NCBI RefSeq assembly: GCF_007830255.1
Contig: NZ_VLKG01000013.1
Span: forward strand, 1-64,000
Direction: 5' to 3'
DNA from: Azomonas agilis
Lineage (GTDB): Bacteria; Pseudomonadota; Gammaproteobacteria; Pseudomonadales; Pseudomonadaceae
DNA: 64,000 nt
A program made the position numbers and the translations under genes. Shown in pieces: positions 1 to 64,000 of the stretch; the stretch's first letter is position 1, and each line of letters begins with the position of its first letter. The notes under the pieces were generated by a model. The model saw only the letters and a list, made by a program, of their open reading frames with translations. It searched no databases and had not been told where the DNA came from.

Positions 1-101
1 CCCTAAAGGGTCGTCGAAGACTACGACGTTGATAGGCAGGGTGTGTAAGCGTTGTGAGGCGTTGAGCTAACCTGTACTAATGGCCCGTGAGGCTTGACCA
101 T
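1..101 (+). rRNA. rrl: 23S ribosomal RNA, 3' end (partial)
   Basis: The first hundred bases match the conserved 3' end of gammaproteobacterial 23S rRNA, including the blocks GATAGGCAGGGTGTGTAAGC and GAGCTAACCTGTACTAATGG and the closing GAGGCTTGACCA. The rest of the gene lies outside the window. A 5S gene follows about 110 bases downstream in the same direction, as in a standard rrn operon. Confidence 0.95.
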
Positions 102-210
102 ATAACACCCAAGCAATCTAAATACGATTGGCCGAAAATGTGTGAACGTACCACCTTAAAGCTTCCATCACGAATCTGAATTGGGCTAGCTTACCCTAGC
201 CGCACCGAAT

Positions 211-329
211 TGCTTGACGACCATAGAGCTTTGGAACCACCTGATCCCATCCCGAACTCAGTAGTGAAACAAAGCATCGCCGATGGTAGTGTGGGGTTTC
301 CCCATGTGAGAGTAGGTCATCGTCAAGCG
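211..329 (+). rRNA. rrf: 5S ribosomal RNA
   Basis: A 5S-like sequence of about 119 bases lies downstream of the 23S end. The terminal helix pairs GCTTGACGA (212-220) perfectly with TCGTCAAGC (320-328). The interior carries the conserved CCGAACTCAG-GTGAAAC block and GATGGTAGTGTGGGG. A terminator follows directly, so this is the last gene of the rRNA operon. The exact ends are judged from the terminal helix and could move by one or two bases. Confidence 0.95.
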
Positions 330-339
330 CTTAATACCG

Positions 340-366
340 AAAAGCCCCTCAATGAGGGGCTTTTTG
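340..366 (+). terminator. Rho-independent terminator of the rRNA operon
   Basis: The stem GCCCCTC (344-350) pairs with GAGGGGC (354-360) over a three-base loop. It is flanked by an A run on the left and TTTTT on the right, so it may also act on the opposite strand, where lexA ends at 430. Confidence 0.92.
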
Positions 367-429
367 CTGTGCGCCTGAAATAAGGGCGAAAAGCTATTTA
401 ATAGACTCATATTCCTTGACTGTATTCTG

Positions 430-1035
430 TTAAAGATGTTTTCGTATTAAGCCAACACTAATGCCTTCAATACTGAATTCGTGGTCTGTGGGGTTAATCT
501 TTATATGGGGAAACTCGGAGTTTTCTGCTAGAAGCCAAATAGCATTCGGTTCGATTCTAAGTTTTTTTACGGTTACTTCGTTATTCAGTCGGGCAATAAT
601 AATTTGGCCATTGCGAGCTTCCTGAGCTGTTTTCACAGCCAGTAAATCCCCGTCCAAAATACCAGCACCTTTCATACTATAGCCTGTGACTTTAAGTAAA
701 AAGTCGGCGCTAGGATGAAAGAAATTCGGTTTTATACAGCTGTATTCTTCAATATGTTGTTGAGCCAGTATAGGAAACCCGGCAGCTACCTTACCGATAA
801 TAGGTAGACCTTGCTCTTGTTCAAGCTCTGGAATTCGAAGCCCGCGGGAGGCTCCGGGAGTCATTTGAATCACTCCTTTGCGATTTAAAGCTTTTAAGTG
901 CTCTTCAGCGGCGTTGACTGACTTAAAACCAAGTGCTTGAGCAATTTCTGCACGAGTGGGGGGATAGCTATTTTCCTCAATATACTGCTTGAGAAAGCCT
1001 AGTACTTCGGATTGGCGTAAGGTCAGTTTGTGCAT
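430..1035 (-). CDS. lexA: LexA SOS repressor
   Basis: This is the self-cleaving repressor of the SOS response. The 201 residues match the usual length of about 202. Residues 1-70 form the winged helix, with [13 protein letters not shown] and [16 protein letters not shown], the recognition segment almost identical to that of E. coli. The C-terminal S24 protease domain shows the Ala85-Gly86 cleavage site (GKVAAGF), the nucleophile Ser120 (GYSMK) and the general base Lys157 (VTVKK). It diverges from psrA, as in Pseudomonas. A clear CTGT-N8-ACAG box is not obvious upstream; only a CTGT half-site and an AT-rich palindrome are visible. The next ATG-free stretch upstream supports the start at 1035. 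Confidence 0.97.
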
Positions 1036-1036
1036 A

Positions 1037-1065
1037 CTGTTATTTTAAGGCATATCATTATATGC
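1037..1065 (-). promoter_or_regulatory. lexA promoter region with palindrome
   Basis: Upstream of lexA the perfect palindrome GCATAT-CATT-ATATGC lies at 1050-1065. On the minus strand it contains TATAAT, a consensus -10 element. A CTGT half-site at 1037-1040 sits against the start codon, but its partner eight bases away reads GGCA rather than ACAG. No good -35 is seen. LexA autoregulation is expected from the family; this exact site is inferred. Confidence 0.4.
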
Positions 1066-1208
1066 GAGCATTTATATCTGGTTATGCTCATTATGTCTTG
1101 TTTTTATTGTCTTAAGAGTAGACGGCTAAAAATACAACATAGGTTGACCTTAATCTGATGAAGGGTTAGTTTCAGGAATCTTTTTCGATCTGCCTAAGTT
1201 TGCTTGCT

Positions 1209-1859
1209 ATGGCGCACTCTGAGACCGTTGAGCGTATTCTGGACGCAGCAGAGCAACTGTTTGCACGATATGGTTTTGCTGAAACCTCTCTACGCCAAAT
1301 TACCACTAAGGCGAAGGTTAATTTAGCCGCAGTGAATTATCATTTCGGTTCAAAGCAATCTTTAATTCAAGCTGTATTAATGCGGGTTTTGAATCCAGTA
1401 GCCCACAGAATTTTGCTTGACCTTGAGCATTATGAGTGCCAACGGGATGCTGGAGACTTAAAGCATCTACTGAAAATTTTGCTTAAAGCTTTGTTGGGTG
1501 TACAAGCCCGCACTCATTTTTCATTAGGTGTGTCCTTATTGAGCCGAGCCTTTTTGGAAGCTGAGACTGAAATCACCAGCGTGGTTTCAAAAACTTATGG
1601 AAAGGCTTGGCAGCGTTATTTATTAGCAATACGTCCTCTATTACCACATCTATCTAATTTTGAGTTAAGTTGGCGTCTGCGTTTTATGTTGGGCGGTTTG
1701 TTGTTTGCTCTTTCGGACTCACGATTATTTGATGGTTTATTACCTGAAGATGCTTATTTTGAGATGAGCATTTCTACAGATCAATCGCTGGACATGATTA
1801 TTACTTGTTTAGCGGCTGGCTTGAGCGCAAAACCCACCCTTACTGAGTTAGGCTCGTAA
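1209..1859 (+). CDS. psrA: TetR-family regulator PsrA
   Basis: This 216-residue TetR-type repressor strongly resembles Pseudomonas PsrA, a long-chain fatty-acid-responsive regulator of beta-oxidation genes and rpoS. The N-terminal helix-turn-helix reads SETVERILDAAEQLFARYGF, followed by the recognition helix segment NLAAVNYHFGSKQSLIQAV. The C-terminal ligand-binding domain is recognisable only by length and by FMLGGLLF. The ATG at 1209 (MAHSETVERIL) is preferred over a TTG nine bases upstream because it matches the PsrA N-terminus. Its position divergent from lexA and upstream of nagZ is the Pseudomonas arrangement. The effector in this organism is inferred from the family. Confidence 0.9.
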   Translation: MAHSETVERILDAAEQLFARYGFAETSLRQITTKAKVNLAAVNYHFGSKQSLIQAVLMRVLNPVAHRILLDLEHYECQRDAGDLKHLLKILLKALLGVQARTHFSLGVSLLSRAFLEAETEITSVVSKTYGKAWQRYLLAIRPLLPHLSNFELSWRLRFMLGGLLFALSDSRLFDGLLPEDAYFEMSISTDQSLDMIITCLAAGLSAKPTLTELGS

Positions 1860-1877
1860 CGGAGCGAGAAATGGACT

Positions 1878-2402
1878 ATGGCCAGTCAACCCATTCTAGA
1901 TTTGTTGCATATCTCATTGGCAGATCAGCGCTTATATGCCTATGCACAGGGCAAGCTCCAGATGGATTTGTTGGTTTCAACGGCTTTAAATGGGGCTGGC
2001 GAACTTAATGGTTCTGGTTGTACCCCAAGAGGATTGCACCAAGTACGTGCTCGCATCGGTGAGGGTTTACCTACTTATGCTGTATTGCGTGGGCGACGTT
2101 GGACGCAGGAAATTTGGTCTCCTGAATTACATGCCCGTTTTCCGAATCGTGATTGGGTTTTATCACGAATTTTATGGTTAAGTGGCTGTGAACTGGGTTT
2201 TAACCGTCTGGGAAATCGAGATACTTTTCGGCGTTATATTTACCTGCACGGCACCCCCGAATCTGAGCCTATGGGCGTTGCACGTTCACACGGTTGTATT
2301 CGTCTGCATAATGCCGATATGGTGCGCCTTTTTGCTCAGGTTCCTGTGCATTGTGCCGTGCGTATTGTCGAGGAATCTGGTCAGCCAGATATGATCATTT
2401 AA
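1878..2402 (+). CDS. YkuD-domain L,D-transpeptidase/carboxypeptidase, no signal peptide
   Basis: This 174-residue protein is little more than a YkuD catalytic domain. It carries YLHGTP (His124) and the active-site motif SHGCIRL (catalytic Cys140, Arg142). The N-terminus, MASQPILDLLHISLADQ, has no signal peptide or membrane segment, so the protein should stay in the cytoplasm, unlike cell-wall cross-linking Ldt enzymes. It lies 18 bases after psrA and 13 bases before nagZ, a cytoplasmic muropeptide-recycling glycosidase. By analogy with cytoplasmic YkuD proteins such as Acinetobacter ElsL/LdtJ, it may act as an L,D-carboxypeptidase on recycled tetrapeptides. The domain call is firm; the cytoplasmic recycling role is inference. 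Confidence 0.85.
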   Translation: MASQPILDLLHISLADQRLYAYAQGKLQMDLLVSTALNGAGELNGSGCTPRGLHQVRARIGEGLPTYAVLRGRRWTQEIWSPELHARFPNRDWVLSRILWLSGCELGFNRLGNRDTFRRYIYLHGTPESEPMGVARSHGCIRLHNADMVRLFAQVPVHCAVRIVEESGQPDMII

Positions 2403-2415
2403 TTGAGGAAGTGTG

Positions 2416-4192
<1,777 letters not shown>

Positions 4193-4241
4193 CTAAAGCC
4201 TAAGCCCGGTTGATCAGCCATATAGGTTTCACACTGGCCTC

Positions 4242-4260
4242 AATCGGGATTGTTCCGATT
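4242..4260. terminator. Weak hairpin between convergent genes
   Basis: AATCGG (4242-4247) pairs with CCGATT (4255-4260) between the 3' ends of mtnP and the minus-strand gene that stops at 4260. There is no T run on either side, so termination is only possible. Confidence 0.3.
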
Positions 4261-4661
4261 TAACGGCATTCTTTGCGTACCAGAGAAATCGCTTCGTCAT
4301 AGTCGCTGTGGGCATTAGTAACACGTCGGTATTCGCTGCCACAGTCATCGCGTAAATCTTTGGATTCTGCACAGATACGTAAGCGGCGTGCTTGCTCGGC
4401 TAGGCGGGCTCCCGCAACGGCTGCGTGTTGGCGGCGATTGTGGCAACTGCTTCCCCTATCGTTATCACGATCATGGCGGTCGTAGTCTTCATCTTGGTAG
4501 CGCTCATCTCGATACTGATCCCTGTATTGATAGGGTGTTTCGAAGCGGTATTGTGTGGGTTGATAACCCTGTAAATCTCGAAAATCATCTTCTGCTGCAC
4601 TGGGATTAGCGGCCAGCAAAGACAGAGGTAACAGGGCATAAAGAAAGACTGAGCGTTGCAT
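4260..4661 (-). CDS. Small exported hypothetical protein rich in charged residues
   Basis: I do not recognise this 133-residue protein. It starts with a clear signal peptide (MQRSVFLYALLPLSLLAANPSAA, likely cut after SAA). A low-complexity segment of Tyr, Arg, Asp and Gln follows (about residues 38-72). The C-terminal part holds four cysteines (one near 73, then CAESKDLRDDC and a terminal ECR) that could form two disulfides in the periplasm. It is 38 bases downstream of ydbL in the same direction and could be a late member of the ydbH-ynbE-ydbL transcript. No function can be assigned. Confidence 0.65.
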   Translation of the reverse strand: MQRSVFLYALLPLSLLAANPSAAEDDFRDLQGYQPTQYRFETPYQYRDQYRDERYQDEDYDRHDRDNDRGSSCHNRRQHAAVAGARLAEQARRLRICAESKDLRDDCGSEYRRVTNAHSDYDEAISLVRKECR

Positions 4662-4699
4662 AGGATAATATGACCTATGTAAGGGGATGCAGGCAGTGA

Positions 4700-5041
4700 C
4701 TACTTTTTAACCCAAGCACCATTACGTTGGATGTAATGTCCTGCCGTGGTTTTATCAATGGCTTTTTGGCCGGCAATGACTTCGACATCCTGAAGACGGG
4801 TTCCGTTCTGTTGGGCAATGCGCTGATATTCCGCTCGCCGTGCTTGGTTAATCAGGGTGGTGATTTCTTGAGCTTGGGGTGTACTTGTGACAACCCCTAA
4901 GTAGCCGTCGGGTTTTTCTCCCACCAGTCCGCTGGCTTTAGCCGTTCCTAGAGCGCTCATAGCATCACTGAGCGTCATGGCCTGCAGGGGAAGGCTCAGG
5001 GTCAGCAGCAAGAGTAGGGCGGTGATAAAAGAGGCTTTCAT
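4700..5041 (-). CDS. ydbL: YdbL-family periplasmic protein (DUF1318)
   Basis: This 113-residue protein matches the YdbL family. It has a signal peptide (MKASFITALLLLLTLSLPLQA), then LSDAMSALGTAKASGLVGEKPDGYLG and a compact C-terminal half ending in YIQRNGAWVKK. In E. coli ydbL sits in an operon with ydbH and ynbE and has been proposed to help their assembly. Here the order is the same, and the ynbE stop and ydbL start are separated by one base (TGACATG), which implies translational coupling. The ATG at 5041 is chosen because an upstream in-frame start would put 13 extra residues before the signal peptide. Confidence 0.93.
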   Translation of the reverse strand: MKASFITALLLLLTLSLPLQAMTLSDAMSALGTAKASGLVGEKPDGYLGVVTSTPQAQEITTLINQARRAEYQRIAQQNGTRLQDVEVIAGQKAIDKTTAGHYIQRNGAWVKK

Positions 5042-5042
5042 G

Positions 5043-5243
5043 TCAGAACAGTCCGCTGTCTTCGTTGATGATGTTATCAAGCGCCTTGTCTACCTTAATA
5101 TAAATCTCGTGTTCAATTTTGACATTCAGATTGATGTTAATCGGCTTATCTGCCACTGCTAATTCGACTCTGGGGGTACAGGCCGCGCTGCTCATAAGCA
5201 CGATGAGGCTTATCAGAATCGGCAGCATGGAGCATTGTGGCAT
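5043..5243 (-). CDS. ynbE: YnbE-family outer-membrane lipoprotein
   Basis: This is a 66-residue lipoprotein. Its mature part, CTPRVELAVADKPININLNV followed by KIEHEIYIKVDK, aligns with E. coli YnbE almost throughout. The signal sequence ends in SSAAC, a slightly atypical lipobox with the lipidated Cys at residue 22. YnbE stacks on the C-terminus of YdbH to complete a bridge between the inner and outer membranes that carries phospholipid. The start at 5243 has AGGAG nine bases upstream; an ATG at 5228 would also leave a usable signal. It begins only five bases after the ydbH stop. Confidence 0.93.
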   Translation of the reverse strand: MPQCSMLPILISLIVLMSSAACTPRVELAVADKPININLNVKIEHEIYIKVDKALDNIINEDSGLF

Positions 5244-5247
5244 GGAG

Positions 5248-7833
5248 TCAGTCTCCTGTTGGGGTGGCTGGTGTTGGATTGTTTTTTAGCTGTTGTTGGA
5301 CGCGCTGTTGGATGCGCTCACTCACACGATCAGAGAGCTGTAAGCTGGTGAGCAAGGTAGGAATGTTTTCCTCTAACTGAATGCTGAAGTGAATAGGCCT
5401 ACCTTGCTCTAGTTCAGGATTACGACCCTGCAAACGTAGTCCAAGTTGCAACCAACCTTGGGTAGTGTAGTGGATGTCACTGCTCAGGTGCTGATAGTGA
5501 AAATTATCCAGAGCTTGAGTGACAACACGCGTAGCGGGATTGGTCGCACCCATGGCCTGAATCTGTGGTGAGCGCAGTTGTAAAATCCCCGGACTACGAG
5601 CGGATAAACTGCCTTTGTCGATGCTAAAGCCCTTTGGACTGTGTTGTAGCTCAAAGTTTCCATCAATAAGGCCCGTACCCTGTAACCCTTGAGCAGGGTA
5701 GGCGGCAAACAGTTTTTGTATGTCTAAGCCACGTAGGTGTAGGTTCAAGGCTTGGCGCTGGCTGGCAAGGTCAATACGGCTGGCAGGAGCCCATATTTTT
5801 GCCCCAAAGGCTTCTAACTGAGCGTGCTGCCAACTCACCAAGCCTCGACTAGGCTGATCTAAGTAAGCCCAGTAACGCCCTGAGAGAGATAGAGGGCCGA
5901 GCGGAAAGCCGGGGTTAAGATGTTGCACGCGGAGTTGATGGATTTCCGCGCTCATCTGCTGTCGGTACAGTTCTAAGGTTAAATGAGCCTCAAGCCCCTG
6001 TAACTCGCTGCGATTGAATTCGCCCGCTAAGTTGTGCAGTTGAATCTTAACGCTTGCTTCAGGATCTTTCTGTGCAGGGACTGTGATTTGCCCTTCTAGT
6101 CCAATCTCTCCCTGATGAAGCTCTAAAGTCTCTGGCCAGTGTTTCAGGGTTTGGGCCAAGGCATTGGATGCTGGCTGTAGTTTTAGGGACTGGAGCTGCG
6201 TCTTAAGTTCAAGAGCAGCGTCCTGCTGTCGGCTGAGTTGTGTTGCAAGCGTTAGGCGGCTGTCGTTACTGAGCTGCCCTGTCAGTTGTTGTTGCAGGGC
6301 TGTACCTTTGAGTTCTCCTTGCCAATCCCAGCCTTGGGTTTTGAGTTCGGGATGCTGAAGTTGCTCTAGGCGTGATTGAACTTGGGTGTATAGGCTAAAG
6401 CTCTGAGCTTTGGGGAGGCTAAATTTGGTTTGATTTAGCTTCAGACGCAGTTGGTCTAGCTGTAGCTGATAGTCCGTTGCAGATATACGATCTGCGTTAA
6501 AAAAGCTGCCATCGGCTAGCTGTATATCCAGTTGTTCTGGAGTCCATTGCCCAGAAAATGCGCTGCTGATGTGTAGGTTATTCAGCTGCACTTGATCTAC
6601 GTTTAGGCGTGGTACTTTGAATTCAAGATGGGCCTGAGGGCCAAAGTCCAAACGCAGTGGATGGGTATAAAGCTGTAGCTGCGGCAGCTTCACATTCAGT
6701 TTGGGACTACCTTGGGTGGTCAGACTCAAATTAAGGGGCAGAGACTGATCTTTTGCTTCAGTGGTACGCGGCAAAACCTTCAAACGTATATGACCTGGAT
6801 GCAGTTCCGTAGGCCAGCGTTCTAGGTGGCTTGGGTCTGGTTGTAGGGTCAGGTCAGCGCTTAGCTGGGAAGGTATCCATAGCTGTGCCCGTAACTCTAA
6901 AGCTAAGTCTAGGTTGCCCTGTAGTGTCCCTAGTTGGGGAATGGGCCAAGGAGTGGGCGAATTCAGCGCAAGCCTAATGTTCCCTGTAGGCGATTGTTCG
7001 GAGTGGCCTAAAGAATCAAAGCTCCAACTAGCACCTAGGCGAATATCCGTCATAGCCTGTGGGGGGACAGCAGGCTGGTAGCTGAGCCAATCACTAAGCC
7101 AATCCAATAACCAGGATGCTTCCGGTAGTTGGCTCAGGTGGAGTGCGCCACTCCAGCGCAGATCAGAAGGAGTGAATAGCAGTTGTTGCTGCGACTCTAA
7201 ACGGGATTGCTCATCTAAGGCGAGTTTTAGGCTGACTTCCAGTTGCTGTTGAGCTGTGGCTTTTGTTTGTAGGGCTATGTGGGTTTGATGCGGGTCACGA
7301 TATAGATACAGATCTAATTGAGTCGCTAAGGCTTGGGTATCCGCCTGTTTCCAACTCAAACGGCCCTGCTCATGGCAGAGTTCTAGGGTGGCGCAGGGTA
7401 ATTCTAAGTCAAAGTGTTCAATACTGAGTTGCTGAGGGAGCCAAGCTAGGCTGTCTTGGATGCTACTCCAAGAAGGAAGATTGGGAGCCTCAACAGGCGT
7501 TTCTAACCCAGAAGGATTGTTGTTTTGGTAACGAACCTTAAGACGTTTGAGCTCTATCTGGTAATTCGGTATGGCCAGAGGTACTAGGTTTGACCAACGT
7601 AAGCTTAGGCCTTGGGTTTCGATGTGTAACTCTGTGCCCTCAGGGCTATGCTGCTGCCATACCAAGTGCTCTAGTTGAACGCCCTCTAGGGAAAGCTTAA
7701 AGCCTGTCCAGTCTAGTACTTCAATACCCTGCTGAGCTTTGACTTGTAACCAGGTCTGCCACAGTACAAATCCCCCTCCAACACTAACAGCCAGACTGAG
7801 GCATAACCACAGCAGATAATACCAAATGCGCAT
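5248..7833 (-). CDS. ydbH: YdbH, AsmA-like intermembrane lipid-transport protein
   Basis: At 861 residues this is close to the length of E. coli YdbH (879). It has one N-terminal membrane anchor (about residues 5-27, YYLLWLCLSLAVSVGGGFVLW). A very long beta-rich periplasmic part follows, with alternating hydrophobic and polar residues and many Gln and Leu, as expected for a hollow AsmA/TamB-type groove. The C-terminal segment (roughly 690-840) corresponds to the conserved YdbH domain. YdbH, TamB and YhdP are partly redundant phospholipid carriers in E. coli. Being the first gene of a ydbH-ynbE-ydbL operon makes the assignment firm despite low sequence conservation. Confidence 0.92.
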   Translation of the reverse strand: MRIWYYLLWLCLSLAVSVGGGFVLWQTWLQVKAQQGIEVLDWTGFKLSLEGVQLEHLVWQQHSPEGTELHIETQGLSLRWSNLVPLAIPNYQIELKRLKVRYQNNNPSGLETPVEAPNLPSWSSIQDSLAWLPQQLSIEHFDLELPCATLELCHEQGRLSWKQADTQALATQLDLYLYRDPHQTHIALQTKATAQQQLEVSLKLALDEQSRLESQQQLLFTPSDLRWSGALHLSQLPEASWLLDWLSDWLSYQPAVPPQAMTDIRLGASWSFDSLGHSEQSPTGNIRLALNSPTPWPIPQLGTLQGNLDLALELRAQLWIPSQLSADLTLQPDPSHLERWPTELHPGHIRLKVLPRTTEAKDQSLPLNLSLTTQGSPKLNVKLPQLQLYTHPLRLDFGPQAHLEFKVPRLNVDQVQLNNLHISSAFSGQWTPEQLDIQLADGSFFNADRISATDYQLQLDQLRLKLNQTKFSLPKAQSFSLYTQVQSRLEQLQHPELKTQGWDWQGELKGTALQQQLTGQLSNDSRLTLATQLSRQQDAALELKTQLQSLKLQPASNALAQTLKHWPETLELHQGEIGLEGQITVPAQKDPEASVKIQLHNLAGEFNRSELQGLEAHLTLELYRQQMSAEIHQLRVQHLNPGFPLGPLSLSGRYWAYLDQPSRGLVSWQHAQLEAFGAKIWAPASRIDLASQRQALNLHLRGLDIQKLFAAYPAQGLQGTGLIDGNFELQHSPKGFSIDKGSLSARSPGILQLRSPQIQAMGATNPATRVVTQALDNFHYQHLSSDIHYTTQGWLQLGLRLQGRNPELEQGRPIHFSIQLEENIPTLLTSLQLSDRVSERIQQRVQQQLKNNPTPATPTGD

Positions 7834-8395
7834 GAGTCTCAGCTTCCAAGCTGGTTAAGGTGGGTTTAAGCCGAAACACACTGTAGCGGTTTATAAAGCC
7901 TATTTACACACAAGAAGTGTGAGGCTTTTGTCAAGAGACTTAATCAAAATAAAAGGCTTTGATTATTTAGAGTTTATAAAAAATAACTCATTGAAAAATA
8001 AGAATAAAATTCTTCTGTATAAAAAATCGACAGTTTGATTACAGGCCGCGGATTATCAGTCTTGTAGCGGTTTTTTAGTCAGTTGCCCACAGACTTATCC
8101 ACAGAAATTGTGGATTTTTTGCGAGGTAAATCAGGTCAATATCTGCTGAAAAATCAAGTCCTTTTTAAATTATTTTGCGGCTAATAAAGGGATTCACTGA
8201 TAGTTGTCATAAAGGCTAAAGTCTTTTCCCTGATACATGAACATGGTCTCAGACACAGCTTATATTGAGGGGTAAACTATATAGCTCCAGCCTTTGGAGG
8301 AGTCTAAGGGATTCAGTATGCCTTTGTACTGTCGCAGAATCGTAACTAAAGCCCTGTAGAAAGCCGCATACGTTGTTGTTTCAGGAGTTTTTGTA
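7834..8395. other. AT-rich intergenic region with DnaA-box-like sites
   Basis: These 562 bases separate divergent ydbH and a small plus-strand gene and hold no convincing ORF. A perfect DnaA box TTATCCACA lies at 8095-8103. ATTTACACA at 7902-7910 is one mismatch from the TTWTNCACA consensus. ATCCACA-GAAAT-TGTGGAT at 8098-8115 forms a palindrome followed by TTTTTT. An 8-base inverted repeat TAATCAAA/TTTGATTA lies at 7941-7965. AT-rich tracts fill 7940-8040. It is probably a promoter region with DnaA-related control; an origin role is not established. Confidence 0.5.
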
Positions 8396-8596
8396 ATGTC
8401 TCGTTCAATGCATGACCTAACCCATAATATTGCCCGGCTTTATCCATTGCGTGATAAGCGGCTCGATAAACGCTACCGCATCGTGGACGAGCTAGCAGGA
8501 ACTACCGAACTGGAAGAAATCACTGGGCGGCCCCGTTATGTATCAACTCAGGAGTTGCAAAATCAGCAGTTTTGGGAGTTAGATCTGGCTTGCTAG
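8396..8596 (+). CDS. Small hypothetical protein
   Basis: This 66-residue protein is not recognised. It is supported by a good ribosome-binding site (CAGGAG at 8382-8387, eight bases before ATG) and a long leader. The sequence is charged and probably helical ([20 protein letters not shown]), with no signal peptide or membrane segment. The stop codon overlaps that of rlmF on the other strand within CTAG (8593-8596). An internal Met at residue 5 is an alternative start. Confidence 0.6.
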
Positions 8597-9573
8597 TCCT
8601 TGGCTTGGATTGGAGACAGGTAACAGGCTTGACGCTGCTGGGTATCCAAATAGCTCCAAGCGACAAAACGGCTGCGCTTTTGTCCCTGTCCCATATCCAC
8701 CACTTGGACACTAGCTGCCCTTAGACGCTTCAGTTGAGCCTGCAACAGGGAAACATGGCCAACTTTGGATACCAGAGTACTAAACCAAACCACCTGAGTG
8801 GCAAAATCTTGGCTCTCGGTGGCCATGCGTTTAATAAAAGCTAGCTCTCCGCCTTCACAATAGAGTTCGGCAGCTTGGCCCCCAAAGTTCAGCTTCGGGA
8901 GGCTGCGTTTGGGATCGAGTTTACCCAGATTGCGCCATTTACGACGGCTGCCTTGGGTAGCCTCTTCCAAGGAAGCGTGAAAAGGCGGATTACATAGGCT
9001 TAGGGTAAAGCGCTCGCCAGCTTGGATCATTCCCTGAAAAATCTGCTGGGCTTGAGTTTGTTGGCGCAGTTGAATAGTTTTATTGAGCCCATTGCTCTGA
9101 ACCAGTACCTGTGCTGCTGCTAAAGCCGGTTGGCTGATATCGGTTCCCACAAATTGCCAGCCGTACTCAGCTTGACCGATCAAAGGATAAATACAGTTAG
9201 CCCCACAGCCGATATCCAATACCTTAATGCCTTGTCCGCGTGGAATTTGGTGATGGCTATCCATAGCCAAGAGGTCGGCTAAACCGTGTATGTAGTCAGC
9301 TCGGCCTGGAATGGGAGGGCAGAGATAACCTTCGGGAATATCCCAATATTGAATGCCGTAAAACTGCTGCAGTAGGGCTCGGTTAAAAACTTTAACTGCC
9401 AACGGGTCAGCAAAGTCGATACTGAGTTTGCCGTAGGGATTGGTAATGACGAAAACGGCCAGTTCTGGGCAGACTTTAATTAACGCGGGAAAGTCATAAC
9501 GTCCCTGATGGCGATTACGCGGATGTAATTTACCGGAGGGTGTAGGGGCCGGAGCGTTGGGTGATAAGGACAT
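8593..9573 (-). CDS. rlmF: 23S rRNA (adenine(1618)-N6)-methyltransferase RlmF
   Basis: This 326-residue SAM-dependent enzyme would methylate N6 of A1618 in 23S rRNA. It contains [13 protein letters not shown] near the start and [35 protein letters not shown], the SAM-binding loop [16 protein letters not shown] and the N6-adenine catalytic motif NPPF (in LCNPPFHAS) are all as in E. coli YbiN. The start at 9573 ([10 protein letters not shown]) is preferred because earlier in-frame starts run into valS. ATG at 9582 is an alternative and no strong Shine-Dalgarno decides. It follows valS by about 50 bases in the same direction. Confidence 0.93.
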
Positions 9574-9625
9574 GGCAGCCATCCAAAACGAGGGGCTGCC
9601 ATTGTCCCATAGCAAAGCGGATCTG

Positions 9626-12460
9626 TTACAGGCTAGCGATACGGCTGCGTTGCTCACCTAAACGGGTCACGGCCTGCTCGGCTTCATTCAGTTTGGCGCG
9701 CTCGCGCTCAATGACTTCTGGCGGTGCTTTGGCCACGAAGCCTTCGTTGCCCAGCTTGCCGCCAATGCGCTGTACCTCGGCATAGAAGCGGGCGATTTCC
9801 TTATCTAGGCGGGCCAGCTCAGCATCCTTGTCAATCAGGCCGGCCATGGGAACCAGTACTTCCATGTCGCCGACCAGTGCGGTGGCGGCCAGCGGAGCCT
9901 CTTCGCCTGCGGCTAGCAAGCGAATGCTTTCCAACTTGGCCAGCTTTTTCAGCAGAGGCTCATTGGCGCTCAGGCGGCGTTGATCCAGTTCGTTGGCATT
10001 GCGCAGCACCAGATCAATGCGTTTGGCCATGGAGATGTTCATCTCGCCACGAATCTGACGCACGCCCAGCATCAAGGCTTTAACCCACTCGATATCGCCT
10101 TCGGCTTCAGCATCCAGACGCTCTGGATCGAACTCCGGCCAGGGCTGCAGCATCAGGGTTGGGCCGGTTTTGCCTGCCAGTGGTGCCACACGCTGCCAAA
10201 TTTCTTCGGTGATAAAGGGCATGAAGGGGTGGGCGAGGCGCAGCGAGGTTTCCAGTACCCGAACCAGAGTACGACGGGTGCCACGTTGGCGCTCAGGGCT
10301 GGCGTTTTCGTCCCACAGCAGGGGTTTGACCAGCTCCAGATACCAAGCGCAGTACTCATCCCAGACAAACTCGTACAGGGCTTGAGCGGCCAAGTCGAAG
10401 CGGAAGGCTTCCAGTTGGCGATTCACTTCGGCTTCGGTGCGTTGCAGGGCGGAGATAATCCAGCGATCCACCGAGGACAGTTCGACCGGCTCATCATTCA
10501 GGCCGGTGTCCTTGCCTTCGGTGTTTTCAAACACGAAGTTGGCGGCGTTCCACAGCTTGTTGCAGAAGTTGCGGTAGCCTTCCACGCGGCCCATATCAAA
10601 CTTGATATCACGGCCTGTGGAGGCCAGCGAGCAGAAGGTAAAGCGCAGGGCATCGGTGCCGTAGCTGGCAATGCCTTCGGGGAATTCAGCCTTGGTTTGC
10701 TTGGCGATCTTTTCGGCCAATTTAGGCTGCATCATGCCGCTGGTGCGTTTTTCCAGCAGGGCATCGAGGCTGATGCCATCCACGATGTCCAGTGGATCAA
10801 GGACGTTGCCCTTGGATTTGGACATCTTCTGGCCCTGACCGTCACGCACCAGACCGTGTACATAAACAGTCTTGAACGGAATCTGGCCGGTCAGGTGGGT
10901 GGACATCATAATCATCCGGGCCACCCAGAAGAAGATGATGTCAAAGCCGGTGACCAGCACATCGGTGGGGTGGAAGGTTTCCAGTTCTGGCGTTTGCTGC
11001 GGCCAGCCAAGGGTGGAGAAGGTCCACAGGCCGGAGCTGAACCAAGTGTCCAGAACGTCTTCGTCTTGGCGTAGGGCTTCGTCGTTGCGGATGTTGTACT
11101 TGGTGCGGACTTCGGTTTCGTCGCGGCCAACGTAGACGTTGCCCATCTCGTCGTACCAAGCGGGGATGCGATGCCCCCACCACAGCTGACGGCTGATGCA
11201 CCAGTCTTGAATGTCGCGCATCCACGAGAAGTACATGTTCTCGTATTGCTTGGGCACAAACTGTACTTCGCCGCTTTCCACCACAGCGATGGCACGATCA
11301 GCCAGCGGTTTGGTGGAGACATACCATTGGTCGGTCAGCCAAGGCTCGATGATGGTGCCGGAACGATCGCCGCGTGGGACTTTCAATGCGTGGTCGTCGA
11401 TTTTTTCCAGCAGGCCCATAGCCTCAAATTCGGCAACGATGGATTTGCGTGCATCGGCGCGATCCATATGCGCGTAGCCATCGGGCAGGCTGGCATCAAG
11501 AGCTTCGTTTAGGCTGCCATCTAGGTTAAAGACTTGGGCTTTAGCCAGTACCGCTGCATCTTTATCGAAGATGTTGATCAGCGGCAGGTTGTGGCGCTTG
11601 CCGACTTCGTAGTCGTTGAAGTCGTGGGCCGGAGTAATCTTAACGCAGCCGGTACCAAATTCGCGATCGACATAGTCATCGCCGATGATCGGAATCAGGC
11701 GATTGACCAGCGGCAACAGCACATGCTGGCCGATCAGGTCTTTGTAACGCTCATCCTCAGGGTGTACCGCCACCGCCGCATCACCGAGCATGGTTTCGGG
11801 GCGGGTGGTGGCTACCACCAAATAGCTTTGACCTTCCGCTGTTTTTGCACCCTCGGCCAGCGGATAGCGCAGATGCCAGAGGTGGCCTTTTTCGTCGTGG
11901 TTTTCTACTTCCAGATCGGAAATGGCGGTGTGCAGCTTGGTATCCCAGTTCACCAAGCGTTTGCCACGGTAGATCAAGCCGTCTTCGTACAGACGGACAA
12001 AGGCTTCCTTCACTGCTTCAGACAGGCCTTCATCCATGGTAAAGCGCTCACGCGACCAATCCACCGAGCTGCCCAGACGGCGAATCTGGCGGGTGATGGT
12101 GCCGCCGGATTGCTCTTTCCATTCCCAGACTTTTTCTAGGAATTTCTCGCGGCCCAAATCGTGACGGCTGACATTCTGAGCGGCCAGTTGGCGCTCCACC
12201 ACCATTTGCGTGGCGATACCGGCGTGGTCAGTCCCAGGTTGCCATAAAGTGTTGTGGCCTTGCATGCGTCGCCAGCGGATCAACGCATCCATAATGGCGT
12301 TGTTAAAGCCGTGGCCCATGTGCAGGCTGCCGGTCACATTCGGCGGCGGAATCATAATGGTGTAGGGCGTGCCTTGGCCCTGAGGCGCGAAGTAATTATT
12401 GGCTTCCCATTCGGCATACCAACGGGATTCAATGGCGTGGGGCTGGTAGGTCTTGTCCAT
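9626..12460 (-). CDS. valS: Valyl-tRNA synthetase
   Basis: This class I aminoacyl-tRNA synthetase charges tRNA-Val and has an editing domain. The 944 residues compare with 951 in E. coli. The HIGH-type motif is [13 protein letters not shown] (38-50), and [12 protein letters not shown] lies near the middle. The CP1 editing domain includes [19 protein letters not shown]. The C-terminal 65 residues form the usual coiled coil ([20 protein letters not shown]). It belongs to a pepA-holC-valS block transcribed on the minus strand, as in E. coli, with one small gene inserted between holC and valS. Strong codon bias creates long open frames on the opposite strand, which are not genes. Confidence 0.98.
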
Positions 12461-12549
12461 GCAGGGTGGCCCTTAAGAGCAGGATCAATGAGTGAACCAT
12501 GCAGTATAAAGGGAAACCCTTAGGCGGCGGATGAAGAAAACAGCCAAGC

Positions 12550-12882
12550 CTAGGTTTCGGATTGATCCTTAGACAAGGGTATTAGGTATTGTTGTACGCG
12601 CTGTTTCAGCTCTGCTTCGATACGCGGCTGAAATTCCGTAAGAATCTCTTGCAGGATTTGCTCGGCTTTATCCTGTGAGAGCACTGGATGGATGGGGATT
12701 GGCGGCTCAGTAACAACGGATATGGAGGGAGTCTCAGGTATGGCGGGGGGGATGATCTTTGCGGGTTGAATAGGATCAACTGCTGTGAGAATTTCAGTAC
12801 CCTGCACATCACTGAGTAAATCATGGAGTGATTGAAGTTCTGCAACGACTTGGGCAATAGAGTATGGGCTGTATTTTGTCAT
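12550..12882 (-). CDS. Hypothetical protein between holC and valS
   Basis: This 110-residue protein is not recognised. The N-terminal 30 residues look helical (SIAQVVAELQSLHDLLSDVQ). A proline-rich linker (about 36-66, PAKIIPPAIPETP) joins them to a C-terminal amphipathic helix (QAEQILQEILTEFQPRIEAE-like). It has no signal peptide. No strong Shine-Dalgarno is visible. Its position between holC and valS, all in one direction, argues for a real small gene in that transcript. Confidence 0.55.
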   Translation of the reverse strand: MTKYSPYSIAQVVAELQSLHDLLSDVQGTEILTAVDPIQPAKIIPPAIPETPSISVVTEPPIPIHPVLSQDKAEQILQEILTEFQPRIEAELKQRVQQYLIPLSKDQSET

Positions 12883-12924
12883 GGATGGCGACCGGATCAG
12901 TGGGGGACAGCCTTAGGTTGTGTC

Positions 12925-13344
12925 TTAGAGCTCAACCCGTTGTGGATCATAGCCGCAGCGCCGGTAGTGACGGAAGTTTTCTCGCGCACTGTTCAGGTGT
13001 TGCGGATCTTGAACCACAATTTCGATAACGCGTTCAAATAAACCATATTCCGGGGGAATTTGGGTTGCCAAGTTAATCAGCAGTTGTGGCTGAGGTAGCG
13101 TGGGAATGGAGTCTCCCAGCACAATAGGAGCATGCGGATTATCCCTATAGCGATTATGGGGAAGAAAGCGCTCAGGTGGATAAGACCACAATAAAGCGTC
13201 TAGTTGCTCCATTTGGGCGGTATCTTGGCAACGAATAAAGGTATTGATGCCCTGTTGCCAAGCTTTAGCGCTGAGGCGGCAACTGGTTTGTAGGCGTTCT
13301 TGAAGGTCGCTGCTGGGTAAAACGTAAAAATCAATACGGGTCAT
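12925..13344 (-). CDS. holC: DNA polymerase III chi subunit
   Basis: Chi links the clamp loader to SSB through psi. This 139-residue protein shows the family pattern: an opening beta strand TRIDFYVL, the central WSYPPERFLPHNR and APIVLG, and the closing FERVIEIVVQD with a basic tail HYRRCGYDPQRVEL. The start at 13344 (MTRIDFYVL) matches the family; ATG at 13353 would add three residues. It lies downstream of pepA with a strong hairpin in the 45-base gap. Confidence 0.92.
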   Translation of the reverse strand: MTRIDFYVLPSSDLQERLQTSCRLSAKAWQQGINTFIRCQDTAQMEQLDALLWSYPPERFLPHNRYRDNPHAPIVLGDSIPTLPQPQLLINLATQIPPEYGLFERVIEIVVQDPQHLNSARENFRHYRRCGYDPQRVEL

Positions 13345-13356
13345 TGAGCTCATCAA

Positions 13357-13378
13357 AGGAGCCGGAATACCGGCTCCT
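13357..13378 (-). terminator. Hairpin between pepA and holC
   Basis: AGGAGCCGG (13357-13365) and CCGGCTCCT (13370-13378) form a perfect nine-base stem with a four-base loop just after the pepA stop. Only TTTG follows on the minus strand, so it may be a partial terminator or a processing/stability hairpin that lowers holC expression relative to pepA. Confidence 0.6.
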
Positions 13379-13389
13379 AGCTAGGGTGA

Positions 13390-14877
<1,488 letters not shown>

Positions 14878-15010
14878 CTAGACAGGTCCCCAAGACAAAG
14901 ATATGGGTTTACAGGATAATGCGCTCAGTTGTTCAGTCGGTTAAGACCACTGGCGATGACCTGTAGTTTGAGCATAGCTACCTGAGCCTGACAACCCTGG
15001 AGCGGCTGGT

Positions 15011-16141
15011 TTGATTATCTTTCGTTACCTATTCCGCGAGCTTCTGATTACCCTCACTGCGGTGAGTGCCGTACTGCTGGTGATCGTCATGAGTGGTCGA
15101 TTCATCAAATACTTGGCCCAAGCGGCACAGGGGATATTAGACCCTGGTGTTTTGTTGACCATCATGGGTTATCGACTACCCGGATTTTTACAGTTGGTGC
15201 TGCCTTTAGGCTTATTTCTTGGCATTTTGCTGACCTATGGACGCATGTATTTAGAAAGCGAAATGGCGGCTTTATCGGCATCAGGGATGAGCCAAGGTCG
15301 TTTACTCAAATACACCCTAGCACCGGCGGCCTTTGTTGCGCTCTTGGTGGCTTGGCTGAGCCTGATTTTGGTACCTTCAGGATTGGCAGAAGTCACTCGC
15401 ATTATGAATGACCAAGACTCCTTAACCGAGTTTGATACCCTAGTTCCGGGGCGTTTCCAAAAGTTGCGGGATGGCAGTCGTGTGACCTACACCGCAGAGC
15501 TGTCGGAGGATCGCACTGAACTGGGCGGTGTTTTTATCTCCGAAACCGTGGTTTCCCGAACCGATGGGCATGAGCGCGGCCTATCCATTGTGGTCGCTGA
15601 GCGCGGCAGTCTGATGGTTCAAGAAGATGGCAGTCGTTATCTGGTTCTTGGCAATGGCTACCGCTACGATGGTCGTCCGGGGCAAGCTGATTACCGCGTT
15701 ATTAAATACGATACCTATGGCGTGTTATTGGCGCGGCCTGCGGCCTCGGCTGAGTTGGGTAAGTTGGCTACAGTGCCGACCCGTGAGTTATACGCCAGTG
15801 ACAATTTAGAGTATCAAGCCGAGTTTCATTGGCGTTTATCCTTGCCGTTGTTGGTGTTCGTAGTCACGATATTGGCTGTGCCGCTCTCCAAGGTAAACCC
15901 ACGCCAAGGACGTTATTTGAAACTCCTGCCAGCCATTCTCCTATACATTGCTTACTTGGGGACATTAATTGCGGCGCGAGGCGCGTTAGAGCAAGGGCGT
16001 ACCCCCCTGTATTTGGGACTTTGGTGGGTGCATCTTTTGTTTTTAGGAGTGGCGTTACTGGTGTTTTATTGGGAATCCTTCAGCCTGTGGATGGCTGCTT
16101 ACCGCCGTCGTTGGGCGGGTCTGAGGACGCATCATGTCTAA
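15011..16141 (+). CDS. lptF: LPS export permease LptF
   Basis: This inner-membrane subunit of the LptBFG complex extracts lipopolysaccharide for transport to the outer membrane. The 376 residues show three N-terminal membrane segments, a periplasmic jelly-roll domain (about 130-270) and three C-terminal segments. IIFRYLFRELLITL and SEMAALSASGMSQGRLL are typical. The start is a TTG at 15011: no ATG lies near, GGAG is at 14999-15002, and the family begins MIIFRY. lptG starts eight bases before its stop. Confidence 0.95.
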   Translation: MIIFRYLFRELLITLTAVSAVLLVIVMSGRFIKYLAQAAQGILDPGVLLTIMGYRLPGFLQLVLPLGLFLGILLTYGRMYLESEMAALSASGMSQGRLLKYTLAPAAFVALLVAWLSLILVPSGLAEVTRIMNDQDSLTEFDTLVPGRFQKLRDGSRVTYTAELSEDRTELGGVFISETVVSRTDGHERGLSIVVAERGSLMVQEDGSRYLVLGNGYRYDGRPGQADYRVIKYDTYGVLLARPAASAELGKLATVPTRELYASDNLEYQAEFHWRLSLPLLVFVVTILAVPLSKVNPRQGRYLKLLPAILLYIAYLGTLIAARGALEQGRTPLYLGLWWVHLLFLGVALLVFYWESFSLWMAAYRRRWAGLRTHHV

Positions 16142-17201
16142 GTTAGACCGGTACATTGGAACCAGCGTACTCTGGGCCATTTTAGCTGTATTGGGTGTAT
16201 TGACTGGCTTGATCATGCTGTTTGCGTTGGTCGATGAAATGGGGGAAGTAGAAGGCACCTATGGCATTGTGGATGCGCTGCTGTACGTCCTATTAACCAT
16301 GCCACGACGAATCTATGAAATCATCCCTATGGCTGCCATGATCGGTTGCTTGATTGGTTTGGGTTCATTAGCGAGCAGCAGCGAACTGACCGTGATGCGA
16401 GCAGCGGGTATTTCTTTAGCCCGCATTGTGTTTGCCGTTATGAAGCCGATGTTAGTACTGATGCTGACCGGTGTGCTGATTGGTGAATATGTAGCACCCG
16501 TCGCCGAGGATATGGCGCAGGCCGGGCGCTCCAAAGCTCAGGGTGGTGCTATTGCTCAGAGCAGTAAAAGTGGCCTATGGCACCGTCAGGGTAACGAGTT
16601 TATTCACATCAACTCGGTACAACCCAATGGTGTTCTGCTGGGGGTTACCCGTTATCAGTTTGATGAAACACGCCGTTTATTGTCTGCCAGCTTTGCCCAA
16701 CAAGCTCAGTATCAAGACCAGACTGATCGCTGGTTATTAAAAGACATTGTGAGCACGCACTTTAAAGAGCAGCAGACTGAGTTAAGCAGCCTACCGGAGC
16801 AGCTTTGGGAGGTATCTTTAAGCCCGCATTTGCTAAGCGTAGTGGTCGTAGAGCCTGAGGCCTTATCCATCGAGGGGCTGTGGGATTACATTCATTACTT
16901 GACCGCGCAAAACCTCAATACTGACCGCTATTGGCTAGCCTTTTGGACAAAAACCTTACAGCCCATAGTAACGATGGCTTTAGTGCTGATGGCGATTTCC
17001 TTTATTTTTGGGCCGTTGCGTTCGGTAACCTTAGGGCAGCGTATTTTTACAGGCGTTGTTGTGGGCTTTGTGTTTTATATCGTTCAGGAACTATTAGGGC
17101 CAGCGAGCCAAGTCTTTGGGTTCTCTCCCTTAATTGCCGTGCTCGGGCCTGCTACAGGCTGTGCCATTGCGGGCTGTTGGTTGCTGCGAAAAGCGGGTTA
17201 G
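16134..17201 (+). CDS. lptG: LPS export permease LptG
   Basis: This is the partner of LptF. The 355 residues begin MSKLDRYIGTSVLWAILAVL and have the same plan: three membrane helices, a periplasmic beta domain and three C-terminal helices (FWTKTLQPIVTMALVLMAISFIFGPLR). The coupling-helix segment ASSSELTVMRAAGISLARI is conserved. Its eight-base overlap with lptF implies coupled translation. It converges with the RDD gene, with 13 bases between stops. Confidence 0.95.
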   Translation: MSKLDRYIGTSVLWAILAVLGVLTGLIMLFALVDEMGEVEGTYGIVDALLYVLLTMPRRIYEIIPMAAMIGCLIGLGSLASSSELTVMRAAGISLARIVFAVMKPMLVLMLTGVLIGEYVAPVAEDMAQAGRSKAQGGAIAQSSKSGLWHRQGNEFIHINSVQPNGVLLGVTRYQFDETRRLLSASFAQQAQYQDQTDRWLLKDIVSTHFKEQQTELSSLPEQLWEVSLSPHLLSVVVVEPEALSIEGLWDYIHYLTAQNLNTDRYWLAFWTKTLQPIVTMALVLMAISFIFGPLRSVTLGQRIFTGVVVGFVFYIVQELLGPASQVFGFSPLIAVLGPATGCAIAGCWLLRKAG

Positions 17202-17214
17202 TAAATTTTGTGGC

Positions 17215-17724
17215 TTAGGCTTGTGGTCGGGTTTTATAGGCATCTTTAGGAAGTTGGACGATCTGACTTTCTGAGTAAATATCCGACCATGAGCGTTTAG
17301 ACTGATTAAACATAATCCAAAGATAGCCTAGCCCCAGACAGGCTAGGGAGGGTATGGCCACTAAAAAGCGCAATAAGGCCTGCCATAAATCAATAGCTGT
17401 ACCGTCTGCGTTTTGTACCCGTATTCTCCACACTTGCATGCCTAGGGTTTGTCCGTTTTTAGTCCAAAACAGAGCGAAAAATCCGAAGAGACTGCACAGT
17501 AAAAGACTGGATAGCAGAGGATCTTTATCTAGTGCGCCGCTTTCGGCTAGGTGCTGAAGCTGTACTCCACCATACCATAGGCGCAGACCGATCTGCTGGT
17601 AGGCCAAAGTAATGACCATGATCAGCGCAAGGCATAGTAGGGAGTCGTAAAACATTGCGGCCAACCGACGCATGAGCGAGGCTGGAGGGAAGGAGGCATG
17701 GGGAGTAAGCAGAGGCTTGGACAT
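17215..17724 (-). CDS. RDD-family membrane protein
   Basis: This 169-residue protein has three or four hydrophobic segments. The RDD-type first helix begins LMRRLAAMFYDSLLCLALIM. The family's GQTLGMQVWRIRVQNADG and a DLWQALLRFL helix follow. RDD proteins are poorly characterised, and ion or metabolite transport has been proposed for some. The same family sits downstream of lptG in Pseudomonas. Function is unknown here. Confidence 0.85.
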   Translation of the reverse strand: MSKPLLTPHASFPPASLMRRLAAMFYDSLLCLALIMVITLAYQQIGLRLWYGGVQLQHLAESGALDKDPLLSSLLLCSLFGFFALFWTKNGQTLGMQVWRIRVQNADGTAIDLWQALLRFLVAIPSLACLGLGYLWIMFNQSKRSWSDIYSESQIVQLPKDAYKTRPQA

Positions 17725-17772
17725 AAACTTTTAAGTCATCGAGAGCTGAGGACTTAAAAGTTTACAGCAACT

Positions 17773-17803
17773 AAAAGCCCCCGATCATTGATCAAGGGCT
17801 TTT
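17773..17803 (-). terminator. Terminator downstream of cold-shock gene
   Basis: AAAAGCCC (17773-17780) pairs with GGGCTTTT (17796-17803). GATC-ATT-GATC in the loop can extend the stem. T runs are present on both strands. It lies 12 bases after the cold-shock stop on the minus strand. Confidence 0.85.
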
Positions 17804-17814
17804 GGAGCGGAGGC

Positions 17815-18027
17815 TTAGCCCAGAATCTGGACTTGATCGGCTTGCATGCCTTTTTGGCCTTGAACAGCCACGAAAGTGACTTTCTGACCTTCTTTCAGGC
17901 TTTTGAAACCATTGCCTTCGATTGCACGAAAGTGAACGAATAGATCAGGACCGCTTTCTGGGGTGATGAAGCCGTAGCCCTTCTCGTCGTTAAACCACTT
18001 AACAGTGCCGCTCTGACGATTCGACAT
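17815..18027 (-). CDS. Cold-shock domain protein (CspA family)
   Basis: This 70-residue single-domain RNA/DNA-binding protein carries RNP1 (KGYGFITP) and RNP2 (DLFVHF). It keeps the aromatic residues used for nucleic-acid stacking (VKWFND). Members act as RNA chaperones; only some are cold-induced. It is monocistronic, with its own terminator. The leader is long and contains a CAGCCC/GGGCTG hairpin about 30-50 bases before the start codon, consistent with post-transcriptional control. Which Csp paralogue it is cannot be told. Confidence 0.95.
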
Positions 18028-18512
18028 ATCTAATTACCTTGAAACTATGTTGAAAGACAGCCCACAGGTTAGGGCTGGGGACTGTTGCAGCAGGTAAGAG
18101 AAGTCGAGCGATGAAGCGGATCTGAAGATCTACCGCACCAGGTCACGATTCAACAGCGACCTATGCAAACAGTGAGGACACTCTACGCTAAGTTTGAAGG
18201 AAAAGCCAACCCCTTGGATAAGGTTCCAGGCACCAAATACAAAGTTTCATAAACCCAGTACATCTCGGTGCAATGTACTTGCCAATACAGATCGGGGCTT
18301 TGTAGTAACCTAGGGGCAAGACCGTAGGTAATATGGTTTTTATAACTTATAAGAGACAGCATAAAATATTGCTGAGTAGACCAAAAACGCGTTTTTGGAA
18401 AGTACAATACTGAATACCTTTATACAATTATTTTTTATCGCAGACGCGGTGGCTCTGTGCCGTTCCTCCCAGTCGAGTTATGCTCGGCCCAAAATCTTAA
18501 AATGCCTTGGTT
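18028..18512. other. Intergenic region with cold-shock leader and Crp-like gene promoter
   Basis: These 485 bases lie between the divergent cold-shock gene and the Crp/Fnr gene. The part next to the cold-shock gene is its probable leader, with a hairpin at 18058-18077. The middle (about 18180-18440) is AT-rich. A 74-codon open frame there has no ribosome-binding site or recognisable sequence, so I treat it as non-coding. Confidence 0.5.
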
Positions 18513-19175
18513 ATGATGCATAAACGTGGATCTGCTATTGATCACCTACAAGCTCTGGATCGAGCTGCACTGCTAGAGGGATTTCGGCAGCGTGCCCTAG
18601 TGGAAGGCGAACTGGTAGGTACACCAAATACTGAGCGGGACAGCGTATTCATTGTGCGTAGTGGCTGCATTCGGGTTTTTTTGGCTTTTGAAGATAAGGA
18701 ATATACGCTTACCTTCTTAGAGGCAGGTGATATTTACAGCACCCACAGCACGGCTTATTTGCAGGCGGTCAAGCCGACTGAAATTCTGGTGGGCAGTACC
18801 GCTTTAATGCTGAGTAAACTCAGCGTGTTGCCTGGGGCAGTGCCTATTATTATTCGCGTGCTAGGTCAAACGCTGGAGCGTTCCATGCGTTTGATTGAGG
18901 ATTTGGCATTTAGAGACGTAGAAGGGCGGCTGGCTCGTTTTTTATACGGTATGTTGAACCGTAAGGGGTTTAAGCAAAACGGTGTGTTGCGCTTAGAGCT
19001 GGACTTAAATACAGAAGATATTGCCCGTTTACTAGGCACGACGCGGCAAACTGTTTCTTCACTGATTAATCGTTTAGCGCGTGAGGGTATTTTGACTCGC
19101 ATTAGGCCAGGCTGCTTCGACATACATCATCCGGATCTTTTGCAGCAGCGTAGCCAAAAAATGGTGACTAAGTAG
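18513..19175 (+). CDS. Crp/Fnr-family transcription regulator
   Basis: This regulator of about 220 residues has an N-terminal cyclic-nucleotide-type beta-roll (about 30-120, including VFIVRSGCIRVFLAFEDKEY and LEAGDIYSTHSTAYLQA). A dimerisation helix and a C-terminal winged helix (LNTEDIARLLGTTRQTVSSL, then INRLAREGIL) follow. The N-terminus lacks the cysteine cluster that holds the Fe-S centre of FNR, so it is not a classical FNR. It could sense a small molecule, haem/NO or redox state; the sequence does not decide. Start codons at 18513 or 18516 are both possible. A small CxxC protein follows 87 bases downstream. Confidence 0.85.
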   Translation: MMHKRGSAIDHLQALDRAALLEGFRQRALVEGELVGTPNTERDSVFIVRSGCIRVFLAFEDKEYTLTFLEAGDIYSTHSTAYLQAVKPTEILVGSTALMLSKLSVLPGAVPIIIRVLGQTLERSMRLIEDLAFRDVEGRLARFLYGMLNRKGFKQNGVLRLELDLNTEDIARLLGTTRQTVSSLINRLAREGILTRIRPGCFDIHHPDLLQQRSQKMVTK

Positions 19176-19262
19176 GGTGTCATCTGGCTGACAGACAGTC
19201 TTAAGTACCTTTTCTACCATAAGCGTTATTCCCGATTGGGCTTGTTTGATTAGGAGGCGCTT

Positions 19263-19565
19263 GTGAATGATCCCAAAATCACTACCTACCGGCATATCAG
19301 CGGTGATAGCCCACTTCCTTATATTGATTGTGATCGGTGTATTCGCAAAATTTATGCGCGCATCCATCAGTACATCGGTCAATCGGCTGGTCGTTGTCCT
19401 ATCTGTAATTATTTTGTGGACAAGATTGGGTCACGAGATGGCTCAGAGGAAGATGCTCGTTTGCTGATACATGCCCAAATTAATTTAGTGTTTGAGTTAT
19501 TTGAGCGTAACGACGACGAAGAGTATTTAGAGTTATTACGCCGAGTCGAGGATGATTGCTGTTAA
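19263..19565 (+). CDS. Small protein with two CxxC motifs (probable zinc binder)
   Basis: This 100-residue protein is not recognised. CDRC (Cys23, Cys26) and CPIC (Cys45, Cys48) are spaced like a zinc ribbon or treble-clef knuckle. A C-terminal acidic helical stretch ([20 protein letters not shown]) and a terminal Cys pair follow. It starts with GTG at 19263, five bases after a strong AGGAGG (19252-19257). Its position after the Crp/Fnr regulator could mean a shared transcript. A metal-binding or redox role is inference. Confidence 0.7.
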
Positions 19566-19627
19566 ATGATCCCTGTTAAAGACTTGGCATCTGAGGGAAG
19601 AACTCTATATAATCCGCCGACTTCTGA

Positions 19628-19704
19628 GGGCCTGTAGCTCAGTCGGTTAGAGCAGAGGACTCATAATCCTTTGGTCCAGGGTTCGAGCCCCTGCGGGCCT
19701 ACCA
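19628..19704 (+). tRNA. tRNA with CAU anticodon (Met, or Ile2)
   Basis: This 77-base cloverleaf includes an encoded CCA. The D-arm is GCTCAGTCGGTTAGAGC, the anticodon loop CTCATAA and the T-arm GGTTCGAGCCCC. It is not the initiator type. The acceptor stem has C4-G69 and C5-G68, which in E. coli favour TilS recognition of tRNA-Ile2 over elongator tRNA-Met. The first pair is G1-U72. Identity therefore stays open between Met and Ile(CAU). Confidence 0.93.
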
Positions 19705-19877
19705 TATAGCTCCTGCATCGCCTACTGTTGATTGAGTACTTTTGTATTACAATCCAGTGGACGTGCAGGGATCGCGCTTTCAGGGCTATTCTAAGCCAAT
19801 TTCTTATACAGCTCTTTTCTAGCTTAGCGCTAATAATGAAGGGCTAAAAGCTTTCTCTTAGCTAAGTTTCCCAGTTA

Positions 19878-21629
19878 TTAGTTGCGTGTTAGCTGGCTGC
19901 TTTGGTTGGGTTGTAGGTGTAGACGGGTAAACTCCATAAGACTGTTGGGTTTATAAGGGTCGCCAATTAAAACAGGGTAGGTTTTAAAGCTTGGGCTCAC
20001 TAGGCTTTTGCTTAAATCCTGTTCATCAAAACGAAGTCCTGCTAAATCACTCAGGGTATGGATGAAGTTAGCACTGCTGTACAAGCGGTGCAGTTGATGG
20101 CGAAACTTCTGAGGATGATTCGCTTGCCATTGGGGTGAGCGCCAAAGAATAAAGGGAATAGTGTACATAGCCGCAGTGGGACTGGCTTCGTTTCGTCCTG
20201 GAATGCGGTCTTTAGGCTCATCGAACACGCTTTCTCCATGATCGGATAGATAGACTAAGAAGCCGTTAGGATCTGTGGCTGCAAAGTGCTTGATCAGGCT
20301 GGAGACGACATAGTCGTTAAAACGAACAGCGTTATCATATTGGTTGTAGAAGGCCAACTCCTCTGTTTCATCCACCCATTCCGGCACACCTTCACGACTG
20401 TTGGTCGCGAAATACTCTTCATTTTGCGGGTAACGGTAACGATATCCCATATGCGTACCTAAAAGGTGTACCACGATAAATTTACGCGGGGCGGGGTCGT
20501 TCAGCTTGTCAGCAAAGGGAGCTAATACCTCGTCATCGTATTGGCGGGCGTTTTGATTACGGTTGTGGTTGAGGTATACCTGCTCGTCGGCTTGTTCTGA
20601 GAATGCGGTCAGCATCGTATTGCGTTTGGTCATGGTTTGCTGATTGGTGATCCAGAAGGTTTTATAACCGGCCTGTTTCATCAAGTTCACTACCGAAGGT
20701 GTGGTCAGATACAGATCGGGGTTAAGAGGATCTGCAAAGGTCAAAACTTGCTCTAAGGCTTCAATGGTATAAGGGCGTGGGGTGATGACGTTGTCAAAAA
20801 CATCCAACTGGCCGCGTAAGGCATCTAAGCCGGGTGTTGTTGGGCGATGGTATCCGTACAAGCTCATGCGTTCGCGGTTTGTGGATTCCCCAATAACCAA
20901 GACGATGGTAGAGGGTGCATTTGCTTGTATATCTTTAAGATTTTTTAGTGGTGGAATCGCGGCATTAGCCGTCAATAGCTGCTGCATGGCTTGGTTTTGT
21001 TGGTGGTATTTGGTGTAGCCAAAGAGCAGTTGCCAGGGCACGGCAGGCTCCATGCGATTCATCAAATGTCCTATTGTCCATTCGGGGGATTGGCTTTTTA
21101 AGTAGCCTGAAGCAACAGGATAGACAAATAAGCCCAACACTATGGTTAAGCTAAGGCCGATACGAACAGTGTTGGGTGCGTAAATAGGCCGTATACGCCG
21201 CCATAACAGCCAGCCTGCAAGAGAGTAAGCCAGAAAGACGCAGGGTATCCACCATGCAAAATACTGATCGAGGTATTCGGCGCTTTCTGTTGCGTTAGAT
21301 TCAAACAGAATAAAGATAACGCTTTGGGAAAACTCTTGGCCGTAAATGCAAAAATAGCCCAATCCCACAAGGGAGGTGGCCCATAGAACAAGGCCAATAC
21401 CCCCCGATAATATTCGCGTGTAACGTGGAAAAAATAGCAGCGGGATGACCCACAGTAGGCTCATCAAAGAGGCTTGTCTAAATCCTTTAAAACCCGCTGA
21501 ATCCGTGAGTTGGATGAGCAGATGTGTAAAACTGCTGAGGTACCAAAAAAACAGGCAAGCCCATCCCAAAGATCCCCAATCCATTTTAGTGGCGGGTTTT
21601 TGAGGAAAGAGGGGTGCAGAGATAGCCAT
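19878..21629 (-). CDS. cptA: Phosphoethanolamine transferase CptA/EptC-like
   Basis: This inner-membrane enzyme transfers phosphoethanolamine from phosphatidylethanolamine to lipopolysaccharide (heptose in E. coli CptA). The 583 residues include five N-terminal membrane helices (about 18-170). The periplasmic sulfatase-like catalytic domain holds VLVIGEST with nucleophile Thr250, RMSLYGYHRPTTP, NPDLYLTTPS, KTFWITNQQTMTKRNTML and YLSDHGES (metal-binding Asp and His). These motifs follow E. coli CptA (YijP) closely. It stands alone on the minus strand. LPS or another glycan as acceptor is inferred from the family. Confidence 0.9.
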   Translation of the reverse strand: MAISAPLFPQKPATKMDWGSLGWACLFFWYLSSFTHLLIQLTDSAGFKGFRQASLMSLLWVIPLLFFPRYTRILSGGIGLVLWATSLVGLGYFCIYGQEFSQSVIFILFESNATESAEYLDQYFAWWIPCVFLAYSLAGWLLWRRIRPIYAPNTVRIGLSLTIVLGLFVYPVASGYLKSQSPEWTIGHLMNRMEPAVPWQLLFGYTKYHQQNQAMQQLLTANAAIPPLKNLKDIQANAPSTIVLVIGESTNRERMSLYGYHRPTTPGLDALRGQLDVFDNVITPRPYTIEALEQVLTFADPLNPDLYLTTPSVVNLMKQAGYKTFWITNQQTMTKRNTMLTAFSEQADEQVYLNHNRNQNARQYDDEVLAPFADKLNDPAPRKFIVVHLLGTHMGYRYRYPQNEEYFATNSREGVPEWVDETEELAFYNQYDNAVRFNDYVVSSLIKHFAATDPNGFLVYLSDHGESVFDEPKDRIPGRNEASPTAAMYTIPFILWRSPQWQANHPQKFRHQLHRLYSSANFIHTLSDLAGLRFDEQDLSKSLVSPSFKTYPVLIGDPYKPNSLMEFTRLHLQPNQSSQLTRN

Positions 21630-21836
21630 AATAAACTGCTCTTCTAAGCGACTTATGGCTCTAGCCTGAAGAGCTGGGGGTGAAAAATCTGTTAAGCGGA
21701 TGTCAAAGGAAGTGCAGTCTTGAACTTTAATAAATAGTTCATCTTGTATGCTTTGGTTTCAAAAACTTTTTGAATATACACATAGGCATACAAGCCGAGC
21801 AATGTTATATGGAGGCATACGGGAGTGTATAAAAGC

Positions 21837-21860
21837 AAAAAACCCGCATTAGGCGGGCTT
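21837..21860 (-). terminator. Terminator of the tRNA-Gly/tRNA-Cys operon
   Basis: On the minus strand GCCCGC-CTAAT-GCGGG is followed by TTTTTT. It lies about 45 bases beyond the 3' end of tRNA-Cys. Confidence 0.88.
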
Positions 21861-21906
21861 TCTCTGAAGATATCCAAGCATGTGGAGGCATGTAGATACT
21901 TCGATA

Positions 21907-21980
21907 TGGAGGCCGAGGTCGGAATCGAACCGGCGTACACGGATTTGCAATCCGCTGCATGACCACTCTGCCACCCGGCC
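21907..21980 (-). tRNA. tRNA-Cys (GCA)
   Basis: The 74-base minus-strand cloverleaf runs from GGCCGGG at 21980 to TCCA at 21907. The anticodon GCA is in GATTGCAAATC. The discriminator base U73 is the normal cysteine identity element, and CCA is encoded. It follows tRNA-Gly in the same transcript. Confidence 0.97.
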
Positions 21981-22018
21981 TAAGCAATGCTGCTTTACAG
22001 CAAATATTGCAAATAAAT

Positions 22019-22094
<76 letters not shown>

Positions 22095-22110
22095 ATCGGT
22101 GACGGGCGCC

Positions 22111-22138
22111 ATTATATAGATTAAGGGCATACCGTCAA
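22111..22138 (-). promoter_or_regulatory. Sigma-70 promoter of the tRNA-Gly/tRNA-Cys operon
   Basis: On the minus strand TTGACG (22138-22133) and a perfect TATAAT (22116-22111) are spaced by 16 bases. A GC-rich discriminator (GGCGCCCG) follows, typical of stringently controlled stable-RNA promoters. tRNA-Gly begins 17 bases further on. Confidence 0.85.
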
Positions 22139-22157
22139 GCTATTGATCAAAAAAGTT

Positions 22158-22712
22158 TTATTTGTTGCTGGCCATTAAGTGGGGCATGGCAGCAATCAGG
22201 TAACGAATCATCGACCAGAGTGTTAAGGCGGCGGCGATAATTAAAAGGATGTACCCAATACCTACCCAAAAACTAAAGACAGGGGGGTTAGCCAGTAGAA
22301 TAATAAGTGCCGCCATTTGAGCTGCTGTTTTCCATTTACCTAATTGGGAAACCGCTACATGAGCGCGTGCCCCCAGCTCAGCCATCCACTCGCGTAGGGC
22401 TGATACAACGATTTCTCGTCCGATAATGATGGCCGCCGGGAGGGTAAGCCACAGGTTGGCATGTTCAGCAACCAGCAATACTAAGGCTACCGCTACGATG
22501 AGTTTGTCAGCTACGGGGTCTAAGAAGGCTCCAAAAGCTGTCGTTTGTTGCCAGCGGCGGGCTAGGTAGCCATCAAGCCAATCGGTAATGGAAGCAATAC
22601 TAAAGACAGCGCTGGCCGCCAAGTAATTCCATTGTATGGGAAGGTAAAACAGCAGCACAAACAGAGGAATCAGTAGTACACGCAACAGGGTCAGGATATT
22701 AGGTATGTTCAT
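22158..22712 (-). CDS. pgsA: CDP-diacylglycerol-glycerol-3-phosphate 3-phosphatidyltransferase
   Basis: This enzyme makes phosphatidylglycerol phosphate, the committed step to acidic phospholipids. The 184 residues carry the CDP-alcohol phosphatidyltransferase signature DG-x2-AR-x8-G-x3-D-x3-D (DWLDGYLARRWQQTTAFGAF, then LDPVADK) and several membrane helices. MNIPNILTLLRVLLIPLFV is the usual N-terminus. It lies downstream of uvrC on the minus strand, the gacA-uvrC-pgsA order common in gammaproteobacteria. Confidence 0.97.
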   Translation of the reverse strand: MNIPNILTLLRVLLIPLFVLLFYLPIQWNYLAASAVFSIASITDWLDGYLARRWQQTTAFGAFLDPVADKLIVAVALVLLVAEHANLWLTLPAAIIIGREIVVSALREWMAELGARAHVAVSQLGKWKTAAQMAALIILLANPPVFSFWVGIGYILLIIAAALTLWSMIRYLIAAMPHLMASNK

Positions 22713-22890
22713 TGATGTTGCACGAGGTAAACCCCGTATCCAAAGGAGCGGGGAGGGATAGCGCGGCGATGTTGAGTCGCCCCTGTCTCGTGTCCTCTTT
22801 AGTTAAGGCTATCTGTACTTACAGAATGTCCTGATGGTGACGCTTCCATTCTGTTGGGCCGGTGGTGATCGGTGTGCAGCGCGTGGAATT

Positions 22891-24714
22891 TTATTCATGA
22901 TGCAGGCTGTTATAAATAGATTCAGCAAGCCTCTGACTGATACCGGGCACTCGGATAATCTCCTCAATGCTGGCATTTTTTAGGGCCTGAAGGCCACCAA
23001 AATATCGCAACAGTTCGCGCCGCCGATTAGGACCAACCCCTCGAATACTCTCTAGTGTAGAGGTTCGACGGGCTTTATTTAGCCGCGTTCTATTGCCCGT
23101 TATGGCAAAGCGATGAGCTTCGTCTCGAACCTGTTGGATTAAATGCAGGGCTGGTGACTGAGGGGCTAAGTTTAAAGCTTGGTCTGGCGTATTTAGGTAC
23201 AGGCTTTCTAAACCAGCTTTTCGAGTATGGCCTTTGGCGACAGCCAACAACGGCATATTCAAGCCAAGTTCAGCAAGAGTACGGCGTGCTCGCTGTAATT
23301 GGCCCGCTCCACCATCAATCAATAACACATCAGGGTGTTTATTGGCTTGTGCATCGGATGAGGTAAAACGCTTCCGCAAAGCATGTTCTAAAGCTGCATA
23401 GTCGTCGCCTGTAGATATTTGATGAATGTTGTAGCAGCGGTAATCCGATTTGATGGAGCCCTCTGGGCCAAAGGCAACGCAGGAAGCGACAGTGGCCTCT
23501 CCCTGTGCGTGGCTGACATCAAAGCATTCCAGACGTTGAATGGCTTGATTAAAGCCTAAGGCGTTTTGTAAGGCTTCTAGGCGCTGGGCGATCTGTTGTC
23601 GATCCTGAGTGCGGTGACTTAGTGCTAGCTCAGCATTTTGCTGTGCTGTATGCAGCCAACGGAGTCGAATACCTCGGTGTGGGTAGTTAATGGAGACTTT
23701 GCGGCCTTTTAAGCTACTGAGTGCTTGGATCAGCGGCTCGAATCCTTCGTGGGTATGGCTAACAATCAATTGTTCAGGAATATTGGATTCTGTAGTCCCC
23801 AGATAATGCTGTTCCAGAAAGGCCAGCAAGACCTCAGGAGCTTCAGTTTCTAAGGCTAAATGGGGGAAAAAGTGCTGATCGCCAAGCACCCGTCCATTGC
23901 GTACGCTCATTAAGCCGATCACGGTCTGTGCGCCTTGCACTACCGCAACAATTACATCCAGATTCTCCTGCTTACTTTCCATGTCTTGTTGACTTTGGAT
24001 ATTACGCAGCTGGGCAATCTGGTCTCGTAATTGAGCTGCGCCTTCAAAATCCAGCACAGCAGCACGTTCTTCCATGCGGGTGGCCAATTCAGCGGTTAGG
24101 GTATTGCTGCGACCCTCTAAAAAAAGAGTGCAGCAACGAATATCCTCGGCGTATTCCTGTGGGTCTATGGGGTAAACACAGGGAGCTTTGCAGCGTTGAA
24201 TTTGGTGTTGCAAGCAGGGTCGGCTGCGGTTGCTGAATTGGCTATCTTCACATAGGCGTACTAGAAAGGTTTTTTGCAGCAGATTTAAGGTATCCCGAAC
24301 CGCGCCACTACTGGGATAAGGCCCGAAATAACGCCCTGCTTTTGGGTTTTTCGCCCCTCGATGTAGGCTGAGGCGTGGGTAAGGGCCGTGGGACACCAGA
24401 ATGTAGGGATAGGACTTATCGTCCCTGAGCAGAATGTTGTAGGGCGGGAGCCATTCCTTAATCAGATTCTGCTCCAGAATGAGGGCTTCTGTTTCATTCT
24501 GAGTGATGCTTAGCTCAATCTGCGCAATGCGACTGACGAGCGCCGCCGTTTTGGGGGCTAATCCTGAGCTGCGGAAATAGCTGGATAAACGTTTTTTCAG
24601 GTTTTTAGCCTTGCCAACGTAGAGCAGTTGCCCCTGTGCATCCAGCATCCGATAAACACCGGGGCGTTGGGAGCAATGGCTTAAAAACTGTGTTGCATCA
24701 AACAGGTTGAGCAT
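22891..24714 (-). CDS. uvrC: Excinuclease ABC subunit UvrC
   Basis: UvrC makes both incisions in nucleotide excision repair. The 607 residues (E. coli 610) contain the GIY-YIG nuclease domain ([20 protein letters not shown], 19-38). The UVR motif lies around 200-240, and the C-terminal RNase H-like nuclease includes [15 protein letters not shown] and [11 protein letters not shown] terminal pair of helix-hairpin-helix motifs follows ([20 protein letters not shown]). Its start overlaps the gacA stop by one base (TAATG), as in the E. coli uvrY-uvrC operon. Confidence 0.98.
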
Positions 24715-25358
24715 TAGTGCAGATTATCCACCATGCCATGCCGAACGGCTAACAATGCTAATTTTACGTCGCTATCGACATCCAGCTTTTCAAAAATACG
24801 GTGTCTGTAGGTAGTAATGGTTTTAGGCGACAGACATAGCTGATCAGAAATACTTTGAGGTTTTTGACCGTTCGCCAGCATGAGCGCTACCTGTATTTCC
24901 CGCTCTGAGAGCAGATCAAAGGGGGATTGGCTCTTCTGAGGCTGAATGGCTTGACGGGCCAATTGTTGCGCAATGGGTGGGCTGATGTAATCCTTGCCTG
25001 CAAATACATCCTGAATAGCCTGCACCATTTCTTTCAGGTCTGCCCCTTTGGTGAGATAGCCCGAAGCGCCCGCTTGCATTAAGCGGGTTGGAAAGGGAGC
25101 TTCGTCGTAGGCGGTTACTGCAATGACTTTCACATCGGGGTGGGTGCGCAGTAGACGGCGCGTTGCCTCAAGGCCATCCATGCCCGGCATACGAATATCC
25201 ATCAGCACCACGTCCGGTTTTAACAGACGCACTTGGGCAATGGCTCCTTCCCCTGAGTTAGCCTGCCCTATGACTTCAATACCCTTGATATCTGCCAACA
25301 TCTTGACGATACCCGTGCGTACCAGATCGTGGTCGTCAACCACTAGAACCTTAATCAA
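24714..25358 (-). CDS. gacA: GacA/UvrY-family response regulator
   Basis: This 214-residue protein has an N-terminal receiver domain (Asp8-Asp9, phosphoacceptor Asp54 in [12 protein letters not shown], Lys104 in YLTKGAD) and a C-terminal LuxR-type helix-turn-helix ([20 protein letters not shown], then [16 protein letters not shown]). It is nearly colinear with GacA/UvrY, which activate CsrB/RsmZ-type small RNAs under a GacS/BarA sensor kinase. The kinase is not in this window. Its coupling with uvrC supports the assignment. Confidence 0.96.
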
Positions 25359-25590
25359 AACAGGACACCTCTTTGTTATAGGGGTACAGAACGTATTAGA
25401 GGGCCATCCTTATCCAAGATCCCAGCGGTTGCCGAAAACGGCTGGGGTCTTCCAGTATATTTTAGTGTTGCTGCATTTTTATATGAGGTTTTACTTTATT
25501 GAAAGCAGCCGATTGACACTCTATCGATGTGTAAACTATCTCTTTAAGCATAGCCTATTTGACATTTATGAACGAAGTATAGAACGAGTA

Positions 25591-25620
25591 GCGGTGTTCT
25601 GGGTTTAATAAGAACACCGC
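25591..25620 (-). terminator. Perfect 10-base hairpin downstream of DAHP synthase
   Basis: GCGGTGTTCT (25591-25600) and AGAACACCGC (25611-25620) are perfect inverted repeats with a ten-base loop, starting 12 bases after the DAHP synthase stop. There is no T tract on the minus strand, so it may stabilise the mRNA end or work with Rho. Confidence 0.55.
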
Positions 25621-25632
25621 GACAAACGGCTG

Positions 25633-26724
25633 TTAGCTGGGCTGACGACGGTTGGGCAGTGCATCTTTGAGCTTGTGATGCATGGTCAAAATAGCCTGTT
25701 CTGTGGTTTCCCAGTCAATGCAGGCATCGGTGATGGAGACACCGTACTTAAGTTGGCTAAGATCGGCACACAGTGGCTGATTGCCCCAACCGATATGGCT
25801 TTCAACCATAAGGCCGATGATGGAGCGGTTACCCTCTAGGATTTGGTGGGTCACATTTTCTAGGACTAGGGTTTGTAGTGCCGGATCTTTGTTGGAATTG
25901 GCGTGGCTGCAATCGATCATGATGTTGGGCTGGATTTTAGCCTTGGTCAATTCCTGTTCACACAGGGCAACGCTGACAGAATCATAGTTAGGCTTGCCAT
26001 TTCCGCCGCGCAAGACCACATGACCGTAAGGATTACCCTTAGTGGTGACGATGGAAACCGATCCCGATTGGTTGATGCCCAAAAAGCGGTGTGGACGAGA
26101 AACCGACTGTAGGGCATTGATGGCTACCGTTAAGCTGCCATCGGTTCCGTTTTTAAAGCCGACAGTTGAAGACAGACCTGAAGCCATCTCCCGATGGGTT
26201 TGGGATTCGGTGGTACGTGCGCCGATGGCTGCCCAGCTAATCAGATCCTGAAGGTACTGCGGAGAAATGGGGTCTAGGGCTTCGGTCGCGGCTGGCAGGC
26301 CCATTTCAGCCAGCTCCAACAAAAGCTTGCGGCCGATGTGCAGACCGTCCTGAATTTTGAACGAGTCATCCATATAGGGGTCGTTAATTAGGCCTTTCCA
26401 ACCCACGGTGGTACGGGGTTTTTCAAAATATACCCGCATGATCAGGTACAGGGTGTCTTCTACTTGGCGAGATAGCTGCAATAGGCGCTGAGCGTAATCA
26501 TGGGCAGCGTTGAGGTCATGGATAGAGCAAGGGCCAAGCACCACAAACAGGCGGTGGTCTTTAGCATCCAGAATGTCTCGCACCACTTGGCGGGCATGGG
26601 ATACGGTGGCCTGAGCCTTAGGTGTTAACGGTAGCGCCTGTTTCAGAGCTTCAGGTGTGATCAGGGGTTCGTTGGAGGAAATGTTGATATCGTCAATCGG
26701 TAGGTCAGCCATCATATTACTCAT
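25633..26724 (-). CDS. 3-deoxy-7-phosphoheptulonate synthase (DAHP synthase, class I)
   Basis: This enzyme condenses PEP with erythrose 4-phosphate, the entry to the shikimate pathway. The 363 residues belong to the AroF/AroG/AroH type. VVLGPCSIHD, the PEP-binding MRVYFEKPRTTVGWKGLIND, GARTTESQTHREMASGLS, GFKNGTDG, MIDCSHANSNKD and IGLMVESH are present. Which amino acid inhibits it cannot be read safely. Start codons at 26724, 26715 and 26712 are all possible and none has a clear ribosome-binding site. No tryptophan- or tyrosine-rich leader peptide was found upstream. Confidence 0.95.
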   Translation of the reverse strand: MSNMMADLPIDDINISSNEPLITPEALKQALPLTPKAQATVSHARQVVRDILDAKDHRLFVVLGPCSIHDLNAAHDYAQRLLQLSRQVEDTLYLIMRVYFEKPRTTVGWKGLINDPYMDDSFKIQDGLHIGRKLLLELAEMGLPAATEALDPISPQYLQDLISWAAIGARTTESQTHREMASGLSSTVGFKNGTDGSLTVAINALQSVSRPHRFLGINQSGSVSIVTTKGNPYGHVVLRGGNGKPNYDSVSVALCEQELTKAKIQPNIMIDCSHANSNKDPALQTLVLENVTHQILEGNRSIIGLMVESHIGWGNQPLCADLSQLKYGVSITDACIDWETTEQAILTMHHKLKDALPNRRQPS

Positions 26725-26842
26725 TAGATTGTAGATCGCCCAGATTGAGCCAGTCCTAAGACCTAGTCTCTGGGATGAACCACGACTCCAGTCTGGGTTG
26801 CTGCCTTGAACACTATTGCTTAGGAGGCCGCTCGTTACAGGT

Positions 26843-26875
26843 TAAGTTTGAATGACTTTACCATGATCAAACTTA
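26843..26875. promoter_or_regulatory. Operator-like 9-base inverted repeat
   Basis: TAAGTTTGA (26843-26851) and TCAAACTTA (26867-26875) are perfect inverted repeats 15 bases apart, in the 303-base region between DAHP synthase and the divergent ArsC-like gene. It does not match the TyrR box. The binding factor, if any, is unknown. Confidence 0.4.
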
Positions 26876-27027
26876 GGGGCGCAGTTGCTGTAGGGGGTTT
26901 TTGCAATCAACTTTCGTTGTGCGTCGCTAAAATCCGAGCTTTAGGTAATGTCTTGGAGCTCTGGCTGGATGGATTAAGATTGAGATAGGCTTAGGTCGTT
27001 TTGGGTTTCCTTGAGAGTAAAAACACC

Positions 27028-27456
27028 ATGAGTGGACAAAAAAGCGTCGTTTTTTATGAAAAGCCAGGTTGTGCCGGTAATCGCCGTCAAAAGGATTTAT
27101 TGCAAGAGCACGGTATTGCTTTAGAAGTGCGAGACTTGCTGAAAACTCCTTGGACTAAAGAGCGCCTTAATGCTTTTTTTGCAGATTTAGAGCCTTCTGC
27201 CATTGTGAATACGGCCTCGCCTAAAATTAAATCTGGCGAAATTGATCCTGTGGCTTTGGGTCGGGAGGCTTTGATTGAGCGGATGCTGCAAGAGCCTTTG
27301 CTGATCAAGCGTCCCTTGATTGAGGTAGGGGATACCAAAGTCTGCGGCTTTAATATTCCACGTTTGAATCAGCTTTTGGATGTAGAGATGCCAGTACCAG
27401 AGCACATCAATGCCTGTACCTCTACGGATAAGTGCAGCGGTTCACATAAGCACTAA
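27028..27456 (+). CDS. ArsC/Spx-like thioredoxin-fold protein, nitrogenase-associated type
   Basis: This 142-residue protein has an ArsC-like fold. VVFYEKPGCAGNRRQKDLL carries a single N-terminal Cys, followed by EVRDLLKTPWTKERL and the loop PLLIKRPLIEVGDTKVCGF typical of the ArsC/Spx superfamily. The YEKPGCAGN segment resembles the subgroup labelled nitrogenase-associated proteins, although no nitrogenase genes occur here. The His/Cys-rich tail (CTSTDKCSGSHKH) could bind metal. ATG at 27028 is preferred over an in-frame TTG at 27001. True arsenate reductase activity is not supported. Confidence 0.8.
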   Translation: MSGQKSVVFYEKPGCAGNRRQKDLLQEHGIALEVRDLLKTPWTKERLNAFFADLEPSAIVNTASPKIKSGEIDPVALGREALIERMLQEPLLIKRPLIEVGDTKVCGFNIPRLNQLLDVEMPVPEHINACTSTDKCSGSHKH

Positions 27457-27471
27457 TCTTGGAGTTAATGA

Positions 27472-28389
27472 TTAGCGCGCTATTTCTGGGACACCGCAAA
27501 ACATCTGGATGCGCGATCTAAGCCAGCGCTCGGCGGGGTCGTTATCTTGAGCGCCTCGCCATACCATATGCAGCTCGAAGCTGGGTGTTTCAAGGGGAAG
27601 GGGTTCACTGCGCAGCCCACCCACAGCCGTTAGGACGGCTGCGGTGTAGTCGGGGACGCTGGCCACTAAATCCGTACCGGCTAGCAAAGCTCCAAGCCCG
27701 TTAAATTGCGGCACGGCTAGCACGACGCGCCGCTGTCGGCCGAGTTTAGCCAGTTCACCATCAATAAATCCGCTCAGGTCTCCAGCAAAGGACACCAAGG
27801 CGTGGGGACGCTTGCAATATTCATCCAAGGCCAAGGGGCCGGGTATGGCATCGGCGCGCAATAGGCGTGGATGAGTACGGCGTAAGACTTTGCGCTTAGC
27901 GTTGGCGGGCAGCTCCTCGGTATAGCTCACTCCCACAGATATTTCTCCAGAGGCCAATAATTGTGGCATCAGCAGATAATTAGTGCGGCGTACTACTAAT
28001 TGAATCCCCGGTGCCTCGGTGCGTAGGCGGCGCAGTAGTGGCGGCAGTAAAGCGAATTCCACATCATCGGATAGGCCAATGCGAAACACGGCCTTGCTGG
28101 TGGCTGGGTGAAAGTCGGCTGCCCGGCTCACGGCGGTGGATATGGAGTCTAAGGCTGGAGAGAGTAGGGTGAAGATTTCTTGTGCGCGGGTAGTAGGCTC
28201 CATAGTACGCCCGGTGCGCACAAATAAAGGATCATCAAACAGGGTACGCAAACGAGACAGCGCCGCACTGATGGCCGGTTGCCCTAAAAATAGTTTTTCG
28301 GCAGCCCGAGTTACACTGCGTTCATGCATCAGTGTTTCAAACACAATCAATAGGTTTAGATCAAGGCGGCGCAGATCGTTGCGGTTCAT
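27472..28389 (-). CDS. LysR-family transcription regulator
   Basis: This 305-residue regulator has the N-terminal winged helix LDLNLLIVFETLMHERSVTR (AAEKLFLGQPAISAALSRLR follows) and a C-terminal substrate-binding-like domain starting near VFRIGLSDDVEFALLPPLL. This sequence style resembles the NahR/LinR group. It diverges from the oxidoreductase gene at 28557 across 167 bases, the classical layout for a LysR regulator and its target. The ATG at 28389 is chosen; a GTG four codons upstream is possible. The inducer is unknown. Confidence 0.9.
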   Translation of the reverse strand: MNRNDLRRLDLNLLIVFETLMHERSVTRAAEKLFLGQPAISAALSRLRTLFDDPLFVRTGRTMEPTTRAQEIFTLLSPALDSISTAVSRAADFHPATSKAVFRIGLSDDVEFALLPPLLRRLRTEAPGIQLVVRRTNYLLMPQLLASGEISVGVSYTEELPANAKRKVLRRTHPRLLRADAIPGPLALDEYCKRPHALVSFAGDLSGFIDGELAKLGRQRRVVLAVPQFNGLGALLAGTDLVASVPDYTAAVLTAVGGLRSEPLPLETPSFELHMVWRGAQDNDPAERWLRSRIQMFCGVPEIAR

Positions 28390-28556
28390 GGAATTGTTCA
28401 CTCAGGGCTTATCAAAGTGCCCTTGTCAGAGCTGTGCGTCAAGCACTAACAAGCTGTTATCAGCAGTGTTTATGGTGACTATCAGTGCTAAAGACTTGGT
28501 ACCCTTGTATTGAGATAGATAGAGTCCTGATTCAGTGTTTGAGGCTGAGGTGTGCC

Positions 28557-29573
28557 ATGTCCCGCATGATTCGTTTCCATGCCTTTGGTGAGGCCAGCGT
28601 ACTGCATTTGGAGGAGCTGCCGACCCCAGTTCCCGGCGCTGGCGAAGTGCTGATTCGCACGGAAGCTTTAGGGATGAACTGGCACGATGTTCTATGGCGG
28701 CAGAATTTGGCCCCAGAGTTAGCCCAACTGCCTGCTGGTATAGGCTCTGAATTAGCCGGAGTGGTGGAGGCCATAGGCCCTGATATTGAGGATCTGCATC
28801 TAGGTCAGCGGGTAGCTTCCTTTCCGGCCTGTACGCCTAATCGCTATCCTGCGTGGGGTGATTTTGTGTTGATGCCACGCAGGGCGCTAACGCCTTATCC
28901 CGATTGCCTGAGTGCTGTACAGGCCGCAGTTCATTACAGCCCTTACCTTTATGCTTATTTTGGGTTGATGAATCTGGCCCATTTGTGCCCCGGTCAGTGG
29001 GTATTGGTGACTGAGGCCGGGCATTGTTTAGGGCCGCAGGTCGTTCAAATGGCTAAAGCTTTGGGAGCGCGTGTTATTGGGGCCACCAGCGAGGCGGAGA
29101 GTCAGAAATTTATTGAGTATCTGGGGGCTGATCACATCGTTCTGACCGAGGAGCAGGATTTAGTATCTGAGGTATTGCGCCATACGGGAGGGCAGGGAGT
29201 GCAGATCATTATGGATCAGTGCGGTGGCCCTCAAATGAAGTCCCTTGGTGATCTGGCGGCTGTACGGGCTAAGCTGGTGCTGTACGGTTTAAATGGCGGT
29301 AACGATGCGGCTTTTCCTGCCTGTGAAGCCTTTAAAAAGCACCTGCAATTCTTCCGGCACTGTATTTTGGATTTTACCGGCTACCCTGAATTAGGCATTG
29401 AGCCTCAGCCAGAAGCAGTACAGCAGGCGCTGCGGCAGATCAACCGCTTGACGGAAGAAGGTAAGTTACAGGTACCCATCGACCGAGTGTTTTCTCTTAA
29501 CGACTTTGTGGAGGCCACCCGCTACTTGGAGCTATGTCCCAGTCGTGGGCGGGTGGTGATGCAACTGAATTAA
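28557..29573 (+). CDS. Zinc-independent MDR-family NAD(P)H oxidoreductase
   Basis: This 338-residue medium-chain dehydrogenase/reductase of the quinone-oxidoreductase type has an N-terminal GroES-like domain (GAGEVLIRTEALGMNWHDVL, PAGIGSELAGVVEAIG). The nucleotide-binding half begins VLVTEAGHCLGPQVVQMAKA. It lacks the zinc-ligand pattern of alcohol dehydrogenases (GHE and the four-Cys lobe). The ATG at 28557 has GAGG at 28547-28550. The divergent LysR gene probably controls it. The substrate cannot be told. Confidence 0.88.
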   Translation: MSRMIRFHAFGEASVLHLEELPTPVPGAGEVLIRTEALGMNWHDVLWRQNLAPELAQLPAGIGSELAGVVEAIGPDIEDLHLGQRVASFPACTPNRYPAWGDFVLMPRRALTPYPDCLSAVQAAVHYSPYLYAYFGLMNLAHLCPGQWVLVTEAGHCLGPQVVQMAKALGARVIGATSEAESQKFIEYLGADHIVLTEEQDLVSEVLRHTGGQGVQIIMDQCGGPQMKSLGDLAAVRAKLVLYGLNGGNDAAFPACEAFKKHLQFFRHCILDFTGYPELGIEPQPEAVQQALRQINRLTEEGKLQVPIDRVFSLNDFVEATRYLELCPSRGRVVMQLN

Positions 29574-29830
29574 CAGAACGCGTGCTGATAAGGGTTGTGA
29601 AAAAGCGCACGGCTGGCTCTGTGGTTTATCAATCAAGCACGAACACAACACGAAGTACGGCAGAAAACAGCACCAAGGTAGTGGTTGTCTGCGGCCATTG
29701 ACCGATGCCGTTCATGCGCTGGGTTGTCCAGAATAATTGTTACCGTTCAGCTCGTTTTATCTCCCGCTAGGTTTATAGTTGTTGGATAGGTTGGGTGTGT
29801 TGAGGCAGTACTTCATGCGTGGGGGCACAG

Positions 29831-32011
29831 ATGCAGCTTCGGTCAATACAACAAAAAATAGCGGTTGCGGGTGGCCTATGTCTGGTGGTGGCCATCGGAT
29901 TGCTGATTGCCTTCGGTGTTTACTCCAACACCAACAGCCAAGCTTTGGTGGTGGCACGGGTCAGTAGTCAAGTTGAGAAAGACAGTTTACAAAGCCTACA
30001 AAATTTAGGCGGGCGCTACGCCGGTGAAATTCGCGCGCGTTTTGATGTGGCTTTAGATGCCGCGCGCACTCTGGCGCAGACCTTTGCCGTTTCCAAAATG
30101 GCGGCTCCAGAAAGTGGGGATCTGCGTTTAGGGCGTTCGCAGATTAACGCGGTGTTGTTAAACGTGCTGCGCAGCAATCCCGACTTTAACGGCACCTATT
30201 CCTGTTGGGAGCCGGATGCGGTGGACGGAGCCGACAGCCAGTTTCGTACCGGGCGGGACGGCAACAATGCGGTGACGGGGCGCTTTACTCCCTATTGGAC
30301 GCGCGGAGCTGATGGCCATATCGCGGTGCAACCCTTGGTGGAGTACGACACCCGCGATACCCACCCTAACGGCGTACTGAAAGGCGGCTGGTACATCGGC
30401 CCGCAAGAAACCCGCAAAGAGAGCGTGCTGGGGCCTTTGCCTTACATCGTGCAGGGTAAGCCGGTGTGGCTGGCGACCCTATCGGTGCCCATTATTGCCG
30501 GAGGGCGTTTTTTAGGGGTGGCCGGTACCGATTACAACCTGAATTTTGTGCAACGCCTCAGTGAGGAAGTCTCTCAGCAACTCTTTCAGGGCCAAGGTGC
30601 AGTGAGCATCCTGAGCGATCAAGGCTTAATCATTGCCGACAGTCGCCAGCCGCAACTGATTGGCCAGCCCTTCAGCCGCCTACAGACGGCGGATGCGGAG
30701 CGAGGGTTAAAGGCGGTGCAGGCTGGAGAATCTTTAGCCCGCATTACTTCAGATGGACAGGTCGAGGTATTTTCACCCATTGTTCTGGGACGCACGGGTA
30801 AGCCCTGGTCGGTGTTGCTGCGTTTGCACAAGGATGTAGTTTTACAAGAGGCGCAAGTCTTGGCTAGGGAAATGAGCCAGCATAGCCAATCCAGTTTGGT
30901 GTTGCAGATTCTTTCCGGGGTCGTAGTAGCTTTACTGGCCTCGGCGGTGCTCTGGTGGTTAGCGCGTTCCTTGGCCGATCCTATTCGTCGGGCGGCGCTC
31001 TTGGCAGGCTCTATTCAGCGCGGTGATTTTTCCGGGCGTTTGCGGCATGCCTCGGTGGATGAGGTGGGGCTGTTGTCAGCCAGTTTGGATCGCATGGCCG
31101 AAAGTCTTGAAGCCCAAGCCCTGTTGGCTGAGCGGATTTCTCAGGGCGATCTGAATCTGGAGGTCAAGCTGGCCTCGGATCAGGATCAGTTGGGGCTGGC
31201 CCTACGACGCATGGTGGATAACCTGAATCGGTTGGTGGCGCAGGTGCAAGGCGGTGCGGGCCAGATCACCACTAAAGCTTCCGAAGTGCGGCATTTGAGC
31301 GAGGAGCTGGCCCTGGGGGCTACGGGATCGGCCTCGGCAGTGACTCAAATTGGGGCCACCATTCAGCAAATGGCGGCGCAAATCAGCCAAAGCTCAAAAA
31401 ATGCCAGTCGGGCGCGCGATTTGTCCTGTGAGTCCGAACACTTGGCACAAAACGGCAACCGTTTGATGCAGGGCTTGAAGGAGGCCATGCAAGAAATTGA
31501 TCGCTCCGGGCAGGACATCACCCGCATCATCAAAACCATTGAAGAGATCGCCGCCCAGACGAATTTGTTGGCCCTAAACGCCGCTATTGAAGCCGCGCGC
31601 GCCGGTGAGCATGGGCGCGGCTTCGCCGTAGTGGCGGATGAGGTGCGCCATTTAGCGGCGCGCAGTGGGGAAGCGGCTCAGCAAACGGCCTTGCTGATTC
31701 AGACTTCCAGTGAGCGCTCGGTGCGGGGCATGGCGCTAACGGATGAAACGGGACAGGCTCTGGAAAGCATCGTGCAGGGGGCGACTCAGGTTTCGCAACT
31801 GGTGTCGGAGATTGCCGAAGCGGCTCAGCAGCAAGCCTCTGGAATTGAGCAGGTCAGCCAAGCCATTAACCAGATCGACAGCGTTACCCATCAAAACAGC
31901 CGTCATTCCGAGGCTTCAACCCAAGCGGCTCAGGAGCTGACCGGTCAGGCGGAACAGCTCAATGTGCTGGTTGGGCAATTCCGGGTACGGCCTCAGCGCT
32001 ACTCAGCTTAA
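29831..32011 (+). CDS. Methyl-accepting chemotaxis protein with dCache-type sensor
   Basis: This 726-residue chemoreceptor has membrane helix 1 at about 12-32 and a periplasmic sensor at 33-355. It looks like a double Cache domain, since [12 protein letters not shown] and [23 protein letters not shown] are Cache-like. Helix 2 lies at about 357-378, then HAMP (379-431) and the cytoplasmic hairpin with its highly conserved tip [20 protein letters not shown] and [12 protein letters not shown]. There is no obvious C-terminal CheR tether. Its TAA overlaps the stop of the convergent ABC ATPase gene within TTAA (32008-32011). The ligand is unknown; a link to the adjacent importer is speculation. Confidence 0.93.
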
Positions 32012-32778
32012 GCCAAGGCTGTGTTGGGGCTGTGGCTAAAGTCCTGCAAAATATCCTGACGCAGCTGTACTAACTCCAATTGATCGCGGCGGCGCGGGTG
32101 GGGAAGATTGACTTCCACTACGCGCCGAATCCGCCCCGGACGCGGCTCCATCACCACCACCCGATCCCCCAGCAGCACCGCTTCATCCACATCGTGTGTG
32201 ACCAGTACTGTCGTGATGCCTTCGGCCAGCCAGATGCGCGCCAGCTCGTCCTGAAGTTGGGCGCGGGTCAGAGCATCCAGTGCGCCAAAGGGCTCGTCCA
32301 GCAGCAATACCTTGGGCCGGTTGACCAAGCCCCGAGCAATAGCCACCCGTTGACTCATGCCGCCAGACAGCTGCGAGGGCCAAGCTTTAGCAAAGCCACT
32401 CAGGCCGACCAAGGCCAAATGTTCCTGTACCAGCTCATGGCGTTGAGCTTTGCTCAGGGGCGCATTGGCCAGCGCCAGCAGTACGTTGTCCTCCACCGTT
32501 AGCCAAGGGTAGAGGCGGTGGTCCTGAAACACGATACCCCGTGCCAGATCGGTGCCGCGAATGGGCTCGTTCTCCAGCAGTAAGCTACCGCCGGAAGCCT
32601 CTTCCAGCCCCACCAGCAGACGCAGTAGGGTGGATTTACCGCAACCGCTGCCGCCGACGATGCTGACAAATTCCCCTTGCCGAATGTTGAGGTTGATGTC
32701 CTGAAGTACCGGCAGTGGCCCATCGGCAAGGGCGAAGCTTTTGTGGACGCGTTGCAAACTGAGAAAGGCCGCAGTCAT
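32008..32778 (-). CDS. ABC transporter ATPase, nitrate/sulfonate/taurine type
   Basis: This 256-residue ATPase has Walker [10 protein letters not shown], a Q-loop in [15 protein letters not shown], the signature LSGGMSQR, Walker [13 protein letters not shown] and the switch His in [15 protein letters not shown] and the C-terminal RPGRIRR pattern are typical of SsuB/TauB/NrtD-like ATPases. It is the last gene of a minus-strand operon: binding protein, MFS protein, permease, permease, ATPase. The context suggests import of an organosulfur compound. Confidence 0.95.
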
Positions 32779-32794
32779 AAAACATTCCTTAAAA

Positions 32795-33568
32795 TCAGCG
32801 GTGATCGCGCCAACGCAGCAGGCGGCGCTCTAAAGACTGGGCCAGACGATTGAGCAGTAGCCCCACCGCGCCCACCACCATCAGGCCGTACAGCACCTGA
32901 TCCATATGAAAATGCTCGCGGCCATCAATCATGCTGTTACCGATACCGGGCGCGGCGGAGAAGAAGTACTCCGCACCCAAGGTGGCCAGCCACGCATAAA
33001 TCAGCCCCAGATGCAGGCCGGTAAAGAGCGCCGGAGCCGCAGAAGGCAGCACCAAATAGCGCAGCCGTTGCAGGGGTGATAAACGGAGCACTTGGGCGAC
33101 CTCGTACAGCTCGCGGCGTACCGAGCGGATGCCCTCAAAGGTGTTTAGGGCTACGGGGTAGAACACGGCAAGAGCAATAAAGGTCACCTTGGCCGGTTCG
33201 CCAAACCCAAACCATGCCGAGAGCAGGGGAATCCACGCAAACAGGGCGATCTGCTTTAGGGCATGGAAGGTGGGGCCAATCCAATGCTCTGCCTGTCGTG
33301 ACAGGCCCAGCAATCCGCCAAACAAGAGTCCTGCTAAAACCCCGAGGGCAAAGCCATTCAGGTTGCGGATTAGGCTGGCGCTTAAATCCACCCACAGCTC
33401 GCCACTTAAGGCCGCTTTGCTAAAGGCGGATAACACCGCCAGCGGACTGGCCAGCAGTCGAGTGTCTACCCAGTCGAATGCAGTGGAGAGCGTCCAAACC
33501 AGCAATAATGCCAGCGGCAGCACCCAGCCGCGCCAGTCGTAACGGGAAATCAGGGATAAGAGGGCCAT
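32795..33568 (-). CDS. ABC transporter permease 2, SsuC/TauC type
   Basis: This 257-residue membrane subunit has about six helices and the EAA cytoplasmic loop ELYEVAQVLRLSPLQRLRYL, which docks on the ATPase. It differs clearly from the other permease of the operon, so the importer probably uses a heterodimeric channel, whereas the usual sulfonate importers have a single permease gene. It lies 10 bases after permease 1 and 16 bases before the ATPase gene. Confidence 0.93.
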   Translation of the reverse strand: MALLSLISRYDWRGWVLPLALLLVWTLSTAFDWVDTRLLASPLAVLSAFSKAALSGELWVDLSASLIRNLNGFALGVLAGLLFGGLLGLSRQAEHWIGPTFHALKQIALFAWIPLLSAWFGFGEPAKVTFIALAVFYPVALNTFEGIRSVRRELYEVAQVLRLSPLQRLRYLVLPSAAPALFTGLHLGLIYAWLATLGAEYFFSAAPGIGNSMIDGREHFHMDQVLYGLMVVGAVGLLLNRLAQSLERRLLRWRDHR

Positions 33569-33578
33569 CAGTCAGCCC

Positions 33579-34415
33579 TCAAAAGGCAGGACGCTGCCAG
33601 CGTTGCAGGCGCATTTCCACCCACGCCAGCCCTTGATCCAGCAGCAAACCCACCACGCCGATCACCAACATGCCGACAATTACCAAATCCAGCTGGAACA
33701 TCTGCCGTCCGTCCACCATCAGGTAGCCAATGCCTTCGCTGGAGGCCAGCAGCTCTACCGTTACCAGTGCGATCCAACCTTTGGTCAGAGCAAAGCGCAC
33801 GCCGGTAAAGAGGCTGGGCAGAGCGGCGGGCAGAATGACTCGTCGTAGGCGCTGGGCCAGACCCAGCTGGTACACCTGAGCCACTTCCAGATAGCCCTTG
33901 GGAATGTTGCGAATTCCTGCCAGTGCATTCAGGGTGATCGGCACCATTACCGCCTTAGCAATCACCAGATATTTCAGGCTCTCGTCGATGCCTACCAGCA
34001 TCATCAGCAGCGGAATCCAGCCCAGCACCGGTACTTGGCTGATGGCTTGAAAGCTGGGCAGCACATAGGCCTCCAGCGTGCGCGATAGACCCATGCCGAT
34101 GCCGAGCAACAAACCGGCGGCACTGCCGAGGACAAAGCCGATCAGCACCCGCTCTAAACTGATGGACAGCTCGCGCCACAGATCGCCGCTGTGCCACAGC
34201 TGTAGGAGGCTTTCCAGCACTAAGCTTGGGGGCGGCAGAATTTGTGCCGACACCCAGTGCCGATTGACGGCGACTTGCCATAACACCAATAGCAGCGCCG
34301 GAAACACCAAGGCGCTGGCTTTGCTACCGACCCAAAGCAGACTAGGCGCGCTAAAGCGGCTGATGTCCGCCCGTAGTGATAAGGGCCGCCACGAAATTAA
34401 GGGTAAGTTACTCAT
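33579..34415 (-). CDS. ABC transporter permease 1, SsuC/TauC type
   Basis: This permease of about 278 residues has six predicted helices and the EAA loop GYLEVAQVYQLGLAQRLRRV. The ATG at 34415 (MSNLPLISWRPLSL) is chosen because it overlaps the end of the MFS gene by eight bases. A longer in-frame extension upstream is cysteine-rich and lies wholly inside the MFS gene. LLASSEGIGYLMVDGRQMFQ near the C-terminus is characteristic of the taurine/sulfonate/nitrate permease family. Confidence 0.93.
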   Translation of the reverse strand: MSNLPLISWRPLSLRADISRFSAPSLLWVGSKASALVFPALLLVLWQVAVNRHWVSAQILPPPSLVLESLLQLWHSGDLWRELSISLERVLIGFVLGSAAGLLLGIGMGLSRTLEAYVLPSFQAISQVPVLGWIPLLMMLVGIDESLKYLVIAKAVMVPITLNALAGIRNIPKGYLEVAQVYQLGLAQRLRRVILPAALPSLFTGVRFALTKGWIALVTVELLASSEGIGYLMVDGRQMFQLDLVIVGMLVIGVVGLLLDQGLAWVEMRLQRWQRPAF

Positions 34416-35637
34416 CCAAGACTCTCCTGAATACAAAGCGGGTGGGAAGCATCGGGCGCAGGCCATGCAGCGCAAAGACTGCAAACACCGGCACAAAGAA
34501 TAGAAACAGCGGTTGCAGGCCAATCACTCCGCCTAAGGCTGCGCCCAGCAGGCAACCGGCCAGACTGCCAGAGGGGCCAATCAGTACCGCCAAGCCAGCA
34601 ATACGGCCATGCCCTAAGTGGCGGCCATGTTCGGCATAGCGCGATAGGGTGACGACCTGTAACAGCCCCAAACTGATGCCGAGCAGTACCGCACTCAGCC
34701 ACACCAAGGCCGCGTTATCCGTGAGGCCCAGAATCAGCAGTGCTACCAGATTGAGCAGCAAACAGGCCGGACGACTGATTTGGGGGAAGTCCGCCAGTAA
34801 ACGCCCTAGGAAGAACAGCGCCAGAATAAAAGCCAGCCCGTGTACCGTAATCAAACAGGCCGCTTGATGGGCCGACCAGCCCAAGTCCTGTACTGTGATG
34901 GCGACGATAAAAAAGCTGAAAAACTGAGCACTGGCTTGCACGCAGAAATCCAATAGGCCATTGGCCCTTAGCTCAGGCTCTTGGCGCAGCAACCCCAGTT
35001 GCCGTTGCAGCGCCGCTAGGCTCAGGGCTTCTGCCCCCGGACTCTGTGCGGACTGTCCCGGCAACACCTTCCACGCCAGCAGCATGGGGCAGGCGAACAC
35101 CAAACCGATCACGGGCCAACTGCCCGCCGCTCCAAAGGCAGCGAATAGGCTGGCGGCTAAGGGTGGGCCAATCAGCAGAATGCCAATCAGTTGGGCACCG
35201 CGCAGCCAGCCGGTTTGCGAAGGCTTGAGAAAAGCTAACTGCTGCATAAAGACCGCGTTCAGTGCCACTAAACGGCAGGGCATGCACAGTCCGAGCAACA
35301 GGCTCATCAACATCAAGGGCAGGGCCTGCTGTAGTCCGGCCAGTGCTTGACACAACAGCGCTGCCAGTAAGCTGCCAATTAGGTACAGCCGCAGTGGCCC
35401 AAAGCGCTCAATCAGCAGCCCACAGGGTAAACTGGCCAGCAGCAGCCCCATCGTCTGAGCGCCAGCAATCAAGCCCAGCTCCAGCGCCGAGGCATTCAAA
35501 CTCAGGCCATGCAGCGCCAGCCCAATTTTGGCCAGCCCAATCCCGATCCCTGAGAGGCTGCTCAGCAGGACAAAATGCCCTAAAGCCAGTACGGGTGGAG
35601 GAATGGCCTCCGCTTCTGTGAGGGTCATGAGTGTCAC
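34408..35637 (-). CDS. MFS transporter inside the ABC operon
   Basis: This 409-residue major facilitator protein has about 12 membrane helices in two halves joined by a cytoplasmic loop (about residues 200-230). GLLIERFGPLRLYLIGSLLA after helix 2 is the degenerate family loop. The start is probably the GTG at 35637, overlapping the binding-protein stop by four bases (GTGA); ATG at 35628 is the alternative. A secondary carrier placed between the binding protein and permeases of an ABC importer is unusual. It might export a product or a toxic by-product, or move the same compound. This is inference from context. Confidence 0.92.
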   Translation of the reverse strand: MTLMTLTEAEAIPPPVLALGHFVLLSSLSGIGIGLAKIGLALHGLSLNASALELGLIAGAQTMGLLLASLPCGLLIERFGPLRLYLIGSLLAALLCQALAGLQQALPLMLMSLLLGLCMPCRLVALNAVFMQQLAFLKPSQTGWLRGAQLIGILLIGPPLAASLFAAFGAAGSWPVIGLVFACPMLLAWKVLPGQSAQSPGAEALSLAALQRQLGLLRQEPELRANGLLDFCVQASAQFFSFFIVAITVQDLGWSAHQAACLITVHGLAFILALFFLGRLLADFPQISRPACLLLNLVALLILGLTDNAALVWLSAVLLGISLGLLQVVTLSRYAEHGRHLGHGRIAGLAVLIGPSGSLAGCLLGAALGGVIGLQPLFLFFVPVFAVFALHGLRPMLPTRFVFRRVLDE

Positions 35638-36707
35638 AGGGCTTTTTTGGGCTGATTATTGGCATCGTATTCTGGCCATAGGTTTTTGAAGCCCAGCCGC
35701 TCGAGGGCGTTGTTGACGTATTTAGGCTCAACCCAATCCTTCACCTCTACATCACCGCGCAGTAATCCCAACTCGCGGGATTCGGTCACTGTGGCGCGGT
35801 AACGGTCGATGAAGAACTCATCAATGCGTGGGGAGTAACGTCGGATAAAGGATTGGCCCTCTTGCTCAGCCCGCAGAGATTCAATACGCACCCCAGCGTT
35901 GGCCCAGAGGGCTAAAGCGGCCTCCTCATTCCCTGGCGTTGTGGCCCAGGCGGCGGTTTTCACCAAGGCATCCACTACTTTTTGCACTACGGCTGGGTAT
36001 TTTTGCTCAAAGGCAGCATCCACCAGTACGTGGCCTTGGCGGGTGAATTTAGGACTCTTAGCGCGGGTATCGTAGATGATGCGCGCCACGCCTGCGGCCT
36101 GTAGGTCGAAGGCTTGGGCGGGCATCCAAGCGCCATCAATATCCTTAGAGGCGAGGGCGCTGGACATGGTGGAAAACTCCATATTCACCGTCCGAAAGTC
36201 GCGCTCGCTCAAACCCTCAGCCTTAAGGGTGCGCGCGGTGGCCAGCTGTAAGTTGGTGCCCTTGAATTGGGCGACCTTTTTACCCTTGAGGTCTTCAAGA
36301 GTTTTGGCCGGTGAGTCTGCCGGAACCACCAGATACACTGAGGTCAGCAAAGAGTCAGCCGTAATCAGTTTGGTATTCAGGCCGCCGGCTTTGGCGATGA
36401 CGGCGGGTAAGTCGCCTTGCCATGCAAAATCCAATTGCTTGTTGGCGAGGGCTTCGTTGACCGCTGGGCCTGCGCCTTTAAAGAACACCCAATCGACCCT
36501 GATATTGTCGGCCTTGAGTTCCTCCTCAACGGCTTTGCGTTGGTGGGCGAGGCCGGTAACAGAGCCTGCCGCAAAGGGCGTTCCTCCCTTGCCCACGGTG
36601 GCTACACCAAAACGTATGACTTCCGGTGCATCTGCAGCGCTGGCAAGGGCACACCAGCCGGTGGCAAAAAGGGTAAGTAGGGGGAGCAACACTCTGGATT
36701 TCATCAT
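35634..36707 (-). CDS. ABC substrate-binding protein, aliphatic sulfonate type
   Basis: This periplasmic binding protein of about 357 residues has a signal peptide (MMKSRVLLPLLTLFATGWCA then LASA, cut before ADAPE). The mature part has the SsuA/TauA-like fold: EVIRFGVATVGKG, VNEALANKQLDFAWQGDLPA, DLKGKKVAQFKGTNLQLATA and SKDIDGAWMPAQAFDLQAAG. The start at 36707 has AGGA six bases upstream; 36704 is equally possible. It is first in its operon, behind a -24/-12 promoter. Sulfonate-like ligands are inferred from the family and from the SfnR-like regulator nearby. Confidence 0.92.
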   Translation of the reverse strand: MMKSRVLLPLLTLFATGWCALASAADAPEVIRFGVATVGKGGTPFAAGSVTGLAHQRKAVEEELKADNIRVDWVFFKGAGPAVNEALANKQLDFAWQGDLPAVIAKAGGLNTKLITADSLLTSVYLVVPADSPAKTLEDLKGKKVAQFKGTNLQLATARTLKAEGLSERDFRTVNMEFSTMSSALASKDIDGAWMPAQAFDLQAAGVARIIYDTRAKSPKFTRQGHVLVDAAFEQKYPAVVQKVVDALVKTAAWATTPGNEEAALALWANAGVRIESLRAEQEGQSFIRRYSPRIDEFFIDRYRATVTESRELGLLRGDVEVKDWVEPKYVNNALERLGFKNLWPEYDANNQPKKAL

Positions 36708-36766
36708 CAGGCTTCCTGTGGCCTTGTGAAACGACATCCCGGATCAATCCGGCGTTATTCCCAGAG

Positions 36767-36782
36767 TGCAGGGGCTGTGCCA
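36767..36782 (-). promoter_or_regulatory. Sigma-54 promoter of the importer operon
   Basis: On the minus strand TGGCACAGCCCCTGCA carries the invariant GG (36781-36780) and GC (36769-36768) separated by exactly ten bases. TGGCAC matches the -24 consensus fully, and CTGCA is one base from TTGCA. It lies about 60 bases before the binding-protein start codon. Confidence 0.8.
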
Positions 36783-36890
36783 TGCCGTTAAATCAAAAAG
36801 CCATATATAAATAGCCCGATAGGAGCCGCCTTATCTGATGGCTTTGGGCGGCCACAGGGGTTGCTCAGTCCTGTGTTTAGGGCATGGACG

Positions 36891-36940
36891 ACTGTGCGCA
36901 GGTGTTGAAATTCGCACAGATTGCGCGCCCCAGTGCGGGA
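36891..36940. promoter_or_regulatory. Candidate enhancer (activator-binding) site between two sigma-54 promoters
   Basis: CTGTGCG (36892-36898) and CGCACAG (36913-36919) form a perfect dyad with a 14-base spacer. AGTGCGGGA follows at 36932-36940. The dyad lies roughly 95-140 bases from both divergent -24/-12 promoters, the normal distance for a sigma-54 activator. ACTGTGC and AGTGCGGGA recur upstream of the dioxygenase gene at 46957. Confidence 0.5.
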
Positions 36941-37014
36941 GAAGCCACAATGGCCCTTGCTCCAGAGCAGTAAATCTTTCAGGCTGAAGCGGCCTAACCG
37001 GCTGCTTGAAAGGC

Positions 37015-37030
37015 TGGCATGCTTTCTGCC
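37015..37030 (+). promoter_or_regulatory. Sigma-54 promoter of the GST-aldo/keto reductase operon
   Basis: TGGCATGCTTTCTGCC has GG (37016-37017) and GC (37028-37029) separated by ten bases. It lies about 50 bases before the GST start codon. The -24 half reads TGGCATG against consensus TGGCACG. Confidence 0.75.
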
Positions 37031-37078
37031 TAGTCTCGGGCGGCCCTTTCTTTTTCTACATACGGCCCGAGGTTTTTG

Positions 37079-37702
37079 ATGAGCACGCTCTATATCGCCC
37101 CCAGTGCCTGTTCCTTAGCCAGCCATGCGTTGGTGTACGAGCTGGGTTTGCCGATTCAGATTGAAAAAGTAGCGGTACGTACCCCGGACTCTCCCATCCA
37201 CGCGGTCAACCCCTTGGGCCGCGTACCGGCGCTGGTGCTGGAAGATGGCAGCCTGCTGACCGAAAACACGGCGCTGTTGCCCTATCTGGCCGATCTCAAG
37301 CCAGAGGCGGGCCTGTTTGCGCCCGTCGGTAGCGCGGAACGGGCACAGATTCAGCGTTGGTTGGGCTATTTGGCCACCGAAATTCATGTTGGTTGCTTCC
37401 GGCCTTTGCGTCGCCCGGAGCGCTATTCCGATGAGGTGAGCACTCACCCCGGCATCCAAGCCAAAGCCCGCCAGCAACTGCACCAAGCTTTACTGCATGT
37501 AGAACAGCATTTACAGGGCAAAACTTGGTTGGTCGCTGAACGTTACACCATTGCTGACCTTTACCTGAGCGTGGTTGCTGGTTGGTTGCTGCCTTTGGGT
37601 GAGCCCTTTACCGAGCTGACCGCCATCAATCGTCTGCGTGATAGCGTGCGGGCTCGTCCAGCGGTGCAAAAAGCCTTGAAGCTGGAGGGCCTGATCCCAT
37701 GA
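37079..37702 (+). CDS. Glutathione S-transferase (beta-class-like)
   Basis: This 207-residue protein has an N-terminal thioredoxin-like domain, LYIAPSACSLASHALVYELG. Its Cys11 sits where bacterial beta-class GSTs have the active Cys10. NPLGRVPALVLEDGSLLTEN is the glutathione-binding loop, and the C-terminal domain is all-helical (WLVAERYTIADLYLSVVAGW). The ATG at 37079 follows GAGG by six bases. It overlaps the aldo/keto reductase gene by four bases (ATGA), so the two products probably work together. With the sulfur-starvation context, glutathione-dependent cleavage of a sulfur compound is possible but not shown. Confidence 0.92.
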   Translation: MSTLYIAPSACSLASHALVYELGLPIQIEKVAVRTPDSPIHAVNPLGRVPALVLEDGSLLTENTALLPYLADLKPEAGLFAPVGSAERAQIQRWLGYLATEIHVGCFRPLRRPERYSDEVSTHPGIQAKARQQLHQALLHVEQHLQGKTWLVAERYTIADLYLSVVAGWLLPLGEPFTELTAINRLRDSVRARPAVQKALKLEGLIP

Positions 37703-38739
37703 TCTACCGTCCTCTGGGTCGTACCGACTTGCAGGTCAGCGCCTTAGCTTTGGGCAGCATGACTTGGGGTGAGCAAAATACTGAGGCTGAGGGTTTTGAG
37801 CAGATCCGCCGGGCTCAGGCCGCCGGTATCAACTTTATTGATACTGCCGAGATGTATCCGGTGCCGCCGAAAGGCGAAACTGCGGGCGCTACGGAAACAG
37901 TGATCGGTAATTACTTTAAACGTCATGGTGGCCGCAGTGATTGGATCATCGCCACCAAGGCCGCGCCGCCCGGTAACGGTATTACCCATATTCGCGGCGG
38001 AACAAACCATTTTGATCGCGCCAATTTGACGGCTGCGCTGGAGGCTAGCCTTAAGCGTTTGCAGACCGATTACATCGACCTCTATCAGCTGCATTGGCCG
38101 GATCGCTTCACCAACTACTTTGGCCAGTTGGGTTATCAACACGACCCTCATGCCCATATCACTCCCATCGAGGACACCTTAGCGGTGCTGGATGATCTGG
38201 TCAAAAGCGGCAAGATTCGCCATGTGGGGCTGTCCAACGAAACTCCTTGGGGGGTGCATCGCTTCCTGCATTTGGCGGAAACACGAGGCTGGCCGCGTCC
38301 GGTGTCGATTCAAAATCCCTACAATTTGCTCAATCGTAGCTTTGAGGTGGGGTTGGCGGAGATCGCCATCCGTGAGCAGATCGGTTTGCTGGCCTATTCA
38401 CCGTTGGCCTTCGGTTTGCTGTCCGGTAAATACGAAAACGGCGCGCAACCGCCTAAAGGCCGCTTGACCCTGTTTGAGCGCTTTCAGCGTTACAACAACC
38501 CACAGGCCCGCAAAGCCGCCTCGGCCTACATTCAATTGGCCCAAGCCCACGGCCTTGATCCTGCGCAGGTCGCCTTGGCCTACGTCACCACGCGGCCCTT
38601 TGTCACCAGCAACATCATCGGTGCGACCACGCTGGAGCAACTGGACAGCAACATAGCCAGCCTAGAACTAAAGCTGAGCGATGAGCTGTTAGCGGCGATT
38701 GAGCAAATCCATATCAGTCAACCGAATCCCGCGCCCTGA
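37699..38739 (+). CDS. Tas-like aldo/keto reductase
   Basis: This 346-residue (alpha/beta)8 NADPH-dependent reductase resembles E. coli Tas throughout: [27 protein letters not shown] (catalytic Asp and Tyr), [11 protein letters not shown] (Lys), [12 protein letters not shown] (His) and [34 protein letters not shown] is the cofactor-binding end. It is translationally coupled to the GST gene. Its last 22 bases overlap the 3' end of the convergent activator gene. The natural substrate of Tas-type enzymes is not established. Confidence 0.93.
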
Positions 38740-39809
38740 GTGGGTTTAAGGGTATGAGTAGGGCGAGCGAGGGGCAGTAGGTTGTAGCGCTTCATCAGGG
38801 TACGCAGGGCGTGGCGGCTGATACCGAGGCGGTCGGCACTGTGAACCTGATTGTAGTGGTGGCGGCGTAGGGTGGTTTCCAGCAGCAGACCTTCCCAGCG
38901 CGCCAACAGCCCCTCGTCGCCACGCTCCAAGAGTTCGCTGAGCTGGTGCTGAATGTTTTGCCACAGGGGGTCGATGCTCGGTTCGGCGCTGCGTCGGTTT
39001 TGAGGCTGTCCGCGCAGTTGCAAATGCCCGCCTTCAATGCGCTCACCCTGAGCCAGCAGTGCGGCGGACAGTAGAACGTTCTCCAGCTCGCGAATATTGC
39101 CCGGCCAGCGGTGGCTTAATAAACGTTCAACGGCCTCAGGGCTGAGGCTCGGTGTAGTACGGCCTTGCTCTTGGGCAAACTGGCGCAAAAAATGTTGGGC
39201 TAGGGGCAGAATGTCGTCGGGCCGATCGCGCAGGGGCGGAATGGCAAGGGTGACGATGTTCAGGCGGTAGAACAAATCCTCCCGAAAACGCCCACCGCTG
39301 ATGGCGTTGTGCAAATCCACATGGGTGGCCGTGACGATGCGCATATCAATGGGAATGGGTTTGCGCCCGCCAACCCGCACCACTTCTCGCTCTTGCAATA
39401 CCCGCAGCAGTTTGACTTGCAAGTTCAGCGGTAAATCGCCGATTTCATCCAAAAATAAAGTGCCGCCGTTGGCGGCTTCAAACCAACCTTCGCGGCGGCT
39501 GTGGGCTCCGGTAAAGGCTCCGGCTTCGTGGCCAAAGAATTCACTTTCGGCCAGATTTTCGTTAATGGCCGCCCCGTTGACGGCCACAAAGGGCCCTTTG
39601 CGCCCGCTGCGTTGGTGCAGGTGGCGGGCGAGTAATTCCTTGCCGGTGCCGGTTTCACCCTGAATCAGCACGGGAACCGAACTGTGAGCAACCCGTTCGG
39701 CCTGTTCCAATAGTTGTTGGGAGCGTGCATCGGCAAACAGTAGGGCTTTGGCGCGAATGTCGGCACGGCTGTTTTCATGGGCAGCCAGCGTCAGGACGGG
39801 ACCGTTCAT
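38718..39809 (-). CDS. SfnR-like sigma-54-dependent transcription activator
   Basis: This 363-residue enhancer-binding protein has only about 30 residues before the AAA+ domain, so it has no receiver or ligand domain. Walker A is GETGTGKE (51-58), the sigma-54 contact loop is GAFTGA (97-102) and Walker B is [11 protein letters not shown] Fis-type helix-turn-helix is at the C-terminus ([19 protein letters not shown]). Length and N-terminus ([20 protein letters not shown]) closely resemble Pseudomonas SfnR, which activates sulfone use under sulfate limitation. SfnR lacks a sensor and is controlled at the level of expression. The ATG at 39809 is chosen by this comparison. It probably drives the two nearby -24/-12 promoters. 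Confidence 0.9.
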
Positions 39810-39867
39810 CGTGTGGCCTCGGATCGAGTGAGAGAGCATGCGGCAGGACTCTAACGGGGCTTTGTTA

Positions 39868-39883
39868 TGATTAAAAATAATCA
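39868..39883. promoter_or_regulatory. AT-rich inverted repeat upstream of the activator gene
   Basis: TGATTA-AAAA-TAATCA is a perfect 16-base palindrome about 60 bases before the start of the SfnR-like gene, in an AT-rich promoter-like stretch. A sulfur-responsive factor such as CysB could act here, but the site does not identify one. Confidence 0.35.
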
Positions 39884-39942
39884 AATTTAATTTGTATATT
39901 CTATTTTGTTTTTATAGTGGGCTGAAGACGGGCCGCTGATAC

Positions 39943-40866
39943 TCACCAAAGGGGCAAGCGCTTGGTCGGGCCATCGGTGCTTTTTCGCAGAAAATCGCGC
40001 ATGTATTCCACAAAAAAACTCACTTTAGCCGATAAGTTTAGGCGCTCCAGATAAACGGCGTAAATATCGGCAGGCGGGGTTTGATAATCGGATAACACCT
40101 CGACTAAACGCCCACTGCGTAGGTATTTAGCTAAGTCCCATTCGGCGCGCATCAGGATGCCGTGCCCTTCCAAAGCCCAATTCAGGGCCACCTCACCGTC
40201 GTTGGTACTCAGAGCACCGCGTACTTTCACCGACTCGCCGTACTCCCCTTTGGTCAATTTCCACGTGCCAAAGGCCACATCGTTTTGGCGCAAAACAATG
40301 CATTGATGCTGGGCTAATTCTTGGGGGGTTTCAGGTGTACCAAAGGCTCTGAGGTAATTGGGAGAGGCGCATAACAGGCGGCGATTGGCGGCGATTTTGC
40401 GCGCAACAAGGCGCGAATCGGGTAAATCTCCAAAGCGAATTCCCACATCAATGGCATCGTCGGGCAAGTTAATCGGGCGATCGGTGAGCTGTAGCTGTAC
40501 CTCAATTTCAGGATGCCGTTTGGCAAAGCCTGAAATAGCCGGGCCAACGTAGGTGCGGCCAAACCCCAAGGGCGCATTCACCCGCAATAAGCCCTTGGGC
40601 TCGGCGCGGCTGCTGGAGATTTGATGCTCCATTTCTTCGATTTCTTTCAGGATGCGCTGGGCATTAGCCAGATATACCTCGCCCTCATTGGTCAGGCTGA
40701 TGCGCCGCGTAGTGCGGTTGAGCAGCCGCACGCCCAAGCGTTGTTCCAGTTGACTCAGACGCTTGGAAACCGCCGGAGGGGTCAAATTCAGCTCGCGGGC
40801 GGTGGCCGCCAGACTGCCTAGACGGATCAGTAAGGCAAAAAAGGCCAGCTCGGAAACTGGGTTCAT
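39943..40866 (-). CDS. LysR-family regulator of the tartrate cluster (TtdR-like)
   Basis: This 307-residue LysR regulator has the N-terminal winged helix FFALLIRLGSLAATARELNL followed by TPPAVSKRLSQLEQRLGVRL. The effector domain (about 90-300) includes LNWALEGHGILMRAEWDLAKYL, which parallels E. coli TtdR (WALEGKGIMLRSEWDV). GGAG is six bases before the ATG at 40866. It diverges from the DctA-like gene across 182 bases and so is the likely activator of the tartrate genes. TtdR activates ttd genes with tartrate in E. coli; the same role here is inference. Confidence 0.9.
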   Translation of the reverse strand: MNPVSELAFFALLIRLGSLAATARELNLTPPAVSKRLSQLEQRLGVRLLNRTTRRISLTNEGEVYLANAQRILKEIEEMEHQISSSRAEPKGLLRVNAPLGFGRTYVGPAISGFAKRHPEIEVQLQLTDRPINLPDDAIDVGIRFGDLPDSRLVARKIAANRRLLCASPNYLRAFGTPETPQELAQHQCIVLRQNDVAFGTWKLTKGEYGESVKVRGALSTNDGEVALNWALEGHGILMRAEWDLAKYLRSGRLVEVLSDYQTPPADIYAVYLERLNLSAKVSFFVEYMRDFLRKSTDGPTKRLPLW

Positions 40867-41048
40867 TGGTAACTCCAATTCACTAATGTTTTAAATTTGA
40901 ATCGATTATACGAGTTCAGAAAAGCAGTAATCTTGCCAGCATACAAACCCGCCGTGTTTTTAGGTTTGTGCTTTGGCTGGTTGTGCGCGTTCAACAGCGT
41001 ACGAACAGTCTTTTTTCCTACCGTTAATAAAAATAACTCGGAGGATCA

Positions 41049-42389
41049 ATGATCGGGAATTTCCTTGGAAAACTTTATGTTCAAGTGCTGATTGGTGTGG
41101 TGGTCGGCATTTTGCTGGGCATTTACACACCAGAAATTGGCACTGAATTAAAACCCTTGGGCGATGCCTTCATTAGGCTCATTAAAATGGTCTTTGCGCC
41201 CATCATTTTCGCAACCGTAGTCTTAGGTATTGCGCGAATGGAGAGCATGAAGGAGCTCGGGCATGTGGGTGGTAAGGCACTGATTTATTTTGAAGTGCTG
41301 TCCACGCTGGCCTTAGCCTTGGGTCTGATTGTGGTCAATTATTTCGAGCCCGGCGTGGGCATGAATATTGATCCTGCTACTTTAGATACTCAAAGTATCG
41401 CCACCTATACCTCAGCGGCTGCTTCAGGTAATAGCACGTCCTTTGTTGACTTCCTGATGAAGTTAATTCCAGCCAGTGTTGCCGACGCCTTTGCCAAGAA
41501 TGAGATTCTGCCGATTCTGGTGTTCTCCACCTTCTTTGGTGTAGCGCTGGCGCAGATGGGGCCGCAAGCCAAGCCGGTGGTGGATTTTCTGGATAGCTTC
41601 TCCCACGGCATGTTCAAGATCGTTGGCATGATCATGCGGGTTGCACCGCTGGCTGCGTGCGGTGCGATGGCCTTTACCGTGGGTAAATACGGTTTGGGTT
41701 CCATTGTGTCGCTGGGCAAGTTAATGGCCTGCATGTACATCACCTGCTTCCTGTTTGTGGTGGTAGTACTGGGTAGTATTTGCCGAATCTGCGGTTTTAG
41801 TCTGTGGAAGTTCCTCAAGTACATCCGCGAAGAACTGTTCACCGTACTGGGAACCAGCTCCTCTGAATCCGTTGTTCCGCAACTGATGAACAAGCTGGAG
41901 AAGGTGGGGGTTTCAAAACCCGTTGTGGGTTTGGTGATTCCATCGGGATTGACCTTCAACCCGGATGGCCAGTGCATTTACTACACCATGGCCGCCATCT
42001 TTATTGCTCAAGCCACCAATACGCCACTGACCTTCACGGAAGAGTTAATTGTGCTGGGCGTTTTGATGCTGACCTCCAAGGGTTCTGCAGGCGTGACCGG
42101 CTCAGGCTTTATCACCCTCGCGGCCACCTTAGCCTCAATGGACAAGATTCCGGTAGCCGGCATCGTACTGCTGTTGGGCGTGGATCGCTTTATGTCTGAA
42201 GCGCGCTCCATCACTAACACCATTGGTAATGCGGTAGCCACTATGGCCATCGCGCGTTGGGTCGGTGCTTTGGACCAAGAGCACATGCACAAAGTCTTGG
42301 ATGGCAAGCAAGAGTCTCTAAAAACGACAACAACTACGGCGACTCAAGGCACTTTTGATGAGTCTGCTGCTCAGGTTAAGTCCGTATAA
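41049..42389 (+). CDS. DctA-like C4-dicarboxylate carrier (DAACS family)
   Basis: This 446-residue inner-membrane symporter closely resembles E. coli Dct[30 protein letters not shown], the re-entrant loop [11 protein letters not shown] (267-277), [13 protein letters not shown] and [13 protein letters not shown]. The family motif NMDGT/NLDGT in helix 7 reads NPDGQ (304-308), an unusual change at the cation/substrate site. GGAGG precedes the ATG by four bases. It is followed by ttdA and ttdB, so L-tartrate or a related hydroxy-dicarboxylate is the probable substrate. Confidence 0.92.
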
Positions 42390-42452
42390 ATCGGCACTAA
42401 TTTCCTGAGATCAACCGTTATTGGGTCGCGTGAGTGGCCCGAGGAGATAATC

Positions 42453-43352
42453 GTGGATAAAGAACAGGCCGTACAATCACTGACTGACGTGATGGCTAAA
42501 TTCACCGCCTATATCGGCAAGCGTTTACCTACCGATATTAAAGGCAAATTGGCTGAGCTTCAGGCCGCTGAAACCAACTCATTGGCGAAAGAAGTCTATG
42601 CGTCCATGTCCAGCAACCAAGAGGCTGCGGATCGTTTAGACCGCCCCAGCTGTCAGGATACCGGAGTCATTCAATACTTCATCAGCGCCGGTGCTAAGTT
42701 TCCCCTATTGGGCGAGTTGGAAGACATTCTGCGCGAGGCGACCTTAGAGGCCACACGCAAAGGTCCACTGCGCCACAATGCGGTGGAAACCTTCGATGAG
42801 AAGAACACCGGCACCAACACCGGCTCTCGGGTGCCTTGGTTGGACTGGGAAATCATCCCCGACAGCGACAGCGCCATTATCGACGTTTATATGGCCGGTG
42901 GCGGTTGCACCTTACCGGGCTCGGCCAAGGTATTGATGCCGGGACAAGGCTATGAAGGGGTCACCGAGTTTGTCTTTGATGTGATTACTTCGCGTGGGGT
43001 GAATGCCTGTCCTCCGTTGCTGGTCGGAGTGGGCGTTTCCACCTCGGTAGAAACGGCAGCGCGTTTGTCCAAGCGTGCCATCCTGCGCCCGATTGACTCC
43101 AAGCATCCGAATGCCAACGCCGCCAAGATGGAAGAGCTGCTGGAAGAGGGGCTGAACGAAATCGGTATTGGCCCACAGGGACTCAGCGGTAAAGCCAGCG
43201 TGATGGGCGTGAACATTGAATCCTCCGCCCGCCATCCGTCCACCATTGGGGTTGCGGTTTCGACCGGCTGCTGGGCCCATCGTCGTGGAAAAATCCGTAT
43301 TAACGCCGACCTTTCCTACGATGTTCTCTCCCACGAAGGAGTTGCACTGTGA
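42453..43352 (+). CDS. ttdA: L(+)-tartrate dehydratase alpha subunit
   Basis: TtdA and TtdB form an oxygen-sensitive [4Fe-4S] dehydratase that converts L-tartrate to oxaloacetate. The 299 residues align with E. coli TtdA throughout. Likely cluster ligands are Cys67 (RPSCQDTG), Cys186 (VNACPP) and Cys273 ([10 protein letters not shown]). [34 protein letters not shown] and [20 protein letters not shown] are nearly identical to TtdA. The start is GTG at 42453 with GAGGAG six bases upstream. It overlaps ttdB by four bases. Class I fumarase activity is a possible alternative, but similarity favours tartrate. Confidence 0.93.
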
Positions 43353-43957
43353 AAAAGATTCTGACTACTCCGATCAAAGATGAAGATCTGGAATCCCTGA
43401 ACGTGGGCGATGTGGTGTATCTGACCGGACGTTTGGTGACCTGCCGCGATGTGGCCCACCGCCGACTGATCGAGTTAAACCGCGAGCTGCCGGTGAATTT
43501 AGAAGGCGGCGCTATTTTCCACGCCGGCCCCATCGTGCGCAAAAAGGACGATGGCCAGTTTGAAATGGTGTCCATCGGCCCAACCACCAGTATGCGCATG
43601 GAAAAGTTCGAGAAGCAGTTTATCGAGCGTACCGGCGTTAAGTTGATTGTGGGTAAGGGCGGCATGGGGCCAGAAACGGCTGAAGGTTGCCAAACCCATA
43701 AAGCGGTGCATGCCGTATTCCCCGGTGGTTGTGCGGTTTTGGCGGCCACTCAGGTGGAAGAGATTGAAGGCGCGGAATGGCAAGACTTGGGCATGCCGGA
43801 AACCCTGTGGGTGAACCGAGTACGGGAGTTTGGCCCGCTGATTATTTCCATTGATACCAAGGGTAATAATCTGTTTGAGCAAAACAAGGCCCGCTTTAAT
43901 GCCAAGAAAGGCCCGGTGATTGAGCGCATTAACAGCCAAGTGAAGTTTATTAAATAA
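43349..43957 (+). CDS. ttdB: L(+)-tartrate dehydratase beta subunit
   Basis: This 202-residue partner of TtdA matches E. coli TtdB (201 residues): [81 protein letters not shown] and [17 protein letters not shown]. The start is GTG within the GTGA overlap with ttdA, which implies coupled synthesis of the two subunits. A strong hairpin follows 13 bases after the stop. Confidence 0.94.
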
Positions 43958-43970
43958 ACTCATCTTATGG

Positions 43971-43994
43971 GCAGGTGGCTTTGATGCCACCTGC
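43971..43994 (+). terminator. Perfect 9-base hairpin after ttdB
   Basis: GCAGGTGGC (43971-43979) pairs with GCCACCTGC (43986-43994) over a six-base loop. No T run follows, so it may be an attenuating or mRNA-stabilising element between ttdB and the chemoreceptor gene. Confidence 0.55.
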
Positions 43995-44046
43995 ATTCAT
44001 GCTGCCCCATTTAGTCGGTTTTATTATCCTTTTAGGATGATAATTA

Positions 44047-45678
44047 ATGCTTAATAAAATAAGTGTAAAATCTGGTTTTGTTTCCATCTTATTGCTTTTT
44101 ACCCTACTTGTTATTTTGGTTGGATACCTCTCTTGGAGTAATGCGTTATCCGCACGATCAGACTTTATACAGTTAGAGAATTTATTTTCTAAGCAACTGG
44201 ATAAAATTAATAATGCCGCCATTTGGCTTACCAGAGCCAGCTCGACAACCCATTTAACGCTTATTGAGCGAGAGTCTGGGCGTATCAGCAACCTAGAAAG
44301 CAGTATTCTGGCAGTCTGGGATCGACTGAATGCAGCGACTCAGTTAATGACCGAGGTTAAGCGCTCTATATCCAGTGACTCCGATCTTTACGCAGAAGCC
44401 CAAAAGCTGGAATTAAGTTTTACTCGGTATAAAGAGTTAATTTTAAAGCAACTGGATGTTATAAAAAGTGGCAGTTTGGCGAACTATATTAATGTAAATG
44501 AAGAAACGAAAGTAGCCAGTAAAGCCTACAGTGCTGCCCGGCAGGTGTTAACAGATTTATTGAACGTAAAAACTAATACATTGATCATACAGGCTGATAA
44601 TAAAGCCGAGCGTGCAAAACATAGTTTGTTTTTAATAGCGCTATTCGCGGTTATTTTAATATATGTGTGTGGTTTTTTTGTGAATGGCACTATAGTCACA
44701 CCATTATCTGAAGTAGGTGCTTGTTTTAAAGAAATGGCTGAAGGAAATCTAACAGGTGTCGTAAAGCCAAAGGGTATGAAGGAAGTTAATGAGCTGTTTA
44801 GCTTATTGTTTAAGATGAAAGATCAACAGCGTAACCTTCTTACTCAGATAATAGATACCGTTAATTTGTTAGAAAATTCGGCAAAGAATTTGGATGATAC
44901 TCTGGCTAAAAGCAATAAAAATATTCAGAATCAGTACCAAGAGTTGGAGCAAGCGGCTACAGCGGTTAATGAAATGTCAACCTCTATCGAGGATATAGCC
45001 AGGCATACCGTACATGCATCAAGTTCTGCAGTATTAGTGAATGACATATCTAACGAAAGCCGCCAAAAAATCCAAGAAACCCTAGTTGAAATAAATAAGA
45101 TGGGGTTTGAGGTTAAAAGTACAGAGCAGGTCATTGATCATCTGGCGGCTGAAGCACAGGGAGTCGGAAAGGTTCTAGAAGTTATTCGAGCCATATCAGA
45201 GCAAATAAACTTATTAGCTTTAAATGCGGCTATTGAAGCTGCTAGAGCTGGAGAGGCGGGGCGAGGATTTGCCGTGGTTGCTGATGAGGTTCGAACCTTA
45301 GCCTATAGAACCAGTCAGTCTACGCAAGAAATTGAGCACATAGTCGTTAGGATTCAAGAGAGTGCTGCAAAGGCGGTAGCCTCAGTAAACGGGGCAAATG
45401 ACCATGTGTTAGTGACCGTAGCAGCCACTAAGAGTACGGGTGATTTATTAGAGCGCTTATTTGGCAATATTGCTGAAATCACGGATGGAAGTATCGTGAT
45501 TGCCGAAGCGGCACAGCAGCAAGCTGAAGTATCGCGATTAATAGATAAAACCATCGTAAATATTAGCAGTTTGGCATCAGAGTCCAGTGCGGGCTCTCAG
45601 GATGTGGGTAATTTAAGTGCAACGCTTGTGAGTACAATACAAAAATTAAGTGCTGTTTCAGGCAGGTTTAAAATTTGA
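44047..45678 (+). CDS. Methyl-accepting chemotaxis protein with four-helix-bundle sensor
   Basis: This 543-residue receptor has membrane helix 1 at 11-29 and a helical periplasmic domain of about 160 residues (31-190, 4HB type). Helix 2 lies at 193-212, then HAMP and the signalling hairpin with tip [20 protein letters not shown] and [17 protein letters not shown]. Base composition is clearly more AT-rich than ttdAB upstream, which hints at separate acquisition. Its place between ttdB and the oxaloacetate decarboxylase gene suggests sensing of tartrate or C4-dicarboxylates, by context only. It has its own terminator. Confidence 0.93.
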
Positions 45679-45735
45679 TCTCGTTTTGTGTGAGCCAAAG
45701 AATGCATCACTATAGGGGTTTTGCATTCTTATTTT

Positions 45736-45767
45736 CCCTAGCTTGTTAATCAAGCTAGGGATTTTTT
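45736..45767 (+). terminator. Rho-independent terminator of the chemoreceptor gene
   Basis: CCCTAGCTTG (45736-45745) and CAAGCTAGGG (45751-45760) form a perfect ten-base stem with a five-base loop, followed by ATTTTTT. Confidence 0.92.
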
Positions 45768-45774
45768 ATCAACA

Positions 45775-45800
45775 TAAGCTATTAGCTTACCGCGTAAGCT
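45775..45800. promoter_or_regulatory. Alternating TAAGCT/AGCTTA repeats upstream of the decarboxylase gene
   Basis: TAAGCT-ATT-AGCTTA-CCGCG-TAAGCT gives two overlapping dyads within 26 bases, 29 bases before the start codon at 45829. The position fits an operator for a repressor or activator. No known box is matched. Confidence 0.4.
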
Positions 45801-45828
45801 GGAGCGCTTATTTATCTGTGGTGCTTTT

Positions 45829-46695
45829 ATGTCTACTCCATATTCTAGCTTCGAATTACGCAAACATTTTCGAGCTTTACTTGAGTCTAATAAGTGCTAT
45901 CACACCGCTTCAGTTTTTGATCCCATGTCGGCCCGAATTGCCTCTGATCTCGGATTTGAAATGGGTATTTTGGGCGGCTCAGTGGCTTCTTTGCAGGTCT
46001 TAGCGGCTCCTGATTTTGCATTGATTAGTTTGACCGAGTTTGTAGAGCAGGCCGTTCGTATTGGCCGAGTAGCTCGTTTGCCTATTATTGTCGATGCAGA
46101 TCATGGTTACGGTAATGCTTTAAACGTAATGCGTACCGTGGTTGAGTTAGAGCGAGCAGGGGTTGCCGCCTTAACCATTGAAGATACTTTATTGCCTGCT
46201 AAGTTTGGCCATAAATCCACGGATTTAATTGGGATTGATGAGGCTGTAGGTAAAATACGCGCAGCTTTAGAGGCTCGGGTTGATCCTTCGTTAAGTATTA
46301 TTGCGCGTACAAATGCCAAAGTTATTAGTACTGATGAAGTGATTGAGCGAGCTAAGGCTTATCAAGCTGTTGGTGCCGATGGAATCTGTATGGTGGGTGT
46401 CTCAGATTTTGAGCACTTGGAGAAAATAGCCCAGCATTTAACCGTACCTTTAACGCTAGTGACTTACGGCAATCCAAAGTTGCGGGATAATGAGCGTTTG
46501 GCTCGTTTAGGCGTTAGGGTGGTTATTAACGGCCACGCTGCTTATTTTGCAGCTATTAAAGCCACATACGATTGTTTATGTGAGCAACGTGGGATGAATA
46601 CCTGTGATCTTAATGCTTCAGAGTTATCGGTAAAATACTCTACTGCCGATGAGTACATGGTTTGGGCTGATTCTTTTATGCACGTTCGAGAATAA
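45829..46695 (+). CDS. Oxaloacetate decarboxylase, PEP mutase/isocitrate lyase superfamily (PA4872 type)
   Basis: This 288-residue protein aligns nearly end to end with Pseudomonas PA4872, characterised as an oxaloacetate decarboxylase of the isocitrate lyase/PEP mutase superfamily. Shared segments include [76 protein letters not shown] and [20 protein letters not shown]. It would convert oxaloacetate made by TtdAB to pyruvate and CO2. No strong ribosome-binding site is visible. Its codon use is more AT-rich than ttdAB. Other PEP-mutase-family activities cannot be fully excluded. Confidence 0.92.
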
Positions 46696-46756
46696 TATCC
46701 TTATTTTATTGGGATATCCGCGCAAGGGTAGCGGGCTTTTTACATGATGAGGTTTT

Positions 46757-46785
46757 ACTGTGCTATATCGCGCAGTAGTGCGGGA
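46757..46785. promoter_or_regulatory. Candidate enhancer site of the dioxygenase gene
   Basis: ACTGTGC (46757-46763) is followed by the imperfect inverted partner CGCGCAG (46769-46775) and AGTGCGGGA (46777-46785). The first and last elements also occur at 36891-36897 and 36932-36940 in the importer/GST control region. Here they lie about 75-100 bases upstream of a -24/-12 promoter. Confidence 0.45.
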
Positions 46786-46857
46786 ATTACTGTGATTTAT
46801 ACAACAGTTTTTGGCTAGTTAAGGCTGAACAGCCGCAAAATAGGCGGGTTTCTTCAG

Positions 46858-46873
46858 TGGCATGCTTCCTGCT
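46858..46873 (+). promoter_or_regulatory. Sigma-54 promoter of the dioxygenase gene
   Basis: TGGCATGCTTCCTGCT has GG (46859-46860) and GC (46871-46872) separated by ten bases and is nearly identical to the GST promoter at 37015. It lies about 85 bases before the start codon. Confidence 0.75.
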
Positions 46874-46956
46874 CTTTATCAAAAAGGAATCTGACAGAAC
46901 AAACAGCCCTCTGTCTTCTTCGATTTTGCGGGTTTTGTCCCCTAAAGGAGCGCAGC

Positions 46957-47874
46957 ATGTCATTGGAAATTCGTCCCATCACTGGCCGCATTGGTGCTGA
47001 AATCAGCGGTGTTCGCCTTACCGATTTAACGGAAGCTCAGTTTGCTGAGTTGCAACAGGCGATCCTCAAATACAAAGCCGTGTTTCTGCACGATCAGCAC
47101 CTGAGCGATGCTGAGCAAGAAACCGTATCCCGCCGCTTTGGCGATTTGGTGGTACACCCCACCATTGCTACCGCTGAAAATACCCAAGGCATCTTTGATG
47201 TGGACTCCGAGCGCTCCCGGGCTAACTCTTGGCACAGCGACATCACCTTTGTGGTCGACTACCCCAAAATCACCATTTTGCGCGGTGAAGTGATTCCTGA
47301 AGCCGGTGGCGATACGGTGTTTGCTAACACTGTTAGCGCCTATCAAGACTTGCCTAAGCCGCTGCAAGTGCTGGCGGATAGCCTGTGGACACTGCACACC
47401 AACGATTACGACTACGCCGCACCCAAGCAAATCGAAGCCATTGCGACCCACCGTTTCCGCAATGAGTTCACCTCCACTCTGTATGAGACTGAGCACCCCT
47501 TGGTGCGCGTTCACCCAGAAACCGGCGAGAAGGCCCTCGTACTGGGGCATTTTGTGAAGAAGATTCTCGGTGTGAGCAGTCACGACTCTCAGCAGCTGCT
47601 GCGGATTTTCAACCACTACGTTACTCGTCTGGAAAACACCATTCGCTGGCGTTGGACTCCGGGTGATGTAGCGCTCTGGGATAACCGCGCCACCCAGCAT
47701 ATTGCGGTAGACGACTACGGCAGCGCGCGCCGCATCGTGCGCCGTACTACGGTGATTGGTGAAATTCCGGTATCGGTCAGCGGTGAAAGCAGCCGTGCGA
47801 TCAAACCCAGTCCCGACAGTCGTATTCCTCATTCTGAGGCGGACAAGCAGCAACAGTTGAAGAAGGCCAGCTAA
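46957..47874 (+). CDS. TauD/AtsK-type 2-oxoglutarate-dependent dioxygenase
   Basis: This 305-residue Fe(II)/2-oxoglutarate dioxygenase would oxidise an organosulfur compound and release sulfite or sulfate. The metal triad is His93-x-Asp95 (SWHSDITF) and His248 (RATQHIAVDDY). The 2-oxoglutarate-binding Arg lies in ARRIVRRTT (259-264). Similarity to Pseudomonas alkylsulfatase AtsK is closer than to taurine dioxygenase in GRIGAEISGVRL, ANSWHSDITFV, TSTLYETEHPLVRVHPETGE and WRWTPGDVALWDNRATQH. AGGAG lies at 46945-46949. It has its own -24/-12 promoter and terminator. Alkyl sulfate esters are the likely substrate, taurine or other sulfonates the alternative. Confidence 0.92.
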   Translation: MSLEIRPITGRIGAEISGVRLTDLTEAQFAELQQAILKYKAVFLHDQHLSDAEQETVSRRFGDLVVHPTIATAENTQGIFDVDSERSRANSWHSDITFVVDYPKITILRGEVIPEAGGDTVFANTVSAYQDLPKPLQVLADSLWTLHTNDYDYAAPKQIEAIATHRFRNEFTSTLYETEHPLVRVHPETGEKALVLGHFVKKILGVSSHDSQQLLRIFNHYVTRLENTIRWRWTPGDVALWDNRATQHIAVDDYGSARRIVRRTTVIGEIPVSVSGESSRAIKPSPDSRIPHSEADKQQQLKKAS

Positions 47875-47934
47875 TTATTGTGTATCAGCTCAACAGAAAG
47901 GAGGGTCAAAGCAGTACTGATAGGGATGACTCTT

Positions 47935-47964
47935 GCCCACAGCCTTTGGGGTGTGGGCTGTTTT
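47935..47964 (+). terminator. Terminator after the dioxygenase gene
   Basis: GCCCACA (47935-47941) pairs with TGTGGGC (47952-47958), with two further inner C-G pairs, followed by TGTTTT. It lies about 60 bases after the stop codon. Confidence 0.8.
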
Positions 47965-48298
47965 AATTTACGTGTTGTATCCGCTACATCAGGCCAGGGT
48001 GCGTAGCCGTCGCTTGGGTCATTTTGAGATAGCCCTCTCCATAGAGCCTCTTTTTAGGCTCATCTCTATTTAGTTCCAAAATTAAAGGCACATCCAACGT
48101 TAGTGTTTGGAGTTAAGCCACGTTCAAGAGGTCTACCGGCATAGGTATTTCCTTCATACAAGCACCTTATCCTCTCTATGTGGAACAGAGGCTTGATTGA
48201 GCAGCAGTTTTTCCATAAAAGTGGCGGCTAGTCTGCCTTTCGGAGGTTAGGCTTTTTATGGAACAATGCTCTGTCCAGTCATTCTGAGAGCATATGCT
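47965..48298. other. Intergenic region upstream of rppH with inverted repeats
   Basis: No gene is seen in these 334 bases. GAGCCT (48044-48049) and AGGCTC (48056-48061) form a short hairpin. TTCCATAAAAG (48211-48221) and CTTTTTATGGAA (48252-48263) are near-perfect inverted repeats 30 bases apart. GCCT/AGGC followed by TTTTT near 48235-48255 could act as a weak attenuator in the rppH leader. Confidence 0.4.
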
Positions 48299-48778
48299 GT
48301 GATTGATTTCGATGGTTTCCGTCCCAATGTCGGCATTATTTTGACTAATGCTGCTGGGCAGGTGCTATGGGCCAGACGAGTCAATCAGGATGCTTGGCAA
48401 TTTCCTCAAGGGGGAATTCATGATCGTGAAACCCCCGAGCAAGCTTTGTACCGTGAGCTACAGGAAGAAATTGGCCTAGAGTCCAAGGATGTCAGGGTTT
48501 TAGCCTGTACGCGGGGCTGGTTGCGTTATCGTTTACCCCAGCGTTTGGTGCGTTTTAACACCCAACCGGTGTGCATTGGCCAAAAGCAAAAGTGGTTTTT
48601 GTTGCGTCTGCTCTCGGATGAACACCGGGTGCGCATGGATTTGTCCCCTAAGCCTGAGTTTGATGATTGGCGTTGGGTCAGCTACTGGTATCCCTTGGGG
48701 CAGGTTGTATCCTTTAAGCGAGAGGTTTATCGCCGTGCCCTAAGGGAGCTTGCTCCACGTTTGATGGCTCGGGATTGA
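48299..48778 (+). CDS. rppH: RNA pyrophosphohydrolase RppH
   Basis: This Nudix hydrolase removes pyrophosphate from mRNA 5' ends and so starts RNase E-dependent decay. The 159-residue reading starts at GTG 48299 ([20 protein letters not shown]), matching the family N-terminus, with GAGAG about eight bases upstream. An ATG-started extension of 11 residues is less likely. The Nudix box is [52 protein letters not shown] also matches RppH. It precedes ptsP as in E. coli and Pseudomonas. Confidence 0.95.
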
Positions 48779-48795
48779 AAGGGGATGGAGCAGAT

Positions 48796-51081
48796 ATGCT
48801 CAACACACTGCGTAAGATTGTTCAGGAAGTTAACACCGCTAAGGATTTAAAGTCCGCGCTGGGCATTATCGTACAGCGGGTTAAAGAAGCCATGGGCAGT
48901 CAGGTGTGCTCCGTATATTTGTTGGACGTACATACCCATCGTTTCGTGCTAATGGCCACCGAAGGGTTGAATAAAAAAGCCATCGGTAAAGTGAGCATGG
49001 CCCATAACGAAGGCTTAGTGGGCTTGGTAGGTTCGCGGGAGGAGCCCCTAAATCTGGAGCGTGCCAGTGAGCATCCGCGCTATCTGTACTTTGCTGAAAC
49101 CGGTGAGGAGCGTTATGCCTCATTCTTAGGGGCTCCTATTATTCACCACCGGCGGTTGCTGGGGGTTTTGGTGGTACAGCAAAAAGAGCGCCGTCAGTTT
49201 GACGAGGGGGAGGAGGCCTTTTTGGTCACCATCAGCGCTCAATTGGCGGGTGTGATTGCCCATGCTGAGGCAACCGGCTCCATCACAGGCTTGGGTCGTC
49301 ATAAAGGCATGCGAGATACACGCTTTACGGGGATTGCTGGAGCCCCCGGTATTGCTATTGGCAAAGCTGTCGTTGTGTTGCCGCTGGCTGATTTAGATGT
49401 AGTACCAGAAAAAAACCTGCGTAAGGATGAGATTACCCGTGAGCTGGAGTTATTTGAGGCGGCCCTAGACTCGGTGCGGGCGGATATGCGCTCGCTTTCC
49501 AGCAGGCTAGCAGGACAGATGCGTCGTGAAGAACGAGCCCTGTTTGATGTATACCTGATGATGCTGGACGAGTCGGCCCTAGGGGGTGAAGTCACACGAG
49601 TGATACGCAGCGGGCAATGGGCTCAGGGCGCGTTACGGAAAGTGGTTAGTGAGCATGTACAGCGTTTTGAGTTGATGGACGATGCCTATTTGCGTGAGCG
49701 CGCCTCCGATGTGCGGGATATTGGCCGTCGCCTGCTGGCCTACTTGCAACAAGCCCACCAACAAACTCGGGTGTATAAAGATCAGACGATTTTAGTCAGC
49801 GAGGAGCTCTCACCCGCCATGTTGGGTGAAGTGCCCGAGGGTAAATTAGCCGGACTGGTGTCGGTGCAAGGCTCAGGCAACTCCCATGTGGCGATTTTAG
49901 CGCGTGCGATGGGCGTTCCCACTGTCACCGGCGCTTTGGATTTACCCTATGCCAAGCTGGATGGCTTCGAGCTGATCGTAGATGGCTATCGGGGCGAGGT
50001 GATTACCAACCCGGGATTGACCTTGCGCAAGCAATACATGGAGTTGGTGGAAGAGGATCGTCAGTTGGCTCAAGGCTTGAGCCAGTTGCGTGAGCTACCC
50101 TGCGAAACTACGGATGGACACCGTATTGATCTTTGGGTCAACACAGCACTCTTAGCAGATGTAAAGCGCGCCCTAGATCGAGGGGCCGAAGGAGTTGGGC
50201 TCTACCGCACTGAAGTGCCCTTTATGATGCGTGATCGCTTTCCCAGTGAAAAAGAGCAATTAGCCATCTATCGAGAACACTTACAGGCGTTTCATCCGCA
50301 GCCTGTGACCATGCGTACCTTGGATATTGGTGGCGATAAAACCCTGTCTTACTTCCCGATTAAGGAAGAAAACCCATTTTTAGGGTGGCGGGGTATTAGG
50401 GTGACTTTAGATCATCCGGAGATTTTTTTAGTACAGGTGCGGGCCATGATTAAAGCCAGCGAACACCTGAATAATTTGCGTATCCTGCTGCCTATGATTT
50501 CTGGGCCTCAAGAATTAGAAGAGGCGTTGCGTTTGATCCACCGAGCTTGGGCTGAGGTGCGCGAAGAAGGCTGTGATGTCCCCATGCCGCCCGTAGGAGT
50601 GATGATTGAAGTGCCCGCCGCCGTGTATTTAGTGCGTGAGTTGTCGCGCCAGGCGGACTTTTTATCGGTGGGCTCCAACGATTTAACTCAGTATTTGTTG
50701 GCCGTAGATCGGAATAATCCACGGGTTGCACCTCTGTATGACTATCTGCATCCTGCGGTATTAGCCGCCTTGCAAACGGTGGTGAACGGAGCCCATGCAG
50801 AAGGCAAACCTGTGAGCATTTGCGGTGAAATGGCCGGAGATCCTGCTGCGGCTTTGCTACTGCTGGCGATGGGTTTTGACAGTTTATCTATGAACGCCAC
50901 CAACTTACCCAAAGTGAAATGGCTGCTACGGCAAATCAGTCTGCAGGATGCGCGAGAGTTATTGGCACGTGTGATTCGTATTGATAATCCCCAAGTGATC
51001 CGTAGTACTTTGCAACTGAAGTTACGTCATTTTGGTCTCAATCGGCTGGTAAACCCGATGGTTGCCGCCTTAAAAGGCTAA
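48796..51081 (+). CDS. ptsP: PTS-Ntr enzyme I (PtsP)
   Basis: PtsP autophosphorylates from PEP and feeds the nitrogen-related phosphotransfer chain NPr to EIIA-Ntr. The 761 residues contain an N-terminal GAF domain (about 1-160). The HPr-binding region comes next, then the phosphohistidine domain with active-site His364 (GSGNSHVAILARAMGVPTVT) and the PEP-binding TIM barrel (GLYRTEVPFMMRDRFPSEKE, RTLDIGGDKTL, SVGSNDLTQYLLAVDRNNPR, SICGEMAG). The ATG at 48796 has GGAG five bases upstream; an in-frame TTG at 48775 overlaps rppH. The partners are not in the window. Confidence 0.96.
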   Translation: MLNTLRKIVQEVNTAKDLKSALGIIVQRVKEAMGSQVCSVYLLDVHTHRFVLMATEGLNKKAIGKVSMAHNEGLVGLVGSREEPLNLERASEHPRYLYFAETGEERYASFLGAPIIHHRRLLGVLVVQQKERRQFDEGEEAFLVTISAQLAGVIAHAEATGSITGLGRHKGMRDTRFTGIAGAPGIAIGKAVVVLPLADLDVVPEKNLRKDEITRELELFEAALDSVRADMRSLSSRLAGQMRREERALFDVYLMMLDESALGGEVTRVIRSGQWAQGALRKVVSEHVQRFELMDDAYLRERASDVRDIGRRLLAYLQQAHQQTRVYKDQTILVSEELSPAMLGEVPEGKLAGLVSVQGSGNSHVAILARAMGVPTVTGALDLPYAKLDGFELIVDGYRGEVITNPGLTLRKQYMELVEEDRQLAQGLSQLRELPCETTDGHRIDLWVNTALLADVKRALDRGAEGVGLYRTEVPFMMRDRFPSEKEQLAIYREHLQAFHPQPVTMRTLDIGGDKTLSYFPIKEENPFLGWRGIRVTLDHPEIFLVQVRAMIKASEHLNNLRILLPMISGPQELEEALRLIHRAWAEVREEGCDVPMPPVGVMIEVPAAVYLVRELSRQADFLSVGSNDLTQYLLAVDRNNPRVAPLYDYLHPAVLAALQTVVNGAHAEGKPVSICGEMAGDPAAALLLLAMGFDSLSMNATNLPKVKWLLRQISLQDARELLARVIRIDNPQVIRSTLQLKLRHFGLNRLVNPMVAALKG

Positions 51082-51130
51082 CCGATGGCCATGCGTATTG
51101 CGTGTTAGCTCAATGATTTGGGGATAGTGT

Positions 51131-51913
51131 ATGGAGTTTGTGCTCTATCTGCTGCTAGGAGGACTAGCAGGAGTGTTGGCCGGATTATTTGGTATTGGCG
51201 GTGGGATTGTAATTGTGCCAGTGCTGGTGCTCAGTTTTAGCGCCCAAGGCTTTGATCCCTGCGTGTTGACTCATATGGCGGTAGGTACTTCCTTAGCCAG
51301 CATTGTATTCACTTCGATTAACTCCATTTTGACCCACCACCGTAAAGGGGCTGTGCATTGGCCTGTGGCTCTATGGATAAGTGTGGGTATTGTATTCGGA
51401 GTTTGGTTAGGGAGCTTAACCGCTGCCGCCATTCAAGGCCCGATGCTGCAAAAAATTATTGGAATATTTGCCTTGCTGGTTGCGGCCCAAATGGCTTGGG
51501 ATATTCAACCCAAAGCCAGTTTGGGGATACCTAGCCCTCCTACTTTAGGCATTGTGGGTGTGGTTATTGGTTGGGCTTCTGCCATCTTTGGGATTGGCGG
51601 CGGTTCTTTGACCGTGCCTTACTTGGTGTGGCGTAGCTTCCCTATACAACAGGCGGTGGCGACAGCCTCGGCCTGTGGTTTTCCCATTGCTTTGGGTGGA
51701 GCCATGAGTTTTATCGGGATCGGTTGGTCAGAAGCCCAATTACCGCCGTTAAGTCTCGGTTTTGTGTACCTACCCGCTTTAGTTGGGATTGCCCTAACCA
51801 GCATGTATTGTGCGCGACTGGGGGCTAACCTAGCTCATCGTCTGCCGCCACGCCTGCTTAAGCGTTTGTTTGCAGCACTCTTGGCCTCGGTGGGGCTTTA
51901 TTTTTTGATTTAA
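51131..51913 (+). CDS. TSUP-family (TauE/SafE) permease
   Basis: This 260-residue inner-membrane protein has two homologous halves, each starting with a glycine-rich motif (GLFGIGGGIVIVPVL and AIFGIGGGSLTVPYL), the hallmark of the sulfite-exporter TauE/SafE family. About eight helices are predicted. Members move sulfite, sulfoacetate or other small anions. The same gene lies between ptsP and lgt in Pseudomonas, where its substrate is unknown, so its position does not tie it to the sulfur genes upstream. Confidence 0.9.
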   Translation: MEFVLYLLLGGLAGVLAGLFGIGGGIVIVPVLVLSFSAQGFDPCVLTHMAVGTSLASIVFTSINSILTHHRKGAVHWPVALWISVGIVFGVWLGSLTAAAIQGPMLQKIIGIFALLVAAQMAWDIQPKASLGIPSPPTLGIVGVVIGWASAIFGIGGGSLTVPYLVWRSFPIQQAVATASACGFPIALGGAMSFIGIGWSEAQLPPLSLGFVYLPALVGIALTSMYCARLGANLAHRLPPRLLKRLFAALLASVGLYFLI

Positions 51914-51922
51914 GGAGCATTC

Positions 51923-52726
51923 ATGCTGGCCTATCCCCATATTGACCCTGTGGTGTTTTCCCTAGGGCCACTGCAAGTACACTGGTACGGCTTGATGTAT
52001 CTGATTGGCATCGGCGGTGGTTGGTGGCTGGCTGCACAGCGTGTTCGGGCGTTTGATCCAAACTGGACACGGGAAACACTATCAGACTTGATCTTTTGGA
52101 TTGCCCTAGGGGTGATTGTCGGAGGACGACTGGGCTATGTGTTGTTCTACGATTTGGAGGCTTATTGGCACGATCCCAGTCTGATTTTGCAGATTTGGCG
52201 CGGGGGAATGTCCTTCCACGGTGGTTTTATTGGCGTGATGCTGTGTTGCTGGTTTTTTGCCCGCCGTCATGGCAAAAAATTCTTTGAACTGATGGATTTT
52301 ATTGCCCCCTTAGTGCCGCTCGGTTTGGGTGCGGGACGTATTGGCAACTTTATCAATGCCGAACTCTGGGGTAAGCCTACCGATGTGCCTTGGGCAATGA
52401 TTTTCCCCACCGACCCTGCCCAGTTAGCGCGCCATCCGTCGCAGTTGTATCAGTTTGCCTTAGAGGGCGTGGCACTCTTTATCATCCTATGGGTATTTTC
52501 CCGTAAGCCTCGTCCGATGATGGCTGTTTCGGGGATGTTTGCCCTCTGGTACGGCGTATTCCGCTTCCTCGTCGAGTTTGTGCGTATGCCTGATCCGCAA
52601 CTTGGCTATTTGGCTTGGGGTTGGGTCACTATGGGGCAGATTCTGTGTTTACCGATGATTTTAGGCGGATTGCTTCTATTAGCCTTTGCCTATCGTGAGC
52701 CCTTAATGCAAAGGTTTCGTCCATGA
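51923..52726 (+). CDS. lgt: Prolipoprotein diacylglyceryl transferase
   Basis: Lgt adds diacylglycerol to the lipobox cysteine of prolipoproteins in the inner membrane. The 267 residues have about seven helices, the essential HGGFIGV segment ([12 protein letters not shown]) and the signature [36 protein letters not shown] follows. Its TGA overlaps the thyA ATG by four bases (ATGA), the conserved lgt-thyA pairing. Confidence 0.97.
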
Positions 52727-53517
52727 AAGCTTATTTAGACCTGATGCGCCTAGTACGAGAGCAGGGCACCTATAAGTCAGACCGCACAGGAACCGGAACC
52801 TACAGTGTTTTTGGGCATCAGATGCGCTTTGATCTGGCCCAAGGCTTTCCGCTGGTGACCACTAAAAAGTGTCACCTAAAGTCCATCATCCATGAGCTGC
52901 TGTGGTTTCTGAAGGGCGATACTAACGTGCGCTATCTTCAAGAGCAGGGCGTGCGCATTTGGGATGAGTGGGCGGATGAGCAGGGTAATTTAGGGCCGGT
53001 CTACGGTTATCAATGGCGCAGTTGGCCTGCCCCTAATGGGGAGTCCATCGACCAAATCAGCAAGCTGTTGCACATGCTGCGCCATACGCCCGACAGCCGC
53101 CGCTTGATCGTTTCAGCGTGGAATCCGGCGCAAGTGGATGAGATGGCTTTGCCGCCTTGCCACGCCTTGTTCCAGTTTTATGTGGCTGAAGGGCGTTTGT
53201 CGTGCCAGCTCTATCAGCGTTCGGCGGATATATTTTTGGGCGTGCCCTTTAATATTGCCAGCTATGCACTTTTGACCTTGATGGTGGCTCAGGTGACGGG
53301 CTTACAACCCGGCGACTTTGTGTGGACGGGCGGTGACTGTCATCTGTATGCCAACCATTTGGAGCAGGCAGATATACAGTTAGCGCGGGAGCCTTATCCC
53401 TTACCACAGATGCGTTTAAATTCTGCAGTAGCGGATTTATTTGCTTTCCGTTTTGAGGATTTTGAACTGCTCAACTATCAAGCTCATCCCCACATTAAGG
53501 CGGATGTAGCGGTGTGA
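52723..53517 (+). CDS. thyA: Thymidylate synthase
   Basis: This enzyme methylates dUMP to dTMP with methylenetetrahydrofolate. The 264 residues equal the length of E. coli ThyA. The catalytic Cys146 is in [12 protein letters not shown]. The phosphate-binding arginines are in [13 protein letters not shown] and [12 protein letters not shown], and [17 protein letters not shown] is present. It is translationally coupled to lgt. It converges with the AEC carrier gene, with four bases between stops. Confidence 0.98.
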
Positions 53518-53521
53518 TGGA

Positions 53522-54424
53522 TTAGCCTAGCAACTGAAGCACTAGCGGTAGACTCATCGCAGCCAATAGGGTTTGTAGGGCGATCAAATTAGCCATCAGG
53601 GTACTGTCGCCCTTAAGCTGATGGGTGAGGGTGTAGGCTGTTGGGGCTGTAGGTAGGGAAAAAAACAGCACCAACAGGTTGCGCTCTAAGGGCGGTAGCT
53701 GCAAAGCAAGAGATACCGCCAGCGCAATGACAGGCATTAGCAGTAAACGCAGGCTGCTGTTCCACACCAAAGCAGAACCCGCTAGATGCTTGCCTTTAAG
53801 TTGCAACGCCGCTCCCACACAGAGCAATCCCAAGGGCAAGCTGGCCGAGGCTAATAAAGAAACCAAGCGATCTGCTCCCCAGGGTAAACCTAGGCCTGAG
53901 AGGTTAATCGAGGCTCCTGCCACGCAGGCTAAGATCAGCGGGTTTTTGATCAGAGCTAACAAGGATTTACGGTTAAAACCTTGATCGCTGGTTAAGGCCC
54001 ATACTGAGAGCAAATTGGCACTGGGCACCAGCAAACCCAATATGACAGCGGCTAGGGCAAGTCCTTGAGGGCCGTACAAACTCCCAACGATGGCTAAGCC
54101 CAAATAGGTGTTAAAGCGCAGAATACCCTGTACCCAAACCCCGAAGCGTTGGGCAGGCCACCAGTATTTACGGCGAGCTACCAATAAACCGACCCAGGCT
54201 AACCCTAGTGTCAGGAATACACCCGCAGCCAGAAGCGGTAGTTGAGGGTTATCCAGTGGGGCAGTGGCCAAGCTGTTCAGCAGCAGCGCAGGGAAGAGCA
54301 CGAAGTAATTTAAGCGTTCTGCTCCGGGCCAAAAATCGGGGTTAAGAAAATGGGTACGGCGCAGCAACTGTCCCGCTAGAATCAGCGCAAATAAAGGCCA
54401 GAGGGCATACCAGAGTGTCAGCAT
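53522..54424 (-). CDS. AEC-family (auxin efflux carrier-like) permease
   Basis: This 300-residue membrane protein has about ten helices in two five-helix halves. The N-terminal segment is LWYALWPLFALILAGQLLRR, with RLNYFVLFPALLLNSL and LRFNTYLGLAIVGSLYGPQGLAL. The C-terminal half has LPLGLLCVGAALQLKGKHL and FFSLPTAPTAYTLTHQLKGD, typical of bacterial AEC proteins such as MdcF or YfdV. Substrates vary (malonate and other carboxylates) and cannot be inferred here. Confidence 0.88.
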   Translation of the reverse strand: MLTLWYALWPLFALILAGQLLRRTHFLNPDFWPGAERLNYFVLFPALLLNSLATAPLDNPQLPLLAAGVFLTLGLAWVGLLVARRKYWWPAQRFGVWVQGILRFNTYLGLAIVGSLYGPQGLALAAVILGLLVPSANLLSVWALTSDQGFNRKSLLALIKNPLILACVAGASINLSGLGLPWGADRLVSLLASASLPLGLLCVGAALQLKGKHLAGSALVWNSSLRLLLMPVIALAVSLALQLPPLERNLLVLFFSLPTAPTAYTLTHQLKGDSTLMANLIALQTLLAAMSLPLVLQLLG

Positions 54425-54494
54425 TAGCGCCGTCCTTATTGACTCCCCGTCCTCTGTAGTAACTCAGAAGAGGTGGGTTAGCTCAGTAGACCCA

Positions 54495-54892
54495 TTAAGC
54501 ACCGGGAATAGCACGGGTACGCCCGGCATCGTCAATGGCAACGAATACAAAAATACTCTCAGTGACCTTGCGTAGCACCTGTGTGATGAGGTTTTCTTTC
54601 CACACTTCCACCAACTACGCACCGAGGTACGGCTGATTTCTAAGGGTTGGGTATAAAAACACAACTGGCTACCTACTTCGACGGGCATCATAAAGGCCAT
54701 ACGGTCGATGGAGACGGTGGCAACCTGTCCTACGGCTAAGCGACAGGCCATAGCCGTGCCTGCTAGATCCATTTGGGATACTAGCCAGCCCCCGTAAACG
54801 TTACCAAAGCCATTGGTTTCCCGAGGTAAGGCCGTAATGCGTAAAGTCAGAATACCCTGTGGTTCGGGTGCATCCTGTTCGTAGTGGTTCAT
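54495..54892 (-). pseudogene. YciA-like acyl-CoA thioesterase, single-base frameshift
   Basis: The first 90 or so residues (LTLRITALPRETNGFGNVYG, GWLVSQMDLAGTAMACRLA) are a hotdog-fold acyl-CoA thioesterase of the YciA type. After TSVR the frame breaks at 54612-54616 and reads into unrelated sequence ending at 54464. Shifting frame restores EVWKENLITQVLRKVTESIF, then VFVAIDDAGRTRAIPGA and a TAA at 54495-54497, as the family expects. The span is 398 bases, one short of 133 codons, so a single base is missing. A pseudogene, recent mutation or sequence error are all possible. Confidence 0.85.
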
Positions 54893-55045
54893 GACGATGA
54901 TTGTGACTCAATTGTTTTTTTTGTGGTAAAGAAGCAAGCACACGAGAAAGCCGCAATATTCGAGTATAGCGGCCTCCTTAAGACAACAAGCAGGGCATAG
55001 TGTCGCTGAAATTTTAAAAAATTTAGATAAGTTCTCGTTCAGTGC

Positions 55046-56419
55046 CTAAAAAAAAGTCAGACCTGCCTGAAACAAGCGCTCTACCTCATGAATACTGTGT
55101 TTGTCGATCAGAAACAAAATCACATGATCGCCGGAGGCAATCCGCAAATCATCCTGAGCAATCAGTACTTCCTCTTCACGCACAATGGCTCCGATGGTGG
55201 TGCCGCTGGGTAGAGAAATTTCTTTGATGGTACGGCCCACCACTTTGCTGGAGCTTTTGTCGCCGTGGGCTACAATCTCAATGGCTTCAGCCGCCCCTCG
55301 GCGCAGGGAGTGGGCACTGACAATGTCGCCTCGACGCACATGAGTCAGTAAAGAGCCGATAGTGGCCAGTTGGGGACTGATGGCCACGTCTATTTCGCCA
55401 GACTGCACTAAATCCACATAGGCTGTATTGTTAATCAGGCTCATCACCTTGCGTGCGCCCAAACGTTTGGCCAACAGCGAGGACATGATGTTGGCCTCAT
55501 CGTCGTTAGTGAGGGCTAAGAAAATATCGGCTTCGTTGATGTTTTCTTCGAGTAATAAATCCCGGTCTGAGGCATTGCCCTGTAGCACGATACTGTTGTC
55601 CAGTGTGTCGGACAGATAGCGGCAACGGTTTGGGTTAGTTTCGATGATTTTGACTTGATAGCGACTCTCAATGGCTTCTGCCAAGCGCTCACCAATATGC
55701 CCACCCCCAGCAATGATGATGCGTTTATAGGTGTCCTCTAAGCGCCGCAGCTCGCTCATTACCGCTCGAATGTGGGCTTTAGCGGCGATGAAAAACACTT
55801 CGTCATCGGCCTCAATCACCGTATCGCCCTTAGGAATGATGGGGCGATCCCGGCGGAAAATGGCGGCTACTCGTGCTTCAATATTAGGCATGTGCTCGCG
55901 GATCTGGCGTAGCTCTTGACCCACTAAAGGGCCACCGTAATAAGCCTTAACCGCAACGAGCTGTACTTTACCTTGGGCAAAGTCGATCACCTGCAAAGCA
56001 CCGGGGCACTCGATCAGGCGCTTAATATAGTTGGTGACCACTTGCTCAGGGCTAATCAGTACATCAATAGGAATGGCTTCGTTATTGAACAGGTCGGAGC
56101 GCACCAGATAAGCTGCTTCGCGCACTCGGGCGATTTTGGTCGGTGTGTGAAACAGGGTAAAGGCGATTTGGCAAGCAATCATATTGGTTTCGTCGCTGCT
56201 GGTAACGGCGACCAACATATCGGCATCATCGGCTCCCGCTTGGCGCAAGACGGTGGGGAAGGAGCCGCGTCCAACAATGGTTCGGATATCTAGCCGATCC
56301 CCAATTGAGCGCAAACGGTCGGCATCGGTGTCAATCACGGTGATGTCGTTGGCTTCACCGGCCAAATGCTCTGCAAGGGTTCCCCCCACTTGGCCTGCGC
56401 CCAATATGATGATCTTCAC
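55046..56419 (-). CDS. trkA: Trk potassium uptake regulator TrkA
   Basis: This peripheral NAD(H)-binding subunit gates the TrkH/TrkG potassium channel. The 457 residues contain two RCK units, each with a Rossmann motif ([16 protein letters not shown] at 4-19 and [16 protein letters not shown] near 235) and a TrkA-C domain. It is last in the minus-strand def-fmt-rsmB-trkA block, overlapping rsmB by four bases. The membrane partner is not in the window. Confidence 0.97.
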
Positions 56420-57744
56420 GACAGTTTCTCCTGAACACGCGGCTGAGCAGCTACTTTAAGCAGCTTTGCATAATAAAAACCATCATGGCCGTTTATTTGG
56501 GGAAATAGCTGTCGTCCTTGTGGCTGAGTTAGGCCACACTTAAGACCTAGATCCAACTCACGAGCACCTTGCATCCGAGCTAAAAAAGCCGCGATGACTT
56601 CTCGGTTTTCCGTTGGGAGTACCGAGCAGGTGGCATACAGCAGAATGCCGCCCACGGCCAAAGTGGGCCAGAGTGCGTCCAAGAGTTGCCCCTGTAATTC
56701 GGCCAATGCGCTGATGTCTTCAGGATGTCGGGTGAGTTTGATATCAGGATGGCGACGAATCACCCCGGTTGCCGAACAGGGGGCATCCAGCAAAATGCGC
56801 TGAAAGAGTTGACCATCCCACCACTGAGCTGTATTGCGGGCATCGGCGGCAATCAGTCGAGCGCTCAACTGAAGGCGATCTAGGTTCTCCTGTACTCGCT
56901 TTAAACGTGAGGCTTCTAAGTCGAGGGCTACCAGCTCAGCAATCTGAGGTTGGTATTCTAATAGATGGCAGGTTTTTCCCCCCGGAGCACAGCAAGCATC
57001 TAATACGCGCTGGCCGGGTTTGGGTTCTAACAGATGGGCGGCCAGTTGAGCGGCTTCGTCTTGAACACTGAGGTAGCCTTCGGCAAAACCGGGGAGTTGC
57101 TGGATATCGCAGGCGGCATCCAACTGTACGCCGTCACTGCTAAAGGTACAGGGTTGGGCGGCCAGTCCGGCTTGCTGTAGTTGGGCTAAGTAATCTTCGC
57201 GGCTAATGCGGCGTTGGTTGACACGCAACGTCATGGGTGGATGTTGGTTATTAGCCGCGCAGATTTCCTCCCAATGCTCTGGCCAGTGCGCTTTGAGGCT
57301 TTTTTGCAGCCAACGCGGGTGAGCGGTGCGAATCACCGGATCGTGCTCTAAGGTGGTCAGCAGTTCTTGGCCTTCGCGCTGAGCACGGCGCAGTACCGCA
57401 TTGATTAAGGCTTTGCCCCAAGATTTCTTCAGGGCATCAACACAGCCGACGGTATCGCTGAGGGCTGCATGGGCGGGGATTCGGGTATAGAAGAGTTGGT
57501 ATAAGCCGATCAGTAATAAGGCTTCTAGGTCTTTATCTGCCGCTTTAAAGGGCTTTTGCAGTAGTTTTTCCGCCAATCCGCTTAAGCGAGGTTGCCAACG
57601 GGCCGCACCGTAGGCCAGCTCTTGAGCCAAACCACGATCGCGGGGGGCAACGCGGTTTAGGTATTCAGGGAGCGTAGTACCTAGGGAGGCTTTGCCCAAC
57701 AATACCGGAGTTAAGGCTCTGGCAGCGGCTAAACGAGGATTCAC
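56416..57744 (-). CDS. rsmB: 16S rRNA (cytosine(967)-C5)-methyltransferase RsmB
   Basis: This 442-residue enzyme has an N-terminal NusB-like RNA-binding domain (about 1-140) and a C-terminal SAM domain. [17 protein letters not shown] is the SAM loop. [19 protein letters not shown] and [14 protein letters not shown] hold the two conserved cysteines of the m5C methyltransferase family. It overlaps fmt and trkA by four bases on either side. Confidence 0.97.
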
Positions 57745-58679
57745 AGGCCAAGCACTCCACCAGAGACAAAGAGTTCTCGGCGACTGTTGTACAGATCGGC
57801 AAAGGCTAAAGGCTTACCTCCGGGCAGTTGTACACGGGTAATTAATAAAGCTCCTTCGCCACAGGCAACGCTGAGCCCTTCTTTGGAGGCCGCTAAAATT
57901 TGTCCCGGCGCTCCGCTCCCAGTGGTGAGATGAGCCGCATGGACTTTGAGGGTTTCACCCTGCCACAGGGTATGGCTGATGAGTCTTGGGTAAAAGGCTC
58001 GAATCCGGCGCTCCAGCTCTAGGGCAGGGTGTGTCCAATCGAGGGTAGCTTCTTCTTTGTTAAGTTTGTGGGCGTAGGTGGCCAAGCTGTCTTGCTGAGG
58101 TTCTGGCTTGAGTGTTTCTAGGCTGTTCACCGTTTGTACCAAAGCCTGAGCACCCAATAGGGCTAAACGCTCGTGCAGACTGCCACCGGTATCTTCTGAA
58201 GTAATAGGGGTGGTGACTTTCAGCAGCATGGGGCCGGTATCCAGTCCAGCTTCCATCTGCATGACCGTTACTCCGGTTTCATAATCGCCTGCTTCAAGGG
58301 CGCGTTCAATCGGGGCTGCGCCGCGCCAACGGGGTAAGAGCGAGGCATGACTGTTAATACAACCTAACCGAGGAGTATCCAGCACCGCTTGAGGCAAAAT
58401 CAGCCCATAGGCCACTACAACCATTAAGTCTGGCTCTAGGGCGGCTAATTCCGTTTGTGCTTCTGGAGTACGCAGGGTTTTGGGTTGAAAAACCGGTATT
58501 CCATGCTGCTGGGCTAATTGTTTGACCGGGCTTGGTATTAATTTTTGGCCGCGTCCTGCGGGGCGATCCGGTTGGGTATATACACCGATAATAGTATGGG
58601 GTGTATCCAACAGCGCTTTGAGGTGTAACGCGGCAAACTCCGGCGTACCGGCAAAAATAAGACGCAAAGGCTGGGACAT
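57741..58679 (-). CDS. fmt: Methionyl-tRNA formyltransferase
   Basis: This enzyme formylates initiator Met-tRNA with 10-formyl-tetrahydrofolate. The 312 residues begin [20 protein letters not shown]. The catalytic core includes [20 protein letters not shown] (Asn, His) and [18 protein letters not shown] (Asp). The C-terminal tRNA-binding domain follows (residues about 205-312). It lies 68 bases after def, the usual pairing of formylation and deformylation. Confidence 0.98.
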
Positions 58680-58747
58680 AACAAAGGCTCAGAAGAAAAC
58701 AGAGGGTAAGGGTGGATAAGATTGGCTATCCACCGGCGCGGGGCCGT

Positions 58748-59254
58748 TTAGGCTTGGTGCCGTTGCTGTTTTTCCAGCTTTTTACGGATGCGATCGCGTT
58801 TTAAGGTGGACAGATAATCCACAAACAGCTTGCCATTCAGATGGTCGCATTCGTGCTGGATGCAGACGGCCAAGAGTCCTTCGGCTTCTAACTCATAGGG
58901 AACACCCTGCCGATCTAAAGCGCGAATCCGTACCCGCTGCGGGCGGTTAACGTCATCATGAATACCCGGCACGGAGAGGCAGCCTTCTTGATAAGGGATT
59001 AGCTCATCGGTCAGAGGCTCGATTTCTGGGTTGATAAATACCCTAGGTTGGTCGTGTTCTTCCGATAGATCCATGACCACCACGCGCTGGTGCACATTGA
59101 CTTGAGTGGCAGCCAAGCCAATGCCTTTAGCGTGATACATAGTGTCAAACATATCATCAATCAGTTGTTGGGTCTGATCATTTACCTCAGCCACTGGCTG
59201 GGCCAAGGTGCGTAAACGTGGGTCAGGGAATTCCAAAATATTCAGTATGGCCAT
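58748..59254 (-). CDS. def: Peptide deformylase
   Basis: This metalloenzyme removes the N-formyl group from nascent proteins. The 168 residues carry the three family motifs: GIGLAATQ (44-51), EGCLSVPG with metal ligand Cys92, and QHECDHLNG with His134, Glu135 and His138. The start at 59254 ([16 protein letters not shown]) matches the family; an in-frame ATG five codons earlier is less likely. It diverges from the LysM gene tsaP. Confidence 0.97.
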
Positions 59255-59430
59255 GGTGTAGTGACGCACAATAAATAGGGTGAACCGGCTCGAAATCCAC
59301 TGCTAAGATCGCGGCTGGTTTGCACAGCGCTCATCAAGGATGGGGGCTGTGGGAGCCTCTTCTTCAAAGGGTAGCTACCGGCATTCAGGAGTGCATAGTG
59401 TTGCTTCATATCATAAAGGGATTCTGTTCA

Positions 59431-60453
59431 ATGAGGAAATCACTGCTCATTCTGTTGCTGTTCATCAGTGCCGGTGTGCAGGCTGCTGTGCAGCTAAAGC
59501 CAGGGCATCCTGAGCAGTATCGAGTGGTGCAGGGGGATACCCTGTGGGACATTGCCGGTCGCTTTTTGAATAAGCCTTGGGAGTGGCCACAAATTTGGCA
59601 TGCCAATCCCAGCGTACAGAATCCACACCTGATTTATCCGGGGGATGTGCTGAGTTTAGTCTACATCGACGGCAAGCCGCGCCTGAGCTTAGAGCGTGGG
59701 GCATCGCGAGGTACGATTAAACTCTCGCCCCATATCCGCAGTACGCCGATTGCTGAAGCCATTCCAACCATTCCTTTGCGTGCCATCAGCAGCTTTTTAC
59801 TGGCCAACCGGATTTTGGACAGCCAAGAAACCCTTGACCGTGCGCCCTATGTGTTGGCGGGAAATGCAGAACGGGTTATCAGTGGGCAAGGGGATCGCAT
59901 TTACGCACGGGGTGACTTTGCTGCGCCTTTGCCGGGCTATCTGGTGTTTCGGCAGGGTAAAACCCATATTGACCCAGAAACCCGTGAAGTTTTGGGCATC
60001 AATGCCGATGAAGTTGCGACCGCTGAATTGGTGTCGGTGGAGCGTGATATTGCCAGTTTGGATTTAGTGCGCACCACCCAAGAGGTGCGCTTGGGGGATC
60101 GCTTATTGCCGGGAGAGGAACGTCCCATCACTACCAACTTCACTCCTGCTGCTCCTGAGCGTGCCATCTCGGGGGTGATTATGGATGTGCCGCGTGGTGT
60201 TACCCAAATCGGTCATATGGATGTAGTGATTCTGAATAAAGGGGCACGGGACGGCTTGGCTGATGGGCACGTTTTAGCCGTGTATAAATTGGGGGAGCAG
60301 GTACGCGACCGTTTGACCGGTGAGCGCATCAAAATCCCGGATGAGCGCGCCGGCTTATTGATGGTATTTCGTACCTACGAAAAAATGAGCTATGGCCTGA
60401 TCTTACAGGCCCACCGTTCATTGTCGATTATGGATCGTGTGCGTAATCCTTAA
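59431..60453 (+). CDS. tsaP: LysM-domain protein TsaP-like
   Basis: This 340-residue exported protein has a signal peptide (MRKSLLILLLFISAGVQA). An N-terminal peptidoglycan-binding LysM domain follows (YRVVQGDTLWDIAGRFLNKP to NPHLIYPGDVLSL, about 30-80). The longer C-terminal part (about 100-340) resembles Pseudomonas PA0020. TsaP anchors the type IV pilus secretin to peptidoglycan in some bacteria. The start at 59431 is chosen because it opens with the signal peptide. Position between def and dprA is the Pseudomonas order. No pilus genes lie in the window, so the pilus role is inferred. Confidence 0.88.
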   Translation: MRKSLLILLLFISAGVQAAVQLKPGHPEQYRVVQGDTLWDIAGRFLNKPWEWPQIWHANPSVQNPHLIYPGDVLSLVYIDGKPRLSLERGASRGTIKLSPHIRSTPIAEAIPTIPLRAISSFLLANRILDSQETLDRAPYVLAGNAERVISGQGDRIYARGDFAAPLPGYLVFRQGKTHIDPETREVLGINADEVATAELVSVERDIASLDLVRTTQEVRLGDRLLPGEERPITTNFTPAAPERAISGVIMDVPRGVTQIGHMDVVILNKGARDGLADGHVLAVYKLGEQVRDRLTGERIKIPDERAGLLMVFRTYEKMSYGLILQAHRSLSIMDRVRNP

Positions 60454-60485
60454 CAAAAAAGGAACCTTGGGCTAAGGAGTAGCGG

Positions 60486-61589
60486 ATGGGAAACACAGCA
60501 CCAACGGATGAGTTTGCCGCGCGGCTGAGGTTGCATTTAACACCGGGGATTGGCCCTAAGCGTTTTCAACAATTATTGGAGGCTTTTGGAAGCGCTCAGG
60601 CCGCAGTGCAGGCTAGCCGCAATGAATGGCGTGCTTTAGGGATGCCCGATCGAAGCCTTGGAGCCTCACACTGCGCTGAAGTGAGCCAAGGCTTAGAACA
60701 TTGCTTGGCGTGGTTGGAGTCGCCCCATCGGCATATTCTGATGCGCGGTGATCCTGAATACCCTGCCTTATTGAACGAGGTCGTGGACGCGCCACCTGTT
60801 TTGTACCTTGAGGGTGAGCTAAAGCTGTTAGAGCGCCCTCAGATTGCTTTGGTGGGGAGTCGCCATGCTTCACACCAAGGGCTGAGTAATGCTAAAGCCT
60901 TTGCTAAGGAGCTAGCCGCCGCCGGTTTTGTGGTCACCAGTGGTTTAGCCTTGGGCATTGACGGTGCAGCCCATCAGGGCGCTTTGGACGTGCAGGGTCA
61001 TACTCTGGCTGTGCTGGGAACAGGTTTAGAGCGTTTGTATCCGCAGCGTCATCAAAGCTTAGCCCGCCAGATCGTGGAGCAAGGAGGGGCTTTGCTGTCA
61101 GAGCTGCCTTTGCAGACACCGCCACAAGCCAGTAATTTCCCCCGCCGAAATCGTCTCATCAGTGGTTTATCCCTAGGCGTGTTAGTGGTGGAAGCCAGTC
61201 TTGCCAGTGGCTCTTTGATTACCGCACGTTTAGCGGCCGAGCAAGGGCGAGAAGTATTTGCCATTCCCGGTTCCATTCACCATACGGGGGCGAAAGGGTG
61301 CCATCAGTTGATTCGTGAGGGAGCCTGCCTAGTGGAATCCGTAGCCGATATTTTAGACGCTTTGCGGGGCTGGCAATGCACGACTGCGCCTTTAGTGGAG
61401 TCCTCTGGCCCCGCTATGGCGCATCATCCGCTACTCAGTCCTCTACTGGTCACTCCCTTAACGGCGGAAGCCTTAACCCAGATAGTGCAACAACCTCTGC
61501 CCCAAATCTTGGCAGCCTTGACCGAGTTAGAGTTGGAAGGCCGTGTTGTATGCGAGGCCGGTTTATGGACAGCCTGTATGCCTCGATAA
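60486..61589 (+). CDS. dprA: DNA-processing protein DprA/Smf
   Basis: DprA binds incoming single-stranded DNA during transformation and loads RecA. The 367 residues have an N-terminal helical SAM-like domain (LRLHLTPGIGPKRFQQLLEA). The Rossmann core is IALVGSRHASHQGLSNAKAF with TSGLALGIDGAAHQGAL, FPRRNRLISGLS and EQGREVFAIPGSIHHTGAKG. A C-terminal winged helix follows. AAGGAG lies six bases before the ATG. Confidence 0.97.
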   Translation: MGNTAPTDEFAARLRLHLTPGIGPKRFQQLLEAFGSAQAAVQASRNEWRALGMPDRSLGASHCAEVSQGLEHCLAWLESPHRHILMRGDPEYPALLNEVVDAPPVLYLEGELKLLERPQIALVGSRHASHQGLSNAKAFAKELAAAGFVVTSGLALGIDGAAHQGALDVQGHTLAVLGTGLERLYPQRHQSLARQIVEQGGALLSELPLQTPPQASNFPRRNRLISGLSLGVLVVEASLASGSLITARLAAEQGREVFAIPGSIHHTGAKGCHQLIREGACLVESVADILDALRGWQCTTAPLVESSGPAMAHHPLLSPLLVTPLTAEALTQIVQQPLPQILAALTELELEGRVVCEAGLWTACMPR

Positions 61590-61646
61590 ACATGACGGAC
61601 ACACCGGAGCCCGTTAGACTGCGCAGCCTGCTTGGGGAGATAAACG

Positions 61647-62204
61647 ATGTTGATAGGTTGGCGGGTGCGGCAGGTGGCACAAGAGGTTCGTCGAGGTGGG
61701 GTGATTGCCTATCCTACTGAGGCGGTTTGGGGATTAGGCTGTGATCCTTGGAATCCGATGGCAGTCCAGCGTTTACTGGACTTGAAACAGCGCTCAGTCT
61801 CTAAAGGACTGATTTTAGTGGCAGAGTCCATGGAGCAGTTTGACTTTGTATTAGATGGACTACCCCAGGCTTGGTTAGATACTTTGGCTGAATCATGGCC
61901 CGGCCCTAATACGTGGCTGGTGCCCCACCGTCAGCGTTTACCGGCTTGGATCACCGGCCAGTACGACAGCGTGGCACTACGAGTAACCGCGCATCCTTTA
62001 GTACGAGAGCTCTGTGCTCTGTGCGGCCCCCTAGTTTCAACCTCAGCTAATCCGACGGGCTATCCTTCGGCGCGCTCACGGTTGCGGGTAGAGCAGTATT
62101 TCTCCGGCCAATTGGACTCGGTACTCGGTGGCTGCTTGGGTGGCCGCCGTCATCCGAGTGTAATTCGCGATCTACAAACGGGAGAGCTGATCCGCTCTAA
62201 CTAG
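61647..62204 (+). CDS. tsaC: Threonylcarbamoyl-AMP synthase TsaC
   Basis: TsaC makes threonylcarbamoyl-adenylate for the t6A modification of ANN-decoding tRNAs. The 185 residues fit the short TsaC type: [35 protein letters not shown] (the KxR...SK nucleotide-binding motif) and [14 protein letters not shown]. It follows dprA as in E. coli and Pseudomonas, but the hemF/aroE genes usual next door are absent here. Confidence 0.97.
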
Positions 62205-62314
62205 GACTATTTAGCCTACTGTGATTCTATTGACTTCATAAAATAGACAACCTACTTCAGGGCTTGGGCGTTACTATAGAAACTTCATCTGCCACTGACT
62301 TCGTTTGAGTGATC

Positions 62315-62803
62315 ATGGAACGCTTTATTGAAAAAACTATGTATGCCAGCCGTTGGCTACTGGCACCTATTTACTTTGGTCTGTCGTTAGCCCTGTTTGC
62401 TTTGTGCTTAAAGTTCTTTCAGGAGGTGTACCACTTTCTGCCCCATGTCTTTGAGCGGACAGAAGCTGATTTGGTATTGATGGTGCTGTCCCTGATCGAC
62501 CTTTCTTTGGTCGGGGGGTTGCTGGTGATGGTGATGATTTCCGGCTATGAGAACTTTGTATCCCAACTGGACATTGGTGAGGATTCGGAGAAGCTGAGCT
62601 GGCTGGGCAAAATGGACTCTGGCTCCTTAAAGCTCAAGGTAGCGGCTTCTATTGTGGCTATTTCCTCCATCCACCTGCTGCGCATGTTTATGGAAGTACA
62701 AAAGATCCCCAACGACAAATTGTTTTGGTATGTCATCATCCACATGACCTTTGTCGTCTCCGCAGTGGCTATGGGGTATATGGAAAAAAACATGAAACAC
62801 TGA
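62315..62803 (+). CDS. YqhA family (UPF0114) membrane protein
   Basis: This 162-residue protein begins [20 protein letters not shown] and has four predicted helices. [20 protein letters not shown] is the conserved core of the UPF0114/YqhA family. The function of the family is unknown. The ATG at 62315 is preferred over a GTG two codons earlier. It converges with modC with 12 bases between stops. Confidence 0.9.
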
Positions 62804-62815
62804 TGGCCTGTGCGT

Positions 62816-63886
62816 TCAGGTGAGGGCTACTCCTTTTATTAGGGCATACAGCATCTGACCTGAGTGCAAGTTCAAGCGTGTTGCTGAGCGACTAGATACC
62901 CGAGAGACTAAGATTTGCTGCCCAAGTTGCAGACGTACCAGCCGTTGACTGGGGATCAAGCCGGGTTGAATGTCCAATAGCTGAACTGTTAGGCAATTTA
63001 AAAAGCTGGTGTCCTCCAAGGGGGAGAGGGATAAGGCCACATCCCGAGCCATAATGCGTACCCTAAGTTTTCGTCCACGCTCTACGGATTGGCGGGCGAT
63101 GAATAGGCTTTGGCCTTCCACGCATACTTCGGTTAATTCGTCTCCTGCGTGGGGGCGTTGTACTTCTGCCTGTAGTACCGTGGAGGCACTTTCGGTACGG
63201 ATAAAAGGCAGCTCACGGGCGGTTAATAACGCCTGTAGAGGCCCTTGCGCCGTCACCTTACCTTCTTGCAGCAACACCAGATGATCTGCCAAGCGGATAA
63301 CCTCATCAATGGCGTGGCTGACGTAGATAATGGGGATCTTCAACTCATCGCGTAACCCTTCCAGAAAGGGCAGAATTTCTTCTTTACTGGCCGCGTCCAG
63401 TGAGGCCAGAGGCTCATCCATCAATAAGAGTTCAGGACTGGTGAGAATGGCACGGCCTAAAGACACACGCTGGCGCTGTCCACCAGATAGCTGATCGGGA
63501 TAGCGTTTTAGCAAAGGCCCAAGGCTGAGCAGTTGGATAACCTCATCCGGTTGGATATGACGTAGCGGGGGCGGCACGCGCTTAAAACCGTATTCTAAAT
63601 TGCCGGAAACGCGCAGATGCGGGAAAAGGCTGGCTTCCTGAAACACATAGCCTAAAGCCCGTTGGTAGGTGGGGACAAATAGCTCTTGTTGGTCATCCTG
63701 CCAACATTGGTCACGAAAGCTTAAATAGCCTTTATGTCGCTCTAAACCGGCAATGCAGCGCAGTAAGGTGGTTTTTCCAGATCCTGAGCGACCAAATAAA
63801 GCTGTCACTCCTTGGCTGGGGAGTTCGAGTTGGGTATTGAGGCAAAATCCTGTGCGCGTGACCTCAAAAGCTAGCTTTACACTCAT
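62816..63886 (-). CDS. modC: Molybdate ABC transporter ATPase ModC
   Basis: This 356-residue ATPase has Walker A GRSGSGKTT, the signature LSGGQRQRVSLGRA, Walker B LLLMDEPLASLD and switch His in VSHAIDEV. The C-terminal MOBE/TOBE domain (about 290-350) binds oxyanions. GYVFQEASLFPHLRVSGNLEYGF is typical of ModC. The modB end lies 25 bases upstream in the same direction, supporting molybdate import. Confidence 0.94.
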   Translation of the reverse strand: MSVKLAFEVTRTGFCLNTQLELPSQGVTALFGRSGSGKTTLLRCIAGLERHKGYLSFRDQCWQDDQQELFVPTYQRALGYVFQEASLFPHLRVSGNLEYGFKRVPPPLRHIQPDEVIQLLSLGPLLKRYPDQLSGGQRQRVSLGRAILTSPELLLMDEPLASLDAASKEEILPFLEGLRDELKIPIIYVSHAIDEVIRLADHLVLLQEGKVTAQGPLQALLTARELPFIRTESASTVLQAEVQRPHAGDELTEVCVEGQSLFIARQSVERGRKLRVRIMARDVALSLSPLEDTSFLNCLTVQLLDIQPGLIPSQRLVRLQLGQQILVSRVSSRSATRLNLHSGQMLYALIKGVALT

Positions 63887-63911
63887 CTGTACTTCGCCTC
63901 CACCATCTTGC

Positions 63912-64000
63912 TTAAAGCGCCCCGACGACTTTAAAGCGTCGATTTAGGACGTAAATCAGCATCAAAAGACAGAAGGAGGAGCCCACTAAAACCAGGGACA
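63912..64000 (-). CDS. modB: Molybdate ABC transporter permease ModB, C-terminal end (partial)
   Basis: Reading the minus strand from the window edge gives an open frame of about 28 codons, SLVLVGSSFCLLMLIYVLNR followed by RFKVVGAL and TAA (63914-63912). It has the look of a last membrane helix with a basic tail. Its place 25 bases before modC in the same direction makes it the end of modB. The rest is outside the window. Confidence 0.7.
   Translation of the reverse strand, partial: SLVLVGSSFCLLMLIYVLNRRFKVVGAL

Follow-up and report, generated by a model that had tools for sequence, protein, structure and literature searches.

The five-gene operon described here, from a 64,000-nucleotide stretch of the Azomonas agilis genome (the whole stretch is referred to below as the window), is a recurring transporter gene set that is not peculiar to this genome. 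To judge from sequence, the most likely function of its ABC part is to take up alkyl sulfates, or organosulfur anions related to them, when sulfur is limiting. We consider it probable, although with much reserve, that the whole system is an organosulfur importer of the AtsRBC type with a split permease, regulated by sigma-54 and linked to an AtsK-like enzyme, with an MFS transporter exporting the product.

The operon consists of five minus-strand open reading frames arranged head to tail. They encode a periplasmic binding protein (SBP) of the SsuA/NMT1 family, AtsR-like (35634..36707; Pfam NMT1, 1.5e-14; PDB 3uif, SsuA, E 8.1e-45), an MFS transporter (34408..35637; MFS_1, 1.6e-22), two permeases matching BPD_transp_1, P1 (33579..34415, P1 clade) and P2 (32795..33568, P2 clade), and an ATPase (32008..32778; ABC_tran, 5e-33) with Walker A, an LSGGM signature and Walker B. 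The gene order given in the earlier note, SBP, MFS, P1, P2, ATPase, is borne out, and the ORF coordinates reproduce the overlaps of 4 and 8 bases and the gaps of 10 and 16 bases that it listed. The MFS gene may start at GTG 35637 or at ATG 35628, the latter turning its junction with the SBP gene into a 5-base gap; in Azotobacter (L038 and L068) the MFS start as called lies about 8 bases past the SBP end. None of the five proteins reached the cut-off of an NCBIfam model among the rows listed (for the ATPase, the best 25 of 188). The SBP scored 141.3 bits with the SsuA_fam model, below the cut-off of 163.5, and 54.8 bits with NMT1, above the cut-off of 20.5.

The earlier note had regarded the MFS gene as a member of the operon and proposed that the five-gene set be sought in other genomes. 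The set does recur: P1, P2 and ATPase genes lie close to the MFS gene on the same strand in 33 of 41 MFS loci (the window plus 40 named loci), which represent several families. The genes of the relatives were called by codon scoring; calls by ORF length were poor in high-G+C loci. At a threshold of 1e-35 the MFS was found in none of 273 other sampled genomes of the class; an alignment scan of named genomes, a sample different from the 273, placed it in several other families. A plasmid origin of the MFS was rejected, as tblastn at 1e-20 gave no match among 72,556 plasmid records.

The window also contains a gene for an AtsK-like Fe(II)/2-oxoglutarate alkylsulfatase of the TauD family (46957..47874, plus strand; PDB 1oih, AtsK, E 7.6e-101), located 10 kb from the operon with unrelated genes between. 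Alignment of its product to 1oih shows that the HxD...H iron site and the 2-oxoglutarate arginine are kept. All six other genomes of the family with an MFS 60–64% identical carry an AtsK-like relative (71–83%), situated 4–15 kb from the MFS gene in five of them and on a separate contig in the sixth. In two further genomes (G058 and G082) the AtsK, SBP, P1, P2 and ATPase genes form a single same-strand run. Divergently from the operon of the window lie genes for a glutathione S-transferase-like protein (GST; 37076..37702, plus strand; Pfam GST; start at TTG 37076 or ATG 37079) and an aldo-keto reductase (AKR; 37699..38739, plus strand; NF007912 over cut-off). Relatives of the GST (68–71%) and of the AKR (86–90%) are present in loci L161–L164, where the AtsK, AKR and GST genes stand together with that of a sigma-54 activator (EBP).

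The EBP gene of the window (38718..39812, minus strand) is located 2 kb upstream of the operon. Its product (Sigma54_activat, 2.8e-68; HTH_8) has an AAA+ domain with GAFTGA and a Fis-type HTH, and no N-terminal sensor domain was found in it by Pfam at 1e-3; we take it to be SfnR-like in build. SfnR and sigma-54 define an organosulfur regulon of Pseudomonas, and the likeness, which is one of build, extends to a sensor-less activator and to sigma-54 sites before organosulfur genes.

Promoters were scored with a generic sigma-54 matrix. The top-scoring −24/−12 promoter-like site on both strands of the 64 kb, TGGCACAGCCCCTGCA (36767..36782, minus strand), lies some 60 bases ahead of the SBP ATG. 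The third best site of the window, TGGCATGCTTCCTGCT (46858..46873, plus strand), precedes the AtsK-like ATG by about 84 bases, and the fourth, TGGCATGCTTTCTGCC (37015..37030, plus strand), precedes the GST ATG (37079) by about 49; each of these two pairs with an activator-site-like palindrome. The activator-site matrix was made from relatives with the window left out, and its two best matches in the 64 kb fall at the AtsK-like and operon promoters, the best being CTGTGCTATATCGCGCAG (46758..46775) and the second the palindrome at 36902..36919, between the two divergent promoters. Four pairs of sigma-54 site and palindrome are present in the window, which was equalled in one of 20 Markov sequences; the pairs are unusual in scores and places, not in number. 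A sigma-54 site precedes 30 of 38 operons versus 20 of 167 control units, a site of score 12 being absent in eight of the 38.

These features suggest the following mechanism. The operon would encode an AtsRBC-type importer whose substrates are organosulfur anions, alkyl sulfate esters being the likeliest and sulfonates possible as well. Its P1 and P2, made as separate proteins, would pair as a heterodimer, with two copies of a single ATPase attached. When sulfur is limiting, the EBP would bind the intergenic palindromes and activate the importer operon together with the divergent genes for GST and AKR and the distant AtsK-like gene. Oxidation of the imported ester by the AtsK-like enzyme would release sulfate and leave an aldehyde, which the AKR may reduce, and the MFS would most likely export the sulfur-free product or another by-product. 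Gene content, the pairing and fusion of the permeases, linkage, and the promoter and activator-site matches can be read directly from the sequences; the substrate, the assembly of the heterodimer, the regulation and the role of the AKR are what we infer from them, and the direction of the MFS more weakly so. A further reading, tentative and rather doubtful as a whole, is that of an import-strip-export unit, in which a heterodimeric ABC importer, a sigma-54-co-regulated oxygenase taking only sulfur and an MFS expelling the carbon skeleton would act together; uptake and disposal would then be matched gene for gene. Bacteria that scavenge sulfur use many organic compounds for this element alone, and what becomes of the remainder is seldom asked; the recurring MFS gene in an importer operon is a concrete, deletable candidate for the disposal of this sulfur-stripped remainder.

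Export of the sulfur-stripped product is weakly our preferred role for the MFS. When its AF2 model (pLDDT 89.6) was compared with solved folds by Foldseek, VMAT2 and NorA, which are exporters, ranked first, and the symporter 6e9n took rank 14. According to the main alternative, which we judge unlikely, the MFS would be a second importer that takes up the same organosulfur compound or one related to it, perhaps in an uncharged or larger form, and leaves the anion to the ABC importer. The symporter in the Foldseek list agrees with this alternative and the first-ranked folds speak against it, yet fold does not fix direction. It is favoured by four Sorangium MFS loci, in which P1, P2 and the ATPase were not found and the MFS could be the sole transporter; there a sigma-54-like site (score 12.0–14.7) precedes the MFS gene and a gene of binding-protein cluster c6 follows it. 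An NtaA/DmoA-type monooxygenase gene adjoins the MFS in one of these loci (L083), and neither permease nor monooxygenase was found in the other three; because a monooxygenase stands beside the MFS in just one of the four, export becomes slightly less likely. On the other hand, a second importer would presumably be redundant given the ABC importer in the same operon.

A monooxygenase gene of the same type adjoins the MFS in Macromonas (L101), where no permease pair is found on the MFS strand; this locus and L083 count in favour of the mechanism proposed above. Flavin monooxygenases neighbour many of the MFS-bearing operons, so a sulfonate, sulfone or sulfinate may have been the original substrate. 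In the genome of the window nothing closer than a 48% match to the relatives' monooxygenase was found, and this enzyme is therefore not counted in the Azomonas agilis system.

A bystander role for the MFS gene, or its transcription as a separate unit merely located in the operon, is improbable. On comparison of loci the MFS is accessory and dispensable in evolution, since a genome of the same genus (L202) has an SBP-P1-P2-ATPase operon without it, and five MFS loci have no permease pair on the MFS strand. It is likewise absent from the stretch read in eight fused AtsK-linked loci and in G058 and G082, and thus does not appear to be tied to alkyl sulfates as such. Its absence from the L202 operon, G058, G082 and the fused loci would agree with a bystander, as would its position after the ATPase gene in L044 and L046 and the terminator-like sites within the MFS and P1 genes. 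Between 31900 and 37150 there are 11 terminator-like sites versus 5.9 (sd 2.4) in shuffles, and five of the 11, all on the minus strand and with 5–8-pair stems, fall within MFS or P1; because of these, partial attenuation inside the five-gene run is possible. A sigma-70 scan of the same region, however, gave a single promoter-like site, which lies where the SBP gene starts (mean of 1.7 in shuffles), and none ahead of the MFS gene. The junctions of few bases and the repeated proximity of P1, P2 and ATPase genes to the MFS gene across several families also argue against a bystander.

P1 and P2, which are 44% identical in the window, belong to two old paralogue clades, and the tree places one of each in all 33 readable operons; in six operons with two permease pairs both P1 and P2 are doubled. 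In eight Pseudomonas ats-type loci, chosen for their long frames, P1 and P2 form a single open frame with P1 first, and the first half of each fused permease (n=8) falls into the P1 clade and the second into the P2 clade, so that P1 and P2 of the window correspond to these halves. AtsK-linked P1 and P2 are not always fused, being separate genes in L159 and L204. The laboratory strain CA of Azotobacter vinelandii carries the operon (L068) and, in addition, a fused-permease cluster (L201). The one-to-one clades, the paired duplication and the natural fusions support a heterodimer of P1 and P2, as proposed in the earlier note, and the existence of split and fused forms of one permease pair is a natural pointer to a heterodimeric importer. 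It is very improbable that P1 and P2 are instead homodimeric permeases of two importers sharing one ATPase after an SsuC-type duplication: the EAA-type loop is kept in both window permeases (a loose pattern, without a match in 2 of 52 rows) and some clusters hold several SBPs, but the clades stay one-to-one, are doubled only as pairs, and are joined in the fused loci. A recent SsuC duplication was rejected on the P1/P2 tree and the fusions.

No paper on the gene set of the operon was found in the open-licence literature searched. The aliphatic sulfonate and taurine importers SsuABC and TauABC have one permease gene. The operon resembles them in its NMT1-type SBP, BPD_transp_1 permease and ABC_tran, and differs in having two permease paralogues, with the SsuC and TauC models far below cut-off. 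The supposed departure from a one-permease norm holds as regards the two separate paralogues; as a novelty for the class it does not, given the ats-type fusion and the methanesulfonate importer, for which PMC4433239 describes two permease components, MsmF and MsmH. Compared by that description, MsmEFGH is similar in its two permease components per operon and different in that an MSA monooxygenase is linked and no MFS is named in the description (PMC4433239).

On these comparisons, the closest known system is the AtsRBC sulfate-ester importer of Pseudomonas (ats/sft, with AtsK). The likeness comprises the SsuA-like SBP, the P1 and P2 domains, which agree in order and in clade, the ATPase (54–59% identical) and the AtsK-type dioxygenase nearby. 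The fused loci were taken as ats/sft by gene content and by PMC3596284, in which atsB is given as one permease gene. In contrast, the window permease is encoded by two ORFs separated by a 10-base gap, the MFS gene is added, and a sigma-54 activator is found alongside, whereas ats/sft has the LysR-type SftR according to PMC3596284. No arylsulfatase was recognised beside the window operon. PF00884 matches in the genome are confined to G000:C3 and to positions 20037–20909 of the window, where the gene is phosphoethanolamine transferase-like by eye.

The earlier note had described a run of five genes joined by overlaps of 4 and 8 bases and gaps of 10 and 16. The coordinates of the open reading frames bear out this order and these junctions and put all five on the minus strand: a binding protein of the SsuA/NMT1 family (SBP, 36707–35634), an MFS protein (35637–34408), permease 1 (P1, 34415–33579), permease 2 (P2, 33568–32795) and an ATPase (32778–32008). 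Pfam assigns them NMT1, MFS_1, BPD_transp_1 (twice) and ABC_tran domains. Among the NCBIfam matches listed for the five proteins none reached its model's cut-off; the nearest models among these for the SBP and the permeases, all below cut-off, were SsuA, SsuC, SaoP, TauC and NtrB. The ATPase contains Walker A, LSGGM and Walker B motifs, and a motif search found the EAA-type loop kept in both permeases. The MFS gene may start at ATG 35628 instead of GTG 35637. Convergent with the ATPase gene, and overlapping it by 4 bases, is a methyl-accepting chemotaxis receptor gene (29819–32011, plus strand) with a weak, below-cut-off dCache match.

The MFS-bearing five-gene arrangement is real, recurring and mostly explained. 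Matches to the MFS at a threshold of 1e-40 occur in 33 of 198 family genomes (own included), and loci were retrieved for 30 of these (29 besides the window's own). Two permeases lie within 1.5 kb of the MFS gene in 27 of the 29. Locus L010 has one permease and the ATPase at the MFS gene, and its wider version (L046) reads SBP-P1-P2-ATPase-MFS; in L008, which ends at a contig end, the ATPase alone is visible. A scan of named genomes, some of which are also in the family set, yielded 40 MFS loci, from Azotobacter, Pseudomonas, Chitinibacteraceae, Azoarcus, Methylotenera, Acinetobacter, Sorangium, Macromonas and others. With the window added, and counting from five genes before to eleven after the MFS gene, P1, P2 and the ATPase are on the MFS strand in 33 of 41 loci; three loci (L073, L081, L085) are broken by contig ends, and in five (four Sorangium, one Macromonas) the three genes were not found on that strand. 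The Macromonas locus has an SBP-permease pair on the opposite strand, at the contig edge.

For the permease tree 34 operons were taken, one of them cut (L044). First- and second-position permeases form two clades in this 91-row tree (support 95/88 and 99/95), and each of the 33 readable operons has one P1 and one P2. Where an operon has two permease pairs, as six do, permease genes three and four likewise belong one to each clade; a further ten third-position permeases are of a distant kind. A P2 search of 119 family genomes yielded some long open frames, and the P1-P2 span was read in eight loci chosen for such frames and in four others. It is a single open frame in all eight, which are Pseudomonas ats-type loci, and two separate genes in L202, L203, L204 and L159, the last despite a frame that had seemed long. 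Given this choice, the eight loci do not provide a rate of fusion, but demonstrate its existence. The halves of the fused permeases sit inside the P1 and P2 clades in a second tree (99/91 and 98/95), with weaker support at the deepest P1 fork (89/72). When two genes are fused in order, this is classically taken as a sign that their products pair physically. The suggestion that the two permeases form a heterodimer stands, judging from the one-to-one clades and the eight fusions. The two-pair operons (L071, L072, L075, L076, L079, L086) have within the run one ATPase of the window kind, and five of the six have several SBPs; possibly one ATPase is shared among several substrates. In Acinetobacter (L092–L100, L103–L105) a second ATPase and a third permease of a distant kind come after the MFS-P1-P2 set, and most of these loci have a small molybdopterin-binding-like gene.

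The plus-strand gene at 46957–47874 encodes a TauD-family dioxygenase closer to AtsK (1oih, E 7.6e-101) than to taurine dioxygenase (1gqw, E 1.9e-52), with the iron and 2-oxoglutarate residues kept; its next relatives in the same genome are at most 36% identical. AtsK-type enzymes convert alkyl sulfates to sulfate and aldehyde (PMC3675115). The six other family genomes with an MFS 60–64% identical (G055, G044, G009, G060, G025, G033) all have a relative of this gene (71–83%), 4–15 kb from the MFS gene in five and on a different contig in G033. It occurs without this MFS in G010, of the same genus as the window, and in four genomes of genus g6. AtsK, SBP, P1, P2 and ATPase genes are consecutive on one strand, without MFS, in G058 and G082. 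The stretches read of the eight fused loci include an AtsK-like gene (51–56%), as in the cluster atsACBR-sftR-atsK-sftP described in PMC3596284. On sequence grounds, the operon appears to be a variant of the Pseudomonas sulfate-ester importer, from which it differs in having the permease split into two genes and an MFS added. Judged by eye, a sulfatase-fold ORF at 19878–21629 (minus strand) is less like an arylsulfatase than like a phosphoethanolamine transferase.

The AtsK-like gene is grouped in L161–L164 with genes for a sigma-54 activator, an aldo-keto reductase (AKR), a GST, a second TauD-type protein and an NtaA/DmoA-type monooxygenase. The promoter of the window GST gene (37076–37702, plus strand, followed by AKR at 37699–38739) is identical to that of the L161 monooxygenase in 15 of 16 bases, and no close copy of this monooxygenase was found in the window's genome (best 48%). 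We infer from these two observations that the monooxygenase and the second TauD-type gene were lost in the window lineage, their promoter being left to GST-AKR. Between the activator and AtsK-like genes, ORFs named by eye as LysR-like, dicarboxylate-symporter-like, lyase-like (two), chemoreceptor-like and PEP-mutase/isocitrate-lyase-like (39943–46695) interrupt an island whose genes are grouped in Azotobacter.

No other match to the MFS protein was found in its own genome at 0.001, and no relative in the stretches read of the eight fused loci, G058 and G082. G010 has SBP-P1-P2-ATPase (68–79% identity), a sigma-54 site and two palindromes and lacks the MFS; its permeases are nested with moderate support among MFS-bearing ones, which points to MFS loss. 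The Macromonas MFS gene follows TauD-type and NtaA/DmoA-type genes, and one of four Sorangium MFS genes precedes an NtaA/DmoA-type monooxygenase gene; neither such a monooxygenase nor permeases were found in the other three. Foldseek with the structure model, which is of good quality (pLDDT 89.6), placed VMAT2 and NorA first, MdfA at rank 12 and a galactonate symporter at rank 14. Taken together, the distribution, neighbours and Foldseek ranks suggest that the MFS protein has an accessory part in organosulfur scavenging, with export more likely than import. Two arginines of predicted helices 4 and 5, Arg122 and Arg146, do not vary among 37 MFS sequences, which may be relevant to how protons or anions are handled.

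The operon is probably under sigma-54 control. The top sigma-54-like site on both strands of the window lies about 60 bases upstream of the SBP gene; the sites ranked third and fourth fall upstream of the AtsK-like gene and of GST, respectively. By an approximate matrix, a site scoring at least 12 occurs within 400 bases upstream of 30 of 38 operons (41 minus three with short upstream DNA), compared with 20 of 167 control units, which are the other transcription units in these loci and may in part share the operon's regulon. Upstream DNA of close relatives contains paired CTG-N12-CAG palindromes, mostly 31 bases apart. A symmetrised matrix of ten such sites, the window excluded, has its two top window matches at 46758 and 36902; possible second palindromes score low (7.4 and 5.5). 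Palindrome and sigma-54 sites are paired four times in the window, and three of the pairs belong to the operon, GST-AKR and AtsK; in 20 Markov sequences the mean was 0.7 pairs, and four were reached once. The fourth, weaker pair (18284, minus strand), at the second-best sigma-54-like site, has no gene start close downstream. Pfam found no sensor domain in the activator (38718–39812, minus strand), which we take to be SfnR-like in build. Its relatives (71–75%) lie directly upstream of the SBP gene in L041, L042, L066 and L067; in L040 and L069 they are likewise upstream, at a distance of a few kb.
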